A stretch of DNA of 64,000 bases from NCBI GenBank assembly GCA_963555705.1, contig OY743168.1, positions 99,527,925-99,591,924 of the forward strand, written 5' to 3'. A program made the translations under genes and the position numbers. Each line of letters begins with the position of its first letter. The first letter of the stretch is position 1. This stretch comes from Ligustrum vulgare. Its lineage: Eukaryota; Streptophyta; Magnoliopsida; Lamiales; Oleaceae. This document shows positions 1 through 64,000 of this stretch, piece by piece. The notes beneath the pieces were generated by a model. The model was given only the letters and a program-made list of their open reading frames with translations, was not told where the DNA came from and ran no database searches.

Positions 1-2
1 AA

Positions 3-992
3 TATGATTCTTCTCTCTTTCTATGCAAGACTGCTAGCGATATTATCTTGCTACTAGTGTACGTGGATGACATTGTCATCACTGGAACAGACGCCAACCT
101 CATTTCTCAACTTCAGGAGCGCCTTCAGGGTTCATTTCATATGAAGGACTTGGGTCAATTACAGTATTTCTTAGGATTGGAGGTTCATTCTACCCTGGCT
201 GGTACTTTCTTGTCCCAAAATAAGTACATTCGAGAATTAATTACTTTGGCAGGCCTCTAGGATGGTCGTCCTGCCGATACTCCTTTAGAAGTGAATGTGA
301 AGTATCGGAATGATGAAGGAGATTTTCTCTCAGACCCTTCTTTGTACAGACAGTTGGTGGGCAGTCTGAATTATCTTACTATTACTCGACCTGATATCTC
401 CTTCGCTGTCCAACAAGTAAGTCAATTTATGCACGCTCCTCGACATCTTCACCTAGCAGCTGTTCGTCGCATTGTCCGTTATTTGCAGGGCACACCTACC
501 CTTGGTCTTTTCTTTCCCATGGACTCTCCTATTCGGTTAACGGGCTATAGTGACGCTGATTGGACTGGGTGTCCGGATACTCGCCGGTCTATCACGGGTT
601 GGTGCATGTTTCTTGGTAAGAAACAGGATCGTGTGTCTAAGTCTTCAACTGAATCGGAATATCGCGCTATGTCATCGGCATGTTCCGAGATTGTTTGGCT
701 TCGAGGACTACTAGAGGAGATTGGATTTCCTCAACTTGCACCCACTCCGCTATATGCTGATAATACTAGTGCCATTCAAATTGCAGCTAATCCAGTATTT
801 CATGAGCGCACCAAACACATTGAGGTTGATTGTCATTCCATTCGCGAGGCCTATGATGGTCTTGTCATCACTCTTCCGCATATCACCACTCATGATCAGA
901 CAGCTGACATATTTACCAAGGCTCTCTCTCGGCCCCGACATCAGCTTCTTGTTGACAAATTGATGCTTCTTGCTCGACCAGCATCAATTTGA
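3..992 (+). pseudogene. Ty1/copia pol fragment: reverse transcriptase end plus RNase H
   Basis: One reading frame is open from the window edge to 992 except for one in-frame TAG at 258-260. The reverse-transcriptase catalytic motif YVDD is at 58-69, within LLVYVDDIVITG. After the stop the frame continues with the usual copia region LNYLTITRPDISFAVQQ, then RNase H signatures (GYSDADWTGCPDTRRSITG, SKSSTESEYRAMS, YADNTSAIQIAANP, ERTKHIEVD) and the C-terminal THDQTADIFTKAL. This is the copying enzyme of a copia element, acting in cytoplasmic virus-like particles. The single nonsense codon suggests recent inactivation. Gag, protease and integrase would lie left of the window. Confidence 0.9.
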
Positions 993-999
993 GGGGGGA

Positions 1000-1183
1000 T
1001 GACAGTATTATATTCCTTATTCAACTGTTTCTATATTTATTGTATATATTTGTAATATACTGTGTATCTACTCTTACCATAGATAGGCTTCCGTAATTGC
1101 TGTAATTTTGGACAATCTTTTCTATTTAATGAAAGGTATCCTCACAGAGGAAGATATTCAGTCAAACATTGACAGGATCAACA
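1000..1183 (+). repeat. probable 3' LTR of the copia element (right edge approximate)
   Basis: The LTR starts directly after the polypurine tract with TGACAGTATTATATTCC. It is AT-rich, with a late part (CTTCCGTAATTGCTGTAATT, then GAGGAAGATATTCAGTC) of the style seen at copia LTR ends. No second copy is present to fix the right boundary. Confidence 0.55.
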
Positions 1184-2123
1184 CATCAAGCTCAGAGAAT
1201 AGCGATTGGAACAAACCTCCAATTTCTTGTTCCTTTGTATGTTTAATTTCCTTCTGCTGTATTTCTTTCCTGTTCGATCTTGGATCCTTTTTTAGTTGTT
1301 CTTCATCTTGTTGTACTTCTACAGGTATTCTTTGAGTCTATTTAGGTAATAAGAAAGGTGAAGGCTCAGCTAAGTGTATCTTGTCGGTGGAACTCCCCGC
1401 ATCTACATCTTGGAAAATTTTGGTATTTTTTTTTAATCCCCTCTTAATTCTTTTGTGTATGCGAAATTTTTGGAAATTGTTCTTAATCTGATAATAAATT
1501 TGTCACTAGGGTTTATGTTAAGAGTAATACTGCAGCTTAGTTTTGTGTGAAGTTTACATTTTTTCATGAAGTTCACCAATTCGAGTTCGTTGATTGAAAC
1601 ATCATCTTCTTTGGACATAGTTATTTCGTAATATTACATAGTTTATCACTTGAATGATGCTCTGATCCTAATTGGAATATCTAGGTGTTGTTAAACAAGA
1701 CTCAGGGCTTCTTCTTGGTTGTTTATTAATGAAAATTTGAAGTTTTCTCGATTATTTAAATTTTTAGTACTTTTTTGAGTGAATATTTCTCAGTAATCAA
1801 TTGAATGAACAAGTGTGGGAGTGTTAATTATCTTCCACATTATAAAGCTGCATCACATCCGAGGACCAGAATTAAGGTATTATTATTTGTCTCTAATTCC
1901 GATATCATGTTTATAGTTGAATGCCCAAGCTGGTTAATCTCGCTTTTTTCTTAACCTTAGTTAAGTTTAATTCATTAAATTCAATAATACGTTTGTTCCC
2001 ATAACTGTTGGCATGAAATACGTGTTGGTCAGTTTTTGGTTCATTTTAATCTTACGGTGGGAGTTAGTTATGTAACTATGAATAAAAAGTTCATTTTGTG
2101 TTCATGGTGATACCATTTAACAT

Positions 2124-2131
<8 letters not shown>
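1184..2131. other. AT-rich non-coding stretch, nothing recognised
   Basis: Only short open frames are present, on both strands, and none resembles a known protein. A possible short exon-like stretch near 1830-1878 ends at a GT donor, but I cannot name it. Confidence 0.5.

Positions 2132-2190
<59 letters not shown>
2132..2190 (+). repeat. (CT)n microsatellite
   Basis: About 29 uninterrupted CT dinucleotides. They end eight bases before the AG acceptor of the following exon (ATGTGCAG), so the microsatellite occupies the place of the polypyrimidine tract. Confidence 0.98.
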
Positions 2191-2192
<2 letters not shown>

Positions 2193-2198
2193 GTGCAG

Positions 2199-2282
2199 CC
2201 TGGCATATCTGGCATCAACCTGGGAAAGTTTCTCATTAAACGCATGATTTATGTTGTGCGGAAAGACATGCCAAGTATATCA
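2199..2282 (+). pseudogene. isolated exon resembling malonyl-CoA decarboxylase
   Basis: An 84-base exon is bounded by AG (2197-2198) and GTAAG (2283). It encodes 28 residues, with PGISGINLGKFLIKRM and then VVRKDMPSIS. The pattern P-G-[LI]-S-G-I-N-L-G-x-F-L-I-K-R followed by a charged stretch and P-x-I matches my memory of the C-terminal part of plant malonyl-CoA decarboxylase, which converts malonyl-CoA to acetyl-CoA. The neighbouring exons (upstream FYSISS-like, downstream SPIPGF-like) were not found within about 1.5 kb, so this is either a captured exon or the rest of a gene broken by insertions. The frame is intact and the splice signals are good. Confidence 0.55.
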
Positions 2283-2527
2283 GTAAGTTCTACTGTCAAC
2301 CGTCAGGGAACTAGAGTTTTTCCTAATAACTGCAAATGCCTTTTTTCTCTCTTTTTTTAGCTCCTCTATTCAGTTTTCTAAATTTGTACTGCTGCATTTG
2401 GACTTGCTCATCCCCAATATATTTTGCTTCAGTTCTCAATTCTAATAACAGTAAGTCAACATACTTTCCTGCCTCAATTCGCATTCCCAGTTAATTTTTT
2501 TAGGTCTCAAAATTTATTGCAACATTA

Positions 2528-2789
2528 CTTCCTCAGCAACTAGCTATCAGACCCTTTGGCAACAAAATGAGCAACTGAACCCCTTAAACCTTTCTTATAT
2601 TTTACTAATATATCCCTACATTAACTAACCTAATAAATATGATTATTTTATATTTGTTGATAACAATGAATATTAAATAAGGGCATATTAGAAAACTTAA
2701 AACTATGTTGACTTTCAATAAAGAAAGTGACCTATAACTTGAGACGGACAATTAAGGAATACAAGCCTATCTTAACGATACGGAGGGAG
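2528..2789. mobile_element. possible Stowaway/mariner-type MITE
   Basis: The right end reads ACGGAGGGAG followed by TA, the typical Stowaway terminus. The left end, TA then CTTCCTCAGCAAC, is a degenerate partner. The interior is AT-rich and non-coding. TA on both sides would be the target duplication. The left terminus is weak. Confidence 0.4.
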
Positions 2790-2791
2790 TA

Positions 2792-3938
2792 TAATAAAAA
2801 AATTAGGATGGGGCCTCATCATTGGCCAAAGCCTGATACATCAGATTAACCAATTGATTTGAGGTGTAGTAATTGATTTTGAAGGTTAGCTTGGTGAGGA
2901 TGGTTGCTAATTTTAAGTTGGATGTGTTTGATAGCGACATCATCACGGAATAGCTGTGATCTAAGAGATTGAAATGAAAGTGGTTGTGCTAACGAAGACC
3001 AGACAGGTTAGCATGAAACTCGGCAAGGATGAGGCTTGATGGTGGTGAAGATTAGGTTGGTCTGGAGTGGGGGAGAGAGTGTTATTCAATTTCAGAGAGA
3101 GGGACTATATCATTAATTAGTATCAATTTAAAATATTTGGGGAAATGATAAGTTGGGAAAAAGAAGGTTAAATGCGAGTTTCGTATGTGGATTTAGCAGG
3201 GAAGCACTAGAAAATGTACATGGATGGTAGATCCTTTGATGAATTAAATGCCATCCTACATAATTAGTCACCACTTGTGGCCCTACTGACTGAGCAAGAA
3301 GGAAAAGTAAACAAACAATACTTTGGTAATTATAAAGAGATGGTTTTTAGTGAGTATCCAAAACAAATTGGAAGTTCGGCTTGAGCTGTGGAGCTGACAT
3401 TTTTACAAGGACAAAAGGGAATTATATATAATTATTTGATCGTGGATAGAAAAGTTTTTGTGTTTTTGTTAAATTTTTTGTGACGATACTCTTCTGAAAT
3501 TAAGTCATTGTTTAAGAGACTTGTCGTGGAACCGCTCCTTATTGAATTGGACCAAATGGGTAAGTTTAAATTTTCATTTTTTTTAATAAATCCTATTCGT
3601 GGGTGTGTTTGTTCATAGAATATTGCAAATTATGGTAGGATGTGAATATAGATTTTTGCAATACTAGGAATGAAGCAGTAATTATTTACAATTTCTTAAT
3701 TATCTCTCTCTTTTTGTATCCATTTATTTGATTCACAAACAAATATTACTATTATGACTATTAGACAATATAAAATTTTATTTGGGATTTTCATACTATA
3801 ATTAGGTCCCATTAATAAATTTTTCACTTTGCTCAATTTTGATGCGAACAAGTAAATTTATATATGTTTTCTTTGTACTAAAATTTTTTTCCCAGTGTAT
3901 ATTGAGATACCTTCTCAACAATTACAAACTGAGTTTCA
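2792..3938. other. non-coding stretch between MITE and Helitron gene
   Basis: AT-rich sequence with no credible coding frame. It may include the 5' part of the Helitron, but I could not identify a convincing TC terminus. Confidence 0.4.
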
Positions 3939-6900
3939 ATGAATAACTCAAGAGATCCTAAAGTTGCCATTGAAGAGGTTGGTTTTATATTAGCTAAATT
4001 AAATGTGATTTTACATGTTATATGTCAAAAATTAAATTATCATCACTTATATTTACTAATAAAACATGCTATTTTTTTCATAGAAATACAAAACAATTAT
4101 CCGTCAGGTACAAAATCAACAAAGACGACAAAAAAATGCATTTCGTAGGTCTCAAGAAGAACACTATGTTGACAAGCGCAAACATAAACCGAATTTAGAT
4201 GGTAACTTGATCTCTTTTTTTCGATATTTTTTGGTGTTTCCCTTGTCAGAATTTAGATTTCCAGCATAGTTTTATTATTTACATTGTTAGAATCAGAATA
4301 TAAACTTTAAGAAATATTTACATGCAATTTTTTAAATATAGAATCTATACATTAACATATTGGGATTTCTAATAGCCTTATTCTAATCGTGTTAATTTTT
4401 TTTTTAGGTTCAAACAACATTTCCTAAATAATTATAATTGTTCTTTATTGTTCATTTTCTTGCTGGTTTTCATAATTTTTTTTTCCAATTCAGCTGCTGG
4501 ACAAAACAATGGTTACCTATATCACGGAAGTGGAACCTCTTCGGTCGGCTTTGAACAACATACCATAGAAATTTCTTTGCCAGTACCAGATGTAATCATT
4601 GAAAAACCACATGATTTATAGGTTCGAAACATATCACATCAAAGCACCAAATTAACTATACCTATAGCTGCTTATGTGTTGCCCCATTTTACTGTTTGCG
4701 AGCATTGTGGAGCCAAAAAGTTTTACAGAGAAAGCAAGGGATTCTGTTGCTCTGATGGGAAGGTCAAATTACGTACACATTCTATACCTGATGATTTGTT
4801 TAAACTTTTTACTTCGAGTTGTCAAGAGTCAACTCATTTCAGAACTGTTTGTCGATCGTACAATAACCATTTTGCTTTCACCTCTTTTGGCGTAAAATAT
4901 GATAAAGAACTTTGCAAATCAAATAAAGGTATTTACACTTTCAGAGTACAGGGACAGGTATATCATTATGTCAACCCGCTTTTACCTCGCGGTGATGCTA
5001 AGCCTTCATATATGCAACTTTATTTTTATGATACAGAAAATGAAGTGCAAAATCTTCTTCACAGCTCAGATAGGTTCCTTGAAACAGTTTTAGTAAAAAA
5101 TATTGAAAGCTTGAAAACTAATCCTTATTCAAGTTTTTTTAGATCTTTAAATGACAAAGAAAACTTAGACACTCAACGAATTCAAATTAGGTGTCATCCG
5201 GGACTTGACCAACGTGTTTATAATACACCTGTCTCTTCTCAAGTTGCTGCAATTTGGGTAGAAGATGATCCGTGTGCAAACATTAGGGCTCGTGATATAT
5301 CTATTTGCGGGCACTCAGGTGAGTCTCACAAAGTTCATTACTATTACGGTTGTTATGACCCTTTGCAATATCCATTATTATTTCCATACGGTGAACCTGG
5401 ATGGCATGAAGGTATTGAGCGTACTAGAAATGCCAATGAACAACCACAATGCGTGTCTGAAGTTTTGGTAGATGTAAACACTTTAGTCTATCCCGAACAA
5501 CTAATTCAAAGAGAATCCGAAGGTTATTTTACCAGTTGTTTAATATATATTAATTATTTCATTTTTTTTAAACAATGAATTTTACCAATTTTTTTAATAT
5601 GTTCCTATTTCTATTTGTTTTTTCAGTGCTTAACTATGGTAAGAAACGCTACCAGATCTCTTGTAGAGAGTATTATTGTTACAAGTTGCAAATTCGCCCT
5701 TCAGGTAAATCTCTATTACTCCATGGGGGTAGACTTCTACAACAATATGTAGTTGATATGCATATTAAAATTGAAACATCTAGGCTTGATTATTTTCGTA
5801 ATAATCAAAAACATATACGTGCTGAACTTTACCAAGGAATAGTTGATAGTGTTGAAAATGGAGAAAATGGAGGAAGCATGATTGGGAAAAAAATTATTTT
5901 GCCAGTGTCGTTCACATGTGGTCCTAGGGATATGCAAAAGAGATATAGAGATGGGATGTCTCTTGTCTAGCGATATGGAAAGCCAGATATTTTTTTGACA
6001 ATGACTTGCAATCCTAATTGGCCTGAAATTAAGCAAGAATTAGAATACTCTGACGAGATACAGAATCGACCTGACCTCGTAGCTCGTATTTTTAAAGGAA
6101 AACTTGATGAACTAAAGAATGATCTAATTCACAAACATATTTTAGGGCCAGTAGCTGCCTATATTTATGTGATTGAGTTTCAAAAAAGAGGTCTTCCTCA
6201 TGCACACTTTTTGCTGATCTTCAAAAATGGTCATAAAATCTGTACGCCTACTGAAGTTGATAATATTGTATCATGTGAATTACCTGATGAACAATTATTT
6301 CCTTACTTTCATTCTACTATTGTTAAGCACATGATGCACGGTCCTTGTGGTACATTAAATTCAAAGAATGTATGCATGAATGCTGATAATTGTTGTAAAA
6401 ACAAGTATCCTAGAGATTACTCAGCCCATACTTTATTAGGAGAGAACTCTTATCCTATTTATAGACGTCAGAATAACGGGCATTCAGTTAAAGTTAGAGG
6501 ACATTTTCTAGACAATCGATGGGTCGTCCCCCACAATCGTTACTTAATTGCTAAATTTAACTGCCATATTAATGTTGAAATATGTTCTTCAATTAAAGCT
6601 GTTAAATATTTGTACAAATATGTATACAAAGGGCATGATCGTGTTAACTTTTCAGTATCAAATGACCAACCACCTGCTCAGATTGATGAAATTTCTGAGT
6701 ATCAGTCTGGTAGGTGGGTGTCTCCGCCTGAAGCAATGTGGAGAATCTTTTCATTTCTTCTGTCAGAGATATATCCAACCGTTATTTCTCTGCAACTCCA
6801 TCTTCAAAATCATCAACTGATAACATATAATGATCAAGATAATCTATCAAATGTACTTAACAAGTCCACTGCAAGTCGAACTATGCTAACAGAATTTTTT

Positions 6901-8942
6901 TTGATGAACAGTACTAATGAATTTGCACGGACTTTGTTGTACAAAGATTTCCCTACACATTTTGTTTGGAATTCAGGTAGAAAAATGTGGACAACACGAA
7001 AGCAGCAAATAGTTATTGGTCGAGTTGTTGCAGCAAGTCCGAACGAAGGTGAGCGATATTTCTTGCGAGTACTTCTTAACCATATCAAAGGTCCACTATC
7101 ATTTGAACATTTGAAAATTGTTAATGGAGTTAATGTGGCTACATATCGTGAAACAGCTTTGTTACATGGATTGTTAAGTGGTGACAATCATTGTGAAGAA
7201 TGTATGTCAGAAGCTGTTGTTTACCAAATGCCTGGTTCATTAAGGCGTCTTTTTGTAACCCTATTGACACTTTGTAATCCAACCAATCCAAAAATGCTAT
7301 GGGAGAAATTTAAAACTAATATGTTTGAAGATTATATACAACATGGTCTACAAACTAAACATGCTGAACAAAAAACTTTATATGACATTACTTCTATATT
7401 AGAAACACTAGGGAAGAATGTGAATGATTATGGGATTGTGTCATATATTATTTCCTTGGATGATAATGAAAGACTAAACAGAATGATTGCAGAAGAGACT
7501 ATATCTTTAGATATTGAAAGTGGCATCTCCTGCGAGACAAAATTAAATAAAGAGCAACGAATTGCCTTCAATACAATCATGGGATCACTTGTAAATGAAG
7601 CTGGTGCTGTTTATTTTGTGGATGGCCCTGGAGGAACGGGTAAGACTTTTTTATATAAAGCTTTATTATCAGCTGTCAGGTCTAAAAACTATATTGCTTT
7701 GGCAACTGCATCGTCAGGAGTTGCTGCTTCTTTGTTATCTGGTGGGCGCACAGCTCATTCAACGTTTAAAATTCCTTTAGACACAACTGGCAATATCAGC
7801 TGTTCAGTTAGTAAACAATCAGCTTTAGGAAGACTGCTAAAAATGACTAGATTAATTATTTGGGATGAGGCTCCAATGGTTAATCGTTGTGCAATAGAGG
7901 CACTACATAAATTGTTGCAGGATATAATGGAATGTGAATTGCCTTTTGGGGGAAAAAAATTTTGTTTTTGGAGGTGACTTTCGTCAAGTTTTACCTGTTG
8001 TACAAAGAGGTAAAAGAGAGGATATTATCAAAGCAAGCTTAGTCTTTTCGGATTTATGGCCGTCTTTCATACAGTTACCTTTGGTTCAAAACATGAGAGC
8101 AAATCTTGATCCAGAATTTTGTGATTATTTATTACGAATTGGAAATGGAACTGAGACAACATACTTGTGATTCAATAAAACTTCCATCAAATATAACTCT
8201 AAAGTTTGAAGACGAAACAATTTCATTGAAAAGTCTTATTGATATAGTTTTTCCAAATATATCAACATATACAGACAATTTGCATGAGATCGTCAACAGA
8301 GTTATACTAACACCTAAAAATGAATGTGTTGATCAAATAAACAATCTTTTATTAAATCAAGTTCCTGGTGAAATGTATACATACTATAGCTTTGATGAAT
8401 CAATTGAAAAGTCAGACCAAACTTTCCAAGAAGATTTCCTAAATAGTCTATCACCAAATGGTATTCCACCACACGAACTAAATTTCAAATTAAACTGCCC
8501 CGTAATGTTGTTACGCAATATCAATCCATCTGAAGGTCTTTGCAATGGCACGAGACTTGTTTGTAGGAAATTTGAACGAAATGTTATTGCTGCTGAAATC
8601 ATAAATGGGGAATATATTGGAAACCATGTATTTTTACCAAGGATTCCATTCACTCCATTAGAAAGTGACAAAATTTCAATACCATTCAAAAGAACCCAGT
8701 TTCCAATCCGTCCATGTTTTGCAATGACAATTAACAAAGCACAAGGGCAAACTTTAGATTTTGTTGGTTTGTACCTTCCTAAGCCAGTATTCTCTCATGG
8801 CCAATCGTATGTTGCACTCTCAAGAGCAAAGTCAAGTAAAGATATACAAGTGTTGTTAAAACCATCAAATGCAAATCATGAACACTTTTCTTGCACAAAC
8901 AATGTAGTGTACAGAGAGATTCTCATGCTCACTCAACATTAA
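3939..8942 (+). pseudogene. Helitron Rep/helicase transposase, decayed
   Basis: This is the rolling-circle transposase: a HUH-type Rep nickase joined to a Pif1-like helicase. The exons read as 3939-3977, 4084-4201, 4494 to about 5530, and 5627 onward, with GT-AG borders. An N-terminal zinc-binding segment (CEHCGAKKF) is at about 4700. The Rep domain starts at PDIFLTMTCNPNWPEIK (about 5985), with the metal-binding HxH in GLPHAHFLLI (about 6190) and the two catalytic tyrosines in KYLYKYVYKGHD (about 6605). The helicase has Walker A GPGGTGKT (about 7625), Walker B WDEAPM (about 7860), GDFRQVLPVV, and the late motifs FAMTINKAQGQT and SYVALSRAKS (to about 8830). Lesions are TAG stops at 4619-4621 and 5968-5970 and frameshifts near 7965 and 8165. 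It cannot make full-length protein. Confidence 0.92.
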
Positions 8943-9387
8943 TGCCTATTCGTTGATGCAGACACATCTGGTACTCATAATATTACTAAGTAGTTATTAG
9001 TTTCGTAACTATATAGATTTGATTTTGGGTTTTCATGAAATTTAATTTATTTTACTGGGGATTTTTGTATTTCTTTTACTTTTTGTTTACTCTTAACAGA
9101 TGTATATCTATTTGTTTTTTTTTTCCCTCAGATTTTGGATGATATAAAGCTAAATGATGGTTTTTAAAAGGTGTAAGGTATATTCATTATCAAACCAAAC
9201 ATTTAATGTATCTTTACTGCTCTTTTTTTAGGATTATTTCAGCTTTGAGATACAATCATGTTTGACCATGTTCACAGATAACAGTATTGTTGAGTAAAAT
9301 TAGAAGTGGACAGATGAATCAATAATATAATGGGTTTTCTTATTAGTGGAGTATTCATTATTAAACAACGTTCATTTGTTATGTACA
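8943..9387. other. non-coding spacer after the Helitron helicase
   Basis: AT-rich sequence without a coding frame. It ends where a copy of the Rep-gene segment begins. Confidence 0.5.
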
Positions 9388-9692
9388 TCATTATTTCCAT
9401 ACGGTGAACCTGGATGGCATGAAGGTATTGAGCGTATTAGAAATGCCAACGAAAAACCACAATGCGTGTCTGAAGTTTTGGTAGATGTAAACACTTTAGT
9501 CTATCCCGAGCAACTAATTCAAAGAGAATCCGAAGGTTATTTTACCAGTTGTTTAATATATATTAATTATTTCATTTTTTTTAAACAATCTATTTTACCA
9601 ATTTTTTTAATATGCTCGTATATGTATTTGTTTTTTCAATGCTTAACTATGTTAAGAAACGCTACCAGATTCTCTTGTAGAGAGTATTATTG
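9388..9692 (+). repeat. duplicated segment of the Helitron Rep gene
   Basis: This is a near-identical copy of 5374-5681. It starts at TTATTTCCATACGG, covers the coding stretch FPYGEPGWHEGIERIRNANE, the intron, and the start of the next exon, and ends at GAGAGTATTATTG. A few substitutions separate the copies. The offset is about 4.0 kb. It stops exactly where histone H3.3 intron sequence begins. Confidence 0.92.
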
Positions 9693-10055
9693 ATTTGTTC
9701 TACTTATGGATTCAGACATGTAATTACATTTTTTTGAATTGTTCATCTTTTCACTGATGTAATATTTTGAGTTGCTTGACTTAGGCTGCCCGTAAGTCTG
9801 CCCCGACTACTGGTGGTGTGAAGAAGCCTCATCGCTACCGTCCTGGTACTGTTGCTCTTCGGTGAGTACTCTTTCTATATTTACATTTTTTTTGTCACAT
9901 TGTGGAATAATGGTTGTTTGTCTTAAAATTGTGCTGATTTATGGTATCATTAACCTTATAATTTAGTGAAATCCGTAAGTACCAGAAGAGTACTGAGCTC
10001 TTGATCAGGAAGCTGCCGTTCCAGAGGCTATGCCCCTAGATTGACGACTTCAAGG
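9687..10055 (+). pseudogene. histone H3.3 gene fragment (intron 1 to exon 3)
   Basis: It begins inside intron 1 and includes exon 2 (9785-9861: KSAPTTGGVKKPHRYRPG), an intron (9862-9966) and most of exon 3 (9967-10054: [20 protein letters not shown], then a disrupted end). Thr31 and Tyr41 mark the plant H3.3 type. The final part of exon 3 has lost the frame and meets a TAG. The retained introns show that it came from genomic DNA, not mRNA. It corresponds to 21019-21389 of the second copy. It joins the Helitron fragment through a shared TTATTG. Confidence 0.88.
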
Positions 10056-10278
10056 AATGTCGTTACTATTCATCTTTTTATCACTCATTGAAATGCTTCG
10101 AAACGATGCATTTGTTGCTTTCAGTGGTTCGAGTTCGCCATGCATAGGTGAACTAACTTTACAATGAAATTACCATTAAAATCAAATCACATATTCTCTT
10201 TTTAGTTCTACTATGAACACTTGGTTGACTAATGTTCACTTTTGCTTGTATGCATTCTTTTTTTCATTACATGTGTAG

Positions 10279-10626
10279 TGCATGCTATTAGAAAATTTGA
10301 AAAATGTACTTCGGACAAATAACTCAAACCTCAAGAACTTGATGAAATTTGTTCCAAGCTGAGAGAGTCCATGAAGTCTGATATTAGACATGCATCTGCC
10401 TTGAATACTCTCGGCTTGATACTTCTTAAAACAGGTCGCTTGCAGGTCCAAATGACACGCACACATATATTCTTCGTTAATATCATGTTTGTACCCAATT
10501 AGATTTCTTGATTTAAAATTACTTATTATCTTCTCTAGGGTACTATATCAGTATTTCAAATCTGTTGGATATTGTTCTCAACAACTTGGATTGTCTTGGA
10601 AACCTTGGAATCACCTATCTTCAAAG
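10279..10626 (+). pseudogene. two exons of a TPR-repeat protein gene (SPINDLY-like family)
   Basis: Exon A (10279-10445) ends in the frame ELDEICSKLRES...ALNTLGLILLKTGRLQ and is followed by GT. Exon B (10539-10626) reads SNLLDIV...LDCLGNLGITYLQ, ends in phase 2 and is followed by GTAAG. TPR helices (LNTLGLILLKTG, CLGNLGITYLQ) act as protein-interaction scaffolds; the run resembles plant proteins annotated as SPINDLY-like or O-GlcNAc-transferase-like TPR proteins. A TAA upstream in exon A and a one-base shift early in exon B show decay. The next exon in the right phase is at 22648, beyond the inserted LTR element. The function name is from family memory only. Confidence 0.65.
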
Positions 10627-12234
10627 GTAAGTAGGAGTAATATAGCGACTCAGAATTTTTATGCAATAAATAATTATTTTAATATTTAGAAAATTGTGTC
10701 GCTACTATTTCATTTATTATTTTGAAGTTAACGCCGCGACGGATTCGTCTAGTCAAGTCAAGAAATATCGAATTTGTTCGATTTTAAATTAAATTTCCGA
10801 ATTTCTAAAATTATGTTATTTTAATTGTTTATTCAAAGTATTATTTTCAGTCCAAAATATATCAGTTTTAATACAATTCCTTATACAAAAACATCATCAT
10901 TATATATATATATATTTTACATCTATTTCATATTCCATCTCATTATACAAACACCAAAGCATTTCCAACTAATCTCTACACAATTCCATCATCCTTCCAT
11001 ATCAAACAAATCATGATGTCTTCCATTATTCATTTTTTTTCTTTCTCCCACCTTCATTGTTTTCTTTCCATTTTCTTTCCCTTTGCACAAATCACACCCG
11101 AGCACCAACAAGACCATTTCAAACCACCACCTAAATTCCACAATAAACAAAGCAATTATCATATAGACATTACACCTATTCTAATTCAAAACTCCAACCT
11201 GGTCCATTTTCATCATTCCCTCCACCTACTCCCATCTACTTTCAATCTCATAAGATTCCCAAACCTTCCATGTGCATCCACTTTACAGCTTCATCTCCAT
11301 CTCCAGCTATCAACCCTCACCACACACTGCAAAACCAAGCATCATTATGTTCCTATACCAAATTCTCCACTAATCAAATCACAATTTCATTTCCATCTAC
11401 CTTAATACCACCACAGCTTTTCCATCATTATATCAATCCACTAACTCACAGCCATTCACTGCTAAGCATCTTCTACTGCCCAGATTGAACTCCAAACCAA
11501 CAGACTGCTTCAATCGAATTCATCACACTGAAATCAATCTGTCAACCAACAATCCTCAATCCAGTTGCAGCCCCAAACCACAACCACGAAACCTATGTAT
11601 CATCATCTCCATCCCACACTGCTCACGATCATTATCACCACCACAATACACAAAACTAGAAACCTGCCATCTCCACCTTCATCACCCGGAATCAGCCACC
11701 ACCACTGCAATGTTAATCACAACCACCGCCTGAACCTCCATCGACGCCACTGCCCAACTTCAATAGCAAATCAGAACAACTCCTATAACAACCCAACACA
11801 GTCTGCATTCCCAAATCCTAATCAACCCAACTGCCATCAACCAATCGAGTCTCTGACCAACTCCAATTCAGTGCCAAAGCCCCAAATCAAAATAAAACCC
11901 AAAACAAAAACCAAGAATCAATTTACCCATAGCACTTACCTCGAACTCCAATCAGTTTTGACCGGAGTTCCACCGGAAATCGCATCTCCAAACTCAGCCT
12001 CCAGTGTCTAGGTTTCACATCAAATTCGCTCCAAATCGCTAACCATTTACTGAACCAGTCACTGCCACATGATGTCCGAACCACCGCCGGAGTTGCGCCG
12101 GCAGTAGACCGGATATTTCTCAAATCCACCAGTTTCAGCCGCAACTCTCTGTCTCTCGTTTTCTCTCGTTTTCTCTGATCTGAAACGTAAAGGAAGAGAA
12201 GATATATTTGATATTATATTTTAACTTTTAAGAT

Positions 12235-12555
12235 TTGCAAATTAGTCCTCAAGTTTCAAAAGGTTTTCAATTTAGTCCTTTCAGCTTTAAAGTTTTGCAT
12301 TCCAGCCCTTAAAGTTTTAAATGAGTTTTAATTAGCCCTTTTATTTTAAAAATCTGGTCATTTCAGCCCCCTGCTGATTTAATTTATTTGATTTTAAGCC
12401 CAAGTTTCAAAAGTACTCATTTTAATCCCTCAACTTTCAAAGTATCCATTTGAGTCTTTCAACTATCAAAAGTATCCATTTAAGTCCCTCAACTTTCAAA
12501 AGTATTCAATTTAGTCCCTGAACTTTCAAAACATCAATTTTAGTCTTCAAATTAT
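12235..12555 (+). repeat. tandem repeat of about 30 bp in the 5' LTR
   Basis: About ten degenerate units on the theme AATTTAGTCCCTCAACTTTC, with units ending in AAAAGTATCC-like text. The same array is at 18977-19297 in the other LTR. Confidence 0.85.
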
Positions 12556-12869
12556 AATTTATCATTTTGAACTATATATTCGATAGAATAAAGTGACTTA
12601 TTGGCTAAGACGAAGCGTACGGAGAATTTAAAGAAATTGAAGTCATTCCCGCTCAACTTTGCACTCGTCGGATTTGAGGTAGACTCGCACTTATTAATTG
12701 ATTTAAATTATGATTTCATATAAATGTCATGTGACTTGTGAAAGTCAATTTTTAAGAAAAACAAGTATGTTTTTATGAAAGGTAAATATACCTTATGTTT
12801 TTATGAAAAGTAAGTATACCCTATGTTTTTACGATAATGTTTTATATGTTTTGGATCATTGCTATGCAC

Positions 12870-13265
12870 ATAAGAATTCTTACCACCTATGTTCGGTAGA
12901 ATTCTGTGTCTCCATAAGTTTATGAGGATTTACCACCTAAGTTCGGTAAAATTCCTGTCTTTCCATATGTTTATGAGGATTTACCACCTAAGTTCGGTAA
13001 AATTCCTGTCGCGTATGTTTATGAGGATTTCGATCCTATCTTATGTTATGATGGAAATGATCCCTATGAATTTCATGAATTATGTTTTGGTATACTTACT
13101 GTTATTATGATACTTACTACATAAGAATTCTTACCACCTAAGTTCGGTAAAATTCTTATGTTTATGAGGATTTCGATTTTATCCTATGTTATGATGAAAA
13201 CTTACTGTTATTATGATTTTACTGCATAAGAATTCTTGCCACCTAAGTTCGGTAAAGTTCTTGTG
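12870..13265 (+). repeat. array of hairpin-forming repeats in the 5' LTR
   Basis: Five units carry TTACC-ACCTAAGTTC-GGTAA, an inverted repeat with a ten-base loop, separated by TTTATGAGGATT-type text. The unit at 13120-13160 is extended: AAGAATTCTTACC faces GGTAAAATTCTT, giving a long stem with one mismatch. The same array is in the 3' LTR at about 19612-20007. Confidence 0.85.
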
Positions 13266-13962
13266 TCTCCCTATGTTTATGAGGATTTCAATCCTATCTT
13301 ATGTTATGATTTCAAAAGAAATTATGCTTGGCATAATTAAAATGTTTTTATAAGTATATGGTTTTCAAGGAGCTGTTTTCAAAGAGCTGTTTTCAAAGAG
13401 CTGTTTTCAAAGAGCCTATGATTTGCAAAATATGTCCCGTGCTGTAATGCACAATATGAGTTTTATCAAGAGCAGTTTTATAAAGAAGCTCTATCAATGC
13501 CCGTTTTATAAAGAGCCGGGATTTATGTGTTTAATCATCTTATAAATTAAATTAATATGCGATGAGTCTACTGAGTATTTCCCCCATGAAATACTCACCC
13601 TACTTTTTAACAGTTTTGCAGATTTCGGAGACGGTGGCGAGCGATGAATGATGGTGGCAATAATCGTTGAACGGTTGAAAGTTTGACGTTAATGATTTCC
13701 GTATTTTCCAAACAATCGAATAATTTAGAGAAGTTCATTTATTTGAGAAATTATGATATTGGCAATTTCTTTACAATATTAATGGTTCGATTTACTATTT
13801 CAAATGGTTTCATAAATGTTTTCAATTTTAGCGGCCATTACAGTTTATTTAATGTTGCAAAAAATGAATTTCAATTATTTCTTCCGCAAAAAATATTATT
13901 CGAAAAATTTAGACAGAAAATGACGTAGTGAATCGGGTATACGGAACTCGGGGCGCTACAAG

Positions 13963-13975
13963 TTGGTATCAGAGC
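13963..13975 (+). promoter_or_regulatory. primer-binding site of the LARD-like element
   Basis: TTGGTATCAGAGC starts two bases after the LTR. It is complementary to the 3' end of initiator tRNA-Met, as is usual for Tekay/Del gypsy and many copia elements. It fixes the element's orientation as plus. Confidence 0.9.
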
Positions 13976-14929
13976 TAGTCTGCGTTTCTGTAGACTGGAA
14001 AAATTTTCAAAAAGAATTTTCAAGAAATATTTTCCATTATAAAATATTATTGATGAAGATTGCCACTGCCATCATTTCGTTCCACCAACTCCGAGGTAAA
14101 GAAGTTTATGATGTTTAAAGTTATTTCAGTATTTCGAATACTCATTTTACTAATTTATGAGAAAGAATGAAGAGTATTTCGGATACTTATGATTTATGAG
14201 AAATAAGAATGTATTTCTTCGAAAATAATGATGTTGTTATGCTTTGTCATAACTTATATGCTTTAATGTATGATTATGAGAAATTTTTTTAAAAGAAAAC
14301 GAGTGTTGAGCATAATGGGAATAATATGATTTTATTGAGAATTAAGTAATGGATATTATGTTGAGTTAATTTATTATGCCTCTATGTTGAAGAGAAATTT
14401 ATTATGAAGTTTGGCTTTGTGAATAAATTTTGGGAATATGATTTATGGCATATATTTATAAGTATGAGTAACTTTTGAGCCAATTAAGGTATCGAAGGAA
14501 GTGATATTGTGATATTGAAAAATATGATTTGAAATTGTTATGTTGAGGAATTATGAATTGAATTATGAGATATTTTTGATGATATTGAAGTGTTGGAATC
14601 ATTTTCAATATTTTTAGATCGTTGTGATCAAATGTGGAGTTATTTATTATTGTGAGTTATGAAGTATGCTTATGGTTTGGAATAAGTCCAAATTACAAGG
14701 GAGACTCTGTTCAGAATTTTATCAATTTGGAATTAAGAGCATAATATGATAAGCATCCACTAAAGGGATTAAGGTTAGACATGCAAGATCATTTACATCA
14801 CAAACGAGATTTAGTAGATGATAGCAGAGATTTTATTATTTTCTCATAAGGAGAACACACAAGAGTCACACTGGAAAGGAAATACATGAAACACACGAAA
14901 GCATAAGAGAAAAACATGGAAAGATCCTC
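13976..14929. other. non-coding interior of the LARD-like element, left part
   Basis: AT-rich, with no gag or pol frame. From about 14280 to 14555 it matches 29800-30075 of the second gypsy element (shared TTGGGAATATGATTT and GGCATATATTTATAAGTATG). After 14555 the similarity stops. At 14670-14730 is an LTR-type motif (AAGTCCAAATTAC, then GGGAGACTCTG) also seen at 28630, 35510, 59165 and 62320. Confidence 0.7.
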
Positions 14930-15135
14930 AGAATGAGAGATGTGTTTCCGGAGTAGCCGTATCCTACCACCTCTGATCTTTTGAGGAAATAAAGAAACCT
15001 TCAAAGAGGTGTGTTTCGAGAGTAAGAATACTCCGTAATCTACCACCTGGAACCTTTGAAGTACACACAAGATTTAAACATTAAGGAAATCCTAGTAAAT
15101 GGAGGGGTGTCTCGAGAGTGAGAATACTCCGTACT
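14930..15135 (-). repeat. three tandem covarying hairpins beyond the LOG gene
   Basis: Three related units, each with a nested stem. The middle unit (about 15000-15060) pairs CTTCAAAG with CTTTGAAG, AGGTG with CACCT, and GAGTA-AGAA-TACTC at the tip. The first (about 14926-14985) pairs CCTCA with TGAGG, AGAG with CTCT, and GGAGTA-GCCG-TATCC. The third (about 15100-15140) pairs GGGGT with ACCCC and has tip GAGTG-AGAA-TACTC. The stems differ in sequence but keep pairing. In the orientation of the LOG gene they fall in its 3' untranslated region. Confidence 0.75.
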
Positions 15136-15157
15136 CTACCCCCACCTATTCTAAGAT

Positions 15158-15811
15158 TCAAAGAGTTAAGTTTACATTAACCGGACTCCATTTTCGCTTG
15201 ATTCCCCTTCCTTGCGACCAATCTATCTTAACTCCTGCTGGATCTTGTATTGAGATATATGACTGCAGCTTATCCAGTAGTTCATCAATAGTAGGAGCAG
15301 AAATAAGAAGCCTTCTGGAAAATGGAGAGATGAATCCCTGTTCCACAGCATAATCAAGAAAGGTTAACAAACCATCAAAGAAATTGTTAACATTCAGAAG
15401 CCCAATAGGCTTAGTATGGAGATCTAGTTGAGCCCACGAGGTAATGTTAAAAATTTCTTCTAAGGTACCAAAACCTCCGGGCAGGGCTATAAAGGCATCA
15501 GAACCATATAGCATACAAGTTATGCGTTCATGGATGGATAAGGTTTGAACTTCATGCCCTCGTGTTTTGCCTGCAACATCTACCAAAGGGACAGGTATAA
15601 CACCGATTACTTTTGATTTCTCTGCAAGAGCTGATTGGGAAACACAACCCATTAGACCACTGCTACCACCCCCATATACAAGAGTGATACCTTTTTCCCC
15701 CAGTTTCTTTCCAAGATCTACGGCCGCTTCTAGATAACCGAAGCCTTTCCCTACTTTTGATCCACAAAATACACAAATAGTTTTGATCTGTCGAAGTTTT
15801 GGTGCTTCCAT
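15158..15811 (-). CDS. LOG-like: LOG-type cytokinin riboside 5'-monophosphate phosphoribohydrolase, intronless
   Basis: 217 residues, the usual plant LOG length. LOG enzymes release active cytokinin base from the nucleotide form in one hydrolytic step in cytosol or nucleus. Visible blocks are ICVFCGSKVGKGF (residues 12-24), LVYGGGSSGLMGCVSQ (44-59), GVIPVPLVD (70-78), the conserved arginine in HERITCM (R96), the family signature PGGFGTLEE (111-119) with its glutamates, and TSWAQL (124-129), followed by the usual KPIGLLN. All family landmarks are kept. Plant LOG genes normally have several introns; this one has none, which suggests origin from RNA. It lies antisense inside a young LTR element, 341 bp downstream of the zinc-finger frame on the same strand. 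A TATA-like box is about 79 bp upstream of the ATG. The C-terminal tail (KIDWSQGRGIKRKWSPVN) is not family-typical. Activity is inferred, not shown. Confidence 0.85.
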   Translation of the reverse strand: MEAPKLRQIKTICVFCGSKVGKGFGYLEAAVDLGKKLGEKGITLVYGGGSSGLMGCVSQSALAEKSKVIGVIPVPLVDVAGKTRGHEVQTLSIHERITCMLYGSDAFIALPGGFGTLEEIFNITSWAQLDLHTKPIGLLNVNNFFDGLLTFLDYAVEQGFISPFSRRLLISAPTIDELLDKLQSYISIQDPAGVKIDWSQGRGIKRKWSPVNVNLTL

Positions 15812-15884
15812 CTTTGATATTAAAGAAGGGAAAACTTACGAAGAAGATGTGATTTTGGGATGCCTGAACTATGAAATATGTTTG

Positions 15885-15896
15885 GCTATTTAAAGC
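15885..15896 (-). promoter_or_regulatory. TATA-like box upstream of the LOG-like gene
   Basis: On the minus strand the text is GGCTTTAAATAGCC, about 75-80 bp before the start codon: a normal TATA position for a short leader. A closely similar box precedes the zinc-finger frame. Confidence 0.5.
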
Positions 15897-15989
15897 CGGA
15901 AAAATTTACTGTTTTTGATTGATTCTGAAAAAGTAAAGATTCACTTTTTGACAAAATCGACCAACTTTTGACTATTTTATCAAAGATAT

Positions 15990-16095
15990 CACCTTTCGGT
16001 GATTTATTTCCAGCTTTATCAAACCTCGAGAAAAGAAAAATATATTTATTTCCAGCTTTATCAAAACTCGAGAAAGGAAAATATTTTTATTTCCA
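15990..16095. repeat. short tandem repeat between the two cargo genes
   Basis: Two to three copies of an approximately 43-base unit beginning TTATTTCCAGCTTTATCAAA and ending CTCGAGAAAGGAAAATAT. A small hairpin, CACC-TTTC-GGTG, lies just before at about 15991. Confidence 0.8.
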
Positions 16096-16151
16096 AAACG
16101 CGTTAAAGAAAATAGCAAAATATTTTAAAAAAGCATATCAAAAGATTTACC

Positions 16152-16718
16152 TTATATCATTGCTGAACTGCCAGAAGCCTCATTTTGTAAAACAGACTGG
16201 CAAACAGGATCTTTCGATATTATATTTTGGAGACTATAACGATTTTTGTCCTCGTTAAACTGAGCGTATAAGGAGAGAAGTTCACGTTGTACATAACCAC
16301 TTGGGTGCGTCTCAAGAGTCAGTCGAATATCATCCAAAGACTCCTTACTCAGTCCACCCTTTATGAATTCGATTTTATCATCCCGATTAGTAGAAGAATA
16401 TCCTACTGATTTGCAACGAGTATCACAATTCCAACGAGCACATTTGTAGCAACCACCCAGCCTTTTTGCTCTTCGTTTCTTTGCGAACGTGCTTTTGCCT
16501 AAACCAGGCATATGTTTTGGAAATGTTGATGGTAATTCACCAGATAGTCGAACCTTTGCTTCTATCAACCAGCGAACATCTTCTGGAATACCATGAGTCA
16601 TCAGCAACCTCAATCTTTCGAGTCTTATTCTATAGATCTTTCTCAGATCATTCATAGGAAGACTGGAATAATACTTGCGAATGTTAGAAAGGATGATATC
16701 CATTGTTTGATGATTCAA
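16152..16718 (-). CDS. basic zinc-finger protein resembling plant-virus nucleic-acid-binding protein
   Basis: 188 residues, with an alternative start at Met6 that better fits the TATA spacing. Residues 1-70 are helical-looking and charged. Next come a basic arm (STFAKKRRAKRLGG, 76-89), a four-cysteine finger C90-x2-C93-x4-C98-x3-C102, and a polar tail with KIEFIKGGL (115-123). The combination of a G(K/R)ST(F/Y)A opening, an arginine/lysine run, a compact four-Cys finger and a following F-I-x-x-G motif is, from memory, the layout of the small nucleic-acid-binding proteins of carla- and vitivirus-type filamentous plant RNA viruses, several of which suppress RNA silencing. Those proteins are usually shorter and lack the long N-terminal part. 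The frame is uninterrupted. It could instead be a host or retroelement zinc-knuckle protein; a profile search would decide. Confidence 0.6.
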   Translation of the reverse strand: MNHQTMDIILSNIRKYYSSLPMNDLRKIYRIRLERLRLLMTHGIPEDVRWLIEAKVRLSGELPSTFPKHMPGLGKSTFAKKRRAKRLGGCYKCARWNCDTRCKSVGYSSTNRDDKIEFIKGGLSKESLDDIRLTLETHPSGYVQRELLSLYAQFNEDKNRYSLQNIISKDPVCQSVLQNEASGSSAMI

Positions 16719-16733
16719 CCTCTTCCCAGCATG

Positions 16734-16746
16734 AACTATTTAAAAG
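16734..16746 (-). promoter_or_regulatory. TATA-like box upstream of the zinc-finger gene
   Basis: The minus strand reads GCGCTTTTAAATAGTTC, ending about 16 bp before the first ATG and about 31 bp before Met6. With a normal 25-35 bp TATA-to-start spacing, transcripts would begin near Met6. Confidence 0.45.
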
Positions 16747-17362
16747 CGCAAGGATATGAATGAATCCGCGTGATTTGTGTTACAGTAAGAAAGCATGGAA
16801 TAAAATAATGGATAAGAGGAGACAAGAAGTAATGCGCTGTTAAATTTTATCGATAAAGGAGATTTGATTTGAGATTTGGAATATTTTTCTTGGATTATGG
16901 GTACTGATATTTTGTTATAATAATGATAATCATGGTATAGTGTGATGATACGTGGAAAGTAAAATGAGTACCGTATTGAATCAGAATTCATACGTATATA
17001 CAAGTGAAAGAAATACTTTGCAGGAAATGTGGTGACATTTAAGTATAGAATCTTAGTTTTGGGAGATATTTGTTTACTGAATTTTGGGTTACAAATGTTG
17101 GAAAGATAAGTTGATGATATTATGTTGATATGTTACGTAGAGAGAATATTCAGGTAATTCTTTGATGATTTTGGGAATTTTCGATGATAAGAAAGGAAAA
17201 ATTATTATGATACGATATGTCAGTAAAGATTTGATGAATTTTTTACATACGATTGGGAATTGTTTTGATTATTTTGAGAATATTCGATGATAAGAAGAAG
17301 AGATTCTGATTAAGTATTCAGAAATTATAAGATTAAGTAAGTTTAATTTCGAGGACGAAATT

Positions 17363-17380
17363 ATTTTAAGGAGGTAAGAT
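17363..17380 (+). promoter_or_regulatory. polypurine tract of the LARD-like element
   Basis: AAGGAGGTAAGAT lies immediately before the 3' LTR and is preceded by CGAGGACGAAATTA, the block that ends Tekay/Del-type gypsy interiors. The second gypsy element has the equivalent at 32742-32764. Confidence 0.85.
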
Positions 17381-20300
17381 TATAGCGACTCAGAATTTTT
17401 ATGCAATAAATAATTATTTTAATATTTAGAAAATTGTGTCGCTACTATTTCATTTATTATTTTGAAGTTAACGCCGCGACGGATTCGTCTAGTCAAGTCA
17501 AGAAATATCGAATTTGTTCGATTTTAAATTAAATTTCCGAATTTCTAAAATTATGTTATTTTAATTGTTTATTCAAAGTATTATTTTCAGTCCAAAATAT
17601 ATCAGTTTTAATACAATTCCTTATACAAAAACATCATCATTATATATATATATATATTTTACATCTATTTCATATTCCATCTCATTATACAAACACCAAA
17701 GCATTTCCAACTAATCTCTACACAATTCCATCATCCTTCCATATCAAACAAATCATGATGTCTTCCATTATTCATTTTTTTTCTTTCTCCCACCTTCATT
17801 GTTTTCTTTCCATTTTCTTTCCCTTTGCACAAATCACACCCGAGCACCAACAAGACCATTTCAAACCACCACCTAAATTCCACAATAAACAAAGCAATTA
17901 TCATATAGACATTACACCTATTCTAATTCAAAACTCCAACCTGGTCCATTTTCATCATTCCCTCCACCTACTCCCATCTACTTTCAATCTCATAAGATTC
18001 CCAAACCTTCCATGTGCATCCACTTTACAGCTTCATCTCCATCTCCAGCTATCAACCCTCACCACACACTGCAAAACCAAGCATCATTATGTTCCTATAC
18101 CAAATTCTCCACTAATCAAATCACAATTTCATTTCCATCTACCTTAATACCACCACAGCTTTTCCATCATTATATCAATCCACTAACTCACAGCCATTCA
18201 CTGCTAAGCATCTTCTACTGCCCAGATTGAACTCCAAACCAACAGACTGCTTCAATCGAATTCATCACACTGAAATCAATCTGTCAACCAACAATCCTCA
18301 ATCCAGTTGCAGCCCCAAACCACAACCACGAAACCTATGTATCATCATCTCCATCCCACACTGCTCACGATCATTATCACCACCACAATACACAAAACTA
18401 GAAACCTGCCATCTCCACCTTCATCACCCGGAATCAGCCACCACCACTGCAATGTTAATCACAACCACCGCCTGAACCTCCATCGACGCCACTGCCCAAC
18501 TTCAATAGCAAATCAGAACAACTCCTATAACAACCCAACACAGTCTGCATTCCCAAATCCTAATCAACCCAACTGCCATCAACCAATCGAGTCTCTGACC
18601 AACTCCAATTCAGTGCCAAAGCCCCAAATCAAAATAAAACCCAAAACAAAAACCAAGAATCAATTTACCCATAGCACTTACCTCGAACTCCAATCAGTTT
18701 TGACCGGAGTTCCACCGGAAATCGCATCTCCAAACTCAGCCTCCAGTGTCTAGGTTTCACATCAAATTCGCTCCAAATCGCTAACCATTTACTGAACCAG
18801 TCACTGCCACATGATGTCCGAACCACCGCCGGAGTTGCGCCGGCAGTAGACCGGATATTTCTCAAATCCACCAGTTTCAGCCGCAACTCTCTGTCTCTCG
18901 TTTTCTCTCGTTTTCTCTGATCTGAAACGTAAAGGAAGAGAAGATATATTTGATATTATATTTTAACTTTTAAGATTTGCAAATTAGTCCTCAAGTTTCA
19001 AAAGGTTTTCAATTTAGTCCTTTCAGCTTTAAAGTTTTGCATTCCAGCCCTTAAAGTTTTAAATGAGTTTTAATTAGCCCTTTTATTTTAAAAATCTGGT
19101 CATTTCAGCCCCCTGCTGATTTAATTTATTTGATTTTAAGCCCAAGTTTCAAAAGTACTCATTTTAATCCCTCAACTTTCAAAGTATCCATTTGAGTCTT
19201 TCAACTATCAAAAGTATCCATTTAAGTCCCTCAACTTTCAAAAGTATTCAATTTAGTCCCTGAACTTTCAAAACATCAATTTTAGTCTTCAAATTATAAT
19301 TTATCATTTTGAACTATATATTCGATAGACTAAAGTGACTTATTGGCTAAGACGAAGCGTACGGAGAATTTAAAGAAATTGAAGTCATTCCCGCTCAACT
19401 TTGCACTCGTCGGATTTGAGGTAGACTCGCACTTATTAATTGATTTAAATTATGATTTCATATAAATGTCATGTGACTTGTGAAAGTCAATTTTTAAGAA
19501 AAACAAGTATGTTTTTATGAAAGGTAAATATACCTTATGTTTTTATGAAAAGTAAGTATACCCTATGTTTTTACGATAATGTTTTATATGTTTTGGATCA
19601 TTGCTATGCACATAAGAATTCTTACCACCTAAGTTCGGTAGAATTCTGTGTCTCCATAAGTTTATGAGGATTTACCACCTAAGTTTGGTAAGATTCCTGT
19701 CTTTCCATATGTTTATGAGGATTTACCACCTAAGTTCGGTAAAATTCCTGTCGCGTATGTTTATGAGGATTTCGATCCTATCTTATGTTATGATGGAAAT
19801 GATCCCTATGAATTTCATGAATTATGTTTTGGTATACTTACTGTTATTATGATACTTACTACATAAGAATTCTTACCACCTAAGTTCGGTAAAATTCTTA
19901 TGTTTATGAGGATTTCGATTTTATCCTATGTTATGATGAAAACTTACTGTTATTATGATTTTACTGCATAAGAATTCTTGCCACCTAAGTTCGGTAAAGT
20001 TCTTGTGTCTCCCTATGTTTATGAGGATTTCAATCCTATCTTATGTTATGATTTCAAAAGAAATTATGCTTGGCATAATTAAAATGTTTTTATAAGTATA
20101 TGGTTTTCAAGGAGCTGTTTTCAAAGAGCTGTTTTCAAAGAGCCTATGATTTGCAAAATATGTCCCGTGCTGTAATGCACAATATGAGTTTTATCAAGAG
20201 CAGTTTTATAAAGAAGCTCTATCAATGCCCGTTTTATAAAGAGCCGGGATTTATGTGTTTAATCATCTTATAAATTAAATTAATATGCGATGAGTCTACT

Positions 20301-20688
20301 GAGTATTTCCCCCATGAAATACTCACCCTACTTTTTAACAGTTTTGCAGATTTCGGAGACGGTGGCGAGCGATGAATGATGGTGGCAATAATCGTTGAAC
20401 GGTTGAAAGTTTGACGTTAATGATTTCCGTATTTTCCAAACAATCGAATAATTTAGAGAAGTTCATTTATTTGAGAAATTATGATATTGGCAATTTCTTT
20501 ACAATATTAATGGTTCGATTTACTATTTCAAATGGTTTCATAAATGTTTTCAATTTTAGCGGCCATTACAGTTTATTTAATGTTGCAAAAAATGAATTTC
20601 AATTATTTCTTCCGCAAAAAATATTATTCGAAAAATTTAGACAGAAAATGACGTAGTGAATCGGGTATACGGAACTCGGGGCGCTACA
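17381..20688 (+). repeat. 3' LTR of the LARD-like element
   Basis: 3,308 bp. The 12 bp length difference from the 5' LTR is fully explained by one fewer 14-base unit (AGCTGTTTTCAAAG) near 20130 and one extra AT in the microsatellite near 17645. Only a few base substitutions were seen. Confidence 0.95.
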
Positions 20689-20935
20689 AGTAATTAGTGA
20701 TGTAATTGCAATAGTCTAATTCATGTACCTATAATGATAAAATCATTTTCTACAATGCATGTCTATAGTGATGTAATACATTTTTGTCGTGAGTGTAAAT
20801 AATACATTTTTATTTTAATTAAATGCATGTCTGTATGTTTCATTTTTATGTCCCAAAAATTGTCTTAACTCCATAGGCTCTCTTTAGGGAAATTTGAGAA
20901 TATGATTATAATGCAATAAACGGGATAATCTGCAG

Positions 20936-21717
<782 letters not shown>

Positions 21718-22647
21718 ATGATCCCTGATCATCTTGCTTACATGTGATGGTAGTAAATTGTGGTGTTCTCTATCTTTGTTAAGGAATATATTGGTAATCC
21801 TCTTAGCTATAATTCAACTCCAGTTAGTTGTGTGGACAATTATTTCAATAGTCGGTGGTGGTGATCTGATTCCGCGGTAATGAATTTGGTGTTTTTATTG
21901 TGGGATGCACATGGTGATCTACTTTACTGATTACTGGTATTTTTTTTTTGTGAAAACTTTATTTTTTGGTAGATATCATTCACCTTTACATTTGCTGGTA
22001 ATGTAGTGAATTAATTGGTGGGTTATACTATTTTTGTATTACCATCTGGTTGCTCGTAATTAGTGTGTAATTACTGATTCAGTTGATGGTTCTGGTTTTT
22101 GATTGTGAGCTATGTACATATAACTGGTTGGGTAGAGTTTCCTTTCATTTTATCCCTTACTAATGATGTGACTTTATTGTTATGTTGGTTGAAGCCCTTG
22201 CCATGTTTTGATATCTGCACCTGTACTTCTATTTAGGGTCTATAGCCATTCGTGAAGCAGAAGCTCCATTATTGGAATATTCTATATGGTTGTGGAAAAA
22301 TCCATGAAGGAGACTAATCTCCGAGTTTTGATGATATAATAATAATTCAATAAAAAAAATGGACAGGTTGAGTAGATTATGAAACTGGAATAATGTGTTC
22401 TTCACAAAAAGGTACTATAAAAGAGCTTTAATTACCATAATCGAGGGTGGTTAGATTTCTACTCGTCTTAAAGATTATAGCGTCGCTGCAAGATACCTTT
22501 AGGATAAGTTTGATAGCGATAGTTGAATTTATGTGAAAAGAAATTGAATTTTAGGAAATTAGATTTTTAGAAATTTATTTTCTTGAAATTTGATTGATTT
22601 TAGGTTGCGTTCGATTAGATGATAGTAATTAGTGGTCTTTTTCCCAG
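21718..22647 (+). other. 3' flank of the H3.3 copy and remaining TPR intron
   Basis: 3'-UTR-like T-rich sequence after the histone stop, then AT-rich intron sequence up to the acceptor TTTTTCCCAG at 22638-22647. No other gene is seen. Confidence 0.55.
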
Positions 22648-23028
22648 TGGAAACTTGGAGCTTTCAGAAAAATGTTTTCAAGCATTTGTTTTAAAAACGC
22701 AAAGTCATCTCGTTGCTTTAATCAACTATGCGGCTATTCTTTTGTGCAAATCTGGTTCAGTTGTTGCAAGTATCACTTTAATAATTGAACATAATTCCCT
22801 TTTTTTTCTTCTTCTTTTCCCCTTTTGCAATCCCCTGTGGATGTTCGTTGTTGACATAGTATGAATAGATTTATTTTTGTCATGTTATTGAAGGATTATC
22901 TCCTTTCTCTTGTAAACTTTTAGATATTAACATAATAATATTATTAAACTGAGACTTCCCATATGTAGGTGCTAAGGCGAATGCTGATGGGTGGACTTCA
23001 TCAGACTTCTGTACCATTATCTCGTATT
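22648..23028 (+). pseudogene. further exons of the TPR-repeat protein gene
   Basis: Exon C (22648-22769) follows a TTTTTCCCAG acceptor. Joined in phase to exon B it reads YLQ-SGNLELSEKCFQAFVLK, then ALINYAAILLCKSGSVVA, a continuous pair of TPR helices. A next exon starts at 22969 (GAKANADGW), and HIWRHANY at about 23060 looks like a decayed remnant of the following TPR. No clean continuation was found after this. Exons B and C are 12 kb apart because the LTR element and an H3.3 copy lie in their intron. Confidence 0.65.
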
Positions 23029-23029
23029 A

Positions 23030-24140
23030 GTTTTCACTTGATGATGATTAATTTTATCCATATTTGGAGACATGCAAACTATTTTATTTATTTTTTATCC
23101 TTATGTCAGATTATGTATTTTTTATTATCTTATGTCTTTCCTATTGCTTTCAATGATTGAGCATTTCTTGTGATTCCTTTTTTTGCCCCCTGGTTTTCAC
23201 ATTTTTTGTGTCTTGTAATGGCATTGTTATGGTCTTCTTGAACATAATCCCAGGAAATTTGGTTAGTTTGCTTTCACTAAGTATTCTATATTTTAAGTGA
23301 ACTGCTGAATTGGTTTATGACATCTACATAAGTACATGAATATAATCTGGTGCTCAAACATAAATTATATGTACAGTTAGAGCATCTAACTGATGGTGTG
23401 GTTGCTCCTCGCATATTAAATTATTCCAAATTTGGACAATGACTCTTTCCGGAAAGATAATATGTAAAGTCTTAAATAATGAATTTAATCAAGCTTTTAC
23501 TATGAATGCTTTTTACCTCTGAATTTTATATTGCTTTCTTTGTATCAACTTTTCAGAGATCCTCAGTGTTGATTAATTGGTTTATAACAAACTTTGCAAA
23601 AGATGTTAAAATCATAAAACAGCTCCCCATGGAAAAGAGGATGTATATGGACTGCATAAACTATGCAGGTTCCAATAAAGTACAATGATAGATGCTACAG
23701 TTGTGTATTACATGTACCTTTGAAGAAACATGCAAGTTACTTGACTGCAATCATTTAAAAAAAAAAAAATCTCTTTTATGCATGAGTTACAACATGCTAT
23801 CTCTAATCATGAAAAGGAAAACGTGATGAAGTAATGAACACATGTCATAAAATGATGGTGCAACTACACGACATTTTAAGGCATCCAGCTCTACAATTGT
23901 ATTTTTTAGTACTGAACGTGTAGGTTGAGGATACCTAGACCATATTACGCTTCTCGTTGAAATAATTGATATAAATGTAGGTGTATTTAAATAAGATACT
24001 GAATATTCTAATTATATATTTCCTGACACAAGTTATAAAATACAAATTTCTTTCAAATACTTTTCAAATAAGCTACTTTTGTGCACATCTTTTAAAAATC
24101 CGACTAGAATAACGCAAATAAATTCGACTTGAAAACGGGT
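23030..24140. other. AT-rich stretch, decayed TPR gene or Helitron interior
   Basis: Apart from a possible TPR remnant near 23060 I recognise nothing. Short frames at 23506-23688 and elsewhere have no family resemblance. Confidence 0.4.
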
Positions 24141-24142
24141 CT

Positions 24143-24169
24143 CGTACATCGTACGGGCCCTTCACTAGT
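24143..24169 (+). other. candidate Helitron 3' terminus
   Basis: Hairpin CGTAC-ATC-GTACG (24143-24155), then GGCCCTTCA, then CTAGT (24165-24169). This is the usual order of a Helitron 3' end (short hairpin, about ten bases, CTRRT). The next base is A; plant Helitrons usually insert 5' of T, so this is tentative. Confidence 0.4.
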
Positions 24170-24634
24170 ATCTAATAGAAAAGACAACTGAAAAATTATG
24201 AATGTGCAAATTAAAGGGAAAAAAAATAAAGAAAGACTAAAAGGTATGGAAAACCTGAATTTTTCTTATTGCAATTTGTACAAGTGATATGTATTTATAG
24301 GTGAAGAATTGACCGTTGAAAATCAGAAAGGAAATAAATTCGAATTTTGATGGTTGAATAAAGGAAATAAAAGCCCCCTGATTTTCAGGGATTTTTAGAT
24401 CTTTTATGAAATAAATAAATAGATTACCATTTAATAACATATTAATTACCTTCATAAATGCCATTGACTACATTAATAACCCTCCTCGCGGCAACAAAAA
24501 AAACACACTTGGTTTAAGTTTGTTACCTATATATATCTTTCTAATACATAATCCTAACAAAATAAGAAGAGTAATGTTATTTTACCACACAGTGTACCAT
24601 CTCCTTCACATAGGAGGTGGGACTACTCATTATG
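24170..24634. other. non-coding stretch with half of a disrupted inverted repeat
   Basis: Nothing coding. Near 24573 GTTATTTTACCAC begins the left half of a small inverted repeat; its partner GTGGTAAAATAAT is at about 44689-44701, on the other side of the 20 kb Tat element. Together they look like a MITE split by that insertion. Confidence 0.35.
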
Positions 24635-24639
24635 AAAGC

Positions 24640-25309
24640 TGTTGACCACAAAATCCGGATGGACCATGGACTAACACGTCTCAGCTCCTCTCTCTTGAAC
24701 ACGTGGACCTCCTGCACACTGTGACAAACAATCAGTTTGCAAAGGGGGCCGAGGTGGCTCCCGTTTGCACTCCGATGCCTAAGTCAATACTCATTTTGGG
24801 CAAATATATATTGGGTGCGGGAAATATAAATGTGTCAAAGAGAGAAAAGGGAGTAAGAGAAATATAGAGTTAAGAATCAGAAGTTGCTAACCTCTCTCTT
24901 GGAGACAATTGTGCTTCATTTATAGAGGAACTTCTTGTCTCGGATCACGACACGTGGCATACTTTACACTTGTCATCACCCTAGCTCATGGAGGTGACAA
25001 CCTTACTTTCCAACCGTAATCATTGCTACATTTCATAGGGGATGGGCGCCTGTCACGTCTTGGTAAAGGCAGTGTCCCATCACTGACTCCATCACTCTTC
25101 TGGTCAGCGCCGTAAAGCGCCCCGGCTGGGTATAAAGCACACCGGCTAGGCGTTAACCAGGTCGGATTAAAGAGGTGCGCTCGACGTACCACATCGGTAT
25201 TCTTCCCAGGTGATACTTTAGGCCTTTAGCTATGGGACGTGGTCCGTTGGGCCACTATTGGGCCTTCGCTGGTGGATCACTGTACCTTTCTTTGGGCCCG
25301 GATTCAACA
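24640..25309 (-). repeat. 3' LTR of the Tat element
   Basis: 670 bp copy of 43961-44630. Both copies share an AAATATATATTGGG region and AGGAACTTCTTGTC. Confidence 0.93.
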
Positions 25310-25671
25310 CTAGTCCCTCAAATCCGAAGGGATCATTCATGGTCGGATAGGATTTTCCATGATTTCACAGCATTAACTTTTCAGGGAGTCAATAACGAAT
25401 TTCCTTAGGTAAGGCTCAGATCCATATCATAGCCGACCATCTGTCTCGGATTTTCTCTCCCTAGTGGCCAGGATCATACCAGCGCATTTCCTAGGCGGGG
25501 CATTCAATTCGGAGGGCTATCGGTATTTATTTCCAAGAAATATATATACATAAAATGGGAGGGGGGCAGCATTTCGCAACGCGTGGCATTCACTGTGGTA
25601 GCTGAACGGTTTTGTCCCTCCTTTTGACGGCTGGCGCTTTGATTAGCCCGTTTTCCAAGAAGCATGGGTTA
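25310..25671 (-). other. Tat interior next to its 3' LTR
   Basis: Non-coding sequence between the accessory gene's upstream region and the 3' LTR. Before the nested insertion it was continuous with 35672, so it is the original upstream region of the antisense gene's promoter. It contains GGAGGGGGGCAG (25559-25570). Confidence 0.6.
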
Positions 25672-25686
25672 CCCACTGTAATACCA

Positions 25687-26140
25687 CTTTTCGTCTTGCG
25701 TGCTTTCTTGAATACCACCTAAATTTTTTATGATGAATAATTTATTTGACAATTATTATTAATAATAAGTTGAATCATTTTGCAGTGGAAGGACTTGGAC
25801 GCCGTCTCGATCAATCTACCAACTAGAAAATTATTAAATCTTTTCATATAATTTTATGCTTAATTGTTTATTCAAATTGTTACTTACCAAATTTAAATTT
25901 TGTCACTTTGCAATTTTCCGTCTTGCGTGCTTTCTTGAATACCACCTAAATTTTTTATGATGAATAATTTATTTGACAATTATTATTGATAATAAGTTGA
26001 ATCATTTTGCAGTGGAAGGACTTGGACGCCGTCTCGATCAATCTACCAACTAGAAAATTATTAAATCTTTTCATATAATTTTATGCTTAATTGTTTATTC
26101 GAATTGTTACTTACCAAATTTCTATTTTTATCAATTTGTA
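25687..26140 (+). repeat. 227 bp tandem duplication unique to the 5' LTR
   Basis: CGTCTTGCGTGCTTTC occurs at 25692 and again at 25919; the 3' LTR has it once. The first unit ends with a 25-base segment (25892-25916) that is the exact reverse complement of 26235-26259 further along the same LTR. Confidence 0.93.
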
Positions 26141-26865
26141 ATTTGCCTAGATTGCATTATTTCGTAAATAGGGCACTTTGTTAAACTTGTGAAGGATTTA
26201 CACTTAAATTACCCGTTTTGAAAGTAGAGGGACCAAATTGCAAAGTGACAAAATTTAAACCTAGACCTAATTTTATAAACCGCACAACTCGGTCTCTCTC
26301 TCTTCGCACACCTCACGCTCTCTCTCTCTCTCTACCGCTCCTCTCTCTCTCGGTCGCTCTCACAGCGCTCTCGGCTCTCTCCGTATCTCTCCGTCTCTCG
26401 GCTCTCTCCTCTCTCGACCTCACTCAGCTCACCGTCGCCCACCACCGGTAACCCTCCCCTTCCCTCGTTCCTTCCCCGGCAGCGCACACACCCGACACAA
26501 AACACACACACAGCGCACGCCAAACACACACACGCACTCGCACACACATATATGCGTATTGATGTGTGTATATGTTGAGTGTATTGTATATAGGCTGAGA
26601 TTTTCAAATTTTCAGATTTCAAAATATGTAGATTTCGATTTTTAAGGGTTAATTTTGATATTTGAATAATGTTTATATAAATGTATGTATAGATTGTGTT
26701 GTAAACCTAATTTATGAAATTGGTAGCTTAGGAGACTGTTTGGTTAAAGTTTGAGTTATAATAATAATCTTTTTCATATTTTCAGATTTTAAGTTTGGTT
26801 AGATTTCGAATTATAATTGCTAATTTGGGGATTTGGTAATGCTTATGTATGTGTGTATTGATGTG

Positions 26866-26921
<56 letters not shown>

Positions 26922-27934
26922 TCCCACAGTAATTTTTCAAATTCGGACTAAGTATGATTTCGAAATTTAATTGATTGATTTCAGTTTTTAAATTTAGGTA
27001 TTTAGTATTTATATGTGATAGGATTTGAAAATTATTAAATCGATTTGTTTAATTGATTTTCTTCTAGTTTAGTAAAAGGTTAAATTGAGAATTTTAGAAT
27101 TTGGGAAAGTGATAAAAACGTGAATAAATTTCTGATTTTTTTAAGTATGTATATTAAAATTTCTGATTTTGGAGATTTATGAAAATTGTAGCTTAGTTAA
27201 CTGTTTGGGTAAAGTTTGGATATATGTTGATTTTAAGATTTGTGAATTTGTTGAGATTTTAAGGGATTGATTTTATAACGTTAGGTTGAATTATGTAAAT
27301 TTGAGTTTGAGTTTGAATTTAAAAATGAGAGTTTCTAACGTGGATTGAAATTGACATCTTATTTCGAATATGGTGTTATGTGTTGGACCTAGCGTAAGGT
27401 CACGTTTGGGATTAAATTGTGAATGAAATAGAAGTTTTAACCTTGCTTAGAGTTAAAATGTGAATTTGAACTAAAAGTATATTTCTTTATATGAATGGGC
27501 ACAACTAGGATTTTGGTACATTGACGTCACGGGCAGCCGATGATCCTCCACTTGCAAATCCAGATAACGGTAAATACTAAGGATGTCAAGTAAGTAAACT
27601 TCCCCCTATTTTATAGAAGTTGAATGTAAATGTGAAATGTGTAAATGACTGCCTTGTAATCTACTTGCCTTGATGAATTTCATTTACGTTATGAAAGTAT
27701 GTGTTATTGAGAAGAATGTTCAAGCATGCACATTATCATGTCATTGCATCATGAAGCATGCATTGGCATCGAAATTGGGAAGTCAAATGTTTTAAATGAA
27801 AGACATGTATCAAGGTGCAAGTTTGTTCAAAAGTTATGTATCCCAAGTTTTTGAAAGAATGAATGGGTGTACTTCTAGTTCATGAAAGTTGCGAGTGGGA
27901 AATGGGGCGCGGGGGACCGGCGTACCCGAATTAA

Positions 27935-28022
27935 GTCGCTTTGCGACGGAATGTTCAACCGTTTACGGTGGACTGTTAAACCGCTTTGCGGTGGGAAAGT
28001 GAATGTTAAACCGCTTTGCGGT
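27935..28022 (+). repeat. four perfect short hairpins in tandem, 5' LTR
   Basis: GTCGC-TTT-GCGAC (27935), ACCG-TTTA-CGGT (27958), ACCGC-TTT-GCGGT (27980) and the same again (28010). The stem sequences differ but pairing is kept. The 3' LTR has the set at 34805-34892, with one G-to-A change in the third. Confidence 0.9.
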
Positions 28023-28800
28023 GGAAATGCGCATGTAATCTGGTTCCAAATAAGTCATTGCCCACTGTATTCTGATTGACTAGAAGTTACACCAAGTGAG
28101 CTCACGATGGAATGAAGTGAAAGTTTTGAAATGTTAAGTGAAAGTTTGAAAAGTTTGAAAGTTCTGGAAAGTAAAGTAAATGGGGATACATACATGGAGT
28201 TTTTAAAGCATTCATGTCATAAGCATGCATTCATGCATACAGTTTACTTACTGAGCTTTAGCTCACCCCAATCCCTCCCCAACATTTCAGGTGATGAAAG
28301 TTAGATGATCAGAGAGGAGCACTTGGCGGCTGACTCCGACAGTACCCGTTGTCGCCTTAATTAATAAAGTTAAATTCATTCGAGTTATCATTTAAATTTA
28401 TTTCTTCATTCATTATTATTGATAATGGTTTGGTTGAAGTTATTTTGATTAAGTATGGAACGTATTAGAGGTTAAATTACCTTTTATTTCAATTGTCAAT
28501 GTTTGATGATGTTTTGGAAAATCTTATACTTGAGGAGTTCGGGAAATGAATGGATTGGTTTTGGCGATGGTGAATGTGATTGTGATGTGATTGATGCTTA
28601 CAATTTGTAAAATGGTCTTGATGTCCCTCTACAGGTTGGCTATGTCCAGTTTATAGAGGAGACTCTGTCGAAATTTCTGTAAAATTTTATAATGGATAAA
28701 TGAACATTTTTGTCGTGTAAACGTTTTAAATTCCGCAATTAATGTGAATGGAAGTTAACATACCTAGGTTAAGATTCTTGTACTTGGGGTGTTACATTTT

Positions 28801-28812
28801 TGGTATCAGAGC
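28801..28812 (+). promoter_or_regulatory. primer-binding site of the nested element
   Basis: TGGTATCAGAGC lies four bases after the LTR and is complementary to initiator tRNA-Met. Confidence 0.9.
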
Positions 28813-29199
28813 TAAGAGTTTTAAAAGCGATTCTGTAGACTTTTAAAATTTATTTGAAAATGGTTCGGGTACTGAGTCACGCCTCAAGTGCATCTTCCTC
28901 GATCATCTGGTAAGTTAATTTTTGTTTAAATTATGAAATGTTAATTGATATGACAATTATTGCAAATTCTTGCATGTTAATGTGTAATGTCGGAAAGTGA
29001 AAGGTTGAGAATGTTGTCAATGATTATGACGAGTATATCTTGGTTATGTAAATGAGGAAGTGAGAAAGTAATGGTTATTAAAAGTTTGGGTGCCGTTTAT
29101 TAAATCTTTTTGCGAAATAAGAAATGGAGATGAATGGTATATCGGATCGAGAGTATACAATGTCCCAATCATGGTGAATGGGAAGGAGTAGATGATGAA

Positions 29200-29745
29200 T
29201 TTCATAACACTGAATACCCACAAACTTGATGTCATACTAGGAATGAGATGATTATTATGGTATAAGGTTTCAATCACTGACTACGTTAAGGTGGTATTTG
29301 AACCTTCGAATGAGACCCTTTTTCGCCTTGTTGAGGTAAAGGTAGAACTTTTCATATCGATATTATCAGTGATGAAGGCTCGTCAATTGATGAATAAGAG
29401 TTATTAAGACTACCTGGTTGCAATAATTGAAGTGTCTAAGGTGAATACTTCTCTCGAACAAATTTCTATTATTCGAGAATGACTAAAGATGTTCTCAGAA
29501 GATCTTTGTGATTTACCGCCTAAAAGAGAAATTGAATTTGTCATCGATTATGTGCGCAACTCTAGTATCCAAGGTATAATATCGGATGGCTCATTCGTAA
29601 CTTAAAAGAGCTCAAAGTGCAACTATAGAATCTCATGGACAAAGGTTTTGTTCGACCTAGCTTTTTGCCAAGGGGTACTCAGGAGCTATACATGAAGAAG
29701 AAAGATGGTTTTATGAGACTTTGCATAATTGATTTTAGACATGGC
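29200..29745 (+). pseudogene. gypsy protease and reverse-transcriptase remnant
   Basis: Broken frames align with the Tekay/Del pol order. A protease-end block reads LDVILGMR (about 29224-29250), SVMKARQLMNK follows near 29369, then the RT N-terminus EFVIDYV (about 29535), LKELKVQL (about 29605), [12 protein letters not shown] (about 29636) and [11 protein letters not shown] (about 29697). Many stops and shifts separate the blocks, and the RT catalytic region is absent. Confidence 0.75.
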
Positions 29746-32040
29746 AAAACCAGTTTTATGAAGTTGTGATGAGATGTTGAGATTATGAGTGATATGATTT
29801 TATTGAGACTTCTATGAGAAAAATTATGAAATTTGAGATTTAAAGATTTGGTTCTTAGTTATTGGGAATTAAGTAATGGATATTGTGTTGAGTAAGTGAA
29901 TTATTCCTCTATTTTGAGAGAAATTTATTATGTAGTTTGGTTTTGTGATTAAATTTTGGGAATATGATTTGTGGCATATATTTATAAGTATGAGTAGTCT
30001 TTTGAACCAACTAATGTATTGAAGGAAGTGAGATGTTGATATTGGAAACTATGATTTGAAATTGTTATGTTGAGGAATTAAGAATTGATTTTCTGGGATA
30101 TCAAGGTATACATGAAGTTATGTGATGACTTGATGCGTATATTGGGAAATGTCAAGTCATATTTTGAAAGGATGAGTGAAGACAAATGTTATGGCATTAT
30201 TGGAAAGAATTTTAATTATTCTTGGGAACTTGATTATTAGTGAGAAATGATCACTTATATTGGAGAATATTATAAATTATGAGGTATGAGATAATACTGT
30301 TGATTTATTTTGGAATTTGATCGGGAAGATATATTAAAGATAAGCTGATGATATTATGTTGATTTGTGAATAATATGTTATTGGATATACTACATAGAGA
30401 GAATATTCAGGTAATTTCTATCGTTTTAATTATTTTGGTGATATTTGGTGATAAAGAAGTTTTAGAGATGACAATTATTATGGTTTGGTATGTTTTTAAA
30501 GAAATAGTAAAGATTTATTGAAATTTGGAGAGAATTTTCCATGGGCTTACAGAGATTAGTGAAGAGACGTGATGTCATTTGGGTTATTGAATAATGACTT
30601 AAGTAATCAGCAAATATTTCTTTATACAGAGTTTAGAGGCTATGTTGAGAGCTTGCATTTTAGACCTTTGTGATGGTTAGGAAAACCATTTACCGTCTGT
30701 TGAATTTACATGTAATATGATTATTGGGATTAGTCAGTTACCATGAATGGGAGATATTGAAAATATTTTATGGTGAGATGCCTTAAAGGAGTAACCATTT
30801 ATTCAAAGTGAGAAATTGGGGATATGCGATTGAATGTTTGGGATTATGTGAGATAATGATTGTCATAAGGTCAATTGTATATAAAAGGTATAATAGATGA
30901 TTGTAAGGAATAATGTGATGATGAGAACTGAAGGTGATAAGGTATTGAAATTATGAAATAAGTTGACCATCCATGAATAAGTTATGTTGTATTTGGTTCT
31001 AAGTGGAAATTCGAAGAAAGATGAATCTCAGTCATGGAAAATGAATCAGGATTTCCTCATAATGTGAATGATTCACTGATGTACATTAAGTTTGCATTGA
31101 TGATACTAAAATATCATATGAGAGATTGTTGGATGAAATTGACGAAAGAAACTTTATCAGGTCCTAGATTCGTACAAGTATTGCAGAAGTAATGCATCTG
31201 ATCGGAGGAAAGTTTATGATAGTACATACCATGAAATTGTGGAGATTATTATTGATGGTATCTTGATTAAAAAATAAGAAATGAAAATTTTGACAATTGT
31301 CCTTGTGGATAGGATTTGTGGAAAATGAGAATAAGACTTCTCAATGATTATTTATTGAGTAGTGTGCAGAAAGAGTGACAATGGCAGAATCCAAGATTCA
31401 TTGAGTTTGAGAAATTGATATAAAATCTTAGCGAGTACATTGATGTAAAAGGTTTGTGTGAAGGATATGATGGTTATTATGTTGTAATCTCAGAGAGATT
31501 GATATGATTATTTGAGGTCAGTTGTGTGACTTTTACTTATAATGAGATTGTATCTTTGGGTTAAGTAAACTTGATGAGGAATTCTATATGAATCACAAAA
31601 GTTTTATTCATTGGTGATAGGTCAATGATTTATTTATAAAATACTTGGTTAGAGTATTGTTGTTATGATGATTTTGAAAGCATGAATTCTTAAATTAGTA
31701 CCTTGGCTTTAGTTTTAAGATGAGTGTATGATGCTGAATACTTGATTTCAATATATAAGTATGGATTACAGGATTTAAGTTGATCCTTCGATTTTAAAAG
31801 AAATATCAGCATGTTCGAATTTCGTTTGTAAATCTTTCCAGAAAGATTCTGTCAAAGTTTTAGTATTTCTACTGTATATTTTGGTATGGACGTCAAGTTT
31901 CATTAATTCTGGATTACAAAGTTTTATTTTGGTCAATCTTCTTGATTTTAGTTTTAAGAATGTGATCCATCAATATATATATATGTTAAGGTTTAGCCGT
32001 TAGGATAGATCCTATGAAAGGCTGGAAATGGAAAGTTAGT
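29746..32040 (+). other. AT-rich non-coding interior of the nested element
   Basis: No coding frame. Segments 29800-30075 and 30335-30545 match 14280-14555 and 17085-17250 of the LARD-like element, in the same order. Between them this element has about 260 bp where the LARD has about 2.5 kb carrying the LOG and zinc-finger genes. Confidence 0.7.
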
Positions 32041-32249
32041 GAATGGATTCATAAGTGGGATAATGTCGGTTGATGGTCTCCTACAACAATAGCTATCAAA
32101 CTTCGATCCGTATTGAGTACTATGTGATAGGAAGTGTAGATCGTCAGTTCACAAGGGTGAGCTAGGAGAAAGAAAGTTATTGGGTCCAGAAATAGTATAA
32201 CAAACAACAAAAGTTGTTGAAAAGAGTTGTCAATGGATGATAACGACAC

Positions 32250-32728
32250 GGAGTAGACAAAAGGGTTATACGGACAAAAGAAGGAAATCTTTAGAATTCG
32301 TCGTAGGCGATATGATCTTTTGAAGGTAGCTCCTATGAAAAGTGTTATGAGATTCGGGAAGAAAGAAAAGTTAAGCCTATGTTTTGTCGGCCCCTTCGGA
32401 ATTCTTGAAAGGGGTGGGTGACCTAGCTTATCAGGTTGCATTGCTGCCGGCACTATTTGGGGTTCATAACGTATTTCACGTGTAGAGGTTGAGGAGGTAT
32501 ATTTTGGATTCCACCCATAGCCTCAGTTATGAGTCATTAGATCTTTGTGAGGATTTGACTTATGAGGAGTCACTTGTGAAAATCCTAATGAAAGTAAATA
32601 AGGAACTTAGAAGAAAGAAAATTACGTTAGTTAAGGTTCTTTGGAGGAATCATGCAGTAGAAGAGGCTACTTGGGAATGCGAAGACAAAATGAGTGCCAA
32701 GTATCCACAACTTTTTGGTAAGTTTTAA
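32250..32728 (+). pseudogene. integrase C-terminus and chromodomain remnant
   Basis: Frames with breaks read DKRRKSLEFVVGD, then FVGPFGILE, VGDLAYQVALLPALFGVHNVFHV and, from 32489, RRYILDSTHSLSYESLDL...VKVLWRNHAVEEATWECEDKM to the stop at 32728. The last block is the chromodomain-type tail of Tekay/Del integrases, which guides insertion to modified chromatin. A TAG follows FHV. The catalytic core is missing. Confidence 0.82.
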
Positions 32729-32741
32729 TTTCGAGGACGAA

Positions 32742-32764
32742 ATTTCTTTTAGGGGGTAAGGAAT
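32742..32764 (+). promoter_or_regulatory. polypurine tract of the nested element
   Basis: AGGGGGTAAGGAAT lies directly before the 3' LTR and is preceded by TCGAGGACGAAATT. Its spacing matches that of the LARD-like element. Confidence 0.85.
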
Positions 32765-33737
32765 TGTAATACCACTTTTCGTCTTGCGTGCTTTCTTGAA
32801 TACCACCTAAATTTTTTATGATGAATAATTTATTTGACAATTATTATTGATAATAAGTTGAATCATTTTGCAGTGGAAGGACTTGGACGCCGTCTCGATC
32901 AATCTACCAACTAGAAAATTATTAAATCTTTTCATATAATTTTATGCTTAATTGTTTATTCGAATTGTTACTTACCAAATTTCTATTTTTATCAATTTGT
33001 AATTTGCCTAGATTGCATTATTTCGTAAATAGGGCACTTTGTTAAACTTGTGAAGGATTTACACTTAAATTACCCGTTTTGAAAGTAGAGGGACCAAATT
33101 GCAAAGTGACAAAATTTAAACCTAGACCTAATTTTATAAACCGCACAACTCGGTCTCTCTCTCTTCGCACACCTCACGCTCTCTCTCTCTCTCTACCGCT
33201 CCTCTCTCTCTCGGTCGCTCTCACAGCGCTCTCGGCTCTCTCCGTATCTCTCCGTCTCTCGGCTCTCTCCTCTCTCGACCTCACTCAGCTCACCGTCGCC
33301 CACCACCGATAACCCTCCCCTTCCCTCGTTCCTTCCCCGGCAGCGCACACACCCGACACAAAACACACACACAGCGCACGCCAAACACACACACGCACTA
33401 CACACGCACTCGCACACACATATATGCGTATTGATGTGTGTATATGTTGAGTGTATTGTATATAGGCTGAGATTTTCAAATTTTCAGATTTCAAAATATG
33501 TAGATTTCGATTTTTAAGGGTTAATTTTGATATTTGAATAATGTTTATATAAATGTATGTATAGATTGTGTTGTAAACCTAATTTATGAAATTGGTAGCT
33601 TAGGAGACTGTTTGGTTAAAGTTTGAGTTATAATAATAATCTTTTTCATATTTTCAGATTTTAAGTTTGGTTAGATTTCGAATTATAATTGCTAATTTGG
33701 GGATTTGGTAATGCTTATGTATGTGTGTATTGATGTG

Positions 33738-33791
<54 letters not shown>

Positions 33792-35666
33792 TCCCACAGT
33801 AATTTTTCAAATTCGGACTAAGTATGATTTCGAAATTTAATTGATTGATTTCAGTTTTTAAATTTAGGTATTTAGTATTTATATGTGATAGGATTCGAAA
33901 ATTATTAAATCGATTTGTTTAATTGATTTTCTTCTAGTTTAGTAAAAGGTTAAATTGAGAATTTTAGAATTTGGGAAAGTGATAAAAACGTGAATAAATT
34001 TCTGATTTTTTTAAGTATGTATATTAAAATTTCTGATTTTGGAGATTTATGAAAATTGTAGCTTAGTTAACTGTTTGGGTAAAGTTTGGATATATGTTGA
34101 TTTTAAGATTTGTGAATTTGTTGAGATTTTAAGGGATTGATTTTATAACGTTAGGTTGAATTATGTAAATTTGAGTTTGAGTTTGAATTTAAAAATGAGA
34201 GTTTCTAACGTGGATTGAAATTGACATCTTATTTCGAATATGGTGTTATGTGTTGGACCTAGCGTAAGGTCACGTTTGGGATTAAATTGTGAATGAAATA
34301 GAAGTTTTAACCTTGCTTAGAGTTAAAATGTGAATTTGAACTAAAAGTATATTTCTTTATATGAATGGGCACAACTAGGATTTTGGTACATTGACGTCAC
34401 GGGCAGCCGATGATCCTCCACTTGCAAATCCAGATAACGGTAAATACTAAGGATGTCAAGTAAGTAAACTTCCCCCTATTTTATAGAAGTTGAATGTAAA
34501 TGTGAAATGTGTAAATGACTGCCTTGTAATCTACTTGCCTTGATGAATTTCATTTACGTTATGAAAGTATGTGTTATTGAGAAGAATGTTCAAGCATGCA
34601 CATTATCATGTCATTGCATCATGAAGCATGCATTGGCATCGAAATTGGGAAGTCAAATGTTTTAAATGAAAGACATGTATCAAGGTGCAAGTTTGTTCAA
34701 AAGTTATGTATCCCAAGTTTTTGAAAGAATGAATGGGTGTACTTCTAGTTCATGAAAGTTGCGAGTGGGAAATGGGGCGCGGGGGACCGGCGTACCCGAA
34801 TTAAGTCGCTTTGCGACGGAATGTTCAACCGTTTACGGTGGACTGTTAAACCGCTTTGCAGTGGGAAAGTGAATGTTAAACCGCTTTGCGGTGGAAATGC
34901 GCATGTAATCTGGTTCCAAATAAGTCATTGCCCACTGTATTCTGATTGACTAGAAGTTACACCAAGTGAGCTCACGATGGAATGAAGTGAAAGTTTTGAA
35001 ATGTTAAGTGAAAGTTTGAAAAGTTTGAAAGTTCTGGAAAGTAAAGTAAATGGGGATACATACATGGAGTTTTTAAAGCATTCATGTCATAAGCATGCAT
35101 TCATGCATACAGTTTACTTACTGAGCTTTAGCTCACCCCAATCCCTCCCCAACATTTCAGGTGATGAAAGTTAGATGATCAGAGAGGAGCACTTGGCGGC
35201 TGACTCCGACAGTACCCGTTGTCGCCTTAATTAATAAAGTTAAATTCATTCGAGTTATCATTTAAATTTATTTCTTCATTCATTATTATTGATAATGGTT
35301 TGGTTGAAGTTATTTTGATTAAGTATGGAACGTATTAGAGGTTAAATTACCTTTTATTTCAATTGTCAATGTTTGATGATGTTTTGGAAAATCTTATACT
35401 TGAGGAGTTCGGGAAATGAATGGATTGGTTTTGGCGATGGTGAATGTGATTGTGATGTGATTGATGCTTACAATTTGTAAAATGGTCTTGATGTCCCTCT
35501 ACAGGTTGGCTATGTCCAGTTTATAGAGGAGACTCTGTCGAAATTTCTGTAAAATTTTATAATGGACAAATGAACATTTTTGTCGTGTAAACGTTTTAAA
35601 TTCCGCAATTAATGTGAATGGAAGTTAACATACCTAGGTTAAGATTCTTGTACTTGGGGTGTTACA
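32765..35666 (+). repeat. 3' LTR of the nested Tekay/Del-type element
   Basis: 2,902 bp. It lacks the 227 bp duplication of the 5' copy, has a short extra CA-rich insert near 33400, and is otherwise nearly identical. Hairpins are at 34805-34892. Confidence 0.95.
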
Positions 35667-35719
35667 CCCACATTAATCATGCGGCTCACGAAACTCAAGG
35701 AATCTAGACCGTTAGGATG

Positions 35720-35728
35720 CCTATAAAT
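35720..35728 (+). promoter_or_regulatory. TATA box of the Tat antisense gene
   Basis: CCTATAAATCC lies about 350 bp before the first ATG of the accessory gene, with a T/C-rich leader between. The nested element is inserted about 50 bp upstream, so the upstream control region is now 10 kb away. Confidence 0.5.
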
Positions 35729-36072
35729 CCTTCTTCATTTTACCATTTCACCTTTTACCATTTTCTTAGGATCTTTGTAGCAATACTTTCGGGAAAGCTT
35801 GCGCCGTTTCCCTCTTCCTTGCGAGTTTCGTGTCTTTTCTTCAAGAGTTTTCTACCCAACATCCACCCTTAACGTTCCGCAGTTTTTCTTGGCGAGTTCT
35901 TTATTCCAAGTGCACAGTGTCACGCATTCGTCTTTTGAAGGTAAATCCCTTGATCCCTGTATATGCAAGACTTTCTTATTTTTAGTTTCTCATTGTGGGT
36001 TTGAGAATTTTGTTTTTGCACTTTGTTTTTCTTTTGTTGAGTCTGACTCTCCTTTAAAACAAAAAGAAAAAA

Positions 36073-38862
36073 ATGGAAAGAGTTGGGAGAACGGGTTCAC
36101 AGGAAATGTTAGCGATGGCGGTTCCCGTCAGAGGTTTCTGCCCCATCTCTTTATCGATTTTTAGTTCCCGTTTCTTTAGGGAGCAGGTTAAGAGGAGAAA
36201 TAGGAAAATCAGTGGCATAATTTATTTGAGTGATTCTGACAGCGAAGAAGAAAAACACCAGAACTACATGGCTCATCTGTCATTCGAGGAGGAATCCGCG
36301 CTAAGAGAACTCCGAAGCAAACGAGACAGGGACTTGGGAAGAGAAGTGGCGGGGGGCTCCTCTTCAGGTCACCAGGACCTCGGCTTGATTGTTAGGGCAC
36401 AGTTTAGGGCGCATAGGGAAGAGTTGGGTTTGACTGCTGAGGAGATCGCTCAGGTAGAAGATTGGGTTGACCAGGTCAACAAAGTTTCGGGCTACCATGT
36501 CGACCTCGATCCAAACCCAGAGTCATGGGAAAGCAGTGAGGTTGCTATTGAAATCCGAAGGATCGATTTGGCCTCGGCTTCGGAAAAATTCAGGTTGCCA
36601 AAAGGGTCCATCTGGTGCTCCCTACCCCTTCCTGCCGACCTTGCAGCCCTCCCCCAGGCCAGGCGGCCATATGCCACGATGCCCTTTCTTGCGGGATGAG
36701 GCTCCCCCTACATCCCTTTTTCAGGGCATTGCTTAGGAGCTATAATTTGTGCCCCTACCAGCTGGCCCCCAATTTCTGGACTCAGGCTGTGGGGACTTGG
36801 TTGGCATGGCAAGAGGTTAACCCGGATCATCCCATCTCACTGCACATCATTCACACTCTCTATACTTTGAAGAAATCAGTTAGGAGAGAGAGAGAGAGAC
36901 GTGAGATCGGATGTTAAGGATTGGTATTATTTGTCCCCCAGAGGTTCTTATACTCCCGTTATTACCGGTCACCCTACCTCAATAAAGAAGTTATGGGTTA
37001 CTGGGGAGTGGCAGAGTCCCCCTGTGGACCCTAGTCCAGAAATTACAGTTCCCCGAACTCTTTCCCTACCTAGTGAGTCTTATATTTGCTTTAGAGTCTT
37101 TAAGTGTCATGCGTCTTTTGCTCTTTCATCCATACTCACTTTTCTTGACTGCTTCTTAACATATTATTGGCTTATGGCAGGGGACACTTTTGCCCATCTC
37201 CTCCCTGACGCAGATCTAACGGCAGTAAGGCGTCTATTTGCCTACAAGGGCACTTTCCAAGGGGTCATACAAAAGAACAAATTATTCGTTAAGCACGGTC
37301 TTATGCGAGCTATGAGTAAGTTCGCCCCTTATTGCTGTTACCTCTTGTGTTTGTTTGTTGTTGTGTTTTTTTTTTATATATAAACCCTCATTGTCCTCCT
37401 TTTCTTGCTAGGTTCCAAATAATTCCCAAAGATTTCTTTAAAGGGCCTCATGGCTACGAAGGTTCCTCCGGCTCTGCGCCACGGGAGCGAGGTTGAAAGA
37501 AAACAGAAAGCGGTTTTGGCCGACCTGCAAATTGGGGTGGCCAGGGAAGTGTCTGAGAAGTCTACTGCCCAACTTCAGGGTCCTCTCCCAGCTCTACTGC
37601 CACCATCCACTTTGCTGCCAGTGGGTCCCCAACAACCCAACATTACTGGAGAGGCAGATCCTGAAAAAGGCGTCGCCAAAGGAAAAGGGAAGAGGTCGGA
37701 TAGAGGCGGATCCAAGAGGGGCAGGGAGACTAAGGATGCCCCAGCGCTACCTTCCTTGTCCGAGGACATTTCTGAGCAAGCACTTGAGGAGGAGTCTGCT
37801 CCCTTAAAAAGGCTCAGAAGGGGAAAAGGCAAGGAGTCCACTTCCGCACCTCCGCCATCAATGATCGAGGAATTGGAGGACTAGCCATCTGTGCCCATGT
37901 CGGGCTTGGCTTATGAAGTGACACCAGAGGGGGCGGAAGAGCTTAAGCATATTAAAACCAGCATCCTCCCCAAAGATGTCACTTTCAGCCCTTCGTTGTT
38001 CGACTCCCCTAGTTCGCCTCCAGCCAGGGCGGCCTTAATTACCGAACAGTTTTGGACAGAGGGTTGGGCCGCCTTTTCCTCTAGTGCTACTCCGTCTCGG
38101 AAACTGCTCGCTGCCAAGGCTATGAACGGCAGAGCTCTGGCTCTCATTGACGAGGTAGAGTCCTCCGTGGAGGTAGCTCAACGGGATAAGAGGGATGCTG
38201 AGACTGCTCTTCGCCACGCTGACAATATGCTCAAGGAGATCAATGACCTTAAGGCCCAGCTATCCATAGCCCGCAAATCTTCTTCAGAAGAGAGGGCTAA
38301 TGCGAAGCGCCTCCAAGAGGACAATGACAAATTGAAGCATGACCTCCATGCCTCTAAATCAGACGTGGCGGCCTTATGCAAAAAATTGGATGATTCCAAT
38401 CGTGCACAGTCTATTGCCTCTGAGGCCCTGGCCGCCGCTAATGCAGCCAAGTTGAAGCTAGAAGCTGAGGTGGCAGCGGTAAACAAAAAACTGGGGAGGG
38501 AGCTGGAGGCTAGGGCGAAAGCAGAGGAGGACCTTGCCTCGATGGAAAAACACATGCAAACGAGGATCACTGAAGTCTTGGAAGACACTGTCGCGATACA
38601 GGTGGAGAATGCTTTAAAAACTAGAGTGTCGGAAGTTGTCCAGGACTTCAAGGACACCTTTGAAGAGACCCCTGAGTATGAGGCTATGCAGCGGGTTTTT
38701 GGGAACTTAGGGGCTAGGATGGCCTTGAGGGACGTGAAGGAGGCTTTTCCAACCTTGGACCTGTCCTCCATTGAAGCATTCTACCCCGAGCCTCAAGATG
38801 CTCCTGCAGATCCTTTAGACGCATTCAGCAAGGGCTCTCTAGAAGGCGTTCCTCCACACTGA
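36073..38862 (+). pseudogene. Tat antisense accessory gene (putative gypsy-type transposon protein, PF04195-like)
   Basis: Tat elements of the Retand/RIRE2/Grande kind often carry an extra gene opposite to pol, of unknown role. Here the first exon (from 36073) leads to the conserved block LHPFFRALLRSYNLCPYQLAPNFW (about 36710-36780), AWQEVNPDHP, then WYYLSPRG and LWVTGEW. An intron (about 37071-37180) is followed by FAHLLPDADLTAVRRLFAYKG, another intron, and a long last exon from 37450 with an RGGSKRGRE basic stretch and a coiled coil (about 38160-38570). The end is acidic (AFYPEPQDAPADPLDAF). Damage: a frameshift near 36690, a shift at the GA run near 36890, and an in-frame TAG at 37882-37884. 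It lies between the integrase 3' end and the 3' LTR, as expected. Confidence 0.82.
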
Positions 38863-39922
38863 TCTTCTTCCACCTCGGTCTAGTTGTTAGTTAGTGTTGT
38901 TTATTTTTGTTGTTTTCTCCTTCTTCTTTCTCTTCTTTTTTTGTAAGTGCTCCGGCACCTTAATACTGTAAATGCAACCTTTATTTGGTCTGTAAATGCC
39001 TCATTTTTATGAATGGAATGGTTTATTTACATTTCGTCGTAGCAACGTTTCTAATAATCTGTTTAAGCATGAATATTTCCAAGTGCGAAGGCTTTGTAAT
39101 TGTATGATGATATGTGGGACATTGTAAATGTCTAATTGTAAATGTCTAATTGTATGATGATATGTGGGACATTGTAAATGTCTAATTGTAAATGTCTAGT
39201 CCCTCAGATCCAACGAGCTTAATGCGTTCACGTTTGCTGGTTGGATCTAATTTAAACCAACGTTTGGGCAGTTTTCACCTTATATTCATTAGCACTTATA
39301 CTTATAACTTTGCATGAGCTTCTGCTAATGGCGTGAATATTTTTAACCCATACACCGTGGTCATGTTGTAAATTCGCAAGTTGTTTCATTTTTACAATGA
39401 TATAGGGATTTTTACGCTTGATTACACAGTATTTAGTACACATATGTCTTACGGGCGCCTCGCCTAAGCGCATGTAGGAAAGCATCAACAACTTTGTGTA
39501 AACGTTTAATATTTCGCACAAGAGGACGCTCCGTATGTATGGACTAACTTAAAGCGCCAAGGATTTTGGTTTATACGACAATATTTGGTTAAGTTCGAAT
39601 GATTCCAAACGTATTGCACTGTGAATGGCGGTTAATGAGTACATGTACCTTAGATCCGAGTGGTTCGAAGCATTTATGTTTACTAGTAAAATCTGATTGT
39701 GACAAACATTCGAACGCGTTTAAAAACTCCCAATTCTTACACGGTGATTGTAGTTTAACCTTATGAGAGTCCCTTGTCCTTAACAATTTTTATGCATAAC
39801 GTGGACGTATGGCGACATGACCAAAATAATCTTGGGACGATCAGTTATCCATTATGTTTGTCTAGTATAGAGATTGGCATCATGATTAAAATAATCTTGG
39901 GTCGTAAAGGAGGAATTTAGTT
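38863..39922. other. non-coding spacer between the antisense gene and integrase
   Basis: A T-rich 3' end for the accessory gene, then AT-rich sequence. GTAAATGTCTAATTGTA-type units are repeated at about 39105-39200. No coding frame. Confidence 0.6.
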
Positions 39923-41608
39923 TTATTGAAAATAGCGGCGAAGGTGGTCCGTGTTCCAAAGATTACATAGAGGTACTCCAGACAGGTCCTCAATTATGTA
40001 TGTTCCGGATACCACCTCGGCAGCAACCTTGTAAGGGCCTTCCCAGTTAGGACCTAGAGTCCCTACTCCTGGCTCCTGTGTTGAAGGAAGAACCTTTTTG
40101 AGGACCTAGTCCCCAATATTAAAGCGTCGGCTCTTTACTCTTTTGTTGTAGTATCGAGCCATCTTTTTCTAGTATTTGGCCATTACCACTTGAGAATCAT
40201 TCCGCTTTTCTATGAGGAAATCTAAACCGGCCCTTTGCGCTTCCTCGTTCCTAACTTCATCATAATGAATTTGACGAAGTGATGGGATCCCGATTTCAAT
40301 GGGGCATACCACCTCGGCTCCGTAAGCCAGCGAGAAAGGTGTTTCACCAGTAGCGGTGTGCGAGGTGGTTCGAAGCGCCCATAACACCTGTGGGAGTTCA
40401 TCTACCCATGCGCCCTTTCTGAATTCCAACTTCCTTTTCAGGTTATTTTTTATGGTCTTGTTCACCGCTTCGACCTGTCCGTTGTCCTGTGGGTGATGTG
40501 GAGATGAAAACAGCTTGTTAATTCCCAAATCGTCACACAACTCATCGACGCTTCTGTTTTTGAACTGTTTCGCATTGTCACTAACCAGCGAATGTGGTAT
40601 CCCGAACCGGCATATGATATTTTTCCAAATGAACTTGGTGGTGTTGGCCTCGGTGATCTTCATCAAAGGTTCCGCTTCGACCCACTTGGTGAAGTAGTCA
40701 ATTGCTACTATCGCAAAGCAATTGTTACCAGATCCTCTAGGCATAGGACCAATAATGTCAACCCCCCATTTTGCAAAAGGCCAAGGGCTAGTTACCACAG
40801 TTAGCTTGTGATGTGGCTGATGTGGTATGGTTACGTGTCTTCGGCATTTATCGCACTTGCGAACGAAGTCATGGGAATCCTTTCGCATAGTAGGCCAAAA
40901 ATATCCCTGTTTGAGAGCTTTCCGGGCTAGCGATAACGCCCCGACATGGTTGCCACAGATGCCCTCATGGATTTCTCTCATCACATACTGCCCTTCCTCT
41001 GGTCCCACACATCTCAGCGAAGGAGAGGTGTAACTCCGCTTATAAAGTAGGTCGTCCAAGAGTACAAAATTCGCAGAGTATTTCTGCAATTTTCGAGCTG
41101 CTTCTGGCTCGTTTGGCACTATCTGATGTTTCAAATAGGCGACCAGGGGGTTCATCCTGGATCAATAGATGAAGTCAACATGCGCTCAACTGGGATTAGA
41201 TTGTGTAACTCTGAATCGCTGCTACTTGCTAATTTGGACAATGCATCGGCGTTGGAATTTTCTGTTATGGGGATGTGTTGCAACTCCATTTTTCCGAAGT
41301 GTGCGGCCAAATCTCTTACTTTCTTCAAGTAAGCGACCATAGAAGGTTCTTTGGCAGAAAATTGCCCGTTGAATTGGCTCACAACAAGCTGGGAATCGCT
41401 ATTGGCCACTACGGATTTAACCTTCAAGGCTTTCGCAAGTCTTAACCCGACTAATAACGCCTCGTATTCGGCAACATTGTTTGAGGCCTTCTATCCAAAG
41501 TCCAAAGATGTTAGTAAGGAAAGTCCCCTTGAAAATGTCACTGGCGGCCCTTCTTCTAAAGAAGCCAACCTTTCCCGCGCTCCTGCTTAGGATGCCTGTT
41601 TTTATCAT
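39923..41608 (-). pseudogene. Tat pol remnant: RNase H end, integrase, integrase C-terminus
   Basis: Reading leftward: the RNase H tail (ASNNVAEYEALLVGLRLAKAL, broken by a TAG after FG near 41490; then SDSQLVVSQ and NSNADALSKLASS), a one-base shift near 41155, and integrase from 41155 with the zinc finger (H in ICGNHVGALSLA; C in KCDKCRRH) and the catalytic DDE: GVDIIGPMPRG, LVSDNAKQF, and E in HPQDNGQVEAVNKTIK. A TAG at 40169-40171 after VVMAKY is followed in frame by ARYYNKRVKSRRFNIGD, a second TAG (40106-40108), then GPNWEGPYKV and LRRYFQ to the stop. Integrase would insert the element; this copy is dead. RT, protease and gag are absent. Confidence 0.9.
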
Positions 41609-42749
41609 TGTCTTTTGTGAATCTTTATCTACTTCACCTTTGATCTTTATATGTGAATTTTATGTATTGCTCTGCTATACACAAGTAGTTCGTATTGTAA
41701 GATGGTCATCATTCAATATGAGATGGTCCATCATAGGATGAACATAGTTTAATACAGGATAGTCCGAAGTTTGTGCCGGTCCTTGGAGTCACTGGTGGAT
41801 GTGATAGTCCCTCAAATCTAAGCGCTTAAGACATTTATGTCCATCGCTTTGCTTTGACTGAATGGGTCACAACTCGTACTTCCCCGTGAATCCCCTGTTT
41901 ACGTTCGGGGTGATGACATCGGGGCCATTTTTGGTTAAAAATCTAACATGGGCGATATGCCTTTAAATTGTACTGTACATACTGCCTCTGACCCATGTGC
42001 TAGTGAGAATGGAGTTCCTCCTGTGGCGGTGTGCAAGGTAATTCTGATTCCCCATAGGGCTCATGGAAGTTTATTTACCATTGTTTCTTTAATTGACTCC
42101 AATTTCTTCTTCAGGTTGTTTCATAGATTTATCAACCAAGTATGCTTCACCCTCATCTAATAGAATATTCACTCCGGAGTTAAAGGAGGACATCCACCTA
42201 GGAGTCTCATGTATTCATGCTTTATAGCCTCGTTTGTAAGTACTCAGTTTGTTAGTCCGGGGTGGATTTCATTGAATTGGGAAATCCCTTATTTGTGGGG
42301 GTTTGCTAAGCTATTCATGTTTACTTGGAATTATGCTTGTTAGCAGCCCCTAGCGAGGGCTTAGATCAATGATCTTATTCTTTTGTTAACTTGTAACGGT
42401 GTTACTTCAGCACATCAGGTTCGGGTTAAATCACGTCGACATATTACTTCGTCCATGTTTTATCCGGTGTGAATTCAGAAAAAACTTCTGAGGTCATGCC
42501 ATTCTGGAGACGAGTGGTTAGGGCTCCCATAGCCGTGTCATTTTCGGAGACACTTAAGCCGATGCTTAAGAATATAAGGTCTCTGAGACCGTGTGTCGTG
42601 GAGACACTTAAGTCGAGCTTAAAAATATATTCTCCTAACCATTCCGCTTCGGCAATAAGAAAATCTTTTATTGTTTCATGAGTCTGCGTTGCCGCGACAT
42701 TTAAATCAGACATGACTACAGGTGTCTTTTGAGGCTGTGCTGCTGTGAC
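41609..42749 (-). other. Tat leader, non-coding part
   Basis: No credible protein. This is where gag, protease and RT should lie, so a large deletion joined the leader to RNase H. Confidence 0.6.
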
Positions 42750-43020
42750 ATTTATGAAGACGACCTTAGGAGAGGTACTTCGGAAGAAGTCCATGGAAGA
42801 GGTCCTTCGAGAGAGGTGCTTCGGAAGGAGTCCATGGAAAAGGTCCTTTGGAAAGGAGTCCATGGAAGAGGTGCTTCGGAAAGAAGTCCATGGAAGAGGT
42901 CCTTCAAGAGAGGTACTTCGGAAGAAGTCAATGGAAGACGTCCTTCGGGAGAGGTACTTCAGAAGGAGTCCATCGGAAAGGAGTCCATGGAAGAGGTCCT
43001 TCGGAAGGAATCCACTTAGG
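42750..43020. repeat. minisatellite A in the Tat leader
   Basis: Irregular tandem units built from CTTCGGAAGAAGTCCATGG and GAAGAGGTCC, roughly 25-50 bp long. Confidence 0.85.
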
Positions 43021-43435
43021 CAATAAGAGGGAAGCCACTTCGGCCATGCCACTTAGGCAATATGAGGGAAGCCACTTCGGCCATGCCACTTAGGCAATAT
43101 GAGGGAAGCCATTTCGGCCATGCCACTTAGGCAATATGAATGAAGCACTTCGGCCATGCCACTTAGGCAATATGAGGGAGAGCCACTTTGGCCATACCAC
43201 TTAGGCAATATGAAGGAAGCACTTCGGCCTTGCCGCTTAGGCAATATGAAGGAAGCACTTCGGCCTTGCCGCTTAGGCAATATGAAGGAAGCACTTCGGC
43301 CGTGCCACTTAGGCCACATAAGGGAAGCACTTCGGCCATGCCACTTAGGCTATATGAGGGAAGCACTTCGGCCATGCCACTTAGGCAATATGAGGGGGAG
43401 CCACTTCGGCCATGCCACTTGGGGACAATAAGAAG
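43010..43435. repeat. minisatellite B in the Tat leader, unit about 37 bp
   Basis: About ten units on the pattern CCACTTAGGCAATATGAGGG, then AAGCCACTTCGGCCATG. Starts at 43049 and 43086 give the 37-base period. Unit length not divisible by three keeps all frames open, so the long frames here are not genes. Confidence 0.93.
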
Positions 43436-43479
43436 GAGAGTCCCTCTTTCGAGGAGGCCTTTCTTCAAGGCATTTGTTA

Positions 43480-43890
43480 CCAATCTTTTTCAAAAGGTTT
43501 CCTTCCTTTTTCAAGGTTTTATGTAGTATTTCTCCTCTCTTTTTCAAGAGGTTCTTCACCTTTTTTCAAGGTTTTTGTGGTTCTTCACTCTTTTTCAAGA
43601 TGTTATCAGCCCTTTTTCAAGGTTTTTGTGGTTCTTCACTCTTTTTCAAGAGGTTATCAGCCCTTTTTCAAGGTTTTATGTAGGTTAACGGACTTGTCTT
43701 TCAAAGTTCTTACCTCCTTTAAGGTCAACCAGCTTATCTTTCGAAGCTCTTACCTTTTTCAAGGCCAACCAGCTTATCTTTCAAAGCTCTTACCTTTTTC
43801 AAGGCCAACCAGCTTATCTTTCAAAGCTCTTACCTTTTACAAGGCCAACCAGCTTATCTTTCAAAGCTCTTACCTTTCTCAAGGCCAACC
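43480..43890. repeat. minisatellites C and D in the Tat leader
   Basis: C (about 43480-43690): TTTTTCAAGGTTTTTGTGG plus CTTCACTCTTTTTCAAGA, about 60 bp. D (about 43690-43890): about five units of CCAGCTTATCTTTCAAAGC plus TCTTACCTTTTTCAAGG, about 40 bp. Confidence 0.9.
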
Positions 43891-43943
43891 TTTCTATGTG
43901 TGGCTTTTTACCATGTGTTTTCGTGGTTAGCAGTATGGTTTCC

Positions 43944-43960
43944 CACAGACGGCGCCAAAA
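43944..43960 (-). promoter_or_regulatory. primer-binding site of the Tat element
   Basis: Read on minus directly after the LTR: TTTTGGCGCCGTCTGTGGGA. TGGCGCCG is the usual start of the tRNA-complementary site in Tat/Athila elements. It sets the orientation as minus. Confidence 0.85.
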
Positions 43961-44630
43961 TGTTGACCACAAAATCCGGATGGACCTTGGACCAACACGT
44001 CTCAGCTCCTCCGTCTTGGACACGTGGACCTCCTGCGCACTGTGACAAACAATCAGTTTGCAAAGGGGGCCGAGGTGGCTCCCGTTTGCACTCCGATGCC
44101 TAAGTCAGTACTCATTTTGGGCAAATATATATTGGGTGCGGGAAATATAAATGTGTCAAAAAGAGAAAAGGGAGTGAGAGAAATATAGAGTTAAGAATCA
44201 GAAGTTGCTAACCTCTCTCTTGGAGACAATTGTGCTTCATTTATAGAGGAACTTCTTGTCTCGGATCACGACACGTGGCATACTTTACACTTGTCATCAC
44301 CCTAGCTCATGGAGGTGACAACCTTACTTTTCAACCGTAATCATTGCTACATTTCATAGGGGATGGGCGATTGTCACGTCTTGGTAAAGGAAGTGTCCCA
44401 TCACTGACTCCATCTCTCTTCTGGTCAGCGCCGTAAAGCGCCCCGGTTGGGTATAAAGCACATCGGTTAGGCGTTAACCAGGTCGGCTTAAAGAGGTGTG
44501 CTCGACGTACCACCTTGGTATTCTTCCCAGGTGATACTTAAGGCCTTTAGTTGTGGGCCATGGTCCGTTGGGCCACTATTGGGCCTTCGCTGGTGGATCA
44601 CTGTACCTTTCTTTGGGCCTGGATTCAACA
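43961..44630 (-). repeat. 5' LTR of the Tat element
   Basis: 670 bp partner of 24640-25309, followed on the right by the target duplication AAAGC. Confidence 0.93.
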
Positions 44631-44900
44631 AAAGCGATTTCATATACAGTCATGTGATGGTGTGGCATTCAGTGTGCCAAATTTTGGGTGGTAAAATAAT
44701 ATAATTCAAATAAAAGAGGCTAAAATTTAAGCTATGTGTCAAATCCTTGTATAGTCGAAAATAGGTAAAAAATAATAATAATAAGTCAAAAAATAGGTGG
44801 GAACATTGATTTCACTACGTCTCTCACAAACTCAATATATATTTGTTAGGAATTGATGTGATATCGTTGCAGATTAAAACAGTGATCACATGCCTACATA

Positions 44901-46610
44901 TTATCCCCCTGAACTCGAATAAGTGACAAGAACAAAACATCTCTGAGTTTCTCTTTGAAAGGATAATGAATATATTTTATTCTTCAGTTGCTCATAAGCT
45001 ATAACATCCTCACGGACCTTGTAAGCCATTCTCAAACATCCCTCATCTGCAGCTATAACCTCGCAATAAACCTTTCCCGTGAACTCTTCTTGGAATTCTT
45101 TGAACTTTGATATTGTGTAAACCTCTTGAAATTGTCTTTCCATTTCATACTTAGTTGCACAAGGGACCATTTGGGAGTATGACTTAAAATCAGCATGAAA
45201 CTCCTTCTCAACCTTACTCCTCAATGCTCTCTCATATTGCTTGACAAATTGCTTCAAGGAGGTCTTCAAATGAACATATTCATCGAAGAATGCATTAATA
45301 CCCTCACTACGTTGGGTGGTCAACATACCTTCCCAAAATGTGGTTTTCAAAAAATAAGGAACCCAACAGTCCCTATGCTTATATAGGCCTGATAACCAGT
45401 TATCATTGTGCAATTCATATTTGGCGATCATTCCTTCCCAACCATTTTCAAACTCTTCAACACTTTTGGAATCAAAAACCAATTCATTCATGTATTTCTA
45501 AAAATATTAAACCCTTATCCACGAGGTAGCCAAACTTCTTGGGTAGCTTCTTCAATATATGCCATAGACACCATCAATGTTTGGTTTTCGAAAATACTAT
45601 TCGAATTGCATTTTGCATGGCTCTATTTTGATCGGTAATTATTCCATGTGGAGCTTGACTATGCATGCATTAGAGCAATGTGCTAATTAGCCAAACAAAT
45701 GTTTCTGTGTCCTCTTTTGAAACAAGGCCATCCTAGGAGTATTGATTGTTCGTGGTGATTTACTCCAACGAATGGTTCAAAAGGCATGTCATAATTATTA
45801 GTGAGGTAAGTGGTGTCAAAAGTGACAACATTCACAAACTCCTTATAAGATTTCCTAGACCTATTGTCTACCCAAAATAAATTTCTCAGAATGGATTCCT
45901 CATCCAAATCCATACTAAAGTAAAACCCAGGATACCGTGCTTGCATTTTTGAGAAATAAGTTTGTATTGCAGCCGCATTCCCTTCCCCAAGCCTCATTCG
46001 CCTTACTTTCTCAACATAATTTCGACAATCCTTTTCCACAAATTTCATATTTTCATACCTACTTGCTTCAACAACAGTAGAATTATAACTTTTGTGTAAT
46101 GGGATGCCAGCCGCATCATTACCTCAAGCCTCCTTTTCACATGAGCAGTCAATTCTCGATTACATCGATACAATCTTGACTTATACAGTCTTATTGCATG
46201 ATTATACTCGAGATGGACACTATTAATTCTCCATGTTCCGTTAACATCACACGATGTCCCGAGTTGGGCTTTGCACCCTGTTTGCATGGTCGGTTGTGAC
46301 TTTAAACTTAAAGATGTGCTAGAATTAGTAGGCCTTCGACCTTTTCAACTACATGTGAACGACATATACTGAACAATACCATCATCTCCCTTTTTCAAAC
46401 TTCTTTTCCTCACTGGAAAACCTAGGTGGTAGACATATTTTTTGTAAAACACAAAAACTTCGTCTTAATCTTTAAACTTCATCCCAACCTTAGGCACACG
46501 TTTATCATCTTCCTCTAATATTTCACCACCCACTTGTTCTATATCGTCATTCAACTTCCACTTTTCCACTATTCACATCTTTATGTTTATCATTTTCTGC
46601 ATACAAAAAA
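44901..46610 (-). pseudogene. FAR1/FHY3-type (Mutator-derived) transposase pseudogene, copy 1
   Basis: Reading leftward, a decayed FAR1 DNA-binding domain (near 46500-46260, including PTMQTGCKAQLG) is followed by the MULE transposase core (45683-46048: VEKDCRNYVEKVRRMRLGEG, VVTFDTTYLTN with the first catalytic Asp, FVGVNHHEQS) and the later core (44901-45491: FENGWEGMIAKYELHNDNWL, RSEGINAFFDEYVH). The blocks are in different frames and the SWIM zinc finger is not seen, so it is broken and truncated. Family members are either MULE transposases or domesticated light-signalling factors; the decay and a second similar copy nearby favour a transposon origin. I found no TIRs for this copy. Confidence 0.85.
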
Positions 46611-46619
46611 GGATATCAA

Positions 46620-48160
46620 CACCCGTAGAAATAAACACATTGGTATCGAATAAACATAAAATTGTTTCATCCAAATTTTCTCCTCCTCAGTCGTCAGGTT
46701 TTTAAAACCTTTTTACAACTAGGTGTAATCAAAACCTATAGCTTATTTCTCATCTATTTGCGATCTAACTACCAAAAAAAACATTTAAATTTCACCTTGG
46801 ATACATTTGTTGCTCAACGTCTGGATAACCAAAAATATGGTGAAAAATGCTACAGCCATATAGTTAGGGAATAAGAAAAAAGGAGATGCTTACCTGTGTG
46901 ATCCATGTCTTCCATAATCTAGTATCTAGAAGACGTCGATTACGAGCTTCCTTTGAATGAATCGGGACTGAGGGAAGAGAACTTTAGCCTCTGTTTGGCA
47001 AAATATGTTTTTTTTTTTTATATATTTTTAAATAATACAATTTCTCAAATCACTTTTTAACCACAAACATTTTCTCTCTCCACTTTTCAACCACATATTC
47101 TATCTCGAAATTATAAAAAACATGTTTTTAAACATACAACTTTTAACAAAGATAGTCTTAGAGGTTTTTCAGACAAAGAAATGTAGGGTTGAACTTGTTT
47201 TGGGAAACCGCATGTGTGAATTGTCTTGAGAGTTAAAAGATTGGCTCGGTTCTGAAAAGTGCTTCAAAATGGTCAAAAATTTTAATAATATAAAATGCCA
47301 ACTCAGCAGTTTGTAACCCAATGCGTAAGGGACTGCGTACGTCTAGCATTATACTACTCCATTTTACATTCTCTTTCGTCTCTCTTCTTGTGCGGTGTTG
47401 CCGTGAAATTTGGAGCGTTTGTCTCGATTTTTGCTGCATACTTCATTCCAATCAAAGAGTTAAAAGGGTAACTCTCTCTCGATATCATCTCTGGCTTCCT
47501 CTGTGTACATTGCTTTCTTGCTTCATCTCCAAATCTTCACTATCGACGTTTTCAACCCTAATTTCATCACAAACTAAGCTCTTTAATCGGAAACTCATTC
47601 CACAAAACCCCTATTTTCTGATTTTCACCTTCCATTTATCCTTTATAGAACCCCATTCATCATATTTCTCCACAAAAATCAACGTTCATGGAAACTTGGG
47701 GTGAAAATCTCCTTCAATACTCTCACAAATTGAAAAGTACAAAATAAAGGGCTGAAAATACAATATATCTGTATTCTGCAGATGGTGGGATGGGTTTAAG
47801 ACACAATAGACAAATTACTTAGAAGATGTCAAACTAAACTTCAGAACGTGTGTTAATCCTGTGTAATACATACTGAAGGTCGGGTCGGACAAAGGAAATA
47901 AATGTAGAGATTTATTGCTTTCTCGCTAAGTGTAAATGTGAATGTGAATGTGAAAGTGAAGGCTACGGGCTCCATATGCAGTAACCACTTTGAATGGGGG
48001 TACGAAATTTGAAGAGACGCTTGAGTCACTCACTTAAAAAATGAAATGACAACTGCGGCACACATCTCTGGCTTGTCCATATTTGTTCCCAACATTGAGT
48101 TGACACATGGCATCCTTATCATCGCCATTTTTAAGCCTAAAATCTCCAATGAAACATGGG
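46620..48160. other. no gene recognised
   Basis: AT-rich. A frame at 47321-47704 is serine/leucine-rich and not family-like. Sequence around 47330-47700 has the look of a UTR or LTR but has no partner in the window. Confidence 0.4.
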
Positions 48161-48170
48161 TTAGGAATTA

Positions 48171-48414
48171 CAATCTTGCTACAATCACAATCTCACTCAC
48201 AATATAGGTGACAATTCACTCACATTGGAGTGGGACCCGCAAAATTTGAATTTTGCGGGTCCCACTCCAATGTGAGTGAATTGTCACCCACATTGTGAGT
48301 GAGATTGTGAAACTAGAATAATTCTAGGAATTATATTGAATTTTGCGGGTCCCACTCCAATGTGAGTGAATTGTCACCCACATTGTGAGTGAGATTGTGA
48401 AACTAGAATAATTC
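48171..48414. mobile_element. fold-back MITE with 9 bp target duplication and duplicated right arm
   Basis: Inverted arms meet at about 48247: TCACTCACATTGGAGTGGGA and its complement after GCAAAATTTGAATTTTGC, with arms of about 60 bp. TAGGAATTA occurs left (48162-48170), after the first right arm (48325-48333) and after a second copy of that arm (48415-48423). A 9 bp duplication suggests a Mutator-type MITE; the last 90 bp are a direct duplication that includes the target copy. Confidence 0.8.
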
Positions 48415-48549
48415 TAGGAATTATAGTAGAAGTAGAACTGAAAATCTTTTATCCCAGCTTGTAGGGACAATTGTTGATGATTTGACATGTGGTGTAATCG
48501 CTGACATAAGGTACAACATGGCACAATCTGAATAGACCATTAATGGTTT

Positions 48550-48862
48550 TGCATGACCTAATTGGATCGTGAATAAAGTTCCATGACCTCAAGAGTTTGT
48601 AGGGAAGTTGCACCACCGGAGAGATCGTGAGAAACTTGCACGATCTGAAAGGATCATGAATGAAGTTCCATGACCTTGATATGGTATAAAAGCTGTACGA
48701 CCAGAGAGATTGTGAGGAACTTCCAGGATCTGAAAGGATCGTGAATAAAGTTCCATGATCTCAAGAGATTGTACAGAATTTGCACAACCTGGATGTCAAC
48801 TACATTATACTTTGAGATTGTACAGAATTTGCACAACCTGGATGTCAAATACATTATACTTT
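48550..48862. repeat. degenerate tandem repeats with GTTCCATGA motifs
   Basis: Three units of about 88 bp around GGATCGTGAATAAAGTTCC (about 48563, 48651, 48737), then two copies of a 46-47 bp unit starting AGATTGTACAGAATTTGC. Short inverted pieces (GGATCATGAA, TTCCATGACC) recur in each unit. Confidence 0.75.
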
Positions 48863-49690
48863 GTAAGAACTAGTTAATAGTCAATTACATTATACTTTGT
48901 AAGAACTCAAGTAGTTGAGTTAGGATGTACTTTCGAGTGGTCTTGTATGCCATTTGAAATTCACATGTACGTAATTGTGTTGATTTTATAGGGCAGATCA
49001 ACTACTTTTACAGAAATCAAGAGAGTGTGGCTTAAAAAAACAAGAGAGTGTGGCTTTAAAAAAAAAATTTAAAAATCTTGTTTATGTTTGAGGCTAGCCC
49101 TTCCACCAACCAGACTTGCTTTATGCAATCATTATATTCATATTCCATTGGTATGATGTTTAAATGCTTTCTTCCAGAGTATGAACATGTTTATGGGTTT
49201 CATTCAGTTGGATTATAGTGTCACTATGGAGTTTCGATGTTTATAAAGTTTTTAGTTTAGATTATTGAAGTGTTTTACTGAAATGCAGGCTATATGGTGT
49301 CAATTGGTTTTCTTCCAAATAGAGTGGGTGGGTTGTATTGCTTGTGCTGCTTTTATGAGAGACGGCGTTTAAGCAACCTTTCAAAATTTAATTCTCTCTT
49401 GGTGAGGTTCAACCTCTTTTAATTGAACTATCTCAAAATTTAGATTTTTGCTCGTGTTGTGTCATTTTTGTATGCTAATCCTTAAAATTTAATTCAAATG
49501 TTGCTAGATAATACACAATTTCTGAAATCCACATAATGATTACCCCAATCTGTGTTCCTCAATAAGGAAGTATTTCGCTTCCAACTTTGTAAATTATATT
49601 TCTTGAACTTTGAGTGAATTGCAGCGTGAGTAAAAAAATTTCCTTTGAGATTGTTGGTCTATATAGACAGTGATGTTGTTTTTTGATGTA
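48863..49690. other. no gene recognised
   Basis: AT-rich, with no coding frame or repeat that I can name. Confidence 0.4.
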
Positions 49691-49697
49691 ATTCTTG

Positions 49698-50230
49698 TTG
49701 GGTAATTGCCTCAAATTGCAAAAGTTGGAGGACTTTAATTGTAATTGGAGAATAACTTTTGTAATTCAACTGGATTAGGATACAAATCTCAATGGAAAGT
49801 AAATTATGAAATTTATTACTATTCATTATGTGTCCTATGTGGATTAAATCTTGAGAAGAACAATTGGCCAAGGAATCCAATTCCACAGTCCATGTCGAAG
49901 TGAAATATAGCCATGACGTGATTTATTCTATATAAATACACGTATTATTCTCCTTTTGTTGTAGAGCACATTGACTAGAGAGTATTGTGAGGAAAAATGT
50001 AGTATAGCATCTTGTTTTTTCTTGGGTTCTTTGTAGGTTGTACAAAGAAGTAGAAATTGGTAGATGTGGTAAAACTTGGTTATTTTTCCTAAAATACTTG
50101 GAGGGTTTTGGTGAGTGCAAATTCTATATAATTGTAACAATTTATTATATAGTGAAAAAATTTTGTGGTCCGTGAATTTTACGTTATTTTATTTTCTTGT
50201 TGGCTTAATTATTTCTTGAACATCAAAATT
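49698..50230 (+). mobile_element. possible solo LTR of a copia-type element
   Basis: It starts TGTTGGGTAATTGCC. It has a TATA box (CTATATAAATACACG, about 49930) and, near 50145-50200, the order AGTGAAAAAATTTTG, GTGGTCCGTGAATTTTACG and a T-rich tail, which resembles the end of many copia LTRs. No partner, PBS or target duplication was found, so the limits are guesses. Confidence 0.35.
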
Positions 50231-50319
50231 TCAGTATTCTTCCAAGTATGATAAGTGACATGATGAATTCTTTTTGTTATAGTTGTATGGAGAGTTAAAA
50301 GGTCTACACCGCTGGTTCT

Positions 50320-50323
<4 letters not shown>

Positions 50324-50372
<49 letters not shown>
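50324..50372. repeat. (AT)n microsatellite
   Basis: About 23 AT units in a row. Confidence 0.97.
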
Positions 50373-50376
<4 letters not shown>

Positions 50377-50811
50377 GAACTATTTTTTTATTGCGACTGG
50401 GTAAAAATTAGAGCATACGTATTTATTTCATTTTAATTGTGTTTTTTGATGTATCTTCTTTCTTTATAGTAATTTCAAGTGAAGGTCGTTATTGTTTAAG
50501 GTAAATTTATTCTTTTGCAATTTATCAATTGTAGCTTTGCTGATACAAACCTTAATAATGAGTAACATGTTATGGATGTGAGTTACCATTCCCATTCCAG
50601 TTACATCATTGATTGGTAAAGATAGAAAAAATGGTTTAATATGTAAGATTTTTTCGAACTTCGAGATTTTGTGTTTTATGATAGGATGTTTATATTGTTT
50701 ATCATAGAAGACTTTGTACGAAGGTGCTAGAAACAAGATTGGCAGTTTTAGGCATTTTGAAACTACAATAATGCTATATGTACAATGTAGCATACAAGCT
50801 AGTTGACAATC

Positions 50812-52268
50812 ACTGGAAAAGACATTTATGCCCTTAAGTGGCAACAGGTTTTACCCGCTACCCCTTACCACTTTCAATTTCTCAGATAGATTTGCTAGGG
50901 CGTAATGAAACCAGCTCCTCTCTCCTGATCCTTCACCGACTCCCACATTACGCCGCTGCCATCACTTATTTGCTGTTCAATGGCGAAGTTCTTGCCGTCG
51001 ACTCCCACGTCAAAGGCGGAACCTGTCGATAAAGGGCGTTCCGACTGTCATTCCAAGGCCGTCCACTGTGTTTTGAAATTTTCCAGGTACGTCCCATGTT
51101 GTCGAATGTTTGAAATGATGAAAGAACTACCTTTGGTTTGAAATGATGAAAGAACTATATTATTTGTTTGAGATTTTTGTGGTAGGGTAGAGAATCCGTA
51201 CAGAAAAAATTTTGGTCAAAAGGAGAAGCATTTTTGTAGAGCAGAATGCAGAGTGAACTACCAATCTAAAGAACTAATCAAATTGGAACCAAAAACATAA
51301 ATTTTATATATTTCTATTTCACACTTAATATGATACAACAATAAGAAGAGAACAAGAAGCACATAAAAATCAAGATTTTCATCAAGCTCGAGCGATGAAA
51401 AGTAGGATGTAACGATTAAGAGATTAGATTAAAATCTTGTAAAGAAACAGAGTAGCAATTCACTTATTGTCCATCAATTAGCAACAGAGAAACCACCATA
51501 GAAAGGCTTGTAAAGAAAATGATCTTAAAATTATATTCTACATGTTCTTATAAGACCTATTAGTGAAATCAGAAGCAATCTGGGCAAAGATCTTATGGCA
51601 TTCCCTATAAATGTCACAACTTCATAAGGAGCTGCCTTTTGAATTAATCAGGTCAATTTGTTAAATATAAGGTTGTTATTCTCTGAACCCAAAACACTGC
51701 TATAGACTTATTCGAGATAATTTACAGTTGAACTTCAATAAACAACACAATAGTTAGCCAAACAACACTACCTTCAAATTTCTAACTTGATGAGGGCAGC
51801 CTGCAAGTATAAAAACTGCATCCCCTAATTTCTGAACAAATGTCCACGGTTCAATTCCTATAGAAGCAAACCCATAAAACATAATAATAAAGATGATAAA
51901 AAAAAATAATTATATACATTACTAGAAGGGAAGGAAAATCAACTGTATTCCTCCTTAAGTCTCCTGTTGTGCTTCATAGTCAAGTAAACTGTTTGATCAT
52001 GGATTGGGTGGATAACCTGTTATAAACATGGTAATTTTTGTTGATTAACGAACTACATATTTATTTTTTTTCAAATTTTACAACCTCAGCAACATGATTT
52101 CAGTTAGAATTGTTAGTTAGAAACATTATTCAGTTGAACATTTACATTAATTTGTTCAGCAATTAAATGAATCAGTTAGATACCTAATTTATACATTTTG
52201 TGTCATCAAAATTTCCAATTATTTAAGGTTATTGAAATGTTTGTTCTTGGTATTGGTAGGAACACAAT
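50812..52268. other. non-coding left part of the MULE
   Basis: AT-rich; short frames only. It is the probable 5' region of the GRF-zinc-finger gene. Confidence 0.5.
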
Positions 52269-52664
52269 ATGAGAGGGAAGAACTATGGAATTTGTCACTC
52301 TTGCAGACAAGCGGGGCTTTGGTTGGAAGATTTCCCAATGAAGAGACGTTGCCCCAGATGTGGAGATGGTTACTTGAGCCTGTTTGAGGTTGAGAAAAGG
52401 AAGGAGAACATAGGACGCTTGTTCTTCTCCTGTAATCGACCTTGTTGTCAATACTTCAATTGGAAAAAGCCGAAAGCCAGTACTAACGTTGACAAAACAA
52501 AGGAGTCGAACGAGAAGAACATTGAGGAGTTGACTCGAGTGCTTAAAACATGTGCACGAATATCCCATGAAGACAAGGTCGACATAAATGTAATAACGAT
52601 TCGTAGGAGTGAAGGATATGATGGAAATGGAAAAGGGAAGGAGAAGGAGAAGGTGGAAGAATGA
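52269..52664 (+). CDS. GRF-type zinc-finger protein carried by the MULE
   Basis: 131 residues. An N-terminal CHSCRQ is followed by the finger CPRCGDGYLSLFEVEKR, then NIGRLFFSCNRP and CCQYFNWKK: the GRF zinc-finger pattern (C-x2-C, N-x-G-R-x-F-x-x-C, C-x-x-F-x-W), a DNA- or RNA-binding fold. A lysine/glutamate-rich tail follows (ESNEKNIEEL, GKGKEKEKVEE). The frame is uninterrupted, and an AG acceptor sits just before the ATG, so an upstream exon is possible. It is convergent with the transposase pseudogene ending at 52881. Whether it helps transposition or is a captured host gene is unknown. Confidence 0.6.
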   Translation: MRGKNYGICHSCRQAGLWLEDFPMKRRCPRCGDGYLSLFEVEKRKENIGRLFFSCNRPCCQYFNWKKPKASTNVDKTKESNEKNIEELTRVLKTCARISHEDKVDINVITIRRSEGYDGNGKGKEKEKVEE

Positions 52665-52880
52665 TGTATATGTAGGAACTATCCAGTAACATTTAGGTTG
52701 TTTAACAAGAAAATATACCATCAGTTGGTGGGAGTAGCCGAATTGATTGAACATTTGAAATTCGGGTTCTCGTGTCGGATGAATGTTTGAAGGAATATCT
52801 TCGTCAGTGCTTTGGATTGTTCTTTTCCCTTTAGAAGATTTGGAAGATACCTTGTGAATATTCAAAATAAATTCTAAAAA

Positions 52881-55048
52881 TTATAAATTATAAATGGTCA
52901 TGTGAGCGAGCACAAGTAAATTATCACATACCTTGGATTTCTTCGTAGTTGTCTCCAATGGTCCCTTTCTTCGCAACTTCCTTGGAGCCCCCTTAGTTTT
53001 TGTACATTGAGGATCCAGAATTCTAACAGATTGTGTATTCTCAACCGTTCCACCTTCTGAACCTACCCGAACTTTGCTCTGTGACATGTGATTGCTAGCA
53101 TTACTTATTTTCCCCATGTTCAGGTCATTCATATGACTCTCTATCCATTCCAGTAACTCCTCGGTGCGGGATTCGCCGTCCGCTAACAAATTTTCCATCT
53201 TCTCAAATGACTTACACAACTTATCATATCTCAATTGAGCAGGACTATTAATCCATCCATTGTAATTTATGTTCACCCGTGTGTATGCTCTGACCACACC
53301 TCGTCTCCATCTCCGGAGTACATAACTCTCTAGTAATAATTCAACTTCATCCCTTATCAATACAGTCAGACAATGTCTATAAACTATCACTCTAAACTCA
53401 AACAAGTGGCAGCTACATATGACCTGACATTTCTCCCTATCGCATAACTGGAAACTCCTTTCTCTTTGACATTCCATGTAACTTGATTTGTTCTCGAACA
53501 ATGTATTTTGTTCCACCATACCCTTTCTCAATAGACATAACATCGCAATACACTTTCCCAGTAAGCTCTTCTTGGAACTCTTTAAATTTTGATATTGTGT
53601 AAGCTTCTTGGAATTTTTTTTCTATACCAAATCGTGTTGCACATGGGACCATCTGAGAATAGGACTTAAAATCTGCGTAGAATTCCTTCTCTACCTTTGT
53701 TCTCAACGCCCTCTCATATTGTTCCACAAACTGCTTCAATGACGTTTTGGAATGGACATACCCATCGAAAAAAGCGTTCATACTCTCACTTCATTGCGTA
53801 GTTGACATACCTTCCCAAAAACTGGTACGCAAGAAGCAAGGAACCCAACGGGCTCTTTCTTGAAAGAGTCATGTCAACCAATCATGGTCATGCAAAGTGT
53901 ACATTTCCAACAATGTTCCCCAACCTTGTTCAAATTCCTCTGATGTTTGAGATTCGTAGACCATCTCATGTATGGTATGCATTACAGAAGCCTTCTGCGT
54001 GTGATATCCAAACTTTTTTGGTAATTTCTTCAAGATGTGCCACAAGCACCATCTATGTCTTGTTTTTGGAATACAATTGCAATCTCATTTTGCATTGCTC
54101 TATCCTGATCGGTGATGATTCCAAGAGGGGGTACTCCATCCATACACTCCAGCCATGTCCTAAAAATCCATACAAAGGTATATGTGTCCTTGTTTGACAA
54201 TAATCCGCATCCAGTAGTGTCGACTGTCCATGATGATTAACTCCAACGAAAGGAGCAAAAGGCATGTCATACATATTCGTTAGATAAGTTGTGTCAAAAG
54301 TAACAACATCCCCAAAATATTTGTATGCCAGTATGCACCTTTTATCTACCCAAAACACATTTCTCAAATGACAGTCATCGTCTAAGTCCACGCTAAAGAA
54401 GAATCCAGGGCAATGGGTTTGCATTTTCAAAAAATATGCTTGTATTGCAGTTGCATCACCTTCCCCGAGCCTTAATCGTTGAACCTTTTCTATGTAGTTT
54501 CTGCAGTCCTTTTCCGTGAAATTAAGCTCCTCATACCCACCCGCCTCAACAACAGCTGTATTAAAACTTTTATGCATTGGAATGCCAACTATGTCATTTA
54601 CTTCGAGCTTCCTCTTGACTTGGTCATTTAGTTGTCATTACCCTATACAATCTAGACTTTGAGGGGCTTATCCTATGGTTATGCTCCAATGAAGTTTCAT
54701 GACACGCCATGTGCCTAAGATATCTGAGCAAATAATCATCTTAGCCTTACATCCTGTCTGCATAGTTGGGTGAGGATTCAAAGAATTGCTTGCATAACCA
54801 ATTCTCTTGCCCTCTCGACTACACGCAAACGTTGCATTTGTCAACATTCCATCTGACCCTTTTTTTGAATTTATTTTCCTCACGGGAAACCCGACCTCGT
54901 ATGCATACTTCTTGTAAAAATCGAAAGCCTCATCGTAGCTTGTAAACTTCATCCCGACTGTCGGGACAACCTCGGTGACCTCATCCATAGTTTGTTCAAT
55001 CACCTCAACCCTATTATCTGGTACTATCGGATTCCTTTCCACACTCAT
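52881..55048 (-). pseudogene. FAR1/FHY3-type MULE transposase pseudogene, copy 2
   Basis: Reading leftward: a FAR1 zinc-binding domain (55048-54668: VGMKFTSYDEAFDFYKKYA, ATFACSREGKR), the transposase core (from 54577: FTEKDCRNYIEKVQRLRLGEG; VVTFDTTYLTN; FVGVNHHGQS), the later core (53781-53437: MNAFFDGYVHSKTSLKQF), then a frameshift near 53500 into SWIM and tail sequence (53543-52881). The SWIM finger CSCHLFEFRVIVYRH has Tyr where the third Cys is expected. Frames break near 54670, 54200 and 53500. It is closely related to copy 1 at 44901-46610. Confidence 0.88.
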
Positions 55049-56009
55049 TTTTTCCGACAGTATTTCATTGTCATCATCGAAAGAATGGTACTCATTTCCT
55101 GTTCAAGTAGAGCAAATATTTTAATCAAGGGACACAAACGAGTAAAACACATAATCATTCACCATCATATTATTTCTTGAAAATAGAACAATGCATTGTG
55201 TTCACCTGTTAGTCCTAAACATATGTAATATATTTACCAAATATGAAACTAAGAATATTTAACTACCCACCATATATGAGATGAAACGTTTACCCCTGTC
55301 TCCATTGTAACTCCAGATTGCACAACTCAAACAACATTAATCAACTCCCAATTAACTAATTCGTCAATGTAATTAACTTAAACAAGTTCATGACATTTTC
55401 ACATGTGAAGGCTAAACCGAAATAATAGGCTACACAAGTTCATCATATAAACCAAACATAAAATTATTGGAAAATAAGTGCTTCAAATTCAAGTCATGCT
55501 AACTATCACTTTTGCAAAAATTTTGGAACCATCATATATCCAGTCACATTATTTTCATTCATGACACTAACCAATTTCCGACATCACTGAAGCCATTGAA
55601 CGAGGAGCTTTGGAGATTAGATGTGCAAAATTCTGGAAAATGTGAAGAATAGTAACTGGGTTCCGATCTCCTGCGTGGGAGGAACAATGGCGAGTGAGAT
55701 GATGTAAGTAAGAATGGGTAGGTTTCGAACTCTTTTTGGCAGAGGAGTTCGAGCTTCAATGTCGAAAATTTCCGGAAATGTGAAGAAAGGTTAACGACAT
55801 CTGATTTTCCATTGCAGGATGGTCAGTCGGGATCTGAGGAATCCGGTGTAGGAGGAACGATCTTGAGGGAGAGGATGGCAGCAAGAGTGGGAAGGTTTCA
55901 GACCTGTGCAACAAATGGGAAGATTCGGACCAGACTTCCTTACTTTGTTATTTCATTTATTTCATTTTCTCATGATATTTTGTAACCTATCATCTCGCGG
56001 TAAATTGAA
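55049..56009. other. non-coding right part of the MULE
   Basis: The probable transposase promoter region followed by sequence near the right TIR; nothing else recognised. Confidence 0.5.
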
Positions 56010-56072
56010 GATTGTCAACCAGCTTGTATGCTACATTGTACATGTAGCATTATTGTTGAAACTATATAACCT

Positions 56073-57475
56073 TATGCATGGCCGGACCTGTTTAGAGGCC
56101 AGTGAGGCCTCTGTTTCAAGGCCCACAGGCCTAATTTTTTAGGGGCCCATATATATACATTTTTTAAAAAAATCAGCTCAGGCTTAATGGTCAATGCCAA
56201 ATAGCTAAGTAACTCAATAAGGCAATACCAAATCCAAAATCACAACATTTGCTCTGGAACTGGGAGCTGCGACTTGCGGTTGCGGACTGTGGTGACTGGC
56301 GATTCCGACTACCATGTTCTCCACTTCATTGCCCGAGTCTTAGTCACTGTTCCTGACTTCCTACTCGTTGAATGTGTTCTCAGGTAAGTGCTATTTATTG
56401 TCTATTTTCTTGATTTGTGTATGTAGTTCAATCGTTTACGCGTTTAGCATTTTAGGGCTGCTTTGTTGTTTTTCTTGGTTTTTATTTCAAATCTATGTTT
56501 TTTCTCTAGTCTTGTGATATATATGCAGTTTCAGTTGTTAAACTTTTGGGTATAGAGGATTTGGTTTCTTTTTTCGAAATAGTGTGAAAAAGATTCGATA
56601 TTGGGATTTGATAATGAAACGGAGTAAAGATCTTTCACTATTATTTAAGGTGAAGTCTACACAATAAAGACCAGTTTTCCAAGTTGGGAAATTTATGGGA
56701 TAGTAATGAAACAAACTTCCTATTTAGGTTCATTGAGGAATACCGTATGAGGATTGACTTTAAATAATATTTATGAATTGGGTTCTGGGAGGAAATTAAA
56801 GAATTTTTTATAGGATTTTGGAGGCATTAATGATGAACAATTTTCAACTAGAACTATTTGATTGATGAATAATTGGTTTATGTGGTTCCAAGGAAAGAAA
56901 ATTCAAAAGAAGTTCAATTCGGGTGAAAGTATTAGTCTACGAGTTTTGCTAAAATGAAGGTTCCTTCCAATGGATATATGACCAATTCGGGAGAAGGTTT
57001 GTTAACTTTCAATTCTCCAATTATAGTTCTTGTTTTATTTGAATTCAGATGCCATTCTCAATTGTTTATATCATAGTGACAAGCTTTTATTCTCTGTTGA
57101 TTGAGTTGTAAATCTTTATTTCATCAAAGAGGCAGAAAAACTATAAGTAGAGTAGTTGTTTCGAACATTTTATACCTTGTTAAGTTGATATAAAACTTTT
57201 AAGTATTTGGAATATCATATATTTGTTGGATGTTTTATATTAGTTAATACTTTTGAACTTTTTATTTTTAACAATTTTATGGTGAATTTGTATATTATTA
57301 TTACATTTGTCTTGTGTGAATATGAATTTCTATTGTTATTTTCAATTTTTTCCCAAAAAAAAATTCGGAAGCGCTACCACCGAACCCCCGTAAAGCCCAG
57401 GGCTCATATATTCAAGAACATACTATTTGTCTCAGGCCTACAAAATCACAGGTACGACACTGGCTTTATGGATAT
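56073..57475. mobile_element. possible hAT-type element remnant
   Basis: The left end has GGCCGGACCTG, then CCAAGGCC-like text and GGCCTAATTTTTTAGGGGCCC. The right end has GCCCAGGGCTC, CAGGCCTACAAAATCACAGG and TACGACACTGGC, resembling (in reverse) the left end. Such GGCC-rich borders with AGGCCT blocks are typical of one group of plant hAT elements. No transposase frame is left and the target duplication is unclear. Confidence 0.35.
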
Positions 57476-57869
57476 ATAAATCAATTGTTTGACATTCGAG
57501 TCTTCAGAAATTTTGTTTTTTATGTTTTTTATCTTTGATTTTGATGTTTATGAAATTTGTTCTCTTACAAAACAGTGATGCTTCTACATTTACTCTGCAT
57601 TTGTTAGATTACAACAACTTTACACTTTAAGTAGTATTATCGTTGACAGTCCAAGTGATGAGATTAGGAATGAAATCTTATATATGAACTTTTTGATTTT
57701 TCGCTTTTGAGTTCTGATTGTTCACCTTTTGGTTAGGGATTTAGCGGTAAAGCTTTTAGTTTCTGTTTGTAAGATTTGATTGTAATGATGCACTATTTTC
57801 CCCAATTTTTTTTTTTTAAAAAAATCTGAAATTTTGATCTATGTATCAATACTTGCAGAAACCCAGGAA

Positions 57870-58033
57870 GGGTTTACTCGTGGCTCAGTGGTAATTCGTT
57901 GGATTAACAGAATTGCGCCACTTGTCACATATAAACCGGTCACCTTCATACATAGAAATAGCACCTGCTTGTAGCTTGGGTGAATCCTCCATGCTAGTTT
58001 CGGCAATGATGACCTAGAAACTAATTTTTTTTA
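57870..58033 (+). mobile_element. possible SINE
   Basis: CGTGGCTCAGTGGTAATTC fits a tRNA-type A box (TGGCNNAGTGG). About 130 bp later the sequence ends in a T-rich run (AATTTTTTTTAATC), as in T-tailed plant SINEs. I could not find a good B box. Confidence 0.3.
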
Positions 58034-58061
58034 ATCAAAGGTTATCTCATTAAACTCATAA

Positions 58062-58085
58062 TCTATACTATAAATAAGAGGAGGA
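58062..58085 (+). other. candidate Helitron 5' terminus
   Basis: A then TCTATACTATAAATAAGAGG, the form of many plant Helitron 5' ends (A|TC). It is unpaired here; no matching 3' end was found to the right in the window. Confidence 0.35.
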
Positions 58086-58694
58086 TTTGTGAGGTTTGAA
58101 AAGACAAAGAAATTACTGAGAATCCAGTTATAAACGTGAGAGAGTGAATTTGGTTTCCTTTTGGTTTAAGTTTCAAGAATTTCCAAAGGTAGTCTTTGAT
58201 TTTGAATCATATAACACCCAGGCCAGGAAAGTTTAAGAGATTTGATAGGTACTACTCATACCAACAAGGCGCACCTTCTTTTATGGAAGTTCATATTTAG
58301 AAACTCCAAAGTTAAGGCTTAGCTTGGAGCAATTCTATAATGGGTGACATCTTGAGAAATTTTCTCGGGGAGCATGCGAGTGAGGACAAAGCATGCCGAA
58401 AAGTTCCATGTTGGTACAGTGAGGACAATACGTTGTCATCTAACGGCCGGGACAGCCCGTTAAGTGGGACCCAGGTCGTTACAATAGATTTGTAGAAAGT
58501 TGTTGGAATCATGTTCATGATACTGGTGAAATTCAGTAGTGACTGTGATCCATTGATTTTAAGATACATAAGGGAATTCTGTTGAAATCAGAGATCATTT
58601 TGCAGAAACAATTCCTTATATCGATACATGAAGAACCATGATCTGAATATGTATCGATACTTTCATTAGTTTTCAGAATAATATAAGTTTGATT

Positions 58695-58915
58695 CACTAG
58701 TACAAAATCGCGCATAAAAAACGGGGAATACGCGTCGTTTTATGTAACAACCGACGCCAATTGAAAACGCGGTGGCAATTTTGTAAATAAATTTTAAGTA
58801 AAGGCGTCGGTTCTGGAAGAACCAACGCCCAAACCGGGTTTCTTGAACCGACGCCCAAGACCCGGTTTTGGGCGTCGGTTCCTCTTGAACCGACGCCTAA
58901 AGGGCTTCAGATCCG
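58695..58915. repeat. left subterminal repeats of the CACTA element
   Basis: Several GGCGTCGGTT or AACCGACGCC motifs in both orientations, for example 58803-58812 and near 58870-58900. In other CACTA elements such sites bind the accessory protein. Confidence 0.88.
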
Positions 58916-59149
58916 CGCCCTTTATCAAGTTAATTGGTTTGTTTGAATATATATTATTGATTTGAAGTTAGTAGATTGATATACAATAATATCTGAATTA
59001 TTGGAGTTAAGTTATGCAATCTTAGTTTGATTTTTAAAAGTTGAGAATTGATTTTGGATTAATGTTGGAGTAGTAGATGATATTGAAGTTTGATTGGAGT
59101 TGCGTTTGAGTTTTGAATATGTCGATGGTGAATAATTTGGTTTTATTGT

Positions 59150-59230
59150 AGTATTTTCATTCCCCCTATAGGTTGGCTAAGTCCAATTTACAGAGGAGAC
59201 TTTGCCGAAATTTTCGTAAAATTTTACAAA
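59150..59230 (+). repeat. LTR-like motif fragment in the CACTA element
   Basis: GGTTGGCTAAGTCCAATTTA, then GAGGAGACTTTGCCGAAATT, matches the 3' part of the nested gypsy LTR (28635-28690). A second fragment of the same motif is at 62315-62375. Both look like relics of an LTR family. Confidence 0.6.
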
Positions 59231-59567
59231 TAAAAAATGAAAATTATAATTTAAGATGACTGTCACTCGTACAAAATTGACCATACTAAAAAAATAAGTA
59301 TATAAAATACAATCATCCTTGTAAACTTTTAATCTTTTTAATTATATCTTCACATATAGGTCGTTAGATATGGATCGGGGTTGGATGTATGGCAGGCGTA
59401 AATTATCTTATTTGATTCCAACTATTAAACTTTCTTGTATTCTTTATATATGCGCTATACATTGTTAATATTATTTGTGATCTTGATAACAATAATTTGA
59501 TATATATATTTCTAACATGAATATTGATTGGTATATGTGCAGGTACGTGTTATATTGTTTCAATATA

Positions 59568-62500
59568 ATGGCGGAGTCTTCAAGTTCTTCAGACGATCAT
59601 AGTACTGCCCAAACAAAAAGGACAAGAGGGCCGACTATGTGTAAGAAAATTAAGAAGGAAGGGCAAGAAATCAATGTTATTGAGTTAGATGAAAAAAATA
59701 GGTCGATCGGACCAGGAAAGAATAATTTCAAAGCTTTTATAGGGTCTTTGGTCCGTATTCATGTTGACATAAACATCAGTGATTGGCACAAAGTGGATCA
59801 AGGCCTTAAGGATATGATGTGGGAAGAAATCAAGGTGCTATCACTTTATACATAATGAATTGAACATTAATCGTAATATTTTTTTATAACATCGCATATT
59901 ATCCTTATCTTTCAGAGGGAGTTCAACATCCCCGATGACCGTCGTCTGAAATCAAGTGTTTTGAAAGTTGCGGGGATGCGATGGAAAGATTTTAAGACAA
60001 GGCTGGTTCATAAGTACATTACACATGACCACCCAAAATATAAATCCCCTACGCAGCTTTATGATTTCTTATCTGAAGAGCAATGGGAGTTGTTCGAGAA
60101 AGAACGACAAACAGAGCAATTTAAGGTATATTGAAATGTACGCATATGATTTATTGAGTTGAAAAACTAAAAATATATTATTTTATTCAGGAGAAAAGTA
60201 AGAAGGCTAGAGATAGTCAAATGCGAAATGAGCATCCCCATTATTTGGGCTCAGCAGGTTATGTGGGGATGAAGCCACAATGGCTAGTAAGCGACCCATT
60301 ATCTTCTTGCACTTCATGTGATATGATTAGCTCCTCAATTGTAAGCGAGGATCGCAGTTTAGATTGGGTTCAAGCTAGATCAAAAAAGAAAGAAGATGGA
60401 ACTTACTACATCCCCAACGAGAAAACTAGGGGGTGTTTGACAAAATTGTAAGTATATCTTCTCGGTTTTTCATATTTTCAATTCAAATTTACTTTAATAC
60501 TTGTATTTAGTTTTCAGTTTTTTTTTTTTTTTAACAGGTAGAAAAAGCCGAGCAGGCCACACAGGGGACATTTGTGGCAAGTAGGCAACATGATATTTTA
60601 AGTGAAGCCCTTGGGAAGGAGGATCATCCTGGTAGGGTGAGGGGGTATGCCGTGTATGTCACCACGAGGGATGTTTACGGCAAGCCGGACGATTACCTCA
60701 GACGATCGTGTGGGGTTGTTTCAGTAGATGACATTAAGGAGATAATCAGGCACGAGATGGAGGATAGCATTACCGAGAAGGTCAGGCATCAAACCATGTC
60801 GGAGATGCAAAGTAAATTCGACAGTATGCAAAGTGCGTACCATAGTATGCAGAGTAAATACGATGCTATCCTCCAGTGCTTGGGCCTAAATGTTGATGCC
60901 GAGGTGGACGTAACTCCACACCCCCGACCTCTAACTCGAAGCAGTTGTCATTCCGTGAATCCAGACCCATTTGATGGGCTTCAGGTACTTAATGCTAAAT
61001 TATTTAAGTTTTTTTTTAATATTGCTTATTTCATTTCAAATGGAAAGTGATGACTTATATGTTCAATTATATATGTTGAAAAATAGAAGCCGATTCCTTG
61101 TCGTCTCGCCGTAAGTCATGATGGTGAGAAACAAATAGTGGCCAGCGGAATGGTTTATCCGTCCGGACCCGACACTGTGGTGCATCATCATCCACTCTGG
61201 CTTGATCATGTGAAGGTGTCCGTTGACCATGTCGTAGATGGTGCGGAAGCGTTCTATCTTCCAGTGCCATCTCAACATCACACCACGGTGGGGGGAAGGT
61301 ATTGGAAGTTTTTTTCAATGGCTGAAGGAGTTGGTTATTTTTGGAGAGGTAATAATGTTTAGTTACATAAAGATTATGTCGATATTAATTTCTTTTAAAA
61401 TTGTGTTAGAAGTGTTATAATGATAAAAATTGTCTTCTTGCAGGAAGAGGCACCGAAAAAGCTAAAAAAATCTAACGAACGGAAAAAGCCTCAAAGTTTT
61501 GAATTGTCATCTACCCAGCGACCTGCAATTGTCGACGATGAGATGTTACAACGTCTAGGTGACAAATGCAAAATGTTGAACACTCTAGTCCTTCAATTGC
61601 CTGTTGGTGATGACTTCTACCAGGTGCCCATAGATGCCTCTGTGTTCAACTGTGCATTCGACGATGGTATTTTTGTTACAGTCGGAGACATCACCGATTT
61701 GCTAACGATGCAATGGTTGGATAGATCTATCTTACAAATATTTTCATTGTAAGACTTCTGATCAGAAATTATAACTTGACTTTAAATCATTATTTTATTT
61801 ATATTTATTGGTTTAATTATTTTTAGGTACCTCCATGAGATGTGTCATGAATACGGTATTGAATCAATTGGATTCATGTCTCCGACACACATTGCATCGG
61901 TTTCGGTAAGAACAAATGCAGATGGTGTTGTAACTTACATGGACAACACCATGAGGGCAATGCAAAGTAAGAAGTTCATTATAGCACCGTATTTTCAGGA
62001 GTAAGACCACTGACATTCTCTCTTTTTTTACCTAATTTGAATCATATATGTTTAAAGTTGTATTTACACGTTCATAATACGTAGGAACCACTGGATGTTG
62101 CTAGTGATTTCTCCTCAGAAGAATACGATGTACTTCTTGGATTCAGCTGGTGCATATAAGCGTGACTTAGATATCAAGGCGCTATTGAATACGTAAGTTA
62201 TGATAATTTTTCATGAAATAATTGTGGAGTTGTGGTGAAATTGATTGTGGAGTTGTGGTAAAATTGATGAATTTCTGTTGTGATTGTTGAGAATTTATTT
62301 CAATAGCAACTTGCCTCTTTACAGGTTAGATAAATTCAATTTATAGGGGAGGCTCTGGCAAAATTTCTGTAGAAAATTTAGAGTATTTTTTTTTTGGTAA
62401 CTTGTTCATATAATTTATTATAATTTTAGGGCTTTCAAAATGTATTGGGTCCAAGGAGGTGTTAGGACGAAAGGAAATACAACGTGGCTAAAAATAAAGG

Positions 62501-62819
62501 TACGAAAACACATTTAAAATTTATTGTAATGTTTTGAATTATTTTCATATTCTATTAAGTTTGATTATTCATGTTAGTTTTCAATGTGAAAATTCCAGTG
62601 TCCATGTATAAGATAGTCACAGAACACTTCCAGCTTCCTTCGTTAGAAAATGTATAAGTAATTTAAATGAGAGTTTTTAATTAAGACTTTATATTTTATT
62701 ATAAAATAACTAATAATATGTTTTGATTGTTTGTAGGCATTTAAAAAATACTACTCAACGGAGGAAATCTTTGAGATTCAAAATTTATGGGCCAAATATT
62801 TCGTTGATAGGTGTGTGTA
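59568..62819 (+). pseudogene. CACTA-carried gene: transposase-24-like, DUF8039-like and Ulp1-protease-like segments
   Basis: Exons 59568-59834, 59916-60125, 60191-60449, 60538-60984, 61087 to about 61340, 61444 to about 61750, then 61828 onward, with GT-AG borders. The first part (MWEEIKREFNIPDDRR, VAGMRWKDFKTRL, EEQWELFEKE, SKKARDSQMRNEHPH) is the plant En/Spm transposase-24 type, a DNA-binding accessory rather than the catalytic transposase. The middle block with PIPCRLAVSHDG, VHHHPLW and LPVPSQHHTTVGG is DUF8039-like. The last part (NHWMLLVISP, MYFLDSAG) is a Ulp1/C48 SUMO-protease fold with its His and Asp; the catalytic Cys block expected after WVQGGVRTKGNTTW has decayed. Shifts occur near 60538 and 61298. 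Confidence 0.75.
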
Positions 62820-63099
62820 AAATGACGCGTATCCAAACTTAAATTTACATATTTGTATAATAAAACAACAATCTTGTATATATAATTGTTCTCTATTTAA
62901 TTTTATTATGTATATGTCGATTATATGTATATTTGATGATGCACATGTGGAAAATGTTCAGGTCATCGCGTGCCACGTCCAAATGACTGCAGGTCATGAC
63001 ATGCAGCGTCCAAATGACTGCAGGCCATGACCTGCAGCGGCCTTAGGTGAATACCTGCAGCGGCCTGGGTCACTGCAGGTGTGAAAACGAAAAAAAAAA

Positions 63100-63508
63100 A
63101 AAAAAATACTTTAGGCGTCGGTTCTAAAGTTTGAACCGACGCCTAAAAGTAAATTTTTTTTTTTCAACTTTAAGCGTCGGTTATTTAATAATCGACGCAA
63201 CCGACGCCTCAAAATAATTTTTTTTTTCAACTTTAAGCGTCGGTTATTAAAAAATCAACGCATAAAGTCGAACTTTAGGCGTCAGTTCTAAAGTTTGAAC
63301 CGACGCCTAAAAATAATTTTTTTTTTCTACTTTAAGCGTATGTTTTTTAGGTTATTAAAAAATCGACACATAAAGTCGAACTTTATGCGTCGATTAACAA
63401 CCGACGCCTAAAGTCAAAACTTTAGGCGTCTGCGTCATAGGCGTCGCCCCTACAACCGACGCCTATGCCCTTTTACAACCGACGCCTTTTCCACTTTCTG
63501 TACTAGTG
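63100..63508. repeat. right subterminal repeats of the CACTA element
   Basis: About ten GCGTCGGTT or AACCGACGC units, often as inverted pairs such as GGCGTCGGTTCTAAAG facing GAACCGACGCC, separated by A/T runs. The end is GACGCCTTTTCCACTTTC and TGTACTAGTG. Confidence 0.9.
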
Positions 63509-63511
63509 ATT

Positions 63512-64000
63512 TTTTATTCTTTCTTTGTTTTCAGGTCCTAAACAAGGTAAGTAACACTGCAAATTTGGAAAATAGTCTTAAATGCTACTTCGTGCAAAAA
63601 AATTACTTGATATTTTAACTTGTTCCTGTCTTGTTAAAGTATTTACTTGCATTATTACATTCATTATGTTATCCCACTTGGTATTACGCCTTATGGGGCT
63701 TGACTTGCTATACTTGAATTATGTGAAACTCTTCCCCGCTTGAAATTCATGATAATTGTATCAAGATTTCAAATCCTGCTTGAATTTTTGCGCCCACGGG
63801 ATAACATATGTTTTGTAATACTAGCCCTCTTGAAACTCAATGTTTTCAAATGAAAAATGTGTTAAGTGTTGAATACATTTGTATTCATATTTTCCATATT
63901 TTATTGCAGATGCTTGATCGTGTTTACTTTAAATTTGTCTCTCGCGAGTGGAAAGCTTCAGATGATTGGCTGACTTATATGTATATTACGAAGACAGAGA
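63512..64000 (+). other. flank of the CACTA element with possible exon at the window end
   Basis: After TTGCAG at about 63909 a frame runs to the window edge: MLDRVYFKFVSREWKAS, then WLTYMYITKTE. A short exon-like piece bounded by TTTTCAG and GTAAG is at about 63534-63549. I do not recognise the protein. Confidence 0.35.

Follow-up and report, generated by a model that had tools for sequence, protein, structure and literature searches.

We think it rather probable that the retrotransposon found here in Ligustrum vulgare belongs to a non-autonomous LARD-type family with chromovirus-like termini, which carries a selected accessory module of two antisense genes, one for a flexivirus-type nucleic-acid-binding protein (NABP) and one for a LOG-like protein. 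In the window, the stretch of 64,000 nucleotides that was analysed, the full element spans positions 10641-20688. The earlier note had placed a complete element at 13961..17380; the AGTAA target-site duplication, the primer-binding site (PBS) and the polypurine tract (PPT) that it named are all present, but these coordinates cover the interior alone. The 5' LTR (10641..13960, + strand; 3,320 bp, with the ends TATAGCG...CGCTACA) and the 3' LTR (17381..20688, + strand; 3,308 bp) are as near-identical as had been claimed, with 99.4% identity over 3,325 columns, 4 mismatches and 16 gap positions. The duplication lies at 10636..10640 on the left and at 20689..20693 on the right (unstranded). The PBS TGGTATCAGAGC (13964..13975, + strand), which we take to be of the initiator tRNA-Met type, was found in 21/21 copies, and the PPT AAGGAGGTAAGAT (17368..17380, + strand), picked by eye, ends at 17380. 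The two LTRs, the duplication, the PBS and the PPT mark a complete, young LTR retrotransposon.

On the sense strand of the interior, stop-to-stop frames longer than 109 aa are absent, and an Athila-like integrase, the sole gag-pol probe used there, gave zero tblastn matches at E<=1e-3, in line with the claimed lack of gag and pol. Long LTRs and the absence of gag-pol place the element with the LARDs; it departs from the non-coding interior usually described for this class, since two selected ORFs occupy it. An interior stretch of 242 bp (14332..14573, + strand) is 88% identical to 29859-30101 in a remnant element at 25.7-35.7 kb, which has a Chromo match (E 9e-5, 22.8 bits) under the cut-off of 25.1. 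The element itself is without pol, and this stretch in common with the Chromo-matching remnant is a possible tie to the Tekay/chromovirus lineage. An Athila remnant around the two-gene block was rejected, the integrase of the Athila-like contig L001 matching only at 39986-41095, and so was a nested DNA transposon as carrier of the genes, exact inverted 10-mers being absent between the flanks 14570-15160 and 16701-17130. Known RNA elements were rejected as well, an Rfam scan of 10600-20750 giving nothing at the gathering threshold.

The minus strand of the interior holds two uninterrupted ORFs, of 183 aa for NABP (16152..16703) and of 217 aa for the LOG-like protein (15158..15811), each behind a TATA-like box TTTAAATAG, as the earlier note had described. 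These boxes, at 16736..16744 (- strand; 41 nt before the NABP ATG) and at 15886..15894 (- strand; 83 nt before the LOG ATG), are retained in 21/21 copies. The repeats claimed near the two frames could also be located: two copies of a 42-nt repeat, 88% alike, at 15006-15047 and 15102-15143 (unstranded), downstream of LOG on the minus strand, and a pair of 38-nt repeats at 16002-16039 and 16044-16081 (unstranded), between NABP and LOG. First-order Markov simulations of the interior, 1,000 in all, never gave a second-longest ORF above 132 aa; the longest ORF reached 234 aa at maximum. Together with the selection, indel pattern and homologues described below, these simulations disfavour a chance origin of the ORFs.

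The source genome (1.385 Gb) was searched with LOG and with a noncoding probe. Initial scans yielded 1,578 and 1,723 candidate copies. The two lists of the best-scoring 40 matches, which are not random draws, have 3 places in common and give at least 77 distinct places; 16 of the 20 copies read have perfect, mutually different 5-bp duplications, so that a single-copy insertion can be dismissed. L016, L017 and L022 adjoin further interior (tandem), and L030 falls outside the 16 because of its right end. The LTRs of the copies read are 2.6-3.6 kb long and diverge by 0-2%, which makes them young, and a gag-pol or long sense frame was found in none of 21 interiors (20 copies and the window). In this set, for which the 20 copies had been selected by their likeness to LOG, an intact LOG frame is present in 21/21 and an intact NABP frame in 19/21. 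Both ORFs are open in L005-L007 (3/3). The five copies read from the noncoding probe (rows 4-8, among 37 places unique to that probe) likewise have LOG and NABP open in 5/5. Random stops in the two frames are therefore not what the copies read contain. At 2/40 LOG places, a tandem pair on C4 outside the copies read, the LOG span is 655 instead of 654 bases, and with this one-base length change LOG is probably frameshifted there.

Moreover, the open frames and the low pN/pS across copies indicate that selection kept both proteins. For LOG, pN/pS was 0.000 in the 21 copies, where all 8 variable codons are synonymous (P 2.5e-5), 0.037 (CI 0-0.112) in the window and the five noncoding-probe copies, and 0.016 (CI 0-0.051) over 26 copies. 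For NABP, the values were 0.152 and 0.321 in the first two sets, both with CIs below 1, and 0.184 (CI 0.085-0.364) over 26 copies, and 18/34 variable codons are synonymous-only (P 4e-4); all CIs come from a codon bootstrap that ignores the kinship of the copies. The ratios over 26 copies are thus well away from the value near 1 that would have spoken against selected genes. In the copies read, the LOG and NABP ORFs have zero indels; other interior stretches are gapped by 0.7-27%. The low overall diversity of LOG is biased by this choice of the 20 copies for their resemblance to LOG. NABP, with a divergence of 1.8% against 1.7% in the stretch below LOG, does not lie below its neighbour, and constraint is therefore visible in the codon pattern and the missing indels, not in total divergence.

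We consider it very unlikely that the two genes are recently captured passengers, with frames intact only through the youth of the family. The LTRs are indeed young, and gene capture by plant retrotransposons is documented in the consulted sections of PMC7264820, but dN/dS below 1, the zero ORF indels in the copies read, and homologues of both proteins in other plants, joined in Orobanche gene models, disfavour this explanation. That antisense transcripts rather than proteins matter, through dsRNA control of the element, has been suggested for other antisense ORFs (PMC7264820, consulted sections); as an account of this family it seems highly improbable, since it leaves unexplained why, in each ORF, synonymous change prevails. 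Less easily dismissed, although still unlikely, is selection on an unseen autonomous NABP-LOG relative, of which the LARDs would be recent deletion derivatives not needing the genes. NABP adjoins an integrase in L001, and an LTR divergence of just 0-2% would fit such recent derivation. However, a gag-pol frame is absent from 21/21 interiors, so the changes that separate the copies probably arose within the LARD family, and the variants common to several copies are mostly synonymous (14 synonymous and 6 non-synonymous in NABP, 6 and 0 in LOG). Among NABP singletons, 11 are non-synonymous (stop changes counted) and 7 synonymous.

The virus-like zinc-finger protein of the earlier note was recovered by two viral Pfam models, both above the curated cut-off (PF05515, 1.5e-7; PF01623, 6.3e-6), and NABP is a predicted member of the flexivirus nucleic-acid-binding/silencing-suppressor family. 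It has a basic GKSTFAKKRRAK stretch followed by a cysteine finger-like motif. Within the aligned NABP family, PF05515 is matched by 104/118 and PF01623 by 100/118 members (E<=0.001). The structure model used has a pLDDT of 70.9 and a pTM of 0.34; a first model from 23 sequences was poor (pLDDT 54) and was set aside. The five best BFVD structure matches are all small proteins of plant viruses, none of them significant (best E 0.069), and the tie of NABP to viruses therefore rests on the Pfam scores. Scans of viral contigs with the NABP protein and with the NABP alignment gave no relative.

The LOG fold claimed for the second protein was found both by Pfam (PF03641, 1.3e-33) and by comparison with the structure of Arabidopsis At2g37210 (E 1.6e-57). 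This SLOG/LOG-fold protein, with a tail ending in KRKWSPVNVNLTL, retains the PGGxGTxxE motif and the catalytic Arg99 and Glu122. At the prenyl/adenine pocket positions Met96, His97, Lys100, Glu125 and Trp129 (residue numbering of the consulted part of PMC4979012) it has Ile, His, Ile, Asn and Trp, so that 3/5 are changed. Among the relatives of the window LOG, Lys100 is replaced in 101/109 and Glu125 in 102/109, whereas host LOGs, represented by the top 120 matches to Arabidopsis LOG3 and thus close kin only, keep Lys100 in 120/120 and Glu125 in 108/120. The relatives, here called TE-like, are the window LOG's 120 best matches, with genomic context known for few; 3 sequences shorter than 200 aa were removed, leaving 117, and 8/117 without the anchor motif were left out of the pocket counts. 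Twelve of the 120 host LOGs do not show the Glu121-Glu122 pair where it would be expected, and these are probably altered gene models. A basic LxLxL tail in the last nine residues occurs in 92/117 relatives and in 0/120 LOG3-like host enzymes; the window tail, VNVNLTL, is not a strict LxLxL, the pattern of EAR-motif repressors, and the motif is also missing from Orobanche P0022.

Two pocket residues are gone from most relatives, and a basic LxLxL tail closes most of them; the cytokinin-activating role that had been proposed is therefore, as judged from sequence, doubtful, even though the catalytic Arg99 and Glu122 are present. A normal cytokinin-activating enzyme, changing the hormone state of host cells and their division, would agree with the fold and the retained motif, and a published passage, presumably from the carlavirus CVB p12 paper, would fit a shared proliferative theme. 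Nevertheless, with Lys100 and Glu125 mostly replaced in relatives, Met96 changed to Ile in the window and Asn instead of Arg99 in two Orobanche relatives (P0016 and P0022), we regard this as rather unlikely. A LOG tree with midpoint root was made from 36/120 TE-like rows, 22/120 host rows, the window, two Orobanche fusions, AtLOG8 and a bacterial LOG. The TE-like P0161, P0212 and P0239 grouped on the host side, to which the bacterial outgroup attached via a long branch. A viral-contig scan with the LOG alignment gave one match, L002, with 29% identity.

The families of both proteins occur in several plants; relatives from other plants among the matches listed are 54-82% identical for NABP and 48-93% for LOG. 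In the Orobanche gene models P0016, P0017 and P0022, NABP and LOG are joined. In L001, NABP lies in sense downstream of the integrase, with a dN/dS of 0.20 against the window NABP. The LOG-bearing Gypsy elements of Citrus and Populus are reportedly Athila-like. Contigs of equal size (4 sizes common to 61 NABP and 38 LOG contigs; 0.55 expected, P 0.0014) were set aside as weak evidence of linkage, as the count took in only contigs from about 1,300 bases upwards and the same size does not mean one contig.

The two mostly intact genes suggest that they help the element to spread. NABP and the remodelled LOG-fold protein would form an accessory module antisense to the genomic RNA, each gene behind its TATA-like box and presumably transcribed from its own promoter, and a Tekay-like chromovirus partner would mobilise the element in trans. 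Both products may serve as accessory factors and promote the spread of the element. NABP might be a binder of RNA or DNA that dampens silencing or changes transcription, by analogy with carlavirus cysteine-rich proteins (CRPs). The LOG-like protein, with its altered pocket and basic LxLxL-like tail, could be nuclear, where its substrate might be a modified nucleotide or where it might recruit co-repressors, and would be something other than an ordinary cytokinin-activating enzyme. The reading that the genes benefit the element is weakened by the expectation that, in a non-autonomous family, defective copies would free-ride on a gene acting in trans.

More speculatively, and with a possible rather than a likely claim to be correct, NABP and the EAR-tailed LOG may be an ancient mobile counter-defence module that crosses plant Ty3 lineages, in sense in Athila-like elements and antisense in chromovirus LARDs. 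Plant RNA viruses and retrotransposons would then draw NABP from one gene pool, LOG, once a hormone enzyme, would now be a nuclear factor coupling TOPLESS-type repression to a nucleotide signal, and the two proteins would together hold host cells in a state that allows transposition. Under this reading, a non-autonomous element with selected accessory genes would be a helper of its helper. With so many plant sequences available, the origin of the flexivirus cysteine-rich suppressor becomes testable, and the question is raised why a family without gag-pol retains protein-coding genes.

Barley LARDs have long LTRs, a PBS and a PPT, an interior of about 3.5 kb without gag-pol, and a high copy number. 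The interiors of LARDs are generally regarded as non-coding. The present element resembles the barley LARDs in its long LTRs, PBS/PPT, interior length, lack of gag-pol and high copy number, but its interior codes. NABP resembles the NABP/cysteine-rich proteins of carlaviruses and other flexiviruses in its basic stretch followed by a cysteine finger and in its matches to PF05515 and PF01623. In contrast to the viral proteins, it has 183 aa, with a conserved C-terminal part past the model-matched stretch (which ends at residue 120), and is carried by a retrotransposon instead of an RNA virus; silencing suppression by NABP is a prediction from sequence.

The earlier note knew of no such combination of genes. 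This held for NABP, for which our literature search found no report in retroelements, but not for LOG, since LTR retrotransposons that carry LOG (YgdH) have already been published from Citrus and Populus (PMC9289625, section 12, citing Steinbauerova 2011). The Citrus and Populus Gypsy elements share with ours a LOG-fold ORF in a plant LTR retrotransposon, and Populus LOGL10 proteins occur among the relatives of the window LOG. Those elements come from consensuses anchored on reverse transcriptase, whereas here the carrier is without gag-pol and LOG is antisense and paired with NABP. The Phalaenopsis Gypsy elements with an RNA demethylase ORF, described in the consulted section of PMC9289625, are likewise a plant Ty3 lineage in which an additional ORF has been retained and is proposed to act in the conflict between host and element, but they have 25 kb, their own gag-pol and another enzyme.

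Antisense additional ORFs are known from maize Grande (gene23), rice RIRE2 and Silene Retand (PMC7264820; PMC11963269). As in our element, these are antisense genes in Ty3 elements with a proposed accessory role; according to the consulted sections, the Grande gene has its own promoter and some Retand elements are non-autonomous. These ORFs are situated between pol and the 3' LTR, and their products are TRP28-domain or unnamed proteins that the consulted text of the two papers describes as lacking similarity to viruses. Within these sections, clear similarities of antisense ORF proteins were undescribed as of the 2020 review (PMC7264820), and the 2025 survey (PMC11963269) mainly names the TRP28 domain, of unknown function. 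Here, in contrast, two ORFs of other, identifiable protein families occupy an element without gag-pol, with frames open in many copies and with selection measured on both.

The complete LTR retrotransposon that an earlier note had placed at 13961-17380 proved to be real, but these coordinates mark the interior of a larger element (10641-20688). Its LTRs, at 10641-13960 and 17381-20688, are 99.4% identical and AGTAA stands at either flank, in agreement with the near identity and perfect duplication first described. The primer site TGGTATCAGAGC starts at 13964 and a purine tract lies directly ahead of the 3' LTR. As had been claimed, no gag or pol is seen in the interior, where no sense-strand frame exceeds 109 aa. 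The minus strand holds the two uninterrupted frames, a 183-aa gene (NABP, 16152-16703) and, downstream of it, a 217-aa gene (LOG, 15158-15811). A TATA-like box, TTTAAATAG, is located upstream of each gene, at -41 of NABP and -83 of LOG, and the boxes are retained in 21 of 21 copies. A 343-bp direct repeat with 97% identity (9687-10029 and 21019-21361) stands 611 bp and 325 bp beyond the two element ends, so the element may sit within an older repeat. Window 5362-5678 is repeated at 9375-9692.

Probing the source genome with LOG DNA gave 1,578 candidates, of which 40 places were scored, and the noncoding 5' interior gave 1,723, again with 40 scored; 3 places are common to both lists, leaving 77 distinct places listed. 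Twenty non-tandem places from the LOG-probe list were read as copies. All 20 show the LTR-interior-LTR layout, and 16 of them, copy L020 included, carry perfect and mutually different 5-bp duplications, which argues for several independent insertions and against a single-copy element. Among the remaining four, L016, L017 and L022 adjoin another interior, and the right end of L030 was not delimited. The LTRs of a copy diverge by 0-2%, computed on the available part of the 3' LTR. Some of the listed places lie head to tail in arrays of two or three copies, 6.1-6.7 kb apart (for example C12:46683559-46697097 and C4:30861572-30874947 of the source genome, G000); the spacing equals LTR plus interior, a pattern that LTR-LTR recombination would produce. 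In an unread tandem pair (G000 C4:764045-764699 and C4:770772-771426) two of the 40 LOG-probe places span 655 bases versus 654, and a shared one-base insertion has probably shifted the LOG frame, which counts against the open frames described next.

In the window and the 20 copies, LOG is open in 21/21 and NABP in 19/21, where L020 has no stop codon and L024 has one internal stop. Both frames are open in L005-L007 (3/3) and in five copies found with the noncoding probe (5/5), LOG is open in an adjacent unlisted copy within L037, and neither ORF has an indel in the copies analysed. In the 21 copies all 8 variable LOG codons are synonymous (pN/pS 0.000, P 2.5e-5 against random change), a low diversity that is biased because LOG was the probe for this sample, while NABP was not a direct basis for choosing copies. 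For LOG, pN/pS was 0.037 (CI 0-0.112) in the window plus the five noncoding-probe copies, 0.049 (0-0.160) in these five alone and 0.016 (0-0.051) in all 26 copies. The NABP values for the same three sets were 0.321 (0.135-0.744), 0.347 (0.147-0.849) and 0.184 (0.085-0.364), with 0.152 (0.057-0.332) in the 19 open copies; all intervals are bootstraps over codons, which ignore the kinship of copies. The copies read thus do not show random stops in both frames or ratios near 1. On average, pairs of copies differ by 0.3% in LOG and by 1.8% in NABP; other interior stretches diverge by 1.7-6.1%, the lowest being the stretch below LOG, with gaps of 0.7-27%. Shared NABP variants are 14 synonymous and 6 non-synonymous, singletons 7 and 11 (stop changes counted), the pattern that decay of inserted copies would give under constraint on the transmitted lineage. 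We have shown that a family without gag-pol, which is absent in every copy read, has multiplied while selection kept two antisense proteins.

The virus-like nature ascribed to NABP was upheld, since it matches Viral_NABP (1.5e-7) and Carla_C4 (6.3e-6), each above the curated cut-off. Of 404 candidates, 345 are relatives at E<=0.1, and the 120 listed matches include Orobanche, Populus, Acer and Xanthoceras proteins. In the aligned family 104 of 118 members match Viral_NABP and 100 match Carla_C4; a basic stretch, the cysteines and the segment NR(E/D)DKI.FIK.GLSKESLD are mostly near-invariant. The predicted structure is of moderate confidence (pLDDT 70.9, pTM 0.34). Its five best viral structure matches, none of them significant (best E 0.069), are the silencing suppressor of Fig latent virus 1, the 15-kDa protein of Cherry mottle leaf virus, the silencing suppressor of Chrysanthemum virus B and the NABPs of Garlic virus A and Red clover vein mosaic virus, all of which we take to be flexiviruses.

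The LOG/SLOG fold is clear (PF03641 1.3e-33; Arabidopsis At2g37210 structure, E 1.6e-57), but the pocket of its relatives makes the plain cytokinin-activating role first proposed doubtful. The catalytic residues described for LOG are Arg99 and Glu122, and the prenyl pocket consists of Met96, His97, Lys100, Glu125 and Trp129 (PMC4979012). We compared 109 relatives having the anchor motif, drawn from the 120 best matches and of mostly unknown genomic context, with 120 host LOGs. Arg99 is kept in 105/109 relatives and Glu121-Glu122 in 104/109, whereas Lys100 is kept in only 8 and Glu125 in only 7; the host counts are 120, 108, 120 and 108, respectively. LxLxL, the commonest EAR repressor motif (PMC9956375), occurs within the last nine residues of 92/117 relatives versus 0/120 host LOGs, and a basic cluster within the last 25 in 104/117 versus 1/120. 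The window tail, VNVNLTL, is one step from strict LxLxL. In the tree, the window LOG pairs with its relative P0121 (99/99) in a set of seven that includes two Orobanche fusions and a Diospyros protein (100/99), separate from host LOGs. Three other relatives are placed with the host proteins. The Xanthoceras proteins P0212 and P0239 have the canonical pocket (MHERKAEM) and end in KKRRLA; they branch close to host LOGs and are possible intermediates of the remodelling.

A 242-bp part of the interior (14332-14573) shares 88% identity with interior sequence of another element in the window, which has decayed but whose 3' end still matches a chromodomain (E 9e-5, slightly below the Pfam cut-off). 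Together with the element termini, this match points to a chromovirus as the ancestor, and a chromovirus would also be the likely helper. The second element (25676-35666) has LTRs at 25915-28796 and 32776-35666 (99.4% identity), an additional partial LTR copy around 25677-25919 and 4 kb of decayed pol with the chromodomain remnant; its interior does not match the NABP-LOG block significantly. The window also holds a Helitron Rep/PIF1 helicase frame (5971-7977; PF14214, PF05970) followed by another open frame (8097-8942), and, on the minus strand, a pair of related MULE transposase remnants (45055-46488 and 53537-54958, DNA about 70% identical).

Three Orobanche gene models, P0016, P0017 and P0022, join NABP to a partial LOG in the order of the window element; two of the three end in LxLxL, and P0016 and P0022 have Asn at the Arg99 position. 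Athila elements have env-like genes after the integrase. L001 is a 3.3-kb contig of plant-like sequence from the record of a bacterial MAG. Its integrase frame (rve 2.4e-16, Integrase_H2C2 1.4e-12) is followed at this place by NABP in sense and, by eye, a purine tract; we take the lineage, also by eye, to be Athila-like. Window and L001 NABP differ with dN/dS 0.20 and dS 1.37. The retrotransposon-like DNA (L001 104-2347) stands in the Candidatus Nomurabacteria record DAIEQH010000041.1, likely a contamination. A 330-aa Ty3 integrase frame of the window (40169-41161, minus strand; rve and H2C2) is 29% identical to the L001 integrase. Reevesia pubescens supplies 38 of the 120 best LOG relatives, and their spread over 16 contigs of differing length may point to a mobile carrier in that plant.

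The two antisense proteins probably help the element, which would require that trans-acting genes escape free-riding within a non-autonomous family. CRPs of carlaviruses and mandariviruses are reported to suppress silencing or to determine pathogenicity (PMC12172455), hence NABP would first be suspected of counter-silencing or transcriptional reprogramming. Plain cytokinin activation is a less likely role for the LOG-like protein than a co-repressor function or action on an altered nucleotide substrate.

In the open-licence literature, searched mostly by titles and abstract starts, we found no report of NABP in a retrotransposon and no paper that treats LTR retrotransposons together with carlaviruses and nucleic-acid-binding proteins. 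A flexivirus replicase-like sequence is reported as endogenous in cucumber (PMC3136472), and LOG carried by LTR retrotransposons has been published for Citrus and Populus (PMC9289625). Antisense ORFs are known from Grande, RIRE2 and Retand, where their functions are described as unknown (PMC7264820, PMC11963269). Sunflower Tekay elements carry another, different 5' ORF, which lies in sense (PMC11728184).
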